A stretch of DNA of 64,000 bases. Origin: Macrocystis pyrifera (lineage: Eukaryota > Sar > Phaeophyceae > Laminariales > Laminariaceae). How positions within the stretch are numbered: the stretch's first letter is position 1; every line of letters starts with the position of its first letter. The notes below the pieces were generated by a model. The model saw only the letters and a list, made by a program, of their open reading frames with translations. It had not been told where the DNA came from and did not search any database. This document shows positions 1-64,000 of the stretch, one piece after another. The stretch spans positions 3,087,001 to 3,151,000 of the forward strand of contig JASSKH010000036.1 of NCBI GenBank assembly GCA_031763025.1, written 5' to 3'. The translations under genes and the position numbers were made by a program.

Positions 1-3000
1 ACGACCCTGACCTGTGTCACGATCTACAACGTGACGATGATGATCTTGATAGATTGAAGGGGAATGAACCGCGTCACCCGCTCGATGGTCCCGCGGCCAT
101 CACCTTCCAGTTGGCTCGACATCGTGTACGACGCGATGACAACCGCAGCGACCAGGCCGAACAAGACAAGAACGACCGCGATCACGATTCTGCCTGCTTT
201 GTCCGAGCACTTCTCGCAGGCGAACCCGAAACTCGCGGCATATCGATCGCTGCAAACCGAACAGTCTGTTGCATAGCGACACCCAGCATGGTTGGATCAT
301 CAGCATGTCAGGACATTGTATAGACCACTCACTGGCAGGGGCAACGAGCGGGGGAGATTAGCTAGGGATATTCCGATCTGTAATGATAGGCGTTGCCCTC
401 TCTACCCATGTGGTATCAAGCTCATGGACCAAGGTATTTCGCAAGATGGAGAAACCCCTCTCCCCAGCGCTGTGTAAACAATGTGAATGCGTCAAACGCA
501 ACAAAATAACGCTTGACTTGCAACTTTGTGTTTGAGCCGTAAACGAGCGATGCGCATGTACAACTGAGTTTTGCACGGTGCTCGTTTCGACCTTGTTCCA
601 ACTTCAACCATCGTATGGTCCACATTTTTCAAAGTTCAATTTACTCTAGGATGCCGATCACATGGTCCTTCGTGGCCGTTAAGACAGTAGCCAGGTGTCC
701 CAGTCACACCTCCGAGGCAGACATCTTCTCTGAAGCATGCCATCACTTCCTCACTGGTCGGGGTGGCTCGCCAAAAGCCGCGGTCGATCAAGATTGTTCC
801 AATGTGGTTGCCCCGCCGACGCTAGTGGCATGCTGCTTGAGCTGGGCGCAGATAGGAACCTCGACCGGTTCCTCAAAGGGGCATCCTTGACAACAAGTCC
901 GGCATCCGTTGCAAGCAACCTCATAGACATTACCCGACTGATGCGCAGAGCAACAAAAATACACGTTTCAGGTGAGATTCCAACAACGATGTTGGCAACT
1001 TTAGTTCGAGATAGAAACTTGTTCATGTGTCACACGGCGGGCGATGTTGTCGAACGGAGGGTTGTGTTGGTTCAATGCAACGAGCCCCAGTCTTGACGAG
1101 CGGCGAAACAGCCACTTGCAGAAGAGAATGCGTACCTGTGATGTCTGCCACGTCTACCAGACCCGAATCTCGCGCCACATGTCTATGAGGTGTTGCTTCG
1201 ATCAATGCATCGCGACCGTAAAAAGCTTCTCCTTACCTCGTTGAAGTCCAGGTAAGTACCCGGTTGACAGTCGAAGACGTTGCCGATGAAGGAGCTGTCC
1301 GCTATCCTTCCAACGAAGCCAATGTTGTCTACGGCAGGCCCTTCCCCCTCGCCTGACCTGTTGTCCACAAAGGAGCAATTGTCTATGAACGTTTTGCCTC
1401 CTAGTCTCAAAGCCCCGCCAATGGCCGCTGTGTCACCCATGAATATTGCGTTGGAGATGTGATCTTGGCCAGCTACGCTTTCAATTGCCCCGCCAGTTGC
1501 TGTTGCCCGGTTGTCCACGAACAGGCATCCATCGAATTTAGTTGCAAATTCCGATGTTATCTCGAACGCATTGAGGTTTTCATTGACCGAACCAGTGACG
1601 TACGCACCACCGCCAGCCTCAGCGAAGTTGGAAACAAACCGTACAGCGGGGAATACCGGGCCAACACCAAACTTAGAGACGAAGACCGCGCCCCCCACGA
1701 CCCCGGCAGAATTACCATTGAACAATACCTTTGGCCACTGAAACTTGATGGACAACATCCCGTTCAATGCTAAACCACCGTCGGTTGTCCCGGCTGTATT
1801 GTTCGTAAACGTAGTGGACCCATAAATGACAAGCGTTGAACTCCGAGGGTTGAATACCTCGTCTAGAAAAAATGATCCAATTGCTCCTCCAGAGAAAATA
1901 GCGTTGTTGGATGCAAAATCCGTCCGCCCACTCCATTCCGCTGATGATCCGTCTGCGAGGTAGAGGGCACCGCCGAAGACTGCCGAACAGCTTTGAAATG
2001 CTGTATCTCCGCTCCAGGTCATATTAGAGTCACCTGCTACGTATGCCGCCCCCCCAGATACAAAAGCGGAATTGTTGTAGAACAAGCTCTCTCCGTTCCT
2101 GGAAATCCTAGAACCTTTGCTCATCCACAAAGCGCCACCAGCTCCGCCTTGAACCGCAGACGCACGGTTATCTGCCAGCGTCGTCTTCCCACTCCACAAA
2201 ACGTTAGAGTTTACCACACTAAGAGCACCTCCATTTGTGGCCGAGTTATTGACAAACTCCACACCTCCGTCCCACGAAACACTAGAATGCTCGCCAGCGT
2301 GCACTGCCCCTCCACCGAAGGCGGTATTCCCATGAAAATTTGACTCCTGAGAAAGATGACACTCGAGTCAAACAAGGACACCCCCCCCCATTGTGGTCAC
2401 CCAAGTTGTTGACAAAAGTCGACCTCCCTGTCCAGACAGCGGTAGTGCTATCCACGAAAACAGCACCACCAGACCCCAGGGCTTGGTTCTCGGCAAACAT
2501 GGTCTCCCCGCCGAACGTAACAGCGGAATCCACCATGGTAAGGGCACCACCTGCCGGTGTGATATCGGATCTGTTCGCACCCAAGACAAAATTCCCGTGA
2601 AAGGTGGTCCTCCCGTCTAAGGAGAGGTTTGAGCGATGTTGTGCATAAGCAGCGCCCCCTTGTCCGGCCACGTTGCTTGAAAACGTCGTCTCCCCGTCCC
2701 ACGCAATGTTTGAGTAGTAGGAGCCATACACAGCACCCCCTAGGGCTTCGGCGGTGTTGACAGAGAATGTTGTATTACCGCTCAACGTAACAGTGGACTC
2801 CATCACTCCAAGGGCACCGCCTGATCGTGGAAGAACGGATATATTCACACCCACGGCCATGTTCTGGTAGAAGGTGGTAATCCCGCCCATGGAGAGGTAC
2901 GAGTTCGATTGTACAAACATGGCACCCCCGTCCTCTGCTAAATTTCTTGAGAGCTTTGTCTCTCCACTCATTACAACGATCGCGTTGTCGAAAACCGACA

Positions 3001-4696
3001 CAGCGCCTCCCTGTATTGCCACGTTGCTTGAAAACGTCGTCTCACCGCTCAAGATCATATTGGAGTAGTCGGAAACAAACACAGCGCCCCCCCCTTTTCC
3101 GGCGGTGTTAGCGGAAAATGTTGCGTTCCCACTCGAGGAGGTAGCGGATCCGCCGCTTATCATCAACGCACCTCCACTCAAGCCACTGTTTTCCATAAAT
3201 CTCGTGTCCCCACTCCAAAAAGGACTGGAGCCGTTGGTCACCCGCATGGCGCCCCCGGTGAAGCCGGCTGTGTTGTTCCTAAATATTGTGGTCGAATTCC
3301 AGAAAACGTGGGAAGCGCCTAGTACATGAAGCGCACCTGCAAACTGCAATGCACTGTTCTGGTCAAATATGGTATCCCCGTGATATTCAGTACTAGCGCT
3401 GCTCTGGACTGCAAGAGCCCCTGCGCTCCCCACCGCTCGATTTCCACGGTGTGTGACCTTTCCACTCCAAGACAAGCTAGAACGCTCCGTGATCATCACA
3501 GCGCCTCCATCACCGCCAGCCGTGTTGTTGAAGAACGTTATACTCTCCCCAGTGCAGACGCTGTCCAGCACGAACATGGCACCACCGTCCATGGCCGCGG
3601 TGTTATCAGAAAAGCTGTTCTGCCCAACGAATGACACCACCGATCTATCGGACGCATACACAGCACCCCCGTGGCCGGTGGCAGCACTGCCGAAGAAAGT
3701 TGAACCGACGATAGTCAAATTCGACCGCGCTGCAGCGATTGCTCCGCCGACGGTGCCAGCACCATAGCTCACATTAATACCGGTCACGTGAACGGAAGCG
3801 TCCACGACAGTTAACAGCCGAATAGCAGAATCCCCATTCATACCAGCGATTGAACCGTCGCCCGTCATACTCAGAACAGTCCCATGGAAGAGGTAAATCG
3901 TCTGGTCGACGACGACCTCTCCTCGCCACAACACCTCGAACGACCCACCAGAGCATTTCACAGCTTCGGCTAGAGCCCTGGCTTGTGCCGAATCCTCGAC
4001 AAACCACACACGCTGGCCGTTCGCTGGGCAAGGCACAGAGGTAGATGGGGGCGGCGGCGGCTTGCAGTCGTAGATTTCATCACCAGCGCTCGGGTCCAGG
4101 CAGTCGAACTCGCTATAAACACAGGCACGGCCACTGCAGGTACACAAGCAGCAATCCCCTCCGTCGTAGCCGCAAGCCTGATTGTTGTTCTCAGCGGTAC
4201 ACACTCCGTCACCTATCGATAACACATTGCCTGCACATTCAGGGTATTGGATGGCGGTGGTTAGGTCGAAACAGGCTGAATCTTCGCAGCTGAAGCCGTT
4301 AGAGCCACAGGGGTGCAAAGGGCCATCCGTGCAGGTACATTCACAGCAGTCTCCCCCATCGTAGCTGCAACCCAAATTGTTGGTTTCCGGATCGCACGCT
4401 CCGTCATGTAACCATGTGATATCCCCGGTGCAATTTGGGTATTGAGGTGGATCTTCAACAGGACAGGCCGGGTCCCGGCAGTCGAAGCCGACGGAGCCAC
4501 ACTCATAAATACCATCAACGCACGTACACGCGCAGCAGTCGCCCCCGTCGTATTCACAAGCCAGGTTGTTGGTTCCAGAGTCGCAGTACCCGTCATTCAG
4601 AAAAGTCAAGTCCCCGGAGCAGGTCGTCGTCTGGGATAAGCACTGGCCCAACACCAGGGCAAGGACGCCAAGGACGACGGCGACGCACCGGACCAT
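1..4696 (-). pseudogene. Broken, partial copy of the LNR / beta-helix / multi-pass membrane protein gene
   Basis: This is the paralogue of the intact gene at 45762-51924. Exon 1 is 4696 to 1237, exon 2 is 937 to 662, exon 3 is 265 to 12; exon 4 would lie left of the window. The N-terminus still has a signal peptide, three Lin-12/Notch repeats and the Pmp-like beta-helix. Three one-base deletions relative to the intact copy are visible: a C run near 2382-2390 (9 versus 10 C), one near 2343, and one T near 797 in exon 2, which leaves exon 2 at 276 instead of 277 bases. A 3-base in-frame loss near 2820 is harmless. The exon 2 donor has also changed from GTGAGC to GTGATC. Two exon 1 deletions net -2, so the frame is not restored. 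One lesion is in a homopolymer, so an assembly error could explain part of this. Otherwise it is a decaying duplicate. Confidence 0.85.
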
Positions 4697-5269
4697 CCGC
4701 GAGCCTCGAGTCCACTCTCCCCCGATGAAGACACCCTGTAAATTCAACATAGAAACAAAATCGTTCGCTCGAATGAGGGGGGAGGCACTTGGCCATATGG
4801 GTTTCAAGATTGCAAACCAGTAAAGGAGAAGGTGATCCACTATAGCAAGGAATCGATTCGTGGAAGATACCCTCATACTCTGAAGTTGCAAACGTTGAGC
4901 GGCAATTCCCAACAAGTCTTACGACCAGAGAGAGATTGACCATACGCCCTCAAAATCGCGGTCGGCGTGAATCCACGGCGTCTCGTACGATCAAGTTTTA
5001 CTGCACTCCGAGTAAAAACATGCGCCATCATAGGGAGTGGGAGGTAGTACAAAATACCTCGTATCCATTTTTGATGATGCTCATGATCTTTCGGTCTTTT
5101 TCGAAAATGCGAGAGAAGCCAAAAAAGCATGAGCGCCGTCGAAAAATCAATTTTGCTCTAAACAAATTTGGATCATGATCGTATAGGCTGTCACTAAGAT
5201 CGCTCGAAAAAAGAACTTTGATATCGTGTCTACCAATGTATTTTTCTGGGTGTATGGGATGATCATATC
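4697..5269. other. 5' flank of the broken gene, no gene seen
   Basis: This stretch lies upstream of the minus-strand signal-peptide ATG at 4696. It is conserved in the other copy (51925-52496) with more indels than the exons show. An in-frame ATG at 4915 would add a long N-terminal extension with no signal-like character. I see no recognisable core promoter element. Confidence 0.5.
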
Positions 5270-5494
5270 TTGAAAATAGTTATTTTGAATCTTGACCACC
5301 GAAATTCGTACTTGAAGGTGACCCCAAAAGGCAAAACATTAAAAATTAAAAACGTCGAGAAGTATAATTTGGAATCTTACTCGGGGCATCGTGGGAAACA
5401 AACGGTGGGCGAATTGTTGTCTTGGTTCTTGCATCATGATGACAATCCGCAGTGGAGCAGGTGTTTCTATGTTGAGCACTACTTACCCAAATAA
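5270..5494 (+). other. Small open frame shared by both duplicate copies
   Basis: The frame is open for 74 codons and is matched by 93 codons at 52497-52778. It opens on TTG, not ATG, and the left copy stops early at an in-frame TAA that the right copy lacks. The inferred peptide is lysine-rich and matches no family I know. Conservation between two recent duplicates says little about coding, so this may be a relic exon or chance. Confidence 0.15.
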
Positions 5495-5824
5495 ACAGGA
5501 AAACTGACCCAGGCTGGACTATTATTTTCGAATGGGGGCGTTCTATACTAAACTCAGCATCACAAGTTCCGAATTTATTCTCCGTCCTGCAATGTAAACA
5601 TCAAACTGCCGTTCATATTGTTCCCTTTCATACAATAGTGTTAATCTTGACACGTGTCCCGCACTACCGTAGGGGCGTGATTGCACGTGTGTGGTTGCCA
5701 GTACCGTACGGCACTCCCGTATATATTTTCTCTGTCATCTACAGCAAGCTGCAGAGCGAGGCTGGAAGGTTTTGTAACGATGTGGAGGCCTGAACCGGCA
5801 CCATTCACGGCCCCCGTAGTGCAA

Positions 5825-5938
5825 CCGGCATTAGTGAGAGGCCGCTCCCAATAACACCGGTACCGCCATTATTGACGGTTTCGGTTGTGAAAAGGGATTT
5901 CACCGTCTATTGGGAGCAGTGGCACTATTGAGCCGGCA
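5825..5938. repeat. Inverted-repeat element with CTCCCAATA arms, left copy
   Basis: Two arms of about 30 bases (5825-5855 and 5909-5938) are imperfect reverse complements centred on CGCTCCCAATA and TATTGGGAGC, with a spacer of about 53 bases. The same structure is at 53049-53162 in the other duplicate. It looks like a small non-autonomous DNA element or a stable hairpin. No flanking target duplication was identified. Confidence 0.55.
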
Positions 5939-6185
5939 CTATCGGGAGCCCCCCGCTGTACTTGTGTCTACAAGGTTCCAGTTCAGGATTATTTTGACTT
6001 GGAGTTCCGGGGGTGTCGCAAGCTGGAAAGGGAGAGAGAACACAGCCGACGTTCGTTCCTTGCGCTACTCGTACGTAGCTGCCGGGCAAGAACGAAGAAC
6101 ATCAAAAGGTCTTGAATACCAAAAAAATTCAGTCCGGGGAAGAAACACCGACCAGCCTAAACAAGTTTATAGTTTATAGTTGAGA

Positions 6186-6405
6186 TCTATTGTGGAATCT
6201 GCATTTTATATAGAGCTGCACCCCGCGTGGGGTATCCGCCACTAACGTGTACCCGTTAAAATTGGACCCATTACTAGACCCGGGTAACGGGTACCCGGCG
6301 GGTATTACGGGCTGTTAGAGGGTAGCCGCGCCGAATTGGCGGGTACCCGCCCACCAATTACCCAGGTATTATTCACGGGTACTCGGCGACTATAGAGGCG
6401 ATCAT
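6186..6405. repeat. Cluster of GGGTACCCG palindromes, left copy
   Basis: Repeated, partly palindromic GC-rich motifs (CCCGGGTAACGGGTACCCG, GCGGGTACCCGCCC, CACGGGTA) occur within about 220 bases. The cluster is conserved in the other duplicate at about 53415-53625. There are no open frames of note. It could be a degenerate inverted-repeat element. Confidence 0.5.
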
Positions 6406-7398
6406 ACGTCTGACGTGGCGGTGATTTTACTCGGTAACTGACACAAAGAATGGGTAATAGTATGGACTTCGGTTTGATGTCCAATGTTAAATATTGGGTG
6501 CCACTTATAGTCGATATTATCACAGAAGCAGGAGATTGGTCGTCGACAGAATTCCTGAGTATACATAGTACCTTATGATTTCTCGTGTACTTATATTAAT
6601 AGCATACACGCCCGTGTCTACAGTTTGATTAAGATAAAGCCTGCAATGTTCAAACTGAGATGGAGAGGGCGGTGCAAAACCACTCCCTACTCCACATGAA
6701 ACATTCGAGAACGAAGACCCCTACATGGATAGATACATGCCGGGTACCAGTACTGCGTATCAAACGCAGGGAATCAAAAGTTTAATTATAGGCACAAGCG
6801 AGAGCTCCTTACTACTGCTGCTGCCAACGAGCAGGAAGCGTCGCAAACAAAGGAAACGCCAGCGGGGTGCATGCCAAGAAACATGAAACTCGGGGAATGG
6901 AGCACACGGCACCCGGCGTAGGATATATCCACGGTATGTATCGACACACGTGATGACGGTACGACACCATCAGGTACAATGCGTACCTGGTGTAGACTAG
7001 AGCAGAAACATCGAGTGATATTCCACAAAAATAAGTCGAGGCACGTGCCCGAGGCGTACGAAATGATGCAGGAAGAAACATACTGTACCCCAATCAACCT
7101 CCTGTAACTGACTTGACGACATTTTGTTTCGGTATCCCCTCTCCCCTTTTGTGGAGTTTTGATTTGTTGTAAGCGTCCCCTCATCATGCCTGACTGACGA
7201 ATGCCTCGCCCCTTCGTTCAAAAGACATCCGCCGAGGCAAGCAGCAACTATTAATACTAGTAATACAAGAATCTATTACTTTCAACATCGTCAAGCACTT
7301 TGTGTCAGTGACTAGAGCAGAGCTAGAGGCACACCTGCTAGCAGTAGTCGGTCCCTAGGTCCACACTTACATACACTCAACACTGGCGTCGTCGACTA
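6406..7398. other. No gene seen
   Basis: This is non-coding sequence present in both duplicates. Short open frames on the minus strand around 6786-7221 differ between the copies by indels and resemble no family. Near 7080 this copy lacks about 87 bases that the other copy has at 54317-54403. Confidence 0.5.
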
Positions 7399-7503
7399 TT
7401 ACGGGGGACCATAGTAAATAGGACCTACGGTACACACAAAAACCTATATATTTACCTACTTTTACCAACAATATTTGGTCACATTTACTATGGTCCCCCG
7501 TAA
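7399..7503. mobile_element. TTACGGGGG TIR element (MITE), copy 1
   Basis: This 105-base element begins TTACGGGGGACCATAGTAAA and ends with the exact reverse complement. It is flanked by TA on the left; the right TA has decayed to TT. The interior is AT-rich with no coding capacity. A TA target site with short TIRs suggests a non-autonomous Tc1/mariner-type element. The same insertion is present at 54721-54825, so it predates the segmental duplication. Confidence 0.85.
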
Positions 7504-9001
7504 TTGACGCTTTTGGCAACTGTTCGAGGTCTTTTATTTCTCGGCGTAAAATTTAGCTATTCGCTCTTGCAGCCTGCTTTTTCGGCTTCTTGCTGTTTAT
7601 TCGATGGCTTCTCTTTTGGTGATTGCGTTCGAGAGTATAGCATCCACCCCTTCTCCGGCGCGTCGCGCGTTGTGACTGGTGCAACAGCCGCTGTAGGCCG
7701 ATGCGATGTTGGCCCGTGGGACGTAGGGGACTTTTCGTGCTCTCCCGGTCCGCCTGCAAATTCGCTTGCTGGTACTGTAACACGAGCGTTTGTGTTGGTG
7801 CTGCTGTATTTGGTGGTATCATAGCCCCTCTGTCACTGCTTGCAACAGGTAGATACTCGTTCCCTTTACCCACGCTTGCCGCTGGTTCGATTCTGCAGCC
7901 CGCTGCAATCTCGGACAGCGGCAAGCGCGCTGGCCCCAGTACACCACTCCGGGCAGCCGGTTCCGTTCTGGGCGCAGCAGAATGTTCGGTTGGTCTCTTT
8001 AAATGACAGTTACGTACCGGTTGATACCATTACCTATTGTAGATTATGTGACTTTTGACATCTGAGAATGTAAGAGGTGACGCACGAGGCTCACTTCTTC
8101 TCTGCGCCTACCCGGTGGGAGGCCTATATATCGTACATGGCCTGAAACATTCATCCGTAGACCGCCAGGCCTTAGGGGGTTCCGAGCCACCGAAGGGTCA
8201 ACGGAACTTGCCCCCTCAGTGTTTGAAGTTGAGACAGCACTGTGGTCCACTGCAGCAAAAAAAGGCGGGGAACTGGTACCGGGGGGTCCTCGAAGCAGCC
8301 GAAGGGTTCATGGTGAGGTGGTACGAAGATGCGGCACAGCTGAGAAGCCAGCGCCGCGCATCCGCAGTGGGTGTGGTGTCCAAGGGAATGGGGGGGAGGG
8401 GGGGTAACAGGAGGAGTGGGAGGGAACTCGACCAAGGGAATGCGGGGAGGGGGGGAAATAGGAGGTCCAAGAGTAGAAGGGAAACCGCGGTGGACGAAAG
8501 TAGGAAGGAGATGGCAGACAGGGTAGCAAGGCACCAGACCGACTAGGAAGTAGAACAACATGCCTATGCTACTCGTGCCGCTAACTGGTGCAGCTGGTTC
8601 GAACGTGGTCTTCCTTTGTCTTCTTTTTTCTTTTTGCGCTTGATGCTCTGTGATTTTTGTTTTACGAGTATTTTCTTTCTCTTCCTTTCTTCTATTGATA
8701 ATCTCCAAGGGGACGCTGGTACCCAAGCGTCCCCTGGTTCACGGGGTTTCCGTAGATGTTTTATCGGAAGATAAAAAACATCGCTATCTTCACACGCTGC
8801 GTGTAGAACTTCGGCTGGTTCGTGCTCACCAGAGAGCGACGATGACTTGTTATGGGTTCGTCACAGCAGCTTGTGTGGCTCTCGAGATTGACTCCCCGCA
8901 GGTTCTCAACAGAGGCCTGTACCTCGACTAAGCGGTGCTCCAGTGGTCGGAATGGGTCGAAAATTGGGGTGCACGAAATGAGACAAAAAACAACCCCCAA
9001 C
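7504..9001. other. No confident gene; open frame near 8241-8546 of doubtful status
   Basis: A plus-strand frame ending at 8546 and its counterpart ending at 55864 share a downstream stretch rich in Gly, Arg and Lys. The upstream frame differs between copies because of compensating indels, and neither has an ATG in a convincing place. The 3' part (about 8490-8610) resembles 9670-9790, so it is probably part of a dispersed repeat. A 10-base inverted repeat (AGGGGACGCT / AGCGTCCCCT) lies near 8705-8735. I see no recognisable protein. Confidence 0.4.
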
Positions 9002-10570
9002 TGAACGTTTGTGCTTCACTTGCGGACAACTACAACAGCTCTACACAGGAAACTACAGCCCGCGAAATTGAGGGATGCTCCTGATGGAGTCTATGAGGGC
9101 GTCAGGTGCACTAGGCGGCAGTCGTAGGCAGCGAGAAACGACTCACGAGGTGTTTTCATGTATTTGAAGTTGCGAGCGAGTAGCACAAAAAGCTGGTAAA
9201 ACGCTAAAGTGTTTCATTTCACGCAAGGGAGCATATCACGATGTCTACATCATCACCGATGAAGAAATAGCCTTCACTAGAAGAAGATTGCTGTTCTGCA
9301 GGCGGATGCTATATCAAGTTGAGAGTCGTCGTCGAAGATGCTGCTGGGCGCAAAACTACGTTCTCACGATGGTAGTAAGTTATTAGGCCCCAAAAAGTGC
9401 AAAGAAGTGCTAGAAAGAGAAAAAAAGCTCAGGATTCTCGTACCTTTGCGTCGACCAGTATACAACCACGAACCACGGATCTTGGTTGCAAATCTCACAC
9501 TCTAATTCCAAGTCGTATGCATATGTTGCCCAAACGCCCGCGCGTGGGTACCTGGCGAAGCATTCCTGAGCGTGTCAGTGTCCCCTTAAGAAAGGAGTCG
9601 TGCGGCGTGGGTAGATGGCGAGCCTGCTATGCTTGTTTCGTATTTTCTGACGCCGAGGGGCGGGGCAAAGCTGAAGAACACAGGACGGAGACGGCAGACA
9701 GGCTAGCAAGGTCCCAAGGGGACTATTAATAGTAGGGACAACCTGGCTATGCTACTCGTACCGCAAACTGCTGCGGCTACCTGGAGGGTGCTTTGTGTTT
9801 CGGTTTAGCTATTGCTTTCCCCTGGTCCTTAGTCTCACTCTGTTTATAAGTAGAGTGGTGTTTTTTTATTTCGTTAGCAGATTTTTTTCAAGTGTCTGCC
9901 ACATCCCCTGCGGGGAGGAACGGCAGTTTTTTCCTTTTTCTTTTTTCCCTTTCTCTCTTTCGATGGTGTTTTCGTTCTTGGTTCTTTGTTTTCTTTGCTT
10001 TTCTTTCGTTTTCTCTCTTTCATAGAATATGCATGTCGTACCTGTCATATCCAGTATCAACTTCTTCCCTATTACTTGCTGTGGTCTCGACCAACTGCTC
10101 CCATCCTTCTATTACCCTACCTAGCTCCTGCATCATCCCTCTCTATATCGTTCCTTGTTGTACCTATTCTTTCCAACGTCCTGGTAGGTTGAACGATGAT
10201 TTGGAGGAAAAAGTTAACTTGGTAGTGGTCTGTTTAATTTATTTAATTTATTTATTTTGTACGGTGATACATATATTTTATTTTTACGTGGAGTTTTCTT
10301 GTGGGTTGTCTACGGAGTTTTTCGTGCTTGTTTATTAATTCATGGAGGGATGGGGGGATGGGGCATACTATTAATAGTACTTGTTGTACTATTAATAAGA
10401 TTATTTATCATGAGGTTTGCCAGGACTGGTGAATATATTTTTTTGTGGGTGACAGGAAAATAATTATCCAGGAGCATTATATTTATTGAAATGTGATGAA
10501 GAAAAATAAAACGGATGTACTATGATAGAATGTTGCTTTTATATCAGGTACCTGGTACATGGTATGCTGT
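9002..10570. other. Non-coding, pyrimidine-rich
   Basis: This is the first sequence beyond the left duplicate. It contains a degenerate copy (about 9670-9790) of the sequence at 8490-8610 and long T- and TTTC-rich stretches (9790-10020). Several TACTATTAATA-type motifs occur near 10365-10400. Open frames here are low complexity and I support none of them. Confidence 0.5.
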
Positions 10571-10597
10571 ATATTTACCCCGAATGGGTAATGCTAT

Positions 10598-11050
10598 TTG
10601 CGACACCGGTGTCGTAATTTCTTATTTGCGACACTCGCAAATAAGCGGCATATTTGCGACACCGCGCCACGTTCGCGGCTCATACCTCAAATTGGCTCCG
10701 CACCGTCAGGGATGTGTTGGCATGGTGCAGAGTCATCATTGAAGCTATCGCATTGCCGAAACGGGCCAGGACTCGAGGAAATATCTGGCCTCTTGGTGCA
10801 CCCGCAAAACGTTCAGATCGGTGTCCCAAATAAGCCTTATTTGCGACACGCGTGTCGCAAATACCATATTTGGGACACCGCGACGTGGTTTCCGCACACG
10901 CTCCGGATCGGCAAAGCACTACCAGCAGAGTCTCAGCATGGTGTAGGGCTACCATTGAAGCCATCGTGCAGGCATCGTGTAGCCAAAACGGGCCAGTACT
11001 CGAGGAGATATAGGGTATTCTGGTACAACACCCGCAGAACCTTCTGGCTG
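10598..11050. repeat. Palindromic GTGTCGCAAATA repeat cluster, first locus
   Basis: Direct and inverted copies of GTGTCGCAAATA / TATTTGCGACAC alternate with longer shared segments such as AACGGGCCAG and TTCAATGGTAGC on either strand. A partly decayed palindrome around ACACGCGTGT lies at about 10842-10866. The same family recurs at 56318-56560 and 57945-58560. No open frame is convincing. Confidence 0.75.
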
Positions 11051-11060
11051 TCGCAAATAT

Positions 11061-12013
11061 GTTATGATATTGCTTTGTATGAGGTTCAAAGCCCGGTAAC
11101 TACCTGGGTTCAGCCACTGGGAACGTATTTGTAGTACTTGGAAGGCGTATCTTAGATGGAAAACCAGGGGTTTTCCGGAGGCGCACGAGCTTGGTCTCAG
11201 TCTCCGCGTGCACGAAAGGAATGAAACTGCTCTTCTTCCATAGCTAAGCAAACAACACATGTGAGTACCAACGTTTATCGACTTAAAAGGCAGACCTGTC
11301 CAGAGATACAAGGTGTCCCGCAGCTTGATCTTAACAAGTGGCGTCGTCGGGTTAGGACTTTCCGCTTTTTTGTCGGTTTGCAGTTGTGGGTGGGCTAGTG
11401 TTATGATACTGCTTTGTATGAGGTTGAAAGCCCGGTAACTACCTGGGTTCAGCCACGGGGAACATATTTGTAGTACTTGGAAGGCGTATATTAGATGGAA
11501 AACTAGGGGTTTTCCAGAGGCGCACGAGCTTGGTCTCAGTCTCCGCGTGCACGAAAGGAATGAAACTGCTCTTCTTCCATAGCTAAGCAAACAACACATG
11601 TGAGTACCAACGTTTATCGACTTAAAAGGCAGACCTGTCCAGAGATACAAGGTGTCCCGCAGCTTGATCTTAACAAGTGGCGTCGTCGGCTTAGGACTTT
11701 CCGCTTTTTTGTCGGTTTGCAGTTGTGGGTGGGCTAGTGTTATGATACTGCTTTGTATGAGGTTGAAAGCCCGGTAACTACCTGGGTTCAGCCACGGGGA
11801 ACATATTTGTAGTACTTGGAAGGCGTATCTTAGATGGAAAACTAGGGGTTTTGCAGAGGCGCACGAGCTTAGTCTCAGTCTCCGCGTGCACGAAAGGAAT
11901 AACACTGCTCTTCTTCTGTAGCTAAGCAAACAACACATGTGAGTACCAATGTTTATCGACTTAAAAGGCAGACCTGTCCAGGGATACACAGTGTCCCGCA
12001 AGCTTGATCTTAA
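11061..12013. repeat. 339-base tandem repeat, 2.8 copies
   Basis: Units start at 11061, 11400 and 11739 (period 339 both times); the third stops at about 12013. The copies are highly similar. Because 339 is divisible by three, one minus-strand frame stays open through all copies (12019 to 10949, about 356 codons) as a 113-residue repeat. It opens on GTG and matches no family I know, so the frame may simply reflect repeat periodicity. Confidence 0.9.
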
Positions 12014-12869
12014 GGCCACGGTGGCACGCTCAGGTCCTTTCAGATCCTTTCATCCCCTACTGGTGAAAATCGACATCATTTCATAAAAAAAAAGCTACAG
12101 TTACAAAACGAGACTGTCAGGTTTCGGACCAATGGAAGGCTGAGGGTGACTTGAGGCAAAGCACAAATCACTCTGGAAACTATGCGAATCGCTATCTGGC
12201 TTGTCGGCGTGGTCAGCGGTGCTCGGGCATGCGGATCTATGGCGGCCCCACAAGGTAAGAGGGTTACCAGGGTCGTGAGACATGTCGCCTGCCAAAATTT
12301 GGTGGTATCCAGTGCACTGTGTGTCGAGAGCTGGTGTGGGCGTGTTCTAGTCACCGACAACCCTGGTTAGGCCGCCTCTTGAGCCCTTGGCTCAGGCGTC
12401 CTACCCCTGTGCTCGTCTCACAGACCGCGAAGACCACCAGAAGAAGGCTTCACCTCACCGCCATGTTGTTTGAAGGTGATTCCTCCCCCGCAGCGTCGCA
12501 AACGAGCATGTATAAGTCGACTTTGGGCCCGAAAGGTCTGATTTTGGTCCGAAATCTGGACCGGAGGTGTGGCAAGGGTTATCGAGGCGTACTTGTACAA
12601 GTATTCACGCTGCACCCACAACACAAACACACACCACCAACCACGGCAACCACTGTCGCTGCCCTGATGTGTGGTCTATCACCTGCGGTGGAATTGGCGC
12701 ACGAGGTGCCGTACAGCAGTAGAAATTCATGTTTTGGTTATGCAGGTCTGGTAAGGTAACATTGTGCTTAGGACCCACCCACGCGAAGACAGGGCCAGAT
12801 GTACCCGTTTTGAGGCCCGCCGTTCTCTTTGGCTTTGGCAAACTCGGCCAAATGTCTCGCAGACCAAGG
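12014..12869. other. No gene seen
   Basis: Short open frames exist on both strands, including a plus-strand one at 12319-12759. None has a recognisable domain, a convincing start or repeat-free composition. Confidence 0.4.
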
Positions 12870-13530
12870 TAGCTGACATCCAGACGAATCTGTAGACCTA
12901 AGTTCCTGCGATGTACCCCAACGCGGCGGGCCTGGTTGGACCAATACCGTCAACCTAGCCTGCCAGAAAAAAGCGTCTTATATCGTTCAAAAATGTTATT
13001 TTTGTACCAGTTTAAGTATGTGCAGGCTCCCCTACCGGTAAGGAAAGCTTGCTGGATTCACCCGTATTGGGGGCAGCCATTCTTCTATGGTTTTTCCCGT
13101 TGGACAGAACGCCTACTCCATAGAACATGGTAATTTACACGTAGATGATTCTGTAGGCCTCTCTTGAGTCTTGCAGCCCAAGGTAGCGGAGCGGTTTGAT
13201 CCGATGACGTACCTAGAATGCTCGAAAAAATGTCGTAAAATCCTTGAAAAAAATGATGTTTTTGCACCATTTTTAGTATGCGCAGGCTAGCCTACCGGTA
13301 AGAAAGCTTGTCGGAACCACCCGTAACGGGGGCAACCATTCAATGTTTGTTCGTCTTGGACAGAACGCCTACTCCATAAAATAAGTCTGAATTCCGGACG
13401 GATCCATGAACCCGATGCCCATGTTATTGCATTATCCTGCAATGAAGAAAAATACAGTACCACATACCTACTGCTGTTTATAAACTGCCTTTTCCACCAT
13501 TCAAACGGTGCTGTGGTACCGTTATTCGCA
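12870..13530. repeat. Degenerate ~255-base tandem repeat
   Basis: Segments at 13024-13130 and 13279-13385 share CCTACCGGTAAG, AAGCTTG, CACCCGTA, GGGGGCA and GGACAGAACGCCTACTCCAT in the same order, 255 bases apart. Weaker similarity extends to each side (CTGTAG, TTTTTGCACC / TTTTTGTACC). It is non-coding. Confidence 0.7.
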
Positions 13531-14590
13531 TGTGCAAGCTTGCCCACCTGCTGCAAAACAAAAGAACGTCAGGTGCACCCGCTTTTGCGCTGCTGTTCAT
13601 CGTGATCTCGATACAGTGCTCACAAGGTCAGGGATGGGATATAGATGACGTGAAGACGGTCCTATCAATAGCCCTCAAGTATATTTGCATTATGATGTTG
13701 TCAAGAAAACACCAAAACCGTGAGTGTGACATACTGCAAACACCGGCGTAGCGTTCAATAACAAAACCGCATTTTCTTGTGCTGTGGGGATCATACGCAA
13801 GCGCGCACACAGCGCCTGTTCCGGTGAATGCTTCGGCGATGGATCTTCCTGCGATGTTGTGCGCTCAGCCACGACCGAGTCACTGGCGCAAGCAGGAAGA
13901 AGCTGAACGTGACCTGGGGCTCGAGGAGCAGGCCGTCAGCAAGTATTTTAGGAATTTGTGCGGAGGCACGCATGGCAGGAAGAATTACGACGAGGCCGTT
14001 TCGCTCCCGCCGCATCAATAATAAAAAAAGCATTCTTATTTCTCGTCCTGGGGGGGGGTGCATGGTGTACTACCAACACATGAACGCTTTGCTTTGCTCG
14101 CACCGCAAACATGTTGTAAACAATTTAACTTTCGACTTGATTAGTTTTCGTGTTTCGCGGATGCCATTGCCAATAACCAAGCGTATCCCTTTTTATTTGG
14201 CTACGGAAACAAGAAGGAACGCGTTCGTCGCTAAGCCCAAACACCAAAACCTTGTCAGACAATCGGAAAATTACAGCAAGTTTTAGCCCTGGCGTCCAAA
14301 CTAGACCCTGCTCGCTCACCCGCCTAACTACCACCCACGAAAACATTTCCATCGATTTCAAAGGACAAAACAACTTCAGCTATAGCGCATGCGTTCATAC
14401 CACCAAAGCGCCAGCATCCGTTCTACGAGCAAACTCCATCTTACAACAAACATCTCCATTGCGCCCAGCAGTAACTGAACATAGGCACACACTGCTTATC
14501 CCTAACCCAAGACACAATGTGCTCAGACACAATGTACTGCGGCGAATCTGGAATTATTACTCGCAACGAAGTACAACACGTTTTCGTCTG
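13531..14590. other. No gene seen
   Basis: There are open frames of 60 to 152 codons on both strands but no domain, signal or splice pattern I can defend. A G run lies at about 14051-14059. Confidence 0.4.
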
Positions 14591-15440
14591 CGCTGCATCT
14601 CTGCTTGTGGTGCTCGAAAACGCCAGTGGGGGGGGAGGTTCGGGGGGGGGGGTGACGAGGATACCCTCCACCCCCCCCCCCGAAAAAAACAAATTAAAAC
14701 GTCTATTGAGATTCTTCATCACTTCTGCCTAAAAAAAACGCCAGCACGACCTCCTGGGGAACAACCTCCGTCATGCCGGGTGGGGATGTTTGGGGCGGGG
14801 GGGCGGGGGGGGGGGGCACGAGAGTGGACCCCCCTCATAAAGAAAACATGCTCGCTCAATCAGATTCTCAATCACTCATGCCTAAGCAACGCCAGGGGGG
14901 GGGGTAGCTGGGGGGGAAGGAGGGGAGAGGTGTACTCATTTTCTGTTCGCCTCACATCAATTGAACACTGACCACTCCTCCCTTCCGAGACGGAGCACCG
15001 TTCATGCTCGTAATAAAGCCACCACCACCAGCAGTTGGGCGCTCACTACGTTTTCTTGACTATAATTCATAGGTACATTTTGCTCATCTTATCCCCTTGC
15101 TGTTTCGCCGTCTGCGGCCATCGTCTCTCTCCTACAATACAAGTCCTTTAGTCACTGCTATCTAGTGTACCTAATGTAAAAAGCGACGAGGGTATAGCCC
15201 CTACCCCCCCCCCCCCCCAAGAAAAAACCCCCTACACTTTCTTCATCAATTCTGTCCAAGTAACGCCAGCGCAACCTCATTGGGAACACCCTTCGTGTGC
15301 TCGGGCGGGAGTGTTTGTAGGAGGGGGGGCGACGAGGGTAGACCCCCTCAAAAACAAAACTTACTAGCCTAACGAGATTATTCACTTGTGCCTAAGCAAC
15401 GCCAGCACAACCTCCTTGGGAATACCCTCCATACCGTCCC
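14591..15440. repeat. Degenerate repeats with poly-G / poly-C tracts
   Basis: A segment reading GCCTAAGCAACGCCAG, then CAACCTCCTTGGGAA, then a G run and GACGAGGGTAGACCCCC, recurs at about 14725, 14880, 15250 and 15390 with decay. G or C runs of 9 to 14 bases interrupt it. A plus-strand frame across 14252-14971 is broken by such runs and is not supported as coding. Confidence 0.6.
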
Positions 15441-15924
15441 CACTAAATACTAAATATCCCCATCATGCGCTTCAAGCACCGGCCACGCCTGCATTGATTG
15501 CCGGCACCCCTGCACCCAATCCCACCAGCCGCGTTGTACTTCAAATAACTTCTCACGGTGCGTGCGAGGATGTAGGGCACAGCGTCATCACCTCCGCGCT
15601 TTTTCTGGTGCTCGAAATTGGCCTGCACACGGGCCGGACGGCGGATGGGGGGTGGGGGGGGGGGTGGGGGAGGGGGGTGCACTCAATATCATGCATGCCC
15701 GTAGTCGTATGACCATACACCCTCGCATCCCTGCAATGCCGGTACGGAGCGCGTCGGGTTTCCAACGACCAGGCAGACGGTGCTTGCACCAAGCGCCAAG
15801 CGCCGTGAGGTGTTGGGCAAGTCGCATGAAGGGTGAGCTGCATCCTACTAACAACCGCTTGAGAGGCGGATTTTCTTGCATATTGGTCACAGCATCAATG
15901 CATTTATGGAATTTCTGGTGTGGC
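15441..15924. other. No gene seen
   Basis: There is a G-rich tract at about 15643-15677 and short overlapping frames on both strands, none with a recognisable product. Confidence 0.4.
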
Positions 15925-16138
15925 CACCTCGATAGACTATAGCAAATAGGACCTGCGGTACGCCCAAAAAACTATACATTTTCATCTTTGTACTATTACG
16001 GGGGTCCATAGTTAACGGGACCAAATTTTTTTAGTAAGAATAGGTAAATATATAGGTTTTTGTGTATACCATAGGTCCTATTAACTATGGACCCCCGTAA
16101 TAACAATATTTCGTTCTATTTACTCTAGGTCCCCCGTA
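15925..16138. mobile_element. TTACGGGGG element, outer copy split by a nested copy
   Basis: The left half (ACTATAGCAAATAGGACC..., about 15934-15995) and the right half (CAATATTT...CCCCCGTA, about 16103-16138) together match one element. They are separated by the complete copy at 15996-16100. The left end is decayed, so the outer copy is the older one. Confidence 0.75.
15996..16100. mobile_element. TTACGGGGG element, inner nested copy
   Basis: This complete 105-base copy begins TTACGGGGGTCCATAGTTAA and ends with the near-exact complement, flanked by TA on both sides. It lies inside an older member of the same family in the opposite orientation. Confidence 0.85.
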
Positions 16139-16346
16139 CTGACTCGACACTGCGGCGCACTATGCTCCCCTCTTGTAGTGTCATGCGTGTACTACTGCTG
16201 TACAATACGACAGATCATCGATCCCTACTTCCTGATCGACATACATGAGAACTGATCTGTTACGAATCTTGTACGAGTATGGTATAGATGACGTCCGCGG
16301 CAGCTCGTTACAAGGGAGGCACGAGGCGTGCAATTTGAATGAACTA

Positions 16347-16455
16347 TTATACGGGGGGCGATAGTAAACAGGACCAACGGTACACACAACAATTTATGTA
16401 TTTACCTGTTTTGAATAAAAAAAAATTGGTCCTATTTTTTATGGGTCCCTCGTAA
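16347..16455. mobile_element. TTACGGGGG element, diverged copy
   Basis: The ends are TTATACGGGGGG and CCCTCGTAA, the internal GGACCAACGGTACACAC block is conserved, and there is an A run in the middle. Its divergence suggests an older insertion. Confidence 0.7.
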
Positions 16456-16813
16456 TAACACGACTACTGCTGATACTAGTAAAATCTGCGCCAACTAAAA
16501 AAAATGTATACACAGATCCCGCACAGCATCTTACAACGGAAGGTTAGGTCAGTCAAATATATGCCGCAGACCATGAACTACTGCTGTTGCACACCGTGCA
16601 AGGTGTTTGTACAAGCACGGTTTTCAACACGGCGGTGTCTTGTGTTTCGGGCCATTTGCGTACGTACGTACGTACACGTCTCTGCTCCTGGTATAATAGA
16701 CCACTACACAAAAAAAGCCTGGGGGAAAAAGCGCGTAATAAAACAAGGTCGATCGATATACATTTCCCCAGTCATATATATTTTTCTCTGCTGCAAGGCA
16801 GGTAATCTATTAT

Positions 16814-16918
16814 TTACGGGCGACCATAGTAAATAGCACCTGTGGTGCAGACAAAAACCTACATATTGATCTATTTTTTCTGACAATATTTGGTCCTGTT
16901 TACTATGGACCCCCGTAA
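16814..16918. mobile_element. TTACGGGGG element copy
   Basis: A 105-base copy with a degenerate left end (TTACGGGCGACCATAGTAAA), an intact right end (GACCCCCGTAA) and TA flanks on both sides. Confidence 0.8.
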
Positions 16919-17241
16919 TAGAACACCACACAAGACAGTGAGCAAATACCAGTGGTGTGATCATTGTTCCGTCCCACCCTACGGCGGAACCTACGTACGA
17001 CGAGGCATCGACCACGCACCTCAATGTCTAGCTACCCCAGAGATGATGTCCACCTGCTGGCGGCTGCAAGTGCCGGCACTCGGCCGGGAATCCTTCCTCT
17101 GCTTCTGCAGCGGCGTCTCACAAAGGCAGTCGCCAGCTTGTTCCTTGGCACTTGTTTGTGTTCCTCCGCCACCTCCTCCCAGAGTGTTGGGGCCGGTATC
17201 CCAATCATCGGCACCCTCCTTGCTGGATGTGAACACGCTGA

Positions 17242-17388
17242 CTATGGCTCCGAGTACCATGTACCCTTCTCTCGACCTTGCATCCTCGTATCTGCTGCTC
17301 CAGGAGAGGCAACTTCACCCGAAAAGAGAAGCCGGGAACCATCCTCGACCTTGCTGCGCTTTGACGGTGGCTGCTGTCCATCGGCCAT
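17242..17388 (-). CDS. Possible first exon with a nuclear-localisation-like motif
   Basis: From the ATG at 17388 the frame encodes 48 residues. It begins with a Gln/Pro stretch followed by PPSKRSKVED, which resembles a classical basic nuclear localisation signal. A stop ends it at 17242. GT dinucleotides near 17255 could be donors, and an overlapping minus-strand frame lies at 17021-17260, but I could not fix a splice. A plus-strand frame of about 200 codons covers the same bases and is an equally open alternative. The product is not recognised. Confidence 0.25.
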   Translation of the reverse strand: MADGQQPPSKRSKVEDGSRLLFSGEVASPGAADTRMQGREKGTWYSEP

Positions 17389-17589
17389 GGTCACGAAATC
17401 TGATGATAGTGTGGCTATTTGCTTGGTGGATTCAAAGCGCTGTGCGAGTACGAGTATCTCTCTTGCCACCGTGTGTTGTTTCTATGGGTATGATGGGGAC
17501 GGCGTGCATCGTGTTCGCTCTCGTACTGCTGTACTGCTGTACGAACCAGGTATATCGTGCATAATCGCCCACTCTATTTCCTAGTCGAT

Positions 17590-18374
17590 TTTATTTTTTT
17601 ACGTGATTTCTAGCGGGAGTACTTTTGCGATACGTATTATTTTTTTTGGGCGAATAGACCGGTCGGAATAATCACGCCGTTCCTTTAAAAACCCGGGGTC
17701 GTCCTTTTACCGGCCAGATCGGATTCCTGAGCGTGCCACCGTGGCCTTAACACACGTCGTGGCGTTTTCCGTGTATTGCAATATGTTTTCTTGGAGAAGG
17801 CCGAGGGCGACGTAGACTGCGTTGGGTGTGTTGTCTAAAACGCAGTGAACTTCGTCGTTACACCACCAGACAACTCTCATGCATCCATGTTCAACATTGT
17901 AGTACATTACACGAGATATCACTTCCATCGGTCACGTTGCGTTGAGTATCTCATGTGTGATCGTTCTGCGTCGTCAGAGATAAAATTCTAGAGCAGCAGC
18001 TAGCTGCAGTAGTAATACGTAATATCTTTTCTAGTTTTTTGTTGCCTATCTTTGTGACGACACCCCCACAACCCTTCACCTGCAACAAGTATACCAGCAC
18101 TGCCAGACTACCCGGAAAGTACCACGTAATCCAACGTCAAGAACCGTTGACAATCGGATTTTATCTCGAACATATATATACAGTATGCACTATTATTACG
18201 TGAAGTCGACTTTTAACGTTGAAAATAAATCTTGCCCTCTACCGGAACACAGGCAAAGGAGCCCACTGTAAGAGTAAATGACAGGAACATACAAAATTTG
18301 ATAGCGGTTATACTGAAGTCAGTATAAAACGCACCTTTCCCGAATAAGAAATTCGGACTGGATCAGCATTCCTG
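17590..18374. other. No gene seen
   Basis: AT-rich intergenic DNA up to the left terminal repeat of the large retroelement. Open frames are short and unsupported. Confidence 0.5.
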
Positions 18375-18778
18375 TGTGATATGAGTAGAGTATTCATGGG
18401 CTATAGATATAGATAATACGTTGCAGTCTTGTAGTTCCACGAATACGAGAATAATCCAAAGAATGGATTAACCCGGCGGATATTCCGTTAGTCGAGAGTA
18501 TCGTTATTTTAGGAATGTTCCGTGATGCAGATAGGACTACGAAGTGAGAAGTTCTTATATTAGCAGAAGAACGATCGGTAGCCATTAGGAAAGTTCTGTT
18601 GGAGTACATCAGATAAGAGGAATTTAGGAGAGTTTGTGGCGTGGGGTGGGACGAGTATATCTGGGCGTCGAGTCCCGCCCCCCTACCTCTCACTTCTCTA
18701 CCAGAGCACCTCCTCAGCTCTCGCCATCAATCAGAAGATCTAAATCAGAAGAAGCGAAGCACTGCTTTTCCAGCTGCC
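18375..18778 (+). repeat. 5' long terminal repeat
   Basis: This 404-base repeat starts TGTGATATGAGTAGAG and ends CCAGCTGCC. It is matched at 31431-31835. A minus-strand frame of 99 codons inside it translates identically in both repeats. That frame is not evidence of a gene, because the DNA itself is duplicated. Confidence 0.85.
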
Positions 18779-21700
18779 GTCAGAGCATCACATCTGACGT
18801 CGTCGCATTCAACGAACGTTCTGGCCAAGCTTGGGACTGCAGCGCTTCTTCTAGATCTTCTCACGATCATGTGAGCCATCCCTACCCGGGAGGCATCTGG
18901 TTTTGAAGTCAACTTTTTATTTATTTGTTTTTGTTTATGTTCCCTGTTTCTCGTATCTTTCGCTCTCTCTTTTCTTTCGTTTTTTCTTCTTTTTTTTACG
19001 AACCTGCGTTACCGAGTGCGTTTACAGTGTAGAGCGTGACAAGCTGCCTAGTGGCATAAGTAGGCGCTTCTCCCCTCCCAGTATAGGAGAGTTGACGCTT
19101 CTCCCCTCCTAGCAGGCACCGTCAAATCGCACGTGCAAGTACGTACAACAAGCTCTCTTGTTCGTAAGTATTGATTGGTGCTATTAACAGTGCTATTAGC
19201 AGTATGATCGAGGTTTGTTTTTCCGCTCCCTATACCCCGTCTCCGCCGTGGAATGACGAGGTCGGTTGAATGCACCTGGAGACCCCCCCCAAACGACCTC
19301 GTGCTCATCGCACAAACCAAGCAGCGTTTTCCTTTGTACCCCTCCGCCTCCATATGCCCGCCCTTTCACAGGGAATGCACGTAGTAAGTACTACTGCTGT
19401 AGGTGGAACTACTGGCACATTCTTGCCCGCAGACAGTTTGTCCGCATCTTCCGGTTTATACTCGTGTTGTATGGGATTTGACCCTTACCACAACTACAAA
19501 GAAGCTGCTATCGTACTGATAGGACAACCACGCAGCAGTACGTACCGACACCTTGTTCTTTGGTACGTGATATATATGCCGGTGGTGTGACCTACTACGC
19601 CATCGTTAGTATACGCATCTGTGAGCAGCGTACAAACGGCTCGACCATCATTTCGAATTGTATCCGCTGGTATCCATCGCATGGAATATTCGCCTGCGAG
19701 TTCTTGAGAGGCCATTATTATTATTACTATTTTTTTTTTTTTACCTGATACGAGCAATGGTATACGTATTGACTGACCTCACTTGCGACCCCCTGATAGC
19801 GAGAAGAATCATATATATATATTTTATTATTGTTTTTTTTTTTCATGCCCTTTGGTTACCGGATTTCAAACCATATACTGGCCTACAGAGACTGGTATAC
19901 GAGCGAGGTACAAATAGTGAATAGTGGTACCATGGTACGTAGTAATAATATTACGTATGTAGTAGCGACAATTCCCGTGACCCCCCCTCGTTCCCTGCCA
20001 TATATTTAGGTAGCCAAACGATGCACAATTGGGTCGGTCCCCCCGTCTCGATGTGATGGAGTCGCACATCCATCGTATAGGAACGCATATACTCGCAGAC
20101 GAATCTTATATGGTTGCACGTAGTATTAATAGCCCTTTTGGGACCAGCGTACATATGTGCACCCCTCTTCAGATTGTCCCATCCTTACGCTGCTTCTACA
20201 CTACGAGGTACAGAACAAGCGGCATGATGCACCTCCTGCGGAGCCTTTACTATATAAACAGGGCGCATGTTGCCGAAATTGACCAGATTTCTGCTACCTT
20301 TTTTGCCCCACCCCCACAGCCTCTATAGGATACAAACAACGGTCTTTATTTTCATTTTTTTTTGTTATATATATATATATTTTTTTTTTTGCTGCTGCTC
20401 TTTACGTGCACGTTTTCCAGCGTTGACGACATAATAAGACGGCTTTATGTTGCTGAACCTCGGCCCACGGCTGCCTGTGTATGCCTAAATTTCTCAGTTT
20501 TACACCAGAAATAAGATATAAGCTGCCTACGTGCACGATCTTCAGCGTTAACGATACAACGAGGCTTTATGGCGCCCAACCTTGTCTGACTACTGCTGTT
20601 TACGTCTACCCCCCCCCCAGCTGTACTACATTAACAGAATGTACGACACCTGATCTGGTCCGAATATTCCGTTTGGTCGTGTTTGTTTTCCCTCCCTTTC
20701 CCGTTTCGCTTTCGAATTTTCTTTTTTTTTTTTTTTTTCTTTTTTTTTCCCGACTTTTAAGCCAAAGCAGGGTAGACACTGTTCAAGTTTGTTACAAGTG
20801 TTATTTTCCAGCGCATCCCATCCCCACCCGCTTTTACAAATATGCAGGGTACAGGCTGCCTAGAACTGTAACACTACAAAGGTTACACAAACGAGTAACA
20901 TATCATCTGGTTATCCCTTGTTTGTCCAGCTTCTCACAAAACCAGCAGCTGCCTGCTGCTCATATATGGAACATAATAACTGTGGCCCGGGCAGTGATCA
21001 GTTCCAAAGAGATGAACTAAATGCTGGCCAAATTAAACAAAATAATATACAATTTTTCGCGGCGGATTAGAGTATTGGACCTCCCCACAGGAGCCAAATG
21101 ATACCCTTTTCCACATTTTTACGTACCGGGGTCTATTTATTTATTTTTTGTTTTCCACTTGTGTTACCTCTACGATACCCTACGTATCTCACATCGTGTC
21201 GGACCTCGCGACGCCCCGAAATGCACCGGTTGCTGTCTGTTTTGCCACGGAACGACAAGCTGCCCACCGTTTAGGGAATCGCCCGATATTCTGTGCAGCT
21301 ACTAAATAGTGCCGGCATGCTGCATTTTTTTTTTCCCCGACTCGACCTTCACATTTTCTTTACGGGTACTCTTATTTGTATCCCAACGAAAGGTCTTGCA
21401 CTGCCCACGCTCAGTAAGCGTCACGCCCTGTTATCATTACGAACATTGGGCATTTCAGACATCATTACGAACATTGGGCATTTCAGACGGAGTTATGTTC
21501 AATTCTGTTCAACTGATATCACTTGAGTGACCCCGGCGCGACTACCGTCAATCAAACGCGAGGTGCCTGGCGCTAGTTAGATGCCCTCAACCATAAAAAT
21601 ATCCTTCGACGGGCACTAAAATCGTGGCACGCACAACCTCAACACCCCCTATCGTACGTCCTTACCGTCACTCCTTTCTCTCTCCTAGATCGGTTTGTTG

Positions 21701-21803
21701 GTATTGTAGCCGCCTACCCTGATCCAAGCCTGGATCCACCCGCCCTCTCCATCCTCCACCAAACCTCTTCCCGCCCCAGTACAAGCGTTCCACCCGCCTA
21801 AAC
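18779..21803. other. Long 5' leader of the retroelement, no gene seen
   Basis: About 3 kb separates the 5' LTR from the first gag-like codons. It is rich in poly-T and TTTC tracts (18903-19000, 19725-19742, 20340-20395, 20700-20755). It includes a 27-base tandem duplication near 21440-21490 (ACGAACATTGGGCATTTCAG twice). There is no convincing coding frame. Confidence 0.6.
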
Positions 21804-22832
21804 ATGGCCGAGAAAGCTTCCTCCACCAACATGCCCGGCGCCCACTCCCCCGACGCCACCAACCCCCGCGAGGCGAGGTATGCCGCAAGGGCCTCTCGCG
21901 CCACGGACGACGACACCCCCAGCTTCGAAACCATTCTGAGCGACCTCACGCTACACCCCACCACACCGGGATCCTCTCCACTGGGAGCAGGTACGACCAG
22001 TGCCGTGCCTACCATAAAACCGGAGGTCTCCGCACAGGAAGCCTCCACCCTTGCTCTCCATCCGGGGCGTTACCAAGGCGATCCCACGGCCCTCCGTGAG
22101 CGCCGTGCGGCCCTCAAAGCCCACCACGAGCAGCTCCTCCTTCTCGCGTAGGAGAGCGCTGACCTCCTACTCGTGCTACCGCCATCCCCCACTCCTTCTT
22201 CGAACCCTTTCGACCCCACCTACGAGACTACAGCCGTGACCGCGACCACCACAACGCAATCGCAGCCGCTCGCTCCGCACCCGGACCCACCCTTTACGTC
22301 CGCCGCGATGTCTAGGACCACCACCCACCAACCTCCCCAAAACCAAACTGGGACCACAATGTCCCAGGCACCATTTCCGACCCAACCCTCGCCAGCCCCC
22401 ATGCCCACTGGGCACAGGCAACCGCAGACGTTCGGTTTCGAGTCCAATGACTGGGTTTTCCTGGACGCCAAGCTCCGCTGGATGCAGAGTACACGCGACC
22501 CGATAGCCTCGGATGTCTCGATAGCGGCACACCGCGTCTGGCGCCTGTTCACACCCGACTGCGACCCGTCGATCACCTTCGTTCTGGCCCGCGCCGCCAC
22601 CGAGGTGCCTCGTCCAAGTTCATCGGGGCCGCCCACACCCATTTACTCGAGCTACGGTATTTCCACTCCAACGCCGGCCGCGGCTACGTGTGGAACCCAA
22701 CCGAGCCTCGACCCACTTTCCCGACACCCCAACCACCCGCCCCACGACGGACACGCCGCCGGCGATACCGCCCCACTCCACCTCGACAACTCCCACGACG
22801 ACGACAGCGCGCCCCCCCGCACGAGCACTTAG
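21804..22832 (+). pseudogene. gag N-terminal region of the retroelement, broken
   Basis: An ATG at 21804 opens a frame rich in Ala, Ser, Thr and Pro, as expected of a disordered gag N-terminus. A TAG at 22149-22151 interrupts it, and the frame then resumes without change (22152 on). A tryptophan-containing segment follows (about 22440-22600). Coding-like sequence then shifts frame: near 22610 it passes to another frame (about 22612-22740, with aromatic and charged residues), and then again into the frame of the capsid-like part downstream. So there is at least one nonsense codon and two frame changes. No zinc knuckle is visible. Assignment to gag rests on position rather than on a specific motif. 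Confidence 0.6.
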
Positions 22833-23934
22833 CCTGAGGACAGAAGCCACCACGGAGCCCATGAAGGAGGCGGAACGTCGTAGTGTCCGGCGCCTCTACG
22901 CCGGGGTCGATATGCGCAAGTTCACTGCGCTCGTGCGGTTTCCATGCCCGGACAATGTGGAACCCGCCGTCTACCTGGGCATGCTCCTCGCCAGCGTGAA
23001 ACTCGTCCTCGGCGAGATCCTGATAGTGTGCGACGACTCGGAGAAGCAGTCGTTTGAAACACCTCCGTGGGTAGTGGGATGGGATGCTCCACTTCAAAGG
23101 TGTTTCCGCAAGGCGCTCTCGTCCCCCCAGGTCATGACATCGCCACTGCCTCGCCTCATCGACGATTTCTTCGTCCAGGTGCGCCAGGAGCTCACCGTCG
23201 ACAACACCGGACCGTCGGCATTCAAGAAGCTCCTACGTCTACTCACGAACCACTTCGACGACGGCGACCAGGGCCGCGCCTTCGAGCAGCTCCACACCTT
23301 CGGCGTCCCAAATCTGACGGACTTCGCGACCTTCGTCCGTGCCTTTAAAGAACGTGTGTCCGTCGCACAAGGCACGGAACGGGTCTTCAAGCCGAGCGAT
23401 GCCATGGTCATCGAGATTGTACGCGGCACTACGGGCAGCCAATACCCGTCCCTCATGCCCACGCTTTATCCGGGGCGCCTCATGACCACCCCGCAGCCCT
23501 TCTCCTCGGTTGCCGACATGTGGGCAGCTTTCGAAGTGCTGGCGACCAACAAGACGCCGGCAATCAACGGGCACCGCTTCCACGCGACTTCCTCCGGCGG
23601 ATTCGTCACGTACTCCTCCTCTCCACCGACCCCAGCGCGGCAGCAAACTCCGCGTGGCCCAGGTACCAACACAAGGGGGTCTTCCTCCAACCCGTTCGTC
23701 ATGAACGTGGCCGAACAGGGGCGCGACCCGTTCTGCGAGGACGAGGCGGACTGGCCGCTGCGACACTACGAGGAGGTATACATGGTCACGACCACATTCG
23801 ACCCTCAGACCCCAATCGCTCCGACAACTGGCGCCACAACAACGGCCGGTCATACGACAACGGCAACTGACAGTCGCCAGGGCAACAGTTACATCGACAA
23901 CGCATCGAGCCTGCCCCCTCGTCTTCAGCATTGA
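22690..23934 (+). pseudogene. gag capsid-like region
   Basis: The frame is open for 414 codons. The first ~50 are Pro/Thr-rich. From about 22860 it becomes a helical, charged domain of roughly 260 residues, with segments such as LRLLTNHFDDGDQGRAF, TFVRAFKERVSVAQG and VADMWAAFEVL, which fits a Ty3-type capsid in size and position. The C-terminus is low complexity and ends at 23934 with no CCHC knuckle. Coding-like sequence continues briefly in another frame to about 24138. It lies directly upstream of the linker and the NADAR-protease frame, the usual gag position. The identification is moderate and a profile search would settle it. Confidence 0.6.
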
Positions 23935-24949
23935 CGGTGCATAGCCCCGCGACCAATACTTCCGCACCTGCCGCCCCCGCGAACATGCGGATGGGCAGCA
24001 CCAACTCGAAGTACCCACCCGAACCAACGGCAGCCGGGCACCTTCCGCACCAACGGACAAGCCGATGGTGGAGCAACTGTCGCATCTCCACCAACAGCAT
24101 CTACTGCGAGCACCCGAGGCTCCCAGGACGCACGAGTAAATCACGTGCACCACGCCTACCCGACCCCTGCCCTCCAATGCCCCCCCCCTACCCCAGCCCA
24201 TTTCACAGTCACTTGTTCAAGCACTGATCATCTTGCCCAAGTGATTGCCTTGAGGTGTGGGCGGGAGGAGGCCAAGACGCCGAGCCCCACAGGGATGCTC
24301 CACTCGACGTCTTCTGGCGGTGAGCAACGCTGCTTGCCGACTATTGCCGAGACCCCAGACATTGCTACCCTGGGAAACGTCTCGACGATTACGGCTACCA
24401 GCGGTTCCGGTTCACACGAAACTACTGTTTCGTCTACCGGGCCACCGCCCCCTGAGCCTGCCTCATCAAGGCCGCTCCATACGCGCATGTTCCAGCATGC
24501 GCGTATTTCTTGTGACAGCGTTGAACCCGCGAACGACGGGCTTCCTCCAGCTGCCACGGTGTTGACACCACCGCTGTCCCTGAGCCTCGAGGGACAGTCC
24601 CGTTTGAAATACGGAAGACTCGCGACCAACGTCGACCAGGGTCTGCCCTGAGCCCCCTGACCCGTCCTCCTCGCCTGCTTCGCGCAAAGCGTGGACACGG
24701 ACCCCAGGTGTGGCATCCCCTAGCGAGTATGCCCCTGTTCTCCAAACATTGGACGATAGGGCGCTTGAGGGTCGTCCCGCCCGGCTTATAAGCCCCGGCG
24801 AGGACCGCCCCGGTACCTCGGCTTTGCCGAGCAATTCCCCCGCGAACACGAGGGTTCCGGTCAGCACCGCTCGATCGTTGCTGACTCTACCTCCGTCTAC
24901 GCCAGGCGGCGATAGGAATAATTATCGTCGCCCTCCACCCCCAACATAA
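23935..24949 (+). pseudogene. Disordered linker between gag and pol, frame-broken
   Basis: Coding-like Ser/Pro/Thr-rich sequence runs through two frames: 24145-24651, then from about 24605 to a TAA at 24947-24949 in the pol frame. The pol-frame part (for example VASPSEYAPVLQTLDDRALEG) continues directly into the NADAR frame after that single TAA. This suggests one original linker with one frame change and one nonsense codon. No domain is recognisable. Confidence 0.45.
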
Positions 24950-26785
24950 AAGACGCCATCAACTGCACACGTCACCGCAGAGGCAGCCTCATCTTTCCAC
25001 TTCTTTTGGGACTCCTCTTCGGTCTTTTCGCAGTGGTACCTGTGCGACATCGAACACGATGGCGTCACATACAACTGCGCTGAGCAGATGATGATGGCGC
25101 AGAAGGCCGCGCTCTTCGGGGACATCACAACTGAGCGCCGCATCAAAGCGACCCGCGACCCAGCCCGCCAAAAAGCACTTGGGCGAACCGTTTCCGACTT
25201 CGACGAAATGGTCTGGGAGCGACACCGCTACACCATCGCCCTCTACATTAACTTTTCCAAGTTCCGCCAACACCCGGAGCTACGGGAGGAGCTAATAGCA
25301 ACCGGCGACAAGCACATCGCCGAGGCCAGCCCACACGACCTCATCTGGGGCATAGGCTTCAAGGCCGACCATCCGGACGCCTGTGACCCGACGCGTTGGC
25401 GTGGTCGGAATCTGCTGGGCAGGATACTGATGGACGTTCGAGCAAACCTCGGCGCCAATCGCTCCGCCCAGCCTCCATTTCCTCCCCATCTTCACGACCC
25501 GGAGCCAACACCCCCCCCACCGACTCCACCCGGGTTTCCCCCACAGCCGACGGCATCCACGAAACAAGCCCGACCCCTCCATGGCAACCGCCTACCTCTC
25601 CACTTGGGCCACTCCTACCGCCGTCTACCCCCGACGCCTACCCCAGCAGCCACTTTGCCCAAGTGTCCACCATCAACACCGCCACTCACAGCCACCCCCC
25701 CTACCCGCCGCCCGCCGATACCGGAACACGGACCATGCCTTACAAGCGGCATCATTACCGTCGACGACGCGTCGTTCACGACGAAAGTACTCGTGCACAG
25801 CGGCCCCACCGCCACTACGCGCCGCGAACTCGTGGCACTGCTCGATACCGGCTCGCCCCAGTCGTTTATCACCGCAACCGCGGTGGAACAACTGAAGGCT
25901 TCCCAGGCAGCCACCGATGCGTGCGAACGGCACAGTTCCCCCCGTTCATGGGGAGGTTTCGGCACTTCAGCCCCCCTCTCCACCTCCGTCTCCATCCGCT
26001 TAAGCATCCAGTTTATGCGCCTCCAGTCCCCCACTGCTGCCCTGGCAGTATGGGCCTGCGTAGTTCCTGCAGGAACCATGCAGAACCCCATCCTTCTGGG
26101 ACGAGACAGCTGGATGCGCTTCGAGCGACGCTCGTATACCACGCTCCAGCAACAGCCCACCCCCCCCCACCAACCTCCCCGGCGAACCCGCGGTGAGCTC
26201 TCCTTGAACCACCATGACCCCAACGGAGCCTCAGCATTCATTCCCGACGACCGTTCCACTGACGACGTCTACCACCTCCGATTCGCCGGCAACAAAGCTA
26301 TTTCGCTTTCCTCCACCCCCAAGCTCGTCAAGGTCAACCTGGCGCGTCAGTCAGGCGCTCCAGCATTTACCGGGAACTACATGGTGAACATGCTCCCCCG
26401 CGAGAACCCCCTGTCCGACCCGGCCATTTTCGTCTCCGACGAATACCTAACGGTCCCACTATCTGGAGCTACCGATCTCGAGCCGGGCGACCTCCTCGGA
26501 ACCTCCTGCTCCCCACTGGTACAGGCACCACTTTCCACCCTTGGACACCCTTCCTTGGCCCCTCCCCATCCCCCTCCGATTCCGGATGTACATGCCCTCC
26601 ACGACAACATCCCCGTGGCCGACCAGAGCCCATCGACAGACGACTCTCCTACCGCACCAAAAGCCCCGTGCCCACAACGTCTTGCACGCCTCAACGCCGA
26701 CCAACAGGAAAGCTTCCTCGACCTCTGGGAACGTCTGCCGTTACACCTACGCGACGTCAACTTCGACCTGCACGGTTCTAGATGA
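24950..26785 (+). CDS. Retroelement pol, first part: NADAR domain plus retropepsin
   Basis: The frame is open from the TAA at 24947 to the TGA at 26783. Residues encoded at about 24990-25451 form a complete NADAR-type domain: an N-terminal FFW...FSQWY segment, the AEQMMMAQKA helix (family EH..Q..KA), a LGR turn, KFRQHPELREELIATGD, the WGIG motif, and the closing GRNLLGRILMDVR. NADAR proteins (YbiA-like) hydrolyse N-glycosidic bonds of riboflavin intermediates or ADP-ribosylated guanosine. After a proline-rich linker comes an aspartic protease: VALLDTGS with the catalytic Asp codon at 25844, and ILLGRDSW at 26087-26110, so a retropepsin is well supported. A pre-RT linker follows. The first ATG (25088) would cut the NADAR fold, so translation probably entered from upstream. 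The TGA at 26783 sits in a frame that continues unchanged beyond it. Confidence 0.8.
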   Translation, partial: KTPSTAHVTAEAASSFHFFWDSSSVFSQWYLCDIEHDGVTYNCAEQMMMAQKAALFGDITTERRIKATRDPARQKALGRTVSDFDEMVWERHRYTIALYINFSKFRQHPELREELIATGDKHIAEASPHDLIWGIGFKADHPDACDPTRWRGRNLLGRILMDVRANLGANRSAQPPFPPHLHDPEPTPPPPTPPGFPPQPTASTKQARPLHGNRLPLHLGHSYRRLPPTPTPAATLPKCPPSTPPLTATPPTRRPPIPEHGPCLTSGIITVDDASFTTKVLVHSGPTATTRRELVALLDTGSPQSFITATAVEQLKASQAATDACERHSSPRSWGGFGTSAPLSTSVSIRLSIQFMRLQSPTAALAVWACVVPAGTMQNPILLGRDSWMRFERRSYTTLQQQPTPPHQPPRRTRGELSLNHHDPNGASAFIPDDRSTDDVYHLRFAGNKAISLSSTPKLVKVNLARQSGAPAFTGNYMVNMLPRENPLSDPAIFVSDEYLTVPLSGATDLEPGDLLGTSCSPLVQAPLSTLGHPSLAPPHPPPIPDVHALHDNIPVADQSPSTDDSPTAPKAPCPQRLARLNADQQESFLDLWERLPLHLRDVNFDLHGSR

Positions 26786-29569
26786 ACCCCGTCGGTGATC
26801 AACAACCTGGGAGACGTCTTCTCCACCACCAAGACTGACTTCGGCTCGTGCTCGCTCATGCCGTTCAAGATCACCGTACCCCCGGACAGCCCAACGGCTC
26901 GAGCTCCTTTCAGCGTACACCTACACGCTGGAGTACCGGACGGGCACGGCCAACGACAACGCCGACTTCCTCTCCCGGCTTCCCCAACAAGCCACCGACG
27001 CCGACCGCACCGGACGCAACCGCCTCACTGGCCCCGACACCGTCGGCATCTACCTCATCCGCCCCTGCGGCTTCGCGCCGAACGACCCTTCCCCCCCGGG
27101 TATCGGCTTGGGTGGGCTCGTGTCCCCCCTTCCAGACCCATCCCGACCGTCCAGCCGCTCCCCTTCACTGACGACGACTTCCGCGATTTTCGCCTACTCG
27201 GACCACGTATGGAGCACCCCACCCTTTCCCCCGCAACCCACACCTTCATCGGGCCTATTGCGACCAGCGACTCCACCACCGGACAGCTTGCCGGCACCGA
27301 GAATGCCGCCGTGAACACCGGAGCTCCTCCAGGCTCGGCTTCCATGCCGTCCGTCGTCTCTCCGCCGCCCACCATTGGCGCCACGACACCAGCCCTTTCA
27401 GGTCTGATATCTTCTCGGACCCGCCATCGCGTCGCCGCTGCCGCGGGAACCCCTCGGCCCACAGCCGACTACCGGTTTGGACGCCGACCGCCACCCAAGC
27501 CATCGGCGCCCACCACGCAAAGACCGACCCCTTTAACAACGCCCTCGCGGCCGGCACAAACACCACCGTCAGTGCCCCTTCCGGAGCCCGTCGTCGAACC
27601 CGATGATGACCCCTACCTCCTCGCCTGCGTCGAGCACTACACCTACAAAGACTGGGCGCGAGAACAACGCGCGGAGCCCCTGTGCTGCGCCACCATCCGC
27701 TTCCTGTCGTTGGACTCCCCCAGCCCCACGCCGCACGACCTCCTGGACTTCATCCCCCCGGCCCGGCGCCCACAACTTTCGGACGTCCTCACTCTTGCCT
27801 CCAAAAGCAAGCTACACCGTACCGACGACGAAACCACCCTCCTGGTCCAACGACCACCCACAACCTCATCCGGGAACAGCCTACCACCACCCGCCCCCTC
27901 TACCCCACGCGTCTACGTGCCAATGTTAATGCGCCCTTGGGTGCTGAACACATGCCACGCCACCACCTCTCTACACCTGGGAGTCACCCGAACGGTCCGC
28001 ATGTTGGCACGTTTCTTTTGGTGGATTGGCATGGACGCTTCCGTCCGCTGGTGGATCCGCCGTTGCCTTCAATGCCAGGCGCGGAAGACCTCCCGGCACA
28101 CCATTCGTTGGCCCATCCTTTCTCTTCCTTTGCCCAACGGGCCTGGCATCACCGTCAGCGTCGACTACTTCGGGCCCCTGCCGCTCACGCCGCGCGGGAA
28201 CGTCCACATCCTCCTCTTCACAGACCGCTTCAGCCGCCGCGCCGATATGTATGCCGTTTCAGCGGCGCAGTTCACGGCCGCCGGCACTGCCGACATCTTC
28301 CTGAACGAGTACATCCCTCTCTGGGGGTGCCCGGTTACACTTCTCTCCGACAACGGACTACACTTCACCTCCAAGCTTGCGAACATCGTCTACGAACGCC
28401 TTGGCATCCACAAGGTCAACACCAGCTCCTACCGCCCCTGCACCAACGGCGGCGTCGAGCGCGTCAACCACATACTGGCCCAAATGCCCTCTATGGTTGG
28501 CAACGAACAGCAGACCGACTGGGACGTGCTGCTCCCACACGTGTCGTCGGCCTACAACAATTCCGTGAACGCCGCCACAGGGCTTGCACCTAACGAAATC
28601 CACATGGGCCGCCTTCCTCGCCTCCCGCTCTCGGTCTTCGAACCCGACAATATCGGTGGTCATCAAAGCCTGGACCGCGATCACCTGGTTTACATCAACC
28701 TCGCCACCGACCGACAACGACGCGCCTATTCCCTCGTCCGCGAACTACACCGACTCACCGTCTCGCGTCTTCAGCGCCGCGATGCGCCCATCATGGCCGC
28801 CCTCCTAGCATCCCCCCCCTTCACCGTAGGCGGCTGGGTTTGGGTCTACAACTCCGCCTCAACCATCCGCCAAGGCGTCAAAAAGGGCACCGACGCAACC
28901 GTCCTCAAGGCGAAGCTTTCCCTGAACTGGAATGGCCCCTTCAAGGTCCTTGCCGTAGGGCCGACGCCCGCCTCAAACACCCCCGACAATCGCCCCCTTC
29001 ACGACAAGCTACTTTTCCTCGACCTTCCATCGGACCTTCCGGGACGGGACTCCAAGCCACGCGTCTCCGTCCAACGATGCAAACCTTGCCGGAACCCCGA
29101 CGACACCAGCGACATCCCCAAGCATCTGCCCGCGGACCTTACTACATACGTGCTCACAGCTTCTGCCGCCAAGTCCCCCCCTTACCACGTCACCGTCGAC
29201 GACGTCACTCCTCCACCGGAACGCCTCGAGGTCGAGCAGATCACTGGCCATCAACTCGTACGCGGCCGCGGCGGGGTCATCGCCGTTCTGTACGAGACTC
29301 ACTGGACTGGACTTCTCAGCCCCTCTTGGGAACGCGAGCTGGACCTTCAACACTTCCGGCGCCACATCCTACTTTACTGGTCACGATCACCAACCCAGCA
29401 CCGCCAGACGAACCGCCTCTACCGCCAGATGCGCATCGGCGCCGCTCACCGCGAACTGGCCCGATCCCAAGGACAAATCTTCCTCGCCCCAGGCTACGCC
29501 TTGGTCTCCCGCAGCCTTTGGCTCCACAACTTCAGCACCACCATCCTACCCTCCGGAGCACACATATGA
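26786..29569 (+). CDS. Retroelement pol, second part: RT deleted, integrase and chromodomain
   Basis: The frame is the same as before the TGA at 26783 and resumes with the entry to RT (VFSTTKTDFGSC...FKITVPPDSP, to about 26900). It then jumps in a different frame to the end of RNase H (LEYRTGTANDNADFLSRLP, 26928-26984), so RT and most of RNase H are lost. A disordered stretch precedes the integrase: zinc-binding His codons at 27956 and ~27974 and CLQC at 28064-28075; catalytic Asp 28163, Asp 28349 and Glu 28457, spaced DD35E. The core is followed by a GPF-type segment (NGPFKVL) and a chromodomain-like region (about 29220-29385, THWTGLLSPSWERELDLQ). A TGA at 29567 truncates it. Identification as chromovirus-like integrase is strong. 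Confidence 0.9.
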   Translation, partial: TPSVINNLGDVFSTTKTDFGSCSLMPFKITVPPDSPTARAPFSVHLHAGVPDGHGQRQRRLPLPASPTSHRRRPHRTQPPHWPRHRRHLPHPPLRLRAERPFPPGYRLGWARVPPSRPIPTVQPLPFTDDDFRDFRLLGPRMEHPTLSPATHTFIGPIATSDSTTGQLAGTENAAVNTGAPPGSASMPSVVSPPPTIGATTPALSGLISSRTRHRVAAAAGTPRPTADYRFGRRPPPKPSAPTTQRPTPLTTPSRPAQTPPSVPLPEPVVEPDDDPYLLACVEHYTYKDWAREQRAEPLCCATIRFLSLDSPSPTPHDLLDFIPPARRPQLSDVLTLASKSKLHRTDDETTLLVQRPPTTSSGNSLPPPAPSTPRVYVPMLMRPWVLNTCHATTSLHLGVTRTVRMLARFFWWIGMDASVRWWIRRCLQCQARKTSRHTIRWPILSLPLPNGPGITVSVDYFGPLPLTPRGNVHILLFTDRFSRRADMYAVSAAQFTAAGTADIFLNEYIPLWGCPVTLLSDNGLHFTSKLANIVYERLGIHKVNTSSYRPCTNGGVERVNHILAQMPSMVGNEQQTDWDVLLPHVSSAYNNSVNAATGLAPNEIHMGRLPRLPLSVFEPDNIGGHQSLDRDHLVYINLATDRQRRAYSLVRELHRLTVSRLQRRDAPIMAALLASPPFTVGGWVWVYNSASTIRQGVKKGTDATVLKAKLSLNWNGPFKVLAVGPTPASNTPDNRPLHDKLLFLDLPSDLPGRDSKPRVSVQRCKPCRNPDDTSDIPKHLPADLTTYVLTASAAKSPPYHVTVDDVTPPPERLEVEQITGHQLVRGRGGVIAVLYETHWTGLLSPSWERELDLQHFRRHILLYWSRSPTQHRQTNRLYRQMRIGAAHRELARSQGQIFLAPGYALVSRSLWLHNFSTTILPSGAHI
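26890..26925 (+). other. Deletion junction removing reverse transcriptase
   Basis: Left of about 26900 the protein matches the start of an RT domain; right of about 26910 it matches the C-terminal end of RNase H in another frame. A normal element would have roughly 1.5 to 2 kb of RT/RNase H here. The frame returns to that of the integrase near 27120-27135, at a short C run. Confidence 0.8.
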
Positions 29570-29797
29570 TACAAGGCGCGCGACGGCCTTTGGTGGCTGG
29601 GCAAGGTCGCTCACAGCTCACCCCCTGACGCCTCTTCGGCAACTCCGCCGGAGTCTTCACCGGGAAGCTCCTACATCGTCCGGTTCCTGGACGACCCCGG
29701 CCCGATCAAGATCGACCTCCAACCCGCCCGCTACACTACAGCACGGAACGCCGTATACGGATCATGGTGTCTTCAACTCCTGGGAATGGAACCCTAG
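29570..29797 (+). pseudogene. C-terminal domain of the integrase polyprotein, beyond a nonsense codon
   Basis: Immediately after the TGA at 29567-29569 the same frame stays open for 75 codons to a TAG at 29795. It encodes YKARDGLWWLGKV and later YIVRFLDDPGPIKIDL, a small Tudor/Agenet-like pattern of a tryptophan-rich strand followed by FLDDPGP. This looks like the natural end of the polyprotein, cut off by one nonsense change. The Tudor-like label is a pattern impression only. Confidence 0.65.
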
Positions 29798-31430
29798 CAC
29801 GTGGGGTGCTGCGGAACTCTGATGTGTCCCGCGGAACCCCCACCGTTTCCACTCCCCCCCCTGGTTAGCCTTAGTTTAGTCTTTTGTTAGTTCTGGGTAT
29901 TTAGTTGTGGTTAGTCTGCAATATCTTAAGAGTAGTTCTTCAGGGTTAGTCTTCAATAGTCATCAGCAGTCATCTTCTTGGGAGTGTTTGTTTCCTTCTA
30001 CCGCCACCGGTATCGCTTGACCGACCCCGTGTTGGCTACCGATCCGAGGCCGTGTGTGTTTCTTTTTTTTGGGTGTGTTTGGGAGTATCATCGTCCCCCC
30101 CCCCCCCCCCCGTTTGTTTTTCTTCTTATCGTCTACGGGTCCGTGTAACCTCCATACGTTCAGGCCACTGACTCGTAGCGATACCTTCATTTGCATTTGT
30201 GTTTGTACTCCACTAGCCTACAGCCAATTATCGGCGATATCACGCCTAGGTAAAATCGTGTTGTAGCCTGAGCTGTGCTCTGACCTTAGTCGACTTCCGC
30301 CGACCCGTGTTTCAGACGGTCCTCGAGCTAAGACTATATCGAGCTTCTAGCTCACCCGTGTTTCTTCTATGTTTGACAAGTAGGGTAGCATTGCCGCCCC
30401 GGAAGGCCGCTGAGTTATCGGCCATACATATGCGGTTCGGACATGATCGATTTCTCCTGACCTGTGTCCAGCTTTTTGTCTGTTTTCTGGTCCCAATGGT
30501 ATTTCGTTTTCTCTTTCCCTTTTCTTCTTCTTTCTTTCTTGTCCGGTATTCCGCACACCCCTCTGTCCTCTGGCAAACGACACCACGTTTGATGTCGCCC
30601 CGGTTGACCGAGTTGCACACGCTAGGTTTTGGGCCCCGCGCTATCTACAACTTCGAACTGCACGCAATAGGCCGATTTTCTTGCGGATTTTCTTGCGATT
30701 GTTTTTGCCGCCACCGTCTTTGAGTTTGTTTTTGTTGAGTTGGCTACTTGCTACGTTTGCTGGTTTTGTTCACACCACGGACAGGTCTCCGAGACGCCGC
30801 GTTGCTTATTGCGTCTCTCGGTTTTAGTAGTCCCTAGTACACGCAGCCCTCATAGCATTCTAGCTGTGTCCCTTCTGTCTCGCATGATGACTACCATGTT
30901 AGGACCTTCGCCACAAGACAAGGCATGGGGCCTAGCGGATATATATATATGTTTTTGAATTGTGATCGCTGTCTCCTTTTTAGAGTTTCCTCGTTCGCCA
31001 ACCCGGTTCAGCGAACAACCCTTTCGTACTTCCTTGGGCCCCAGACAATGGCTCCGGTGAAACGCTTGTACGTCCTTCTTTTGCCTTCATTTGGGTCTTC
31101 GTTTTCTTCTTCGGCCTTCGCTTCGGTTTCTGCCTCATTTTGCGTTCGTCTTTCTTTGTTTTCATTTTGGGTGATTTTTCCTTTCGCCTCTGCCATGAGT
31201 TCGGTGTCTCTCTCTCCTTTAGTCTCCCTTTCCGTGGTTATTCGCAGCGAACACCCCCTCTTCGTAGTGTTTGGGTTTTATTACGAGGTGTGGGGGGATC
31301 TATAGCCTCATTTCTTTTGTTTCGAATAGCCGCATCTTCGACCACCTTTTTCTGGCCGTTCGGGATGAACTTTGTCATCACCCTCCGACCATCTTGTGGT
31401 CTGCATATACGACTATTCAGGGTGGGCTAA
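29798..31430. other. 3' non-coding part of the retroelement
   Basis: About 1.6 kb separates the last pol codon from the 3' LTR. It has a C run at 30095-30110 and T-rich stretches (30480-30545, 31130-31170). I see no supported open frame, and no clear polypurine tract before 31431 (the flank reads CAGGGTGGGCTAA). Confidence 0.6.
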
Positions 31431-31835
31431 TGTGATATGAGTAGAGTATTCATGGGCTATAGATATAGATAATACGTTGCAGTCTTGTAGTTCCACGAAT
31501 ACGAGAATAATCCAAAGAATGGATTAACCCGGCGGATATTCCGTTAGTCGAGAGTATCGTTATTTTAGGAATGTTCCGTGATGCAGATAGGACTACGAAG
31601 TGAGAAGTTCTTATATTAGCAGAAGAACGATCGGTAGCCATTAGGAAAGTTCTGTTGGAGTACATCAGATAAGAGGAATTTAGGAGAGTTTGTGGCGTGG
31701 GGTGGGACGAGTATATCTGGGCGTCGAGTCCCGCCCCCCTACCTCTCACACTTCTCTACCAGAGCACCTCCTCAGCTCTCGCCATCAATCAGAAGATCTA
31801 AATCAGAAGAAGCGAAGCACTGCTTTCCAGCTGCC
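31431..31835 (+). repeat. 3' long terminal repeat
   Basis: The 405-base match of 18375-18778 has a 2-base insertion (CTCACACTTC for CTCACTTC) and one T fewer near the end. Sequence identity ends abruptly after CCAGCTGCC. Confidence 0.85.
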
Positions 31836-32196
31836 AGAACAACCTGCGTCCCTTGCCACTACCCTTACCACTACCCTAGAGCGGGCTCCGCATCACACCT
31901 GCTTCTTATTTTCCCCACTACTTTGATGAGTGAGGTGTTTACATTATTGTAGCTCGCCCGGGAAAAATGCCTTTTTATTTCTTCTATATATATTTCTTGA
32001 CCCCTACCCATGGTCCCTGAGCCTTTTCGTACGTGTTCATACGAATAGCCAAGCATGGCTTATATTTCTGAACAAATACCTCACGAATTAGAAACATACC
32101 AAAAAAGGACGAAACCGAGGAGAAACCTTAAGAATTGGCAATAAAACGAAAACGAAAAAATATGCAGCATCTTCAAACAAGTAAAAATTATACCTA
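31836..32196. other. No gene seen
   Basis: AT-rich flank to the right of the retroelement with no open frame of note. Confidence 0.5.
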
Positions 32197-32301
32197 TTAC
32201 GGGGGTACACAGTTAATAGGACCCATGGTACACGTAAAAACCTATATAGTTACCTTTTTTTACTAACAAAATTTGGACCCGTTAACTATGGACCCCCGTA
32301 A
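32197..32301. mobile_element. TTACGGGGG element copy
   Basis: A 105-base copy with TTACGGGGG and CCCCCGTAA ends, TA on both sides, and the conserved interior ACCTATATAGTTACC. It looks like a young copy. Confidence 0.85.
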
Positions 32302-33040
32302 TAGCAAATATCTATGTCGCGAGTCGCGAGGGAATTTCCGAAGGAAGGCCGCACTCTCATGGTCTGACCTGATCGCCCACAAGGTTCTGGTCGCAAATAT
32401 AATGATCGCTTGGTATTAATTTTAGTTTGTAAACGGTTCTTATATTTACGCCTAGAGTAGTTTTTTGTTGCCAAGTACCAAAGCATCCTGATTGGGTGTT
32501 CCCATAAGGCTCCCTTAAGTTTTGGCCAATCAGCAGCACTATACGCGCGGCGCGATCAATATGCGCGGCGCGATTAGGCTGGCATGCTGCATGCTGCCGC
32601 CATCCTCTGCTTGTGAGCCTGAAACAAGGCGCGGGTACGATACAAACTCAGATGCTTGCAGCAACTCAAAGGTGAAGAGGCACTGGGCAAGCTGCTGGTG
32701 GTGGTGCTTCTTCGCATTGTGGGTATTCAGCTGGTGGTGCTGGTGGGGATACAAAACGTCGGCGTGGCGGGATGAAAACCTACAGTCATCAGGGAGCGCT
32801 TCCAGATTCCGTGTGCATGAAGGCCTGCACGGCAGAGGGGGAGGCTTCTATGTAGCAGGTGCCCGTGTATGTTGTCGTGTTGTGTCACATGCTGCTTGTG
32901 TGCTCCCTGGCGATACGAGTAATCTACCATCTACGAGTTTCGCCTGCTGGTACAGACATTTTATACTTGGTACCTAAAAGAGTACTGCACCACAACAAAA
33001 CTGTACCAGGTATGTACCGTAGGTACTATTAATACTAGTA
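32302..33040. other. No gene supported
   Basis: A 151-codon plus-strand frame (32522-32977) has odd composition (Trp/Cys-rich tract) and no domain. Near 33020-33040 a TACTATTAATACTAGTAATT motif begins the tandem array. Confidence 0.4.
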
Positions 33041-34821
33041 ATTGGTGGTAATGAGGCGCGACCTCAGCAATACCTGAAGTAGTCATATCTGCGATGCATC
33101 ATGCAAAACATTTGTCCTGAACCAACACGAACGAACATCTACTGCTGCTGTACCTACTACCTATACGCCGTCGTTGGTGACTCTCATAACCGTAAATATT
33201 CTTGGCATCATATCCTGCTCTTGAAAAACACAGCCAGCACAGCAGTACGGACACACCTGTAACAAATACCAGGTACTGGATTTTGTCGTGTGTATCCTGG
33301 TATTTCCACCTCGAAATCCGGCATAATAATTTGAAGACGAAAAATATGTACTACTGCTGTGTGACCACAGAAGTTATTACTTGTATTCGTATCGTATCTC
33401 TCGGGAATTCAGGAATCGGCACAGACACTGACTGGTTGTGCTGGATGTCGACGGGTGGAAAGAACAAGACGACAAATAGACACACACCTGATACATATTT
33501 TTTCTTCTTCTGTTTTTCCACCATGTAAGTGTTTTCTGGTTGAAATTCGGCATAATTAATTTGAACACGAAAAATCTGCATCTGAAAATATTTGTCCAAC
33601 AGAAGGTGCTTCTTTCTCGCCACCACTACTTGCTTGTACTGATGTATGTACGACATCTACATACGGCAGCAGTGTTTCTCCAGCAACAAAAACAGCAGCA
33701 GCAGCAGTAGCAGTGGGCCGCACGAGGCCAGGGTCAGCGTCGATGTACGCTCGGCGGCTCGGCTTGTCAATCTAACCCTTGAACCCTTTGTACACATCTA
33801 CAGCAGCAGCAGTGTTTCTCCAGCAACAAAACAGCAGTAGCAGTATAGCAGTAGGACACACGACGCCAGGGTCAGCGTCGCTGTACGCTCGGCTTGTCAA
33901 TCTAAACCCTTGAACCCTTTGTACACGTAGTCGATTTTGTCCTGTGTTGGTTTTGAACTCTAAATTCGGCTTAATAATTGCAAGACGAAAAATCTGCACT
34001 CGACGTGCTCTGTCCAAGAGAGAACTTCTCGTAGCAGGTAGCAGGTGCCACCGCTACTACTGATGATGTACGACATCTACAGCACTTCTCCAGCAGCAAA
34101 ACAGCAGCAGCAGTAGGACACACGAGGCCAGGTCAGCGTCGCTGTACGCTCGGCTTGTGTGTGAACCCTTCGTACATGTGTTTCCTGGTCCGGAACTCAT
34201 AGTTGCAGACGAAAAATCTACAATCTGACGTGCAGAGCTTCTTCTAGCAGTACCACCACCACTACTACTGCTGTACAACTATTATACAGCAGATACTCTC
34301 CTGCTTCTCAGTCCCCTCATCACCAGGAGGGTGGGCCTGCAGCATGTCTCGGGGACATGGCCCGAACGCTCGTCGCTGTGGACAGGCACAGTCTGCCTAC
34401 CTAGCTGGGTTTCAAAATATAGTGTGTTGTTGGTTCTGTGTTTTTTCAACATGGCCCAGCACCAACATGTGCCTACACACGTTGCCACACCTAGCTCGAG
34501 CTACTGTGAACGACTTACCACCGCACCAGCACCAGGAGGTCTCTTTTGTGTGTGCGCGTCCACAGAGCCCGCCGGGACTGGAATTGGTGCGGTGTGCGTC
34601 GAGGGCGGTGGTCAAACGTTGCCCAAAAAAATGTTGAATCACACACACACACACACACCCAGCCACACACACACACACACACATACAGAAAAAACTCAAA
34701 ACAAGGCACCCCACGCTCGTACCGAAGCCGCTATGAAGAGGCTTTTTTTTTTTCTTGGAAAATTCCAAGAAAAAAAAGGCTCGCCCGCTTTTAGCGCGCT
34801 TCGCGCGCCTCATTACTAGTA
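33041..34821 (+). repeat. Tandem ~1.75 kb unit A
   Basis: The unit starts ATTGGTGGTAATGAGGCGCG and ends GCGCGCCTCATTACTAGTA, so its ends form a short inverted repeat (TAATGAGGCGCG / CGCGCCTCATTA). Inside are degenerate sub-repeats containing GACGAAAAATCTGCA and CAGCAGCAG...CACGAGGCCAGGGTCAGCGTCG. A (CA)n tract lies at 34640-34682, then an A/T hairpin (CTTGGAA / TTCCAAG, 34741-34780) and a GCGCGCTTCGCGCGC hairpin. It is non-coding. Unit A carries a segment near 33367-33450 that units B and C lack. Confidence 0.9.
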
Positions 34822-36560
34822 ATTGGTGGTAATGAGGCGCGACCTCAGCAATACCTGCAGTAGTCATATCTGCGATGCATCATGCACAACATTTATTTGA
34901 TTTGTGCTGAACCAACACGAACGAACATCTACTGCTGCTGCTGTACCTACTACCTATACGCCGTCGTTGGTGAATCTCATAACCGTAAATATTCTTGGCA
35001 TCATATCCTGCTCTTGAAAAACACAGACAGCACAGCAGTACGGACACACCTGTAACAAATACCTGGTACTGGATTTTGTCGTGTGTATCCTGGTATTTCC
35101 ACCTCGAAATCCGGCATAATAACTTGAAGACGAAAATATGTACTACTGCTGTGTGACCACGGAACTGGATGTCGACGGGTGGAAAGAACAAGAGACGACA
35201 AATAGACACACACCTCATATATATTTTTTCTTTTTCTGTTCTTCCAACAGCAAGTGTTTTCTGGTTGAAATTCGGCATAATTAATTTGAACACGAAAAAT
35301 CTGCATCTGAAAATATTTGTCCAACAGAAGACGCTTCTTTCTCGTAGCAGGTGCCACCACTACTTGCTTGTACTGATGTGTACGACATCTGCATACAGCA
35401 GCTGTGTTTCTCCAGCAACAAAAACAGCAGCAGCAGCAGTAGCAGTGGGACGCACGAGGCCAGGGTCAGCGTCGATGTACGCTCGGCGGCTCGGCTTGTC
35501 AATCTAACCCTTGAACCCTTTGTACACATCTACAGCAGCAGCAGTTTTTCTCCAGCAACAAAACAGCAGCAGCAGTAGCAGTAGGACACACGACGCCAGG
35601 GTCAGCGTCGCTGTACGCTCGGCTTGTCAATCTAAACCCTTGAACCCTTTGTACACGTAGTCGATTTTGTCCTGTGTTGGTTTTGAACTCTAAATTCGGC
35701 ATAATAATTGCAAGACGAAAAATCTGCACTCGACGTGCTCTGTCCAAGAGAGAACTTCTCGTAGCAGGTAGCAGGTGCCACCGCTACTACTGATGATGTA
35801 CGACATCTACAGCAGAGCTTCTCCAGCAGCAAAACAGCAGCAGCAGTAGGACACACGAGGCCAGGTCAGCGTCGCTGTACGCTCGGCTTGTGTGTGAACC
35901 CTTCGTACATGTGTTTCCTGGTCCGGAACTCATAGTTGCAGACGAAAAATCTACAATCTGACGTGCAGAGCTTCTTCTAGCAGTACCACCACCACTACTA
36001 CTGCTGTACAACTATTATACAGCAGATACTCTCCTGCTTCTCAGTCCCCTCATCACCAGGAGGGTGGGCCTGCAGCATGTCTCGGGGACATGGCCCGAAC
36101 GCTCGTCGCTGTGGACAGGCACAGTCTGCCTACCTAGCTGGGTTTCAAAATATAGTGTGTTGTTGGTTCTGTGTTTTTTCAACATGGCCCAGCACCAACA
36201 TGTGCCTACACACGTTGCCACACCTAGCTCGAGCTACTGTGAACGACTTACCACCGCACCAGCACCAGGAGGTCTCTTTTGTGTGTGCGCGTCCACAGAG
36301 CCCGCCGGGACTGGAATTGGTGCGGTGTGCGTCGAGGGCGGTGGTCAAACGTTGCCCAAAAAAATGTTGAACACACACACACACACACACACACACCCAG
36401 CCACACACACACACACACACATACAGAAAAACTCAAAACAAGGCACCCCACGCTCGTACCGAAGCCGCTATGAAGAGGCTTTTTTTTTTTCTTGGAAAAT
36501 TCCAAGAAAAAAAAAAGGCTCGCCCGCTTTTAGCGCGCTTCTCGCGCCTCATTACTAGTA
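34822..36560 (+). repeat. Tandem ~1.75 kb unit B
   Basis: Same structure as unit A, and nearly identical to unit C over its whole length. The (CA)n tract is at 36371-36421. The terminal GC hairpin carries one change (CGCTTCTCGCG). Confidence 0.9.
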
Positions 36561-38382
36561 ATTGGTGGTAATGAGGCGCGACCTCAGCAATACCTGCAGT
36601 AGTCATATCTGCGATGCATCATGCACAACATTTATTTGATTTGTGCTGAACCAACACGAACGAACATCTACTGCTGCTGCTGTACCTACTACCTATACGC
36701 CGTCGTTGGTGAATCTCATAACCGTAAATATTCTTGGCATCATATCCTGCTCTTGAAAAAAACACAGACAGCACAGCAGTACGGACACACCTGTAACAAA
36801 TACCTGGTACTGGATTTTGTCGTGTGTATCCTGGTATTTCCACCTCGAAATCCGGCATAATAACTTGAAGACGAAAATATGTACTACTGCTGTGTGACCA
36901 CGGAACTGGATGTCGACGGGTGGAAAGAACAAGAGACGACAAATAGACACACACCTCATATATATTTTTTCTTTTTCTGTTCTTCCAACAGCAAGTGTTT
37001 TCTGGTTGAAATTCGGCATAATTAATTTGAACACGAAAAATCTGCATCTGAAAATATTTGTCCAACAGAAGACGCTTCTTTCTCGTAGCAGGTGCCACCA
37101 CTACTTGCTTGTACTGATGTGTACGACATCTGCATACAGCAGCTGTGTTTCTCCAGCAACAAAAACAGCAGCAGCAGCAGTAGCAGTGGGACGCACGAGG
37201 CCAGGGTCAGCGTCGATGTACGCTCGGCGGCTCGGCTTGTCAATCTAACCCTTGAACCCTTTGTACACATCTACAGCAGCAGCAGTTTTTCTCCAGCAAC
37301 AAAAACAGCAGCAGCAGTAGCAGTAGGACACACGACGCCAGGGTCAGCGTCGCTGTACGCTCGGCTTGTCAATCTAAACCCTTGAACCCTTGGTACACGT
37401 AGTCGATTTTGTCCTGTGTTGGTTTTGAACTCGAAGTTCGGCTTAATAATTGCAAGACGAAAAATCTGCACTCGACGTGCTCTGTCCAAGAGAGAACTTC
37501 TCGTAGCAGGTAGCAGGTGCCACCGCTACTACTGATGATGTACGACATCTACAGCAGAGCTTCTCCAGCAGCAAAACAGCAGCAGCAGCAGTAGGACACA
37601 CGAGGCCAGGTCAGCGTCGCTGTACGCTCGGCTTGTGTGTGAACCCTTATTTGTACATGTGTTTCCGGGTCCCGAACTCCTAATTTGAAGACGAAAAATC
37701 TACAATCTGACGTGTGTCCAGCAGAGCTTCTTCTAGCAGTGCCACCACTACTACTACTGCTGTACAACAACGTGTGTCCAGCAGAGCTTCTTCTAGCAGT
37801 GCCACCACTACTACTACTGCTGTACAACAACAACTATTATACAGCAGATACTCTCCTGCTTCTCAGTCCCCTCATCACCAGGAGGGTGGGCCTGCAGCAT
37901 GTCTCGGGGACATGGCCCGAACGCTCGTTGCTGTGGACAGGCACAGTCTGCCTACCTACGAGTACTCGTAGAGCTAGCTGGGTTTCAAAATATGATGTGT
38001 TGTTGGTTCTGTGTTTTTTCAACATGGCCCAGCACCAACATGTGCCTACACACGTTGCCACACCTAGCTCGAGCTGCTGTGAACGACTTACCACCGCACC
38101 AGCACCAGGAGGTCCCTTTTGTGTGTGCGCGTCCACAGAGCCCGCCGGGACTGGAATTGGTGCGGTGTGCGTCGAGGGCGGTGGTCAAACGTTGCCCAAA
38201 AAAATGTTGAATCACACACACACACACACACCCCACCACACACACACACACACATACAGAAAACTCAAAACAAGGCACCCCACGCTCGTATCCGAGCCGC
38301 TATGAAGAGGCTTTTTTTTTCTTGGAAAATTCCAAGAAAAAAAAAGGCTCGCCCGCTTTTAGCGCGCTTCGCGCGCCTCATT
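36561..38382 (+). repeat. Tandem ~1.75 kb unit C
   Basis: Nearly identical to unit B except for an internal 60-base tandem duplication at 37711-37830 (block ending CTACTGCTGTACAACAA). The (CA)n tract is at 38213-38256. It ends GCGCGCCTCATTATTAATAC, not CTAGTAATT, so the array stops here. Confidence 0.9.
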
Positions 38383-39504
38383 ATTAATACTGCTGCTGTT
38401 GTATACTCGTACCTACCTGCTGTCCGAGCACCACAAGAGTCCCTCCAGCAGATGTGCCGTACGGGCTTCACAAGGGCATCTGTGCTCGTACCGTCTACCA
38501 CAACAGCAGCAGTTGTCTGAATTTTTCTCGCCTCCCGTACTGACTGCACGTATATACTAGTACCAGTGTGCGCAGGAGAGGTACTACACTGCTGCTTTAC
38601 CAGGTACTGACTGCTATAAGAGAATGTTGCCTACGAGGGAGGCACCTGTTTGGTGCGTCACAACTTGCACGGCTGCCGTGTGCCGGTCGCAACCTGCGCA
38701 GCAATCCCTCCAGTAGATGGCTGTCGCCTGCACCCCACGAGCTCTCTCTACACTTTACCTACCATTACACAAGGTAGCAACCGTGGTCTGCATTGTTTTC
38801 GGTGGTTAGGAGATGCGTTTTTATGAAGAAAGCGCAGAGGAATTCGAGGAAGTGGAATAAGCCACAAGGTCAGGAGTCAAGACCATGTACATGAAAAACG
38901 AGTGGGAGTGGCATCGCTTAATTCGTACGTACCGAAGGTTAGCTTCAACGGTATACGTGAAATTCACGTCGGGTGTGAGACTTGATCCCGTTTAAGTTCG
39001 TCGAGTGCCGTGATGCCGAGTGAATAAACGGCCGCAACGTGGTAAGCATTTTGACTGGGTTTCCCGTCAAGTAAGTTGTCACTGCTGTTCCGCACAACAT
39101 ATGACGTTGTCACTGCTGTTTGGTCCTATTCTTGTTCGTTGCCACCTCTGTCAGGATGATCCCGTCATCACGAGCATGGTGAGATCTTCTGCGATATAAT
39201 AGCATCGGCGGCCCATTTGGTGGGTCAATCTGGTTGAAGACCCAGCAATCTTTGCTGAGGGACGAAGCGAGGAAGGCTGCACGTCAAGGCTGACTGACAG
39301 ACTGATTCCGATGGCCTGCCAATATAGTATCCAGGCAAGGGAGTATTTTGCGGTTGTGGCTTTCTAATGTATCAGCGTGCTTGCAGTACGAATGGTGCAG
39401 AAGAGTGTATATGCCTCTGCTCGCATGAAGGGAGATTCTATGGCCACTCTTGATCACCACGATCTTGATCTTGCTGACGTAGGGAGTGGGGGGGGGGTGT
39501 ACTA
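38383..39504. other. No gene seen
   Basis: Apparently unique sequence with CAG/CTG-type triplets at the left. No supported coding frame. Confidence 0.5.
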
Positions 39505-39608
39505 TTACGGGGGGCCATAGTAAATAGGACCAAATATTTTGAGTAAAAACAGCGAAATGTATAGGTTTTGTGTGTACGGTAGGTCCTATTTAATATGGTC
39601 CCTCGTAA
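39505..39608. mobile_element. TTACGGGGG element copy, opposite orientation
   Basis: TTACGGGGGG and CCCTCGTAA ends with TA on both sides. The interior order (CCAAATATTTTG first, GTGTGTACGGTAGG last) is reversed relative to most copies. Confidence 0.8.
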
Positions 39609-42070
39609 TAAATATCATGAATGGTCGTAGTCGTACGACCGTAGACCCTCGCATCCCTATCATGCAGGGACGGAGCATAACTTTCAAGGGGGGGGGGGGT
39701 ATGAGCAGCTGGTACACGGGGCCATGCAGGAATAGTTTGATCGAGTGCTGGATACGGTGCCACAGACTTAATCAGTGTTTTTGTTCCGACATTGACACGC
39801 AATATTTGCTATCGCCTTCATAGGTTGTCCTCGCCCGTGTGAAATAATCATCTTCGTACTGTTGGGCAACGCGAAGTATCCGAACTGGATTTCCACAACA
39901 TCTTACTGTGACGTTGGGGCCCAATCCAGTTATCGTAGCAGGATGCCAAACGCGCGGGAGGTATTGGCTGTCAAGTGTGCGGGAGGTATTGAGGAATTGT
40001 GTCACGATAGAATCAATGCTACTACGCAGTCCTGGAGGTTGATGCATACCACTCGAGCAGGGCTGTTTCGCTTCCGATTTGTTCGAGTCGCGTGCCGCCC
40101 TAGTGAAACATACCGGCCACCCCTCCAAGCCCAGCACCACTTTAATGACGCTCGTCGTACCGACGGAGCTCTGTACACTTTCCTAATCCGTCATTGAAGT
40201 GTACGATGTCGTCGCCGATATGGAAGTGGAAAAATATTGCGGTGATCGTCTCCATAATGAGCAACAAGGCCGGCCACCTTGAGGCGTACTGTTAAAACAT
40301 CGAACGAAACCTATCCCGTTTTCTTCAGTTCTGGGTGCTCGAGCGAGGCCCTATACCGTTCTGGTAATGTATTTACTGTTTGTGGGCTAGCATGACACGT
40401 GCTACCCACATCCCGCGCCCCACGGGTGGTGACGCAGGCATCTGCAGGGAAGCGCTAAGGCCCGTTCGAGAGAAATATGAGCCCATCAGGACAAGCTGCG
40501 CGCTCCCGTGGATGATGGAGGTCCTGCAGGCGCCACGCGTGGTATCGACGACGACTTTCAGTTTAAACAGACAGTATGCAGAACATCAAGCTGTTCGAAA
40601 TTAGGGGACACAAGAGTATTGCTGTGCAGTCATCAATGACATTGGTGTCTTGGCACGTTTGCCCGCACGTCGTATCAACTGGGTATTATATAACAGTGGG
40701 GGCATAAAAATAAAACCAGAATCAGTTGTTTGGATCACAAGGTGGGAGGGCGCATTCACTGCTGTCTTAAGGCAGTAGTCGGAGAAGAGCGTCATTTGTA
40801 AATTCAGTCGGCAGTGCGACTTGGATGCGCCTGAGACGAAATACATCAGGCGGGCTTCAATTCTGGTCGGTCGCACAAGCAATAGTAGTGTGTGTCAAGT
40901 GCAGGCAATTTGGATAGTACTACTTAGATCAAACTATATGATGTACGACGCGTGCAGCGTGTACATTGACTCCTTATGTTTCAAGCAGATATCATAGGTT
41001 TTAGCCGACCTTATTTTAGCCCTTCGAGAACAAGATGATGATGGTATTTTCTTGCGTTGCGCATTCTTCCAATCAACGTTTTCACGTGCCTTGGTTGTTT
41101 CGCACGAATTGTAGGTATACTCTCATGCAATTACACCCGACACTTTCGGTCGGTGCACAGCGTCCAAGAGCGGGGTGCGCTTGAGCTATATGTGAAGAGC
41201 ATTTTTTTGTTTGTATGCTTCGGGGGGCTGTGGGAGCAGTGATCAACGAAGACTGCTTCTGCGCGGTTCAACCAAATAGAATTCACGACTGCTACTGTCG
41301 AGGGGCACACCACACTATGGGACAAAGAAATTACTCGATGTTGTCAATATGTACCACGTACAAGAGAAGATGCGCATCTTTATGTTTCTATCTTACACAG
41401 CCTTCCACCTGCACGTACTCGTTTATGCTTCATTCCACTCGGTCGGCAAAGCTGCTCACTCACGGTGAGTGTGCTCGTGATGTTGTCATATCAAACATAG
41501 ACAATTTTCAAATTCCAAGAAGAAAGGGAAGAAGACCTATCTATACAGGCAAAGCGAAATAAGAAAGAGAGAGTGAACAGCATCTCTGCTGTATGCGAGT
41601 ATAAATGGTCCCCAAAGCTTCATTGTAGGCAAGTACTGCAGCTGTAAATATAGAGATACATGAGGCAAGGCTGCACATGCGGTATGTAGGCCTTGTGCGC
41701 TCGTAAAAAAAAAAAAACGGAAACAAAACTAAATCCTGCTGCACTCAAAATACACCAGTACCACGGCAAATGCGAGCGCAACTCGAGATGGCTTGCAACA
41801 AGACAAGTCCCACGCGTTAGCTCAAGATGGCCCGCTTCTGCAGATACCGGGGTTGTGGAAATCAGTAACGTACAGCTCGCGCAATCGGTAATGCAAAAAC
41901 ACGACTATTTCATGCAGACACTCATAAAATATTGGGAGCCTGTACACACCGCGTTTTGTTTGGTCGCTTCGCTCCCAATTATTTTTGGCGCTTCGCGCCA
42001 AATGAGTTTAATTGCCCACAGGAGGTAAGACCATGAAAGTGCGGCCGGCTTATCACGATGACTGAGAATC
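39609..42070. other. No confident gene; several unassigned open frames
   Basis: Open frames of 74 to 122 codons lie at 39772-40140 (minus), 39862-40197 (plus) and 40380-40604 (plus). None carries a motif I recognise, and the first two overlap antisense. There is a poly-A tract at 41706-41717. The rest holds nothing I can name. Confidence 0.4.
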
Positions 42071-42440
42071 GTGACGGGACGGGACGGGACAGATTTTACT
42101 CGTTTGGCGAAAAAAAAAAAAAATGAAAACGGGACGGGACGGTGAAATGAGAACAGAAAAAGTTGGCGGGACGGGACAGCGGGTGCCAAATTTCGCGACG
42201 GGACGGGACGGTAAAAGTCAACGGGGCTGATTTTCACGACGGGACGAGACGGTAAATGTTTTTCCCCTCGGCGGGAGGGGACGGTAAATATTTTTTCCCT
42301 CGGCGGGACGGGACGGTAAATATTTTTTTCCTCGGCGGGACGGGACGGTAAATATTTTTCCCACGGCGGGACGGGACGGTAATTTTCTGTTTCTTCGGCG
42401 GGGCGGGACGGTAAATATACTTTTCTTCTTTCCCGCCGCA
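42071..42440. repeat. GGGACGGGAC minisatellite, first array
   Basis: About a dozen units of CGGCGGGACGGGACGGTAAATATTTTT (20 to 30 bases each, variable tail), partly degenerate. The minus strand stays open as a Pro/Ser/Arg repeat, which reflects composition rather than a gene. The closely spaced GGG runs could form G-quadruplexes. Confidence 0.85.
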
Positions 42441-42853
42441 AGGTCGGCGCAGTTGTACGTGAAATTTTTCCCGCACACTGCTGGTTCCGCGAAGGGAGCC
42501 GTCCCGACGCGGACGTTTTCTTCTCGACCCGCGCAGCCCAAGCCTGCCACTACACGGGCGACGTCTTCTGATTTCTTCCACCCCTGCCCCAAGCACTGTT
42601 GTTGTTGCGTTGCCAGCTCATGGTGGCTTTTGTGATGGTTGTGCTTGCGCTGTGTTACTGGTGGTTGTGGAGGTGGAGGCGGTGGCGGCGGCGGTGGTGA
42701 TTCTAGTGCCGCTGCTGGTCGATCGACCCCGCCCGTGAGATAGGCATCCGTGGCGTCCGTGCCGGTCACACCAAAGATGTTACGAGATAGCACTTTCACC
42801 CCTTGACAGAGAGTAACTTTGCATTGGCATTGACATGCTTTGACTGACACCAA
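42441..42853 (-). CDS. Possible exon of an unknown protein next to the minisatellite
   Basis: The minus-strand frame from 42853 has more normal composition than its surroundings: a leading segment around NIFGVTGTDATDAYLTGGVD, ten consecutive prolines, then a His/Lys/Gln stretch and a Cys-containing tail. It then runs into the minisatellite array. No domain is recognised and no start or splice site could be fixed. It could be a real exon of a low-complexity protein or chance. Confidence 0.2.
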
Positions 42854-43610
42854 ACTACTAGGTTTTAATGTGTGTAACGCTCGGCCCTACATCCTTGACA
42901 GCGCACGTTTTGCGTCCCGCTTGATGGCATGTCTCCTGAAATCTTTTTGGGCCACACCTGTACTGGTGTGATCGTGAGTTGAGTGGTCTCTGTGCTGTGT
43001 GTGGTGGCGAGCCTGTGCAGGTGGTGTGTTATGATACTACTTTGCTTTCAGTTGCGAGTGTAAATATGAAGTAAGATTCTCTAAGAAAAATGAAAAGAAA
43101 AAACAACACCACTCCTAGGTATACACTTTTACTACTTGGTAGTAATTTTCATTCTTTTTCGTAGATGGCAATATTTGTACTTACGTTCATTTGAAAGTAT
43201 GATAAATAAAAACAAATCATCAACCAGCTGTTGATCAACCCCACCAGCACAGCTTTTTCTAGCAGAAGTAAATATGGTGCCCAGCAATTTTAGATCACTG
43301 ACGACCACGTATTATATGAGCAAGACGATGAAAGTACGTGATCTGTGGGTTCGACCGATTAATAATTGAATAGTTGATACCCAATTTTGCAAGCTGGGTA
43401 ATACGCCTACTACTATTCTATACGTATTTCATTTATAGATGGGAGTTGTGCACGATTTATGATAACACACATGTATTTATATAGGAATTACTATTGAAGT
43501 TCGGTAACTCGAAATTGCTTGATTAATTTCGTAATCGTGGTGGAAATGGATGGCAACAGACGACCACGAATGAATGTTTCTTGTAGGGGAAGAGGCAAGT
43601 TATGTCCGCC
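42854..43610. other. No gene seen
   Basis: AT-rich sequence between the two minisatellite arrays without supported frames. Confidence 0.5.
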
Positions 43611-43918
43611 GGAGGCGGTGCAACGATGGGACGGAACGATAATTTCCTACGGGAGAGATTTTATCGGCGGGACGGGACGGTATTTTTTCGGTGTCACGGC
43701 GGGACGGGACGGTAATTTGTCGGTGTCACGGCGGGACGGGACGATAATTTTTCGGTGTAACGGCGGGACGACGGGACGGTAATTTCCAACGGGAGAGATT
43801 TTATAGGCGGGACGGGACATTTAAGTGACGACGGTCAGGGATTTTGTCGGCGGGACGGGACGGCGGGACCATTTTGACGGCGGTTTTACCGTCCCGTCCC
43901 GCCGTTACCGTCCCGCCG
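43611..43918. repeat. GGGACGGGAC minisatellite, second array with inverted end
   Basis: Units of CGGCGGGACGGGACGGTAATTTTTCGGTGTCA repeat rightwards. The last ~60 bases (about 43855-43918) switch to the reverse complement (CCGTCCCGTCCCGCCG), making a large potential hairpin. Confidence 0.85.
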
Positions 43919-45761
43919 AAATTACCTTGGAATTTCCATACTTCCGTCCAACCTATTATTTAAATGGTAACACCTAGGGAACAGCAGGGCAACCCTTGTC
44001 CTGCTCTACAATACCATAACACGATTAATTGCAGTCCTGTGAACTGTCCTCCATACATCTCCACTCCTAGTTCTAAATATTCCGACTGTAAGACTCGGCC
44101 CTTCAACCCCCCCCCCAGGCAGCTTTGAGCGTGTACGGTAGCTCTAAACACAACAGGGAACTTGAAGAAAGCGTGCGCCCACATTCGGTTGAAAATGACC
44201 GAATGCCAAAATAATGTTTTTGCCGCTGACAAGAGGGCCCCGGGGGAGGAAACATCCATCACATGCACGGGGAGATGAAAGGGAGCAACAACCCTGTCCT
44301 ATATAATACGGTGCAATGATATACACTGATGTACCAAGCCTATCTAAGCATACGGTTCAGAGAGGACGCAGTCACTAAAGTATTGTGATGTACAGTAGAA
44401 ACCCCATCTAATTCGGCGAGACACTGGGGAGGGGGGGGGGGCATACCAGGTACCAAGCATAACGCATGAAGAGAAGGGCGAGGCACGTCTGGCGCAGAAC
44501 CCCAGCACAACAAGGAGGGTGCAAAAATCAGTTGCAGACATAAATTTAGAAACCACTCAGCACAGCTATTCCCTACAAGGTAGGCGTTAACCTAGGGTCT
44601 GTATATCAGGAAGTCCAACATGCCCGATCAATTACGCGTAGTGCGCGGTTGTCGGGGCCGAAATTGGTGGCCTTGACAACGAAGTAGCACGAAACGTGTT
44701 TAGAGTTTTGATGTACTTATGTGGTTTCGTCGCTTCTGCTATGTCTTTCAGTTGGTGTAGCCAACATTTACCTGTTTCTAGCTTCCAAGTGCCCAGGTGT
44801 ACATTGTTTTGGCCCGCCGCCCCATTTTGAAGTAAAACAAAATCCAGAAAATACCACGCCTCCATCAAGCCATAAATATAGCACGAACGGAAAAACCAGC
44901 CAATGCCATGTACTATAGATTTACACTTGGTATATAATACCACAAAAATATAAAGATAAACAGTACCGGCCCTTCAGAGTCTGTTCTAACCACGCTCCCC
45001 CGACGCTAAGATGGCGATCACATTGAAACAAATGTAATTATGGTAACTCAGTCGCATCGTTTCATACAACCAACGCTAACATCCCAAGGCGACTTCCAGC
45101 ATAACTAACAAACACGACGTTTTTCACAACAATCAACGGGAGGAATGAACGAATCTCGCAACGTTCAATCCTAGAAGAGCGAGGGGGGGGGAAGCGCACA
45201 CCTTCAGTATATCGCCATTTTTCCCTCGTTTGTGCGAAGGAACTCAAAGGGGGGGGGGGGGGGGGGTACTCAAACATCGTGTCCGGATGCGCTTATCAGT
45301 GCGATAGTCCCCATGAAGTGCTATACCATCTTTTCTACAACCCACAGACGATGTAAACAATCGCTTTCCAGCCTTGATCACCGCCAAGGAAGGCGGAGTG
45401 GAGGAACGCAGCACTAAAACATCAACGAGAATAGAGGCTTATCTCGATTTACAAACTGGTTAAACTCCTGGTAAAACTTAACATTCGGACGACGTCTTTC
45501 TGCATATCTGGTGCTTACGGCTGTACACCCATGGCAGGTGGGTGTTTATTTAGGGTGACACATCTCCTGGAAGCAGCTCGGTGCCACGTTCTCACGGAAA
45601 AAACATTCGACGGACGCTCTAAAGGCTACTCCAAGAACAAACATGTCTTTCACACCAACGCGCAACAAGCCTGCAGGGTACCTTTTACTGGGACAGCCTC
45701 AACCTTGCGGCGAAATGGCATGTTCTAGTCTTCGGGCACGTTTCCTCCAGAAAAGGATGAT
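43919..45761. other. 3' side of the intact surface-protein gene; no other gene supported
   Basis: This lies downstream of the minus-strand stop at 45762, so its right end is probably 3' UTR. It holds G/C runs (44109-44117, 44436-44445, 45250-45266) and one 103-codon minus-strand frame (44943-44632) with no known similarity and a GTG opening. Confidence 0.4.
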
Positions 45762-48700
45762 CTACTTTGTGCGGCGAAGCCTCCTCGGCAATATCGTCTC
45801 TTTCACGGTTTCCTTCAGTGAATATACCATCACGCCGGTCTCGACTATCACCGCCAGTATCATGCCCAGATGGGCGGCAACGAGGACACCTTCGAAGACC
45901 TTTTGGCCTCTAGCTCTTTCGTCGGACACGTCTACCTTCAGCAGGAGAGCGACGTAAATGGTCACAAACACGACAACATGTCCCATGCGACTTATCCACG
46001 AGTCCCATCTCGACGCAAACGGGGCTAACCCTTCCGATATCATCGCGAATACGAACGAAATAATCAGCGTCACAGCAATCTGAGCCGAGGTGTTGGGATA
46101 GATGAAAACGACTGTCCCCGTCAGCAATACCCGTCGACCGCATTCGATTACCTCGTAGTAGAATATCGCCGGCTTGTATGGCTTCCACAAGTCGGAAAAA
46201 AATTGGGTGCGCTGGCTCTCTTCGCGACCAGCTTCGTCCGTCAGCACCCCACGATTCCTATACAGCAGGCTGGTGTACAGGGTTGGGATTCCCACTGTGT
46301 AGAGCAAAACCATGAAGCCTGCGTAAACCTGGAACCCTCTGTGCTTTGAGGAATTACACTCAACACGATAGTCAGCGCGGAGATACGTCTTGCCATCCTC
46401 AAGATCATCACACGCGAACATCTGAAACAGAATAGAACTAACGCTCGAGTACACCAGAAATGTCAGTATCAGCATCATCGACATGTGCTTGTGCCGGATC
46501 CAATGGAGGGCTTCGGCTGGTCCTCGGTTACCTCTTGCCGCCACTAGGTACGTCAATCCAAGGAACATTGTGGCGATGATAGGACCCATCGTTGCCATCA
46601 ACAATCGGCCGTGGATGCCAATGTCGAACAAACAGCCTACCGACAGTTGAACGATCCAGCCGAGGTCGAAGTTGAGCATGTTCACAGTGTCGAGGAAGCG
46701 CTGGAACACGTGAGGGTAGGTGACGTTCGCAATAGCGGTGAACTGGACAGGAAAACGAAACGGTTTGAAAAAACAAATGGGCAGGTATTACGTTGCAGCA
46801 GGTTGTTGAAAAGGTTCTTGCGTCGGCGCTATCGGCGTCGATTATGCATCGTGTCTAGCAATTATGTTGTTGTATCGTGTCTAGCAATTATGTTGTAGTT
46901 CCCTGGGACATATAGTGCCCCCTTCGTCGTGCTATTGGCCAAAGGCTTCCTCGTCAAACATCACAGGCATAAGCTAGAATGCCGTGAAGGCCCAGCTCTG
47001 CACACATTGTTGTACTTCCACCGATCTCACAGAGACGATTAAATGATACCCTGTTAATGTGTATGCTTATGACAGCGTGTACTAGGCAGTACCGGTGCCG
47101 ATTAAAGCCAGACGGCAATATCCATCTTATCAGGGGCCTTCACAATTGGGCAGGCACTATCCAAATCCTGATACCAAGTCAGTGTTACTCTCTATTATAA
47201 TCGGCATTTTGTAGAGACGACCCTGACCTGTGTCACGATCTGCAACGTGACGATGATGATCTTGATAGATTGAAGGGGAATGAACCGCGTCACCCGCTCG
47301 ATGGTCCCGCGGCCATCACCTTCCAGTTGGCTCGACATCGTGTACGACGCGATGACAACCGCAGCGACCAGGCCGAACAAGACAAGAACGACCGCGATCA
47401 CGATTCTGCCTGCTTTGTCCGAGCACTTCTCGCAGGCGAACCCGAAACTCGCGGCATATCGATCGCTGCAAACCGAACAGTCTGTTGCATAGCGACACCC
47501 AGCATGGTTGGATCATCAGCATGTCAGGACATTGTATAGACCACTCACTGGCAGGGGCAACGAGCGGGGGAGATTAGCTAGGGATATTCCGATCTGTAAT
47601 GATAGGCGTTGCCCTCTCTACCCATGTGGTATCAAGTATCAAGCTCATGGACCAAGGTATTTCACAAGATGGAGAAACCCCTCTCCACAGCGCTGTGTAA
47701 AAAATGTGAATGCGTCAAACGCAACAAAATAACGCTTGACTTGCAACTTTGTGTTTGAGCCGTAAACGAGCGATGCGCATGTACCACTGAGATTTGCACG
47801 GTGCTCGTTTCGACCTTGTTCCAACTTCAACCATCGTATGGTCCACATTTTTCAAAGTTCAATTTACTCTAGGATGCCGCTCACATGGTCCTTCGTGGCC
47901 GTTAAGACAGTAGCCAGGTGTCCCAGTCACACCTCCGAGGCAGACATCTTCTCTGAAGCATGCCATCACTTCCTCACTGGTCGGGGTGGCTCGCCAAAAG
48001 CCGCGGTCGATCAAGATTGTTTCCAATGTGGTTGCCCCGCCGACGCTAGTGGCATGCTGCATGAGCTGGGCGCAGATAGGAACCTCGACCGGTTCCTCAA
48101 AGGGGCATCCTTGACAAGAAGTCCGGCATCCGTTGCAAGCAACCTCATAGACATTACCCGACTGATGCGCAGAGCAACAAAAATACACGTTTCAGGTGAT
48201 TCCAACAACGATGTTGGCAACTTTAGTTCGAGATAGAAACTTGTTCATGTGTCACACGGCGGGCGATGTTTGTCGCACGGAGGGTTGTGTTGGTTCAATG
48301 CAACGAGCCCCAGTCTTGACGAGCGGCAAAACAGCCACTTGGAGAAGAGAATGCGTACCTGTGATGTCTGCCACGTCTACCAGACCCGAATCTCGCGCCA
48401 CATGTCTATGAGGTGTTGCTTCGATCAATGCATCGCGACCGTAAAAAGCTTCTCCTTACCTCGTTGAAGTCCAGGTAAGTACCCGGTTGACAGTCGAAGA
48501 CGTTGCCGATGAAGGAGCTGTCCGCTATCCTTCCAACGAAGCCAACGTTGTCTACGGCAGGCCCTTCTCCCTCGCCTGACCTGTTGTCCACAAAGGAGCA
48601 ATTGTCTATGAACGTTTTGCCTCCTAGTCTCAAAGCCCCGCCAATGGCCGCTGTGTTACCCATGAATATTGTGTTGGAGATGTGATCTTGGCCAGCTACG

Positions 48701-51700
48701 CTTTCAATTGCCCCGCCAGTTGCTGTTGCCCGGTTGTCCACGAACAGGCATCCATCGAATTTAGTTGCAAATTCTGATGCTATCTCGAACGCATTGAGGT
48801 TTTCATTGCCCGAACCAGTGACGTACGCACCACCGCCGGCCTCAGCGAAGTTGGAAACAAACCGTACAGCGGGGAATACCGGGCCAACATTAAAACTAGA
48901 TACGAAGACCGCGCCCCCCACGACCCCGGCAGAATTACCATTGAACAATACGTTTGGCCACTGAAACTTGACGGACAACATCCCGTTCAATGCTAAACCA
49001 CCGCCGGTTGTCCCGGCTGTATTGTTCGTAAACGTAGTGGACCCATTAATGACAAGCGTTGAACTCCGAGGGTTGAATACCTCGTCTAGAAAAAATGATC
49101 CGATTGCTCCTCCAGAGAAAATAGCGTTGTTGGATGCAAAATCCGTCCGCCCACTCCATTCCGCTGATGATCCGTCTACGAGGTAGAGGGCACCGCCGAA
49201 GACTGCCGAACAGCTTTGAAATGCTGTATCTCCGCTCCAGGTCATATTAGAGTCACCTACTACGTATGCCGCCCCCCCAGATACAATAGCGGAATTGTTG
49301 TAGAACAAGCTCTCTCCGTTCCTGGAAATCCTAGAACCTTTGCTCATCCACAAAGCGCCACCAGCTCCGCCTTGAACCGCAGACGCACGGTTATCTGCCA
49401 GCGTCGTCTTCCCACTCCACGAAACGTTAGAGTTTACCACACTAAAAGCACCTCCATTTGTGGCCGAGTTATTGACAAACTCCACACCTCCGTCCCACGA
49501 AACACTAGAATGCTCGCCAGCGTGCACTGCCCCTCCACCGAAGGCGGTATTCCCATGAAAATTTGTGCTCCCGAGAAAGACGACACTCGAGTCAAACAAG
49601 GACACCCCCCCCCCATTGTGGTCACCCAAGTTGTTGACAAAAGTCGACCTCCCTGTCCAGACAGCGGTAGCGCTATCCACGAAAACAGCACCACCAGACC
49701 CCAGGGCTTGGTTCTCGGCAAACATGGTCTCCCCGCCGAACGTAACAGCGGAATCCACCATGGTAAGGGCACCACCTGCCGGTGTGAAATCGGATCTGTT
49801 CGCACCCAAGGCGAGATTCCCGTGAAAGGTGGTCCTCCCGTCTAAGGAGAGGTTTGAGCGATGTTGTGCATAAACAGCACCCCCTTGTCCGGCCACGTTG
49901 CTTAAAAACGTCGTCTCCCCGTCCCACGCAATGTTTGAGTAGTCGGAGCCATACACAGCACCTCCTAGGGCTTCGGCGGTGTTGACAGAGAATGTTGTAT
50001 TACCGCTCAACGTAACAGTGGACTCAACCACTCCAAGGGCACCACCACCTGATCGTGGAATAGCGGATAAACTCACACCCACGGCCATGTTCTGGTGGAA
50101 GGTGGTAATCCCGCCCATGGAGAGGTACGAGTTCGAATGCACAAACATGGCACCCCCGTCCTCTGCTAAATTTCTTGAGAGCTTTGTCTCTCCACTCATT
50201 ACAACGATCGCGTCGTCGAAAACCGACACAGCGCCTCCCTGTGTTGCCACGTTGCTTGAAAACGTCGTCTCACCGCTCAAGATCATATTGGAGTACACGG
50301 AAACAAACACAGCGCCCCCCCCTTCTCCGGCGGTGTTAGCGGAAAATGTTAAGTTCCCACTCAAGGAGGCAGTGGATCCGCCGCTTATCATCATCGCACC
50401 TCCACTCAAGCCACTGTTTTCTATAAATCTCGTGTTCCCACTCCAAAAAGCACTGGAGCCATTGATCACTCGCATAGCGCCCCCGGTGAAGCCGGCTGTG
50501 TTGTTCCTGAATATTGTGGTCGCATTCCAGGTAACGTGGGAAGCGCCTAGTACATGAAGCGCACCTGCAAACTGCAATGCACTGTTCTGGTCAAATATGG
50601 TATCCCCGTGATATTCAGTACTAGCGCTGCTCTGGACTGCAAGAGCCCCTGCGCTCCCCACCGCTCGATTTCCACGGTATGTGACCTTTCCACTCCAAGA
50701 CAAGCTAGAACGCTCCGTGATCATCACAGCGCCTCCATCGCCGCCAGCCGTGTTGTTGAAGAACGTTACACTCTCCCCAGTGCAGACGCTGTCCAGCACG
50801 AACATGGCACCACCGTCCATGGCCGCGGTGTTATCAGAAAAGCTGTTCTGCCCAACGAATGACACCACCGAGCTATCGGACGCATACACAGCACCCCCGT
50901 GGCCGATGGCAGCATTGCCGAAGAAAGTTGAACCGACGATAGTCAAATTCGACCGCGCTGCAGCGATTGCTCCGCCGACGGTGCCAGCACCATAGCTCAC
51001 ATTAATACCGGTCACGTGAACGGAAGCGTCCACGACAGTTAACAGCCGAATAGCAGAATTCCCATTCATACCAGCGGTTGAACCGTCGCCCGTCATACTC
51101 AGAACAGTCCCATCGAACACGTAAATCGTCTGGTCGACGACGACCTCTCCTCGCCACAACACCTCGAACGACCCACCAGAGCAATTCACAGCTTCGGCTA
51201 GAGCCCTGGCTTGTGCCGAATCCTCGACAACCCACACACGCTGGCCGTTCGCTGGGCAAGGCACAGAGGTAGATGGCGGCGGCGGCGGCTTGCAGTCGTA
51301 GATTTCATCACCAGCGCTCGGGTCCAGGCAGTCGAACTCGCTATAAACACAGGCACGGCCACTGCAGGTACACAAGCAGCAATCCCCTTCGTCGTAGCCG
51401 CAAGCCTGATTGTTGTTCTCAGCAGTACACACTCCGTCACCTATCGATAACACATTGCCTGCACATTCAGGGTATTGGATGGCGGTGGTTAGGTCGAAAC
51501 AGGCTGAATCTTCGCAACTGAAGCCGTTAGAGCCACAGGGGTGCAAAGGGCCATCCGTGCAGGTACATTCACAGCAGTCTCCCCCATCGTAGCTGCAACC
51601 CAAATTGTTGGTTTCCGGATCGCACGCTCCGTCATGTAACCATGTGATATCCCCGGTGCAATTTGGGTATTGAGATGGATCTTCATCAGGACAGGCCGGG

Positions 51701-51924
51701 TCCCGGCAGTCGAAGCCGACGGAGCCACACTCATAAATACCATCAACGCACGTACACGCGCAGCAGTCGCCCCCGTCGTATTCACAAGCCAGGTTGTTGG
51801 TTCCAGAGTCACAGTACCCGTCATTCAGCAAAGTCAAGACCCCGGAGCAGGTCGTCGTCTGGGATAAGCACTGGCCCAACACCAGGACAAGGACGCCAAG
51901 GACGACGGCGACGCACCGGACCAT
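45762..51924 (-). CDS. Secreted/surface LNR + Pmp-like beta-helix + multi-pass membrane protein, intact four-exon gene
   Basis: Exons are 51924-48460, 48161-47885, 47481-47228 and 46742-45762, joined by GT-AG introns: donors GTAAGG, GTGAGC and GTCAGG, acceptors CATCAG, CAACAG and GTCCAG. Together they keep one frame of 1658 codons plus TAG. The ATG at 51924 is chosen because a signal peptide (residues 1-22) follows at once; an upstream in-frame ATG at 51978 has no such feature. Residues 26-59, 89-122 and 154-187 are Lin-12/Notch repeats (DG.CD..NN..C.YDGGDCC). Residues ~225-1150 are some two dozen Pmp-type repeats (GGA, F..N.A) forming a beta-helix with many N-glycosylation sites. Exon 2 is Cys-rich; exon 3 completes a GPYCSVC motif and begins the membrane region; exon 4 adds about six or seven helices. 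Such architectures are expanded in brown algae. The role (adhesion, sensing or channel) is unknown. Confidence 0.85.
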
Positions 51925-52496
51925 CCGCGAGCCTCGAGTCCACTCTCCCCCGATGAAGACACCCTGTAAATTCAACATAGAAACAAAATCGTTCGCTCGA
52001 ATGAGGGGGCAGGCACTTGGTCATATGGGTTTCAAGATTGCACGAACCAGTAAAGGCGAAGGTGATCTACCATAGCAAGGAATCGATTCGTGGAATATAC
52101 CCTCATACCCTGAAGTTGCAAACGTTGAGCGGCAATTCCCAACAAGTCTTACGACCAGAAAGAGATTGACCATACGCCCTCAAAATCGCGGTCAACGTGA
52201 AACCATGTCTCGTATGATCAAGTTTTACTGTACTCCGAGTAAAAACATGCACCATTATAGGGGGTGGGAGGTAGTACAAAATACCTAGTATCCATTTTTG
52301 ATGATGCTCAAGCTCTTTCGGCCTTTTTCGAAAATGTGAGAGAAGTAAAAAAAGCATGAGCGCCGTCGAAAAATAATTTTTGCTCTAAACAAATTTGGAT
52401 CATGATCGTATAGGCTGTCACTAAGATCGCTCGAAACAAGAACTTTGACATCGTGTCTACCAATGTATTTTTCTGGGTGTATGGGATGATCATATC
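51925..52496. promoter_or_regulatory. 5' flank of the intact gene
   Basis: Upstream of the minus-strand start, this ~570-base region must hold the 5' UTR and presumably the promoter. I see no unambiguous TATA or initiator motif. It differs from the left copy (4697-5269) by more small indels than the exons do. Confidence 0.3.
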
Positions 52497-52778
52497 TTGA
52501 AAATAGTTACTTTGAATCTTGACCACCGAAGTTCGTACTTGAAGGTGACCCCAAAAGGCAAAACATTAACAATTAAAAACGTCGAGAAGTACAATTTGGA
52601 ATCTTACTCGGGGCATCGTGGGAAACAAACGGTGGGCGAATTATTGTCTTGGTTCTTGCATCATGATGACAATCCGCAGTTGAGCACGTGTTTCTATGTT
52701 GAGCACTACTTACCAAAACAAACAGGAAAACTAACCCAGGCTGGACTATTATTTTCGAATGGGGGCGTTCTATACTAA
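52497..52778 (+). other. Small open frame, right copy
   Basis: 93 codons opening on TTG, the counterpart of 5270-5494. It reads past the point where the left copy stops (CAAACA in place of AATAAACA). Not recognised; possibly a relic exon. Confidence 0.15.
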
Positions 52779-53048
52779 ACTCAGTACCACAAGTTCCGAA
52801 TTTATTCTCCGTCCTGTAATGTAAACCTTAAACTGCCTTTCATATTGTTCCCTTTCATACAATAGTGTTAATCTTGACACGTGTCCCGCACTACCGTAGG
52901 GGCGTGATTGCACGTGTGTGGTTGCCAGTACCGTACGGCACTCCCGTATATATCTTCTCTCTCATCTACAGCAAGCTGCAGAGCGAGGCTGGAAGGTTTT
53001 GTAATGATGTGGAGGCCTGAACCGGCACCATTCACAGCCCCCGTAATG

Positions 53049-53162
53049 CAACCGGCATTAGTGAGAGGCCGCTCCCAATAACACCCGTACCGCCATTAGT
53101 GACGGTTTCGGTTGTGCTAAGCGATTTCACCGTCTATTGGGAGCAGTGGCACTATTGAACCG
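53049..53162. repeat. Inverted-repeat element with CTCCCAATA arms, right copy
   Basis: Same hairpin as at 5825-5938, with a few substitutions in the arms and loop. Confidence 0.55.
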
Positions 53163-53414
53163 ACACTATCGGGAGCCCCCCGCTGTACTTGTGTCTACAA
53201 GGTTTCACTTCGGAATTATTTTGACTTGGAGTTCCGGGGGTGTCGCAAGCTGGAAAGGGAGAGAGAACACAGCCGACATTCGTTCCTTGCGCTACTCGTA
53301 CGTAGCTGTCGGACAAGAACGAAGAACATCAAAAGGTCTTGAATACCAAAAAAACCCAGAATAGCCTCCGGGGAAGAAACACCGACCAGCCCAAACAAGT
53401 TTATAGTTTATAGT

Positions 53415-53625
53415 TGAGTCCTATTGTGGAATCTGCATTTTATATAGAGCTGCACCCTGCGTGGGGTATCCCCCACTAACATGTACCCGCTAAAATTGGA
53501 TCCATTACTAGACCCGGGTAACGGGTACCCGGCGGGTGTTACGGGCTGTTAGGGGGTAGCCGCGCCGAATTGGCGGGTACCCGTCCACCAATTACCCGGG
53601 TATTATTCACGGGTACCCGGCCACT
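53415..53625. repeat. Cluster of GGGTACCCG palindromes, right copy
   Basis: Counterpart of 6186-6405. Several changes keep or improve palindromy (for example CGGGTACCCGG here for CGGGTACTCGG there). Confidence 0.5.
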
Positions 53626-54720
53626 ATAGAGGCGATCATACGTCTGACGTGGCGGTGATTTTACTCGGTATCTGACACAAAGAATGGGTAATAGTATGGA
53701 CTTGGGTTTCATGTCCAATGCTAAATATTGGGTGCCACTTATAGTCGATATTATCACAGAAGCAGGAGATTGGCCGTCGACAGAATTCCTGAGTATACAT
53801 AGTACCTTATGATATCTCGTGTACTTATATTAATAGCATACACGCCCGTGTACAGTTTGATTAAGATAAAGCCTTCAAAGTTCAAACTGAGATTGAGAGG
53901 GCGGTGCAAAACCACTCCCTACTCCACATGAAACATTCGAGAACGAACACCCCTACATGGATAGATACGTGCCGGGTACCAGTACTGCGTACCAAACGCA
54001 GGGAATCAAAAGTTTAATCATAAGACACAAGCGAGAGCTACTTACTACTGCTGCTGCCAATGAGCAGGAAGCGTCGCAAACAAAGGAAACGCGAGCGGGG
54101 TGCATGCCAAGAAAACATGAAACTCGGGGAATGGTGCATACGGCACCCGGCGTAGGATAGATCCACGGTATGTATCGACACACGTGAGGACGGTACGACA
54201 CCATCAGGTACAATGCGTACCTGGTGTAGACTAGAGCCGAAACATCTGAGTGATATTCCACAAAAATAAGTCGAGGCACGTGCCCGAGGCGTACGAAATG
54301 ATGCAGGAAGAAACATGCCTAGTGCCTCTTAATAAACCCCGGACCTTGACTCTCGTGTGAGTGCTGTAACGAATCAAACTGACCAACACGAATTGACTAG
54401 TGTACTGTACCCCAATCAACCTCCTGTAACTGACTTGACGGCCTTTTGTTTCGGTATCCCCTCTCCCCTTTTGCGGAGTTTTGATTTGTTGTAAGCGTCC
54501 CCTCATCATGCCTGACTGACGAATGCCTCGCCCCTTCGTTCAGAAGACATCCGCCAAGGCAAGCAGCAACTATTAATACTAGTAATACAAGAATCTATTA
54601 CTTTCAACATCGTCAAGCACTTTGTGTCAGTGACTAGAGCAGAGCTAGAGGCACACCTGCTAGCAGTAGTCGGTCCCTAGGTCCACACTTACATACACTC
54701 AACACTGGCGTCGTCGACTA
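53626..54720. other. No gene seen
   Basis: Non-coding part of the duplicate. It contains the ~87-base segment (54317-54403) missing from the left copy, which is bounded by two CTAGTG motifs at 54319 and 54397. Confidence 0.5.
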
Positions 54721-54825
54721 TTACGGGGGACCATAGTAAATAGGACCTACGGTACACACAAAAACCTATATATTTACCTACTTTTACCAACAATATTTGG
54801 TCATATTTACTATGGTCCCCCGTAA
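54721..54825. mobile_element. TTACGGGGG element, duplicate of the copy at 7399
   Basis: Same insertion site and same decayed right flank (TT) as at 7399-7503. One substitution is visible (TCATATTTAC for TCACATTTAC). Confidence 0.85.
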
Positions 54826-56317
54826 TTGACGCTTTTGGCAACTGTTCGAGGTCTTTTATTTCTCGGCGTAAAATTTAGCTATTCGCTCTTGCAGCCTGCT
54901 TTTTCGGCTTCTTGCTGTTTATTCGATGTCTTCTCTTTTGGTGATTGCGTTCGAGAGTATGGCATCCACTCCTTCCCCAGCGCGTCGCGCGGTGTGACTG
55001 GTGCAACAGCCGCTGTAGGCCGATGCGATGTTGGCCCGTGGGACGTAGGGGACTTTTCGTGCTCTCCCGGTCCGCCTGCAAATTCGCTTGCTGGTACTGT
55101 AACACGAGCGTTTGTGTTGGTGCTGCTGTATTTGGTGGTATCATAGCCCCGCTGTCACTGCTTGCAACAGGTAGATACTCGTTCCCTTTACCCACGCTTG
55201 CCGCTGGTTCGATTCTGCAGCCCGCTGCAATCTCGGACAGCGGCAAGCGCGCTGGCCCCAGTACATCACTCCGGGCAGCCGGTTCCGTTCTGGGCGCAGC
55301 AGAATGTTCGTTTGGTCTCTTTAAATGACAGTTACGTACCGGTTGGTACCATTACCTATCGTAGATTATGTGACTTTTGACATCTAAGAATGTAATAGGT
55401 GACGCACGAGGCTCACTTCTTCTCTGCGCCTACCCGGTGGGCGACCTTTAATACACGGCCTGAAACATTCATCCATAGACCGCCAGGCCTTAGGGGGTTC
55501 CGAGCCACCGAAGGGTCAACGGAACTTGCCCCCTCAAGTGTTTGAAGTTGAGACAGCACTGTGGTCCACTGCTGCAAAAAAGGCTGGGAACCGGTACCGG
55601 GGGGTCCTCGAAGCAGCCGAAGGGTTCATGGTGAGGTGGTACGAAGATGCGGCACAGCTGAGAAGGCAGCGCTGCGCATCCGCAGTGGGTGTGGTGTCCA
55701 AGGGAATGGGGGGGGGGGGGGGTAACAAGAGGAGTGGGAGGAAACCCGACCAAGGGAATGCGGGGAGGGGCGGAAATAGGAGGTCCAAGAGTAGAAGGGA
55801 AATCGCGGTGGACGAAAGTAGGAAGGGGATGGCAGACAGGGTAGCAAGGCACCAGACCGACTAGGAAGTAGAACAACATGCCTATGCTACTCGTGCCGGC
55901 AACTGGTGCAGCTGGTTCGAACGTGGTTTTCCTTTGGCTTCTTTTTCTTTTTGCGCTTGATCCTCTGTGATGTTTTATTTACGAGTATTTTCTTTCTCTT
56001 CCTTTCTTCTATTGATAAGCTCCAAGGGGACGCTGGCACCCAAGCGTCCCCTGGTTCACGGGTTTCCGTAGATGTTTTATCGGGGGAAAAAAAACATCGC
56101 TATCTTCACACGCTGCGTTTAGAACTTCGGCTGGTTCGTGCTCACCAGAGAGCGACGATGACTTGTTATGGGTTCGTCACAGCAGCTTGTGTGGCTCTCG
56201 AGATTGACTCCCCGCAGGTTCTCAACAGAGGCCTATACCTCGAGTAAGAGGTGCTCCAGTGATCGAAATGGGTCGAAAATTGGGGTGCACGAAATGAGAC
56301 AAAAAACAACCCCCAAC
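54826..56317. other. No confident gene, right copy of 7504-9001
   Basis: As in the left copy, only low-complexity Gly/Arg-rich frames with indel-shifted upstream parts are present. A G run lies at 55709-55721. Confidence 0.4.
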
Positions 56318-56560
56318 TGCAACACCCGCAGAACCTTCTGGCTATCGCAAATACCGTATTTTTGCGACACCGCGACGTGGTTGCCGCACACGCTCCGGAT
56401 CAGCGACGTACTACGAGTAGAGTCTCAGCATGGTGTAAGGCTACCATTGAAGCTATCGTGTAGCCAAAACGGGCCAGTACTCGAGGAGATATAGGGTATC
56501 CTATAGTACACCCAGGCTGATGTCGCAAATAAGCCTTATTTCACGTTTATCCAGAGCGGG
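56318..56560. repeat. GTGTCGCAAATA repeat family, second locus
   Basis: It begins exactly where the segmental duplication ends. It shares the AACACCCGCAGAACC, CGACGTGGTTGCCGCACACGCTCC and AACGGGCCAGTACTCGAGGAGATATAGGGTA blocks with 10870-11030. Confidence 0.75.
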
Positions 56561-57944
56561 TCATCCTGGTGCACTGTCAGAATAGTCACACTGATGTCGT
56601 AAAGCCGCATTTGACGACATCGCACGACGTTCGTCGGGCGCGCCCCGTTTAGACCAGGACAACCACGGTGGCTTATTTATAGCATGAGCTCGGACTATAC
56701 CACTGAACAGCATGTTTCCACGAGTACATCGATCGTTAGCCACGTCATCGTGAATCGATGGATTTGAAATTTAACTTACTTATATTGCCGCGCCATGTTC
56801 TAATAAGTCGTACGTACTATATTTGAGAGCGCTGGTATCGTCCAAAGCGCCGGGTGCTCTGTTTACGCGTCTATTAACATGGGCACAAATGAAGGGCACA
56901 TAAGTTTATTGTGCACGCTGCGCTCTGTATATGGTTTTTGTACTTGTCTGTGGATGCTATCGAAATAGGTGGGTGTATATCATCTACAGCAGTAGTATTA
57001 TAGTACCGCAGTAAAATCGGCGTTCGTTCCGTGCAACCATCATCACCCACCAATGTGGTTGTTTAATTGACCTTTAACAGCCGTGTGTGAAAGCGCCTAT
57101 CCCTCAGGCGTTTATCAACGCCTATCGTTCTGCAGCACAGGGCTGAACAAACTTTCGAAACGCTGTGCACAAACAGTTTTTGTCGAATTAGTTAAGGCAA
57201 CGAACACACCCCATAGATGCACAGAGGGCGGCCATGCTGCAGCTTGCCTAGCTATGCACCATCTTCGTTGTTAGCGTTCTTTCCGACACATTATCCTGCT
57301 TGTTGTTGCACCAACAGCAGTCCACAGTATCCGCACTGCTGTCGTATTGGCATATACTATTAATATTAATAGTCTAACTTAGGGCACATGCGTAGCATGT
57401 AGTTTGTAAACGAATTCCCGATGTTTATCTCTAACGGTTGTGAAACAACAGAAACCTACAGCGGACTGCATGAGTTCAATGTAAACGGCAGAGGGGTTAG
57501 CCGCCTTGTTCATGGTGACGAAGAAGTCGGTATGTGTAACGCGTGTAGAAGATCTTGAGTTCGTAGGCTGCTTGGAAGGTGTCCTTCGATGCCCTGCAGT
57601 ATTGTGTAGAGTTCCCACCGTCCTGTTGTATGCTGTACGCACTGGTGCGCGGGTTGGAGGTTTTGCCATAAGCTTAGGCAGAATGCTTGCGGAGAGAACC
57701 CCAACCATTATGGAAGACTCATCAACATCCCGCAACTAACTGCAGCAGATTGTGCGCACTGACCTGCCCCACTCAAATCATGCGTAGTCTCCTCGTCCAG
57801 CTACGCAGTCAATTCCCGATTATTTAGAATGCCCTGGTCGGCGAGGCATTCTGATGGGTTTTGCATAGTTTTCGCACTCCTAGCCTATCGTGTTTGTGCG
57901 TTTACTCTGTTGTTATGTAGCACAGCAGCAGTAAGTAGTACTAG
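56561..57944. other. No confident gene; possible decayed coding remnant near 57379-57735
   Basis: On the minus strand a 118-codon frame (57735-57379) and an overlapping 64-codon frame (57704-57510) each have stretches with protein-like composition, such as WELYTILQGIEG and NKAANPSAVYIELMQS. Coding-like sequence appears to move from one to the other near 57530. This may be a frameshifted pseudogene fragment, but I cannot name a family. The remainder is empty. Confidence 0.25.
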
Positions 57945-58560
57945 GACACCCCATATCTCCTCGAGTACTGGCCCGTTTTGGCTACACGATAGCTTCAATG
58001 GTAGCCCTTCACCATGCAGAGACTGTAATGGTAGTGCGTTGCCGACCCGGAGCGTGTGCGGTAACTACGGCGCGGTGTCGCAAATACGGTATTTGCGACA
58101 CGCGTGTCGCGAGTATGGCTTAATTATATTTGCAACACCAGCCAGAAGATTCTGCGGGATGTACCAGGATACCCTGTATCTCTTCGTGTACTGGCCCGTT
58201 TTGGCTACACGATGGCTTCAATGGTAGCCCTTCACCATGCTGAGACTCTACTGGTAGTGCTTTGCCGATCCGGAGCGTGTGCGGCAACCACGTCGCGGTG
58301 TCGCAAAGACGGTATTTGCGACACGCGTGTCGCAAATAAGACTTATTTGCGACACCGATCTGAACGTTTTGCGGGTGCACCAGGATGCCAGATATCTCAT
58401 CAAGTCCTGGCCCGTTTCGGCCATGCAATAGCTTCAATGATGGCCCTGCACCATGCCAACACATCTCTGGCGGTGCGGAACTGATCTGAGGTATGTGCCG
58501 CGAACGTTACGCGGTGTCGCAAATTAGAAATTACGACACCTGTGTCGCAAATAGTATTAC
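57945..58560. repeat. GTGTCGCAAATA repeat family, third locus with perfect palindromes
   Basis: Two or more ~190-base units share CTGGCCCGTTTTGGCTACAC, TTCAATGGTAGCC and CGGAGCGTGTGCGG. A perfect 24-base palindrome (ATTTGCGACACG and its complement) lies at 58314-58337. An almost perfect hairpin (CGCAAATAAG, one-base loop, CTTATTTGCG) overlaps it at 58331-58351. Confidence 0.8.
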
Positions 58561-58584
58561 CCTATATACATTATTGTCCTTTTT

Positions 58585-58860
58585 TGCGACATGCCGTGGC
58601 ATTGCCGTGGCATCACCTATCTGCGGCAAAACCTTCCACGGCATACCACGGAACTTCCACAGCATTTCACGGAACCTTCGACGGACCTCCAAGGCATACC
58701 ATGGAATCCTTTCCCTAACCCTAGGTGCCGTGGACATTGGGGTGCCGTGGGGGTTGACATGACATGCCGTGGGTTTGCCATGGAGTCGTGGGGGATGCTG
58801 TGGGGATGCCATGGTGTGCCATGGGTGATACCATGTCAATGCCAAGGAATGCCACGAAAA
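58585..58860. repeat. Degenerate GCCGTGG / CCATGGCATGCC cluster
   Basis: Many direct and inverted copies of GCCGTGG, CCACGGCAT and GCCATGG lie within about 270 bases: CCACGGCAT forms on the left, GCCGTGGG and GCCATGG forms on the right, so the halves are roughly complementary. It is non-coding. Confidence 0.65.
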
Positions 58861-59526
58861 AATAAAATAGTGTACGTAGAACCCTGCGTGAAGGCCTCCG
58901 TGATGACGGTATGTGTGTTGGTTGTGTGCGGTTGCTGCGTGCTGTGTGCTGTGTGCTGCTGCGCGGGGGCTTCCACTACAGAAAACAGGGGGGGGGGGGT
59001 GGGGGACCCGTGGGTCGGGCTCAACTCGTACTACGGAGAAAAAAACAATTACGGACGGCTCAATCTGATTACGGAAGCTACGTGTACTCCCGTAACTGCC
59101 ATCACTGTTTAGGACCGCAATATTTATCGTTTTAGAGGTCAGAGTATCTACCAGGTACCAGGTAGGTTACAAGAAAGCAAGGATGGGGGGCCTCTCGGCA
59201 GGGAGCGAGGGTTAGAGGGAGGGAGGGAGCAAGAGATGGATGGAGAGAGGGACGGGGCCTCCGCGAGGGCTTCGACCTGATGCGTGCGGCATGGACGAAG
59301 CCGTTTCGAAAGAAAGTTGTCCGTAGATGACCATTGAGTGACCCTGATCGGGCAGACAGACAAGTTTTCTGAATCCGTTCTATTAATAGTTCATCATCCA
59401 ATTGTTGCACGGTCAAGGAACGGGGTTGGCGTGTGCTTATTCCACAAGTGTGTGTACTTGTAACCATTTGCTCCCGTTGGTCAGGTTTGTTTCAGGAGTT
59501 GGAGCACCGCATATCTTTTGCTCTTT
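58861..59526. other. No gene seen; G-run and GGGA-rich tracts
   Basis: There is a run of about 12 G at 58988-58999 and a GGGAGGGAGGGAG tract at about 59200-59235. Short frames on both strands are composition-driven. Confidence 0.5.
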
Positions 59527-59603
59527 TAGTACTGCAGTCCCGTTGTGGGGACAAAGCAACTTGGAATTAGAGCGGTTCGTCCCCAAGTCGGGACTGCAGT
59601 ACC
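59527..59603. repeat. ACTGCAGTCCC hairpin element, copy 1
   Basis: GTACTGCAGTCCCG (59529-59542) and CGGGACTGCAGTAC (59589-59602) are exact reverse complements. GGGGACAAA and TCGTCCCC sit just inside. About 75 bases in all; probably a small MITE-like element. Confidence 0.7.
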
Positions 59604-60018
59604 CCTCGCGTGCTTAAAGTCTGCGAATATCTGCGTATTCTCTTGTGTGTTTTCTTTGTTGATTCTTGCTTTTCTCTTTCATAGAATATGCATGTCGTGC
59701 CTGTCTTATCCAGTAGGATGCCGTATGGCATTGCATTGTACTATTTACTGTGCTTACTGCAAGCGTAACAGTAAACAAAAAACAAAGAGGAAGACGAAGA
59801 AGCAAAGCAAAAGGCAAAAAAAAAGCAGATAGCCAAAAAAGCAAAAAGGAAGATACAGACAGAGAGACAAAGAGGGGCAAATGGGAAAAAAGGAAGGAGT
59901 AAAAAAAAAGAAAAGGTAAACAAGAGATAAAAAAAATGGGCGGGGGGGAAAGACAGCACGAAAGGCAAGCACTGGTGCATACAGACACGCATAGTTGCCC
60001 AGGTGTGGCTCTATGCTA
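59604..60018. other. No gene seen, A-rich
   Basis: A long purine (AAAG/AAAAG) tract spans 59770-59940. Antisense Phe/Leu-rich frames across it are low complexity. Confidence 0.5.
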
Positions 60019-60123
60019 TTACGGGGGTCCATAGTTAATAGGACCTACGGTGTACATAAAAACCTATATATTTACCTATTTTCACTAACAAAATTTGGTC
60101 CCATTAACTATGGACCCCCGTAA
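60019..60123. mobile_element. TTACGGGGG element copy
   Basis: A 105-base copy with complete ends (TTACGGGGGTCCATAGTTAA and its complement) and TA flanks on both sides, close to the apparent family consensus. Confidence 0.9.
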
Positions 60124-60405
60124 TAGATACTTGGGTCCCAAAGAAGGGAGCGCATCATGACGATGATGGCCATACCCAGGCATCAGTCTGATGGGCAGAC
60201 CGCTTCCCCCCCCCCCCCCCCCGGGTACCAGGTAACGGCTAAAGCGGGACCGGTTCCACCTGAGTGCGGCAGCCGCTCCAATCCCGCAACACCGCACTTA
60301 TTCCACTTGAGTGTGGCAGCCGCACTTAGTGGGATGAATTTGTGCTTATCAACAGAGATTTTCACCGCACGAATTACGCGGGGCCCTGCACTCAATGGAA
60401 CCGCA
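60124..60405. other. No gene; short direct repeats
   Basis: After a C run (60208-60222) there are two related segments around GTGCGGCAGCCGC and GTGTGGCAGCCGC, about 60 bases apart. Confidence 0.4.
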
Positions 60406-60490
60406 CTTTTAGGACTGCAGTCCCATTATGGGGACAAACCATTCAAATTCTAAGTACTTTGTCCACAATACGGGACTGCGGTCCTAAAAG
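60406..60490. repeat. ACTGCAGTCCC hairpin element, copy 2
   Basis: CTTTTAGGACTGCAGTCCC and GGGACTGCGGTCCTAAAAG form near-perfect arms, with GGGGACAAA / TTTGTCC inside. Same family as 59527-59603. Confidence 0.75.
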
Positions 60491-60724
60491 GGTTAAGTGG
60501 GACCCTCACCGTACTGAGTAAATACACGGAATCAAGACCGAAAGGATCTACGAATTTCGAAATGGTGTTGCGTTAGCATCGTGAAGCTTTGAGAAAGGAC
60601 GCGTCATTATGTTATACAAGAAAAATGAAGACGGCCACGCGTTGCGGTCCGAACGCACTCTAAAAAATTTTATATAGAAGAAAAACTCGGCGAGTAAAAA
60701 TTACTATCGCTCGTAACACAGCAT

Positions 60725-60800
60725 TCCCGTTTCAAGTACAAAGCACTCAAATTTCAAGTAGTTTGTCCCCCAAACGGGACTGCGGTTCTAAACGGGTTAA
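60725..60800. repeat. ACTGCAGTCCC hairpin element, partial copy 3
   Basis: The right half (TTTGTCCCCCAAACGGGACTG) is clear; the left half has decayed to CATTCCCGTTTC. Confidence 0.5.
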
Positions 60801-60805
60801 TTTTA

Positions 60806-60845
60806 TATACAAGCAAAAACTCGACGAGCAGAGTACCTATTAATA
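60806..60845. repeat. 40-base direct repeat, left side of the inverted unit
   Basis: Identical to 63104-63143. It starts TATACAAGCAAAAACTCGAC and ends ACCTATTAATA. The two copies bracket the inverted ~2.26 kb unit. Confidence 0.9.
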
Positions 60846-63103
60846 ATGAGGCGCGCGAAGCGCGCTAAAAGCGGGCGAGCCTTTTTTTTTCTTGGAATTT
60901 TCCAAGAAAAAAAAAGCCTCTTCATAGCGGCTCGGATACGAGCGTGGGGTGCCTCGTTTTGAGTTTTTCTGTATGTGTGTGTGTGTGTTGGTGGGGTGTG
61001 TGTGTGTGTGTGATTCAACATTTTTTTGGGCAACGTTTGACCACCGCCCTCGACGCACACCGCACCAATTCCAGTCCCGGCGGGCCCTGTGGACGCGCAC
61101 ACGCAAAAGGGACCTCCTGGTGCTGGTGCGGTGGTAAGTCGTTCACAGCAGCTCGAGCTAGGTGTGGCAACGTGTGTAGGCACATGTTGGTGCTGGGCCA
61201 CATGTTGAAAAAACACAGAACCAACAACACATTATATTTTGAAACCCAGCTAGCTCTACGAGTACTCGTAGGTAGGCAGACTGTGCCTGTCCACAGCAAC
61301 GAGCGTTCGGGCCCTGTCCCCGAGACATGCTGCAGGCCCACGCTCCTGCTGATGAGGGGACTGAGAAGCAGGAGAGTATCTGCTGTATAATAGTTGTTGT
61401 ACAGCAGTAGTAGTAGTGGTGGCACTGCTAGAAGAAGCTCTGCTGGACACACGTCAGATTGTAGATTTTTCGTCTTCAAATTATGAGTTCGGGACCAGGA
61501 AACACATGTACGAAGGGTTCACACACAAGCCGAGCGTACAGCGACGCTGACCTGGCCTCGTGTGTCCTACTGCTGCTGCTGTTTTGCTGCTGAAGCTCTG
61601 CTGTAGATGTCGTACATCATCTGTAGTAGCGGTGGCACCTGCTACCTGCTACGAGAATTTCTCTCTTGGACAGAGCACGTCGAGTGCAGATTTTTCGTCT
61701 TGAAATTATTATGCGCTCTGCTGGACACACGTCAGATTGTAGATTTTTCGTCTTCAAATTAGGAGTTCGGGACCAGGAAACACATGTACAAATAAGGGTT
61801 CACACACAAGCCGAGCGTACAGCGACGCTGACCTGGCCTCGTGTCCTACTGCTGCTGCTGTTTTGCTGCTGGAGAAGCTCTGCTGTAGATGTCGTACATC
61901 ATCAGTAGTAGCGGTGGCACCTGCTACCTGCTACGAGAATTTCTCTCTTGGACAGAGCACGTCGAGTGCAGATTTTTCGTCTTGAAATTATTATGCCGAA
62001 TTTCGAGTTCAAAACCAACACAGGACAAAATCGAGTACGTGTACAAAGGGTTCAAGGGTTTAGATTGACAAGCCGAGCGTACAGCGACGCTGACCCTGGC
62101 GTCGTGTGTCCTACTGCTACTGCTGCTGCTGTTTTGTTGCTGGAGAAACACTGCTGCTGCTGTAGATGTGTACAAAGGGTTCAAGGGTTAGATTGACAAG
62201 CCGAGCCACCGAGCGTACATCGACGCTGACCCTGGCCTCGTGCGTCCCACTGCTACTGCTGCTGCTGCTGTTTTTGTTGCTGGAGAAACACAGCTGCTGA
62301 TGTCGTACATCAGTACAAGTAAGTAGTGGTGGCACCTGCTACGAGAAAGAAGCGCCTTCTGTTGGACAAATATTTTCAGATGCAGATTTTTCGTGTTCAA
62401 ATTAATTATGACGAATTTCAACCAGAAACCACTTGCTGTTGGAAAAACAGAAAAAGAAAAATATATATATCAGGTGTGTGTCTATTTGTCGTCTTGTCTT
62501 TCCACCCGTCGACATCCAGTTCTGTGGTCACACAGCAGTAGTACATATTTTCGTCGTCAAATTAATATGCCGGATTTCGAGGTGGAAATACCAGGATACC
62601 TGATACACACGACAAAATTGTATACTATTAATATCAATGAATGATGTGGAAAACAAAATTTGTACCCACCCAGTGGTATATAATTAATTCCATGAAAAAA
62701 ATGTGTTTGGCCAGAGAGAGTTCTCCAGAGTTCTCTCCAACAAGCAGCCCTCATTTTTTTTTTTTTTATAAATTTTGAAGTACGTCAGCTGTGAGTTCGA
62801 CTGATCAATATGTTTATTTATTTTCCGGATTCGGGGAGAACAAATCCAGTACCTGGTATTTGTTACAGGTGTGTACGTACTACTGCTGTGCTGTCTGTGT
62901 TTTTCAAGAGCAAGATATATATGATGCCAAGAATATTTACGGTTATGAGATCCACCAACGACGGCGTATAGGTAGTAGGTACAGCAGCAGCAGTAGTAGA
63001 TGTTCGTTCGTGTTGGTTCAGCACAAATGTTGTACATGATGCATCGCAGATATGACTACTGCAGGTATTGCTGAGGTCGCGCCTCATTACCACCAATTAC
63101 TAG
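60841..63103 (-). repeat. Inverted, enlarged relative of the ~1.75 kb tandem unit
   Basis: The reverse complement of the 33041-38382 units. It begins TAATGAGGCGCGCG with the GC and A/T hairpins (60847-60920) and a (TG)n tract (60969-61013), and ends CGCGCCTCATTACCACCAATT. It is ~2.26 kb because a sub-repeat is duplicated (61450-61690 and 61735-61960) and about 200 bases of other sequence lie at about 62635-62850. It is non-coding. Confidence 0.9.
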
Positions 63104-63143
63104 TATACAAGCAAAAACTCGACGAGCAGAGTACCTATTAATA
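63104..63143. repeat. 40-base direct repeat, right side of the inverted unit
   Basis: Perfect copy of 60806-60845. Confidence 0.9.
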
Positions 63144-63514
63144 CCAGGTATCATGTACGAGGGAGGGCAAGGCAACAAGGAAACGGGAGAGAAAGGGAGG
63201 GAGGGAGACTGTGAGGGGGGGAGGGAGGGAGGGAGCAAGGAAGCAAAGGAGGGATGGAGAGAGGGAGGAAGGGAGAGAGGGTGGAAGGGACGGGACCAAG
63301 CGCGGAGGAGGGACGGGCCTTCGCCACTGCTCTGCCGCTTATCGCTCGTAGCACAGCAGTTCCAGAATTTCATATTATTCAACTTGAAATAGAATTGACA
63401 AACAATTTTTCCGCTGGCCTCGGGGAAGCTCACGTCCCGTCACCCCGAACGGGATGCTGGAAGTCAACTATGATAACTCCACATACAGGGCACGCGAAGA
63501 GGTGTGGTTGGGAC
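63144..63514. other. No gene; GGGA-rich tract
   Basis: A GGGAGGGAGGGAGC-type purine tract spans about 63155-63290, resembling 59160-59260. The rest is unassigned. Confidence 0.5.
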
Positions 63515-63588
63515 CATGACGATCGCCTCCGCGAGGGCTTCGACTATTAGGCATGACGATCGCCTCCGCGAGGGCTTCGACTATTAGG
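63515..63588. repeat. 37-base tandem duplication
   Basis: CATGACGATCGCCTCCGCGA... occurs twice, starting at 63515 and 63552. The core CCTCCGCGAGGGCTTCGAC also occurs once at about 59258. Confidence 0.85.
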
Positions 63589-64000
63589 GATGACCCCTAT
63601 TACAGCAGTAGCCAGTATCATCTAGTCGCTGCTGCATAACACATATAGAGCCGGGGCTACCAGGCACTCCTGTAGCATCCATAGTTTAGGTACACACCCA
63701 TCTCATACAAGCAGCTGTTACAACTGCTGTAGAAGAACAGAACGATTCTATGTTCGGTTATTTTGTTGTCCCGTACGTGTTGAATTCATTCACTCCTTGG
63801 ATCTCATGCGGTAGGTACATTATGTACAAGTGATTATTCTTGGAACTCATGTTGTTATTGTTGATGTTGTTGTTGTTTTCTTCACATGAAACCGTTCTTT
63901 TAACTCGTCGACACCCAGCACAACCAGTGTCCGTGCCGATTTTTCAATCCTAGAGAGATACAACTTCTGTGGTCACAAAGCTACGTCACATTGGAGATGC
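63589..64000. other. No gene; fragment of the tandem-unit family at the right edge
   Basis: From about 63905 to 63980 the sequence is the reverse complement of a segment special to unit A (about 33367-33455: GTCGACACCCAGCACAACCAGT, GAGAGATAC, ACTTCTGTGGTCACA). Another inverted copy probably continues beyond the window. Confidence 0.5.

Follow-up and report, generated by a model that had tools for sequence, protein, structure and literature searches.

A Ty3/Gypsy-type element of Macrocystis pyrifera with a YbiA-family NADAR domain at the N-terminus of Pol

Retrotransposons carrying a NADAR domain have already been described from a brown alga. In one Gypsy lineage of Ectocarpus, exemplified by Gypsy-12_Ec32, a highly conserved NADAR domain is reported at the N-terminus of Pol in all families (PMC12477816, Genome Biology, September 2025). 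The same paper describes three lineages with putative C-terminal chromodomains, Gypsy-12_Ec32 among them, and raises horizontal transfer as a possible origin of the retrotransposon NADARs and RNA processing as a possible role. The arrangement of NADAR within a Gypsy Pol is thus published for Ectocarpus and is not new in kind. As to chemistry, NADARs are known to take ADP-ribose off guanine in DNA (PMC11543638; PMC11125620), and where ADP-ribose is attached to the guanosine base in RNA they alone removed it among the hydrolase families tested (PMC11833690). Ectocarpus also encodes Esi0017_0056, a stress-induced soluble protein of 391 aa with a NADAR domain at residues 132-291 and two predicted introns, which raises the salt and heat tolerance of Arabidopsis. 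This protein has two relatives in Ectocarpus, beyond which its nearest kin are prokaryotic, and the published view is one of bacterial transfer followed by duplication (PMC7922944).

We analyzed a stretch of 64,000 nucleotides of Macrocystis pyrifera DNA (the window), in which positions 18375-31841 are, from their direct repeats and ORFs, apparently a single LTR element. A sequence-only reading of the window had proposed that a complete NADAR domain is encoded inside the polyprotein of this element. The features of the element are as follows.

18375..18787, + strand: 5' LTR candidate (repeat 18375-18778, prolonged by eye as far as the following CA)
22525..23934, + strand: gag-like ORF of 469 codons, stop to stop
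24950..26785, + strand: first open part of pol, with NADAR, a proline-rich linker, and an aspartic-protease-like region, ending in the TGA at 26783-26785
25001..25450, + strand: NADAR (YbiA-family) domain, PF08719
25082..25084, + strand: glutamate equivalent by alignment to E43 of the Phytophthora nicotianae NADAR (E44 of the query)
25103..25105, + strand: lysine equivalent by alignment to K50 (K51 of the query)
25322..25324, + strand: glutamate equivalent by alignment to E125 (E124 of the query), the mark of the YbiA subfamily
25838..25855, + strand: LLDTGS motif of the protease, 3' of the proline-rich linker
26786..29569, + strand: second open part of pol, in the same frame after the TGA, with an RT-start-like stretch, integrase, and a chromodomain-like tail
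27917..28438, + strand: integrase zinc-binding and core domains (PF17921, PF00665)
29228..29383, + strand: chromodomain-like tail, aa 75-126 of 29006-29569 (PF00385 at E 0.023, below cut-off)
31431..31841, + strand: 3' LTR candidate (repeat 31431-31835, its end extended by eye)

The two LTR candidates, direct repeats 404-405 bp long and 13,056 bp apart, have an identity of 99.26% across 406 columns. Both start with TG, and the CA end is reached only by extension by eye across a 3-base gap. The flanking bases, TCCTG before the 5' copy and ACCTG after the extended 3' copy, agree at four of five positions, a weak match found by eye after the repeat had been extended. For the gag-like ORF, no Pfam match had an E value of 1 or lower, and its name reflects position only, so that the proposed placement of the NADAR domain between gag and protease is fair as regards position, with a gag that Pfam does not recognize. 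This ORF is in a different frame from the pol ORF; its frame is open on to 24649, with no Pfam match in the part 3' of the ORF, and the gap of ∼1 kb at 23935-24949 is interrupted by stops in every + frame (7, 8, and 7). Scans of the window with Rfam, at the gathering threshold, and for tRNAs gave no matches.

The element is situated between two direct copies of a ∼9 kb stretch (1-9006 and 47217-56323), which are 96.7% identical and 47.2 kb apart. A gene for a large protein is present twice (1183-4918 and 48406-52020, both on the - strand). In the right copy it is one ORF of 1204 codons, and in the left copy it takes the form of two ORFs that overlap and differ in frame. The left copy was scanned, and its ORF at 2282-4915 has matches to both LNR/Notch (E 6.3e-8) and the PMP repeats of Chlamydia (E 4.7e-11). 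The regions 33139-38389 and 60838-63106 contain a repeat recurring every ∼1.73 kb, with up to three direct copies and, close to the right end of the window, inverted stretches that match (88-99%), and 11060-12037 comprises three copies at a spacing of 339 bases, 86-97% like the first copy.

Starting at 24950, the pol ORF has no stop before the TGA at 26783-26785. Its NADAR domain begins 51 bases into the ORF, that is, at the N-terminus of Pol, with no ATG ahead of it. Pfam PF08719 matches aa 17-166 over profile positions 1-162 of 163 with 168.3 bits (E 2.2e-49; curated cut-off 35.1 bits), which bears out the complete domain proposed at 24990-25451, and the four hallmark segments quoted for the family are all present in the translation of 24953-25460. 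A chance motif match was rejected as the source of the NADAR call given the E value of the PF08719 match. NCBIfam TIGR02464 (ribofla_fusion) also matches over its cut-off (E 1.2e-44), and the anti-phage model NF053876, at 42.8 bits, stays well short of its cut-off of 240. An AF2 model of the domain, based on a 28-row alignment, has a mean pLDDT of 94.5; only two of its 17 Foldseek matches in the PDB are below E 0.001, namely 8bau (E 1.2e-10) and 2b3w (E 1.4e-7). The pol ORF carries a complete NADAR domain of bacterial type and of the YbiA family.

The ADP-ribose site was assessed at 13 positions (PMC11543638), mapped via the HMMER alignment with chain numbers equal to those of the paper plus 2, an inferred offset that yielded the named residue at 13 of 13 positions of the solved NADAR. 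Eleven of these positions are identical in the window domain (E43, K50, K75, G78, R79, V81, W89, R93, E125, D130, and W133) and the remaining two are conservative (Y84F and D86E). Glutamate at the E125 position marks the YbiA subfamily, the residue being Asp in BC4488 and His in phage NADARs (PMC11543638). Equivalents of E43, K50, W89, E125, D130, and W133 occur in all 171 relative loci, and R93 (R in 70/171) and D86 are variable, counts that are partly circular because every locus was picked by similarity and 160 of the 171 were fetched by peptide patterns that take in either the K50 region or E125-D130 (plus W133 for the genome scan). Judged by sequence, the NADAR domain should be an intact enzyme, and since its active-site residues are kept, its activity may reasonably be guessed to be the removal of ADP-ribose from the guanines of nucleic acid.

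Downstream of the NADAR domain, pol is recognizable in part. The claim that NADAR is in frame with a retropepsin, with no stop between them, stands as regards the single ORF and the LLDTGS motif, and the retropepsin itself is better termed protease-like, as the matches in this region (PF12384, E 0.0043; PF13650, E 0.014) are weak and both below cut-off. The zinc-binding domain of the integrase is above cut-off (PF17921, E 9.1e-16) and the core domain is below it (PF00665, E 4.8e-6, 27.2 bits, cut-off 32.6). A match to the Ty3-G pol structure 7q5b at E 4.9e-23 identifies the integrase as Ty3-type, lying 3' of the protease-like region. No reverse transcriptase (RT) or RNase H family was recognized in the pol pieces scanned by profile. 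In a three-frame reading of 26701-27200, a stretch whose motifs resemble the start of an RT appears to run directly into one that resembles the end of an RNase H in another frame, from which we infer that an internal deletion removed the RT from the copy in the window. As no RT is recognized and pol contains a stop, this copy is unable to act alone, and the element is a defective, non-autonomous derivative of the Ty3/Gypsy type.

Our best explanation is that a Ty3/Gypsy-type element, probably of the NADAR-carrying kind known from Ectocarpus, inserted at this site, and that the copy has lost its RT. Its Pol comprises, in order, a complete YbiA-family NADAR of bacterial type, the protease-like region, the (lost) RT/RNase H, integrase, and the chromodomain-like tail. 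In intact copies, we predict that the NADAR within Pol is co-packaged with RNA and RT and frees guanines in the RNA or cDNA of the element from ADP-ribose, providing a cleaned template whose reverse transcription would be unblocked by host or environmental ADP-ribosylation. Cleaning of the template would be the simplest use of NADAR chemistry because a Pol-borne NADAR would be packaged with both RNA and RT. That the locus is a NADAR-carrying Ty3/Gypsy-type element we regard as nearly certain. The functional part, removal of guanine ADP-ribose from element RNA or cDNA, is a tentative proposal that we consider somewhat more prone to be wrong than right. The statement taken whole, a Ty3/Gypsy element that has lost its RT and whose Pol-borne NADAR cleans guanine ADP-ribose from its own RNA or cDNA, seems to us evenly poised. 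Points that count against it are as follows: TIGR02464 takes its family name from riboflavin intermediates, first translation of the NADAR is explained neither by an ATG nor by an open frame from the gag-like ORF, and the copy in the window is defective. In the passages of the literature that we consulted, from a search not aimed at algae, retroelement RNA or DNA bearing ADP-ribose on guanine is not described. Should the enzyme act on guanine ADP-ribose in RNA, this would suggest that ADP-ribosylation is a barrier to retrotransposition in the host, a possibility for which those same passages contain no test.

The NADAR domain could instead be a binding module, with RNA, ADP-ribose, or ADP-ribosylated chromatin as its target, in a manner comparable to chromodomains, which direct integration. 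This would be in line with the weakly chromodomain-like tail of the window element and with published families that pair NADAR with a putative chromodomain (Gypsy-12_Ec32; PMC12477816). However, the equivalents of the catalytic glutamate and lysine are kept, and retention of every such residue would not be required for binding alone; we consider this reading unlikely. Alternatively, the enzyme may act on small molecules such as riboflavin intermediates, ADP-ribose, or NAD-derived metabolites, with a metabolic or stress benefit to the host that lowers the cost of the element. The strong TIGR02464 match is consistent with such substrates, as is the tolerance to salt and heat that the stress-induced Ectocarpus NADAR protein imparts to Arabidopsis (PMC7922944). 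A host benefit would, though, leave the fixed place of the domain inside pol unexplained, and we rate this possibility as quite improbable.

A further alternative concerns the origin of the domain. The tblastn searches matched 709 phage records, all below 60% identity and not exceeding 49.3% in the 20 best rows (30 further rows were sampled down the ranking), and 77 plasmid records, likewise all below 60% with the best row at 50.0%. GTDB genomes contained at least 591 pattern-matching stretches, at least 580 of them encoding NADAR relatives, and the best 80 of these that were kept have at most 54% identity to the query; viral contigs gave 399 pattern matches, including 366 NADAR relatives, of which 80 were kept. 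The closest NADAR relatives among the matches listed are bacterial, with 54% identity at best. A tree was built from 168 of the 171 loci plus the query (169 rows), drawn from prokaryote genomes, plasmids, phages, and viral contigs only. The query belongs to a set of 75 rows (SH-aLRT 96), 60 of which are labelled with a bacterial phylum, and is placed on a long branch (0.98) without a resolved sister. An origin of bacterial type is suggested, and a eukaryotic donor would be compatible with a tree of prokaryote, plasmid, phage, and viral rows. The bacterial placement agrees with a published remark that Gypsy NADARs retrieve almost only bacterial hits (PMC12477816). Separate searches of viral contigs with NADAR alone (3 pattern matches) and with the integrase piece (18) found no relative of the element in either case, and phage records contained no match to its integrase at E 1e-3.

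Some of the related loci have peculiarities of their own. The NADAR contigs L087 (genome), L092, and L100 (both viral) each have a single in-frame stop, read with the standard code, within the aligned domain, perhaps through stop recoding or decay. On a Cupriavidus plasmid (L007) the NADAR is located within a longer gene annotated at 17717-18922 (∼400 codons), so there is extra sequence around the domain.

The bacterial affinity of the closest relatives among the matches listed, together with the decay of the window copy elsewhere, might indicate that NADAR is a passenger captured from a bacterial gene and functionless in the element. Against this, the reading frame of the domain is uninterrupted, its length is complete, and its active-site residues are kept, while the pol around it has a stop and no recognizable RT, and in the published lineage a highly conserved NADAR is found in every family (PMC12477816). 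We rate a functionless passenger as quite improbable. GC content by codon position is alike in the NADAR part (0.59/0.46/0.72), the gag-like ORF (0.61/0.55/0.73), and the integrase (0.61/0.47/0.76), which fits a long residence of the domain in the element without amounting to proof. We rejected as highly improbable a chance juxtaposition of a host NADAR gene with element fragments, whether next to them or inside them. Such a reading might draw on the lack of an ATG 5' of the domain within its ORF and on the stops that separate NADAR from the gag-like ORF in every + frame. However, a single open frame runs through NADAR and the protease-like region, the next ORF in that frame encodes the Ty3-type integrase, and the same domain order is in print (PMC12477816), upholding the assignment of NADAR to pol in the sequence-only reading.

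Esi0017_0056 may be derived from a NADAR-Gypsy copy or be a gene model over one, a derivation required neither by its two predicted introns nor by the published bacterial transfer and duplication (PMC7922944); the protein is not named in the main text of PMC12477816. The domain of Esi0017_0056, compared here by description, is like that of the window in having prokaryotic nearest relatives and a brown-algal host (PMC7922944). It is a distinctly improbable proposition that the Pol NADAR is a working guanine-ADP-ribose hydrolase protecting the RNA and cDNA of the element against a host restriction based on ADP-ribosylation, as a eukaryotic counterpart of phage NADARs, and that domains of this sort were also reused by brown algae, with Esi0017_0056 and its stress tolerance as one example.

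Starting from raw sequence and mapping the ADP-ribose site, our analysis confirms the reported existence of a Gypsy-type element that carries NADAR and shows that the catalytic residues have been retained. The window element is probably a further member of the kind described from Ectocarpus, with which it shares a YbiA-family NADAR at the N-terminus of Pol, the Gypsy type, and bacterial nearest relatives of the domain (PMC12477816). Provided that it belongs to this lineage, the published families oppose the notion that the domain is present in one copy only. Gypsy-12_Ec32 has a putative C-terminal chromodomain, whereas the PF00385 match of the window element is below cut-off, and the window copy differs from the Ectocarpus lineage, as known from its published description rather than its sequence, in having no recognizable RT (PMC12477816). 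The Tx1 element of Crassostrea gigas, also compared by description, resembles the window element in encoding NADAR in a retrotransposon protein; however, it is a LINE with an apparent NADAR in ORF1, and its matches are called divergent hits (PMC12477816). The ADP-ribose-bound Phytophthora nicotianae NADAR (8bau) has the same fold as the window domain (TM 0.82 by query length) and shares 11 of the 13 named ADP-ribose-site residues, with Y84F and D86E in the window, but it is a separately expressed protein with 32% identity to the window domain in the structural alignment. E. coli YbiA (2b3w) and the YbiA-like NADARs of phages and bacteria have the family, fold, and E125-type glutamate in common with the window domain; these, in contrast, are cellular or phage proteins outside any polyprotein, with at most 54% identity to it among the rows listed.
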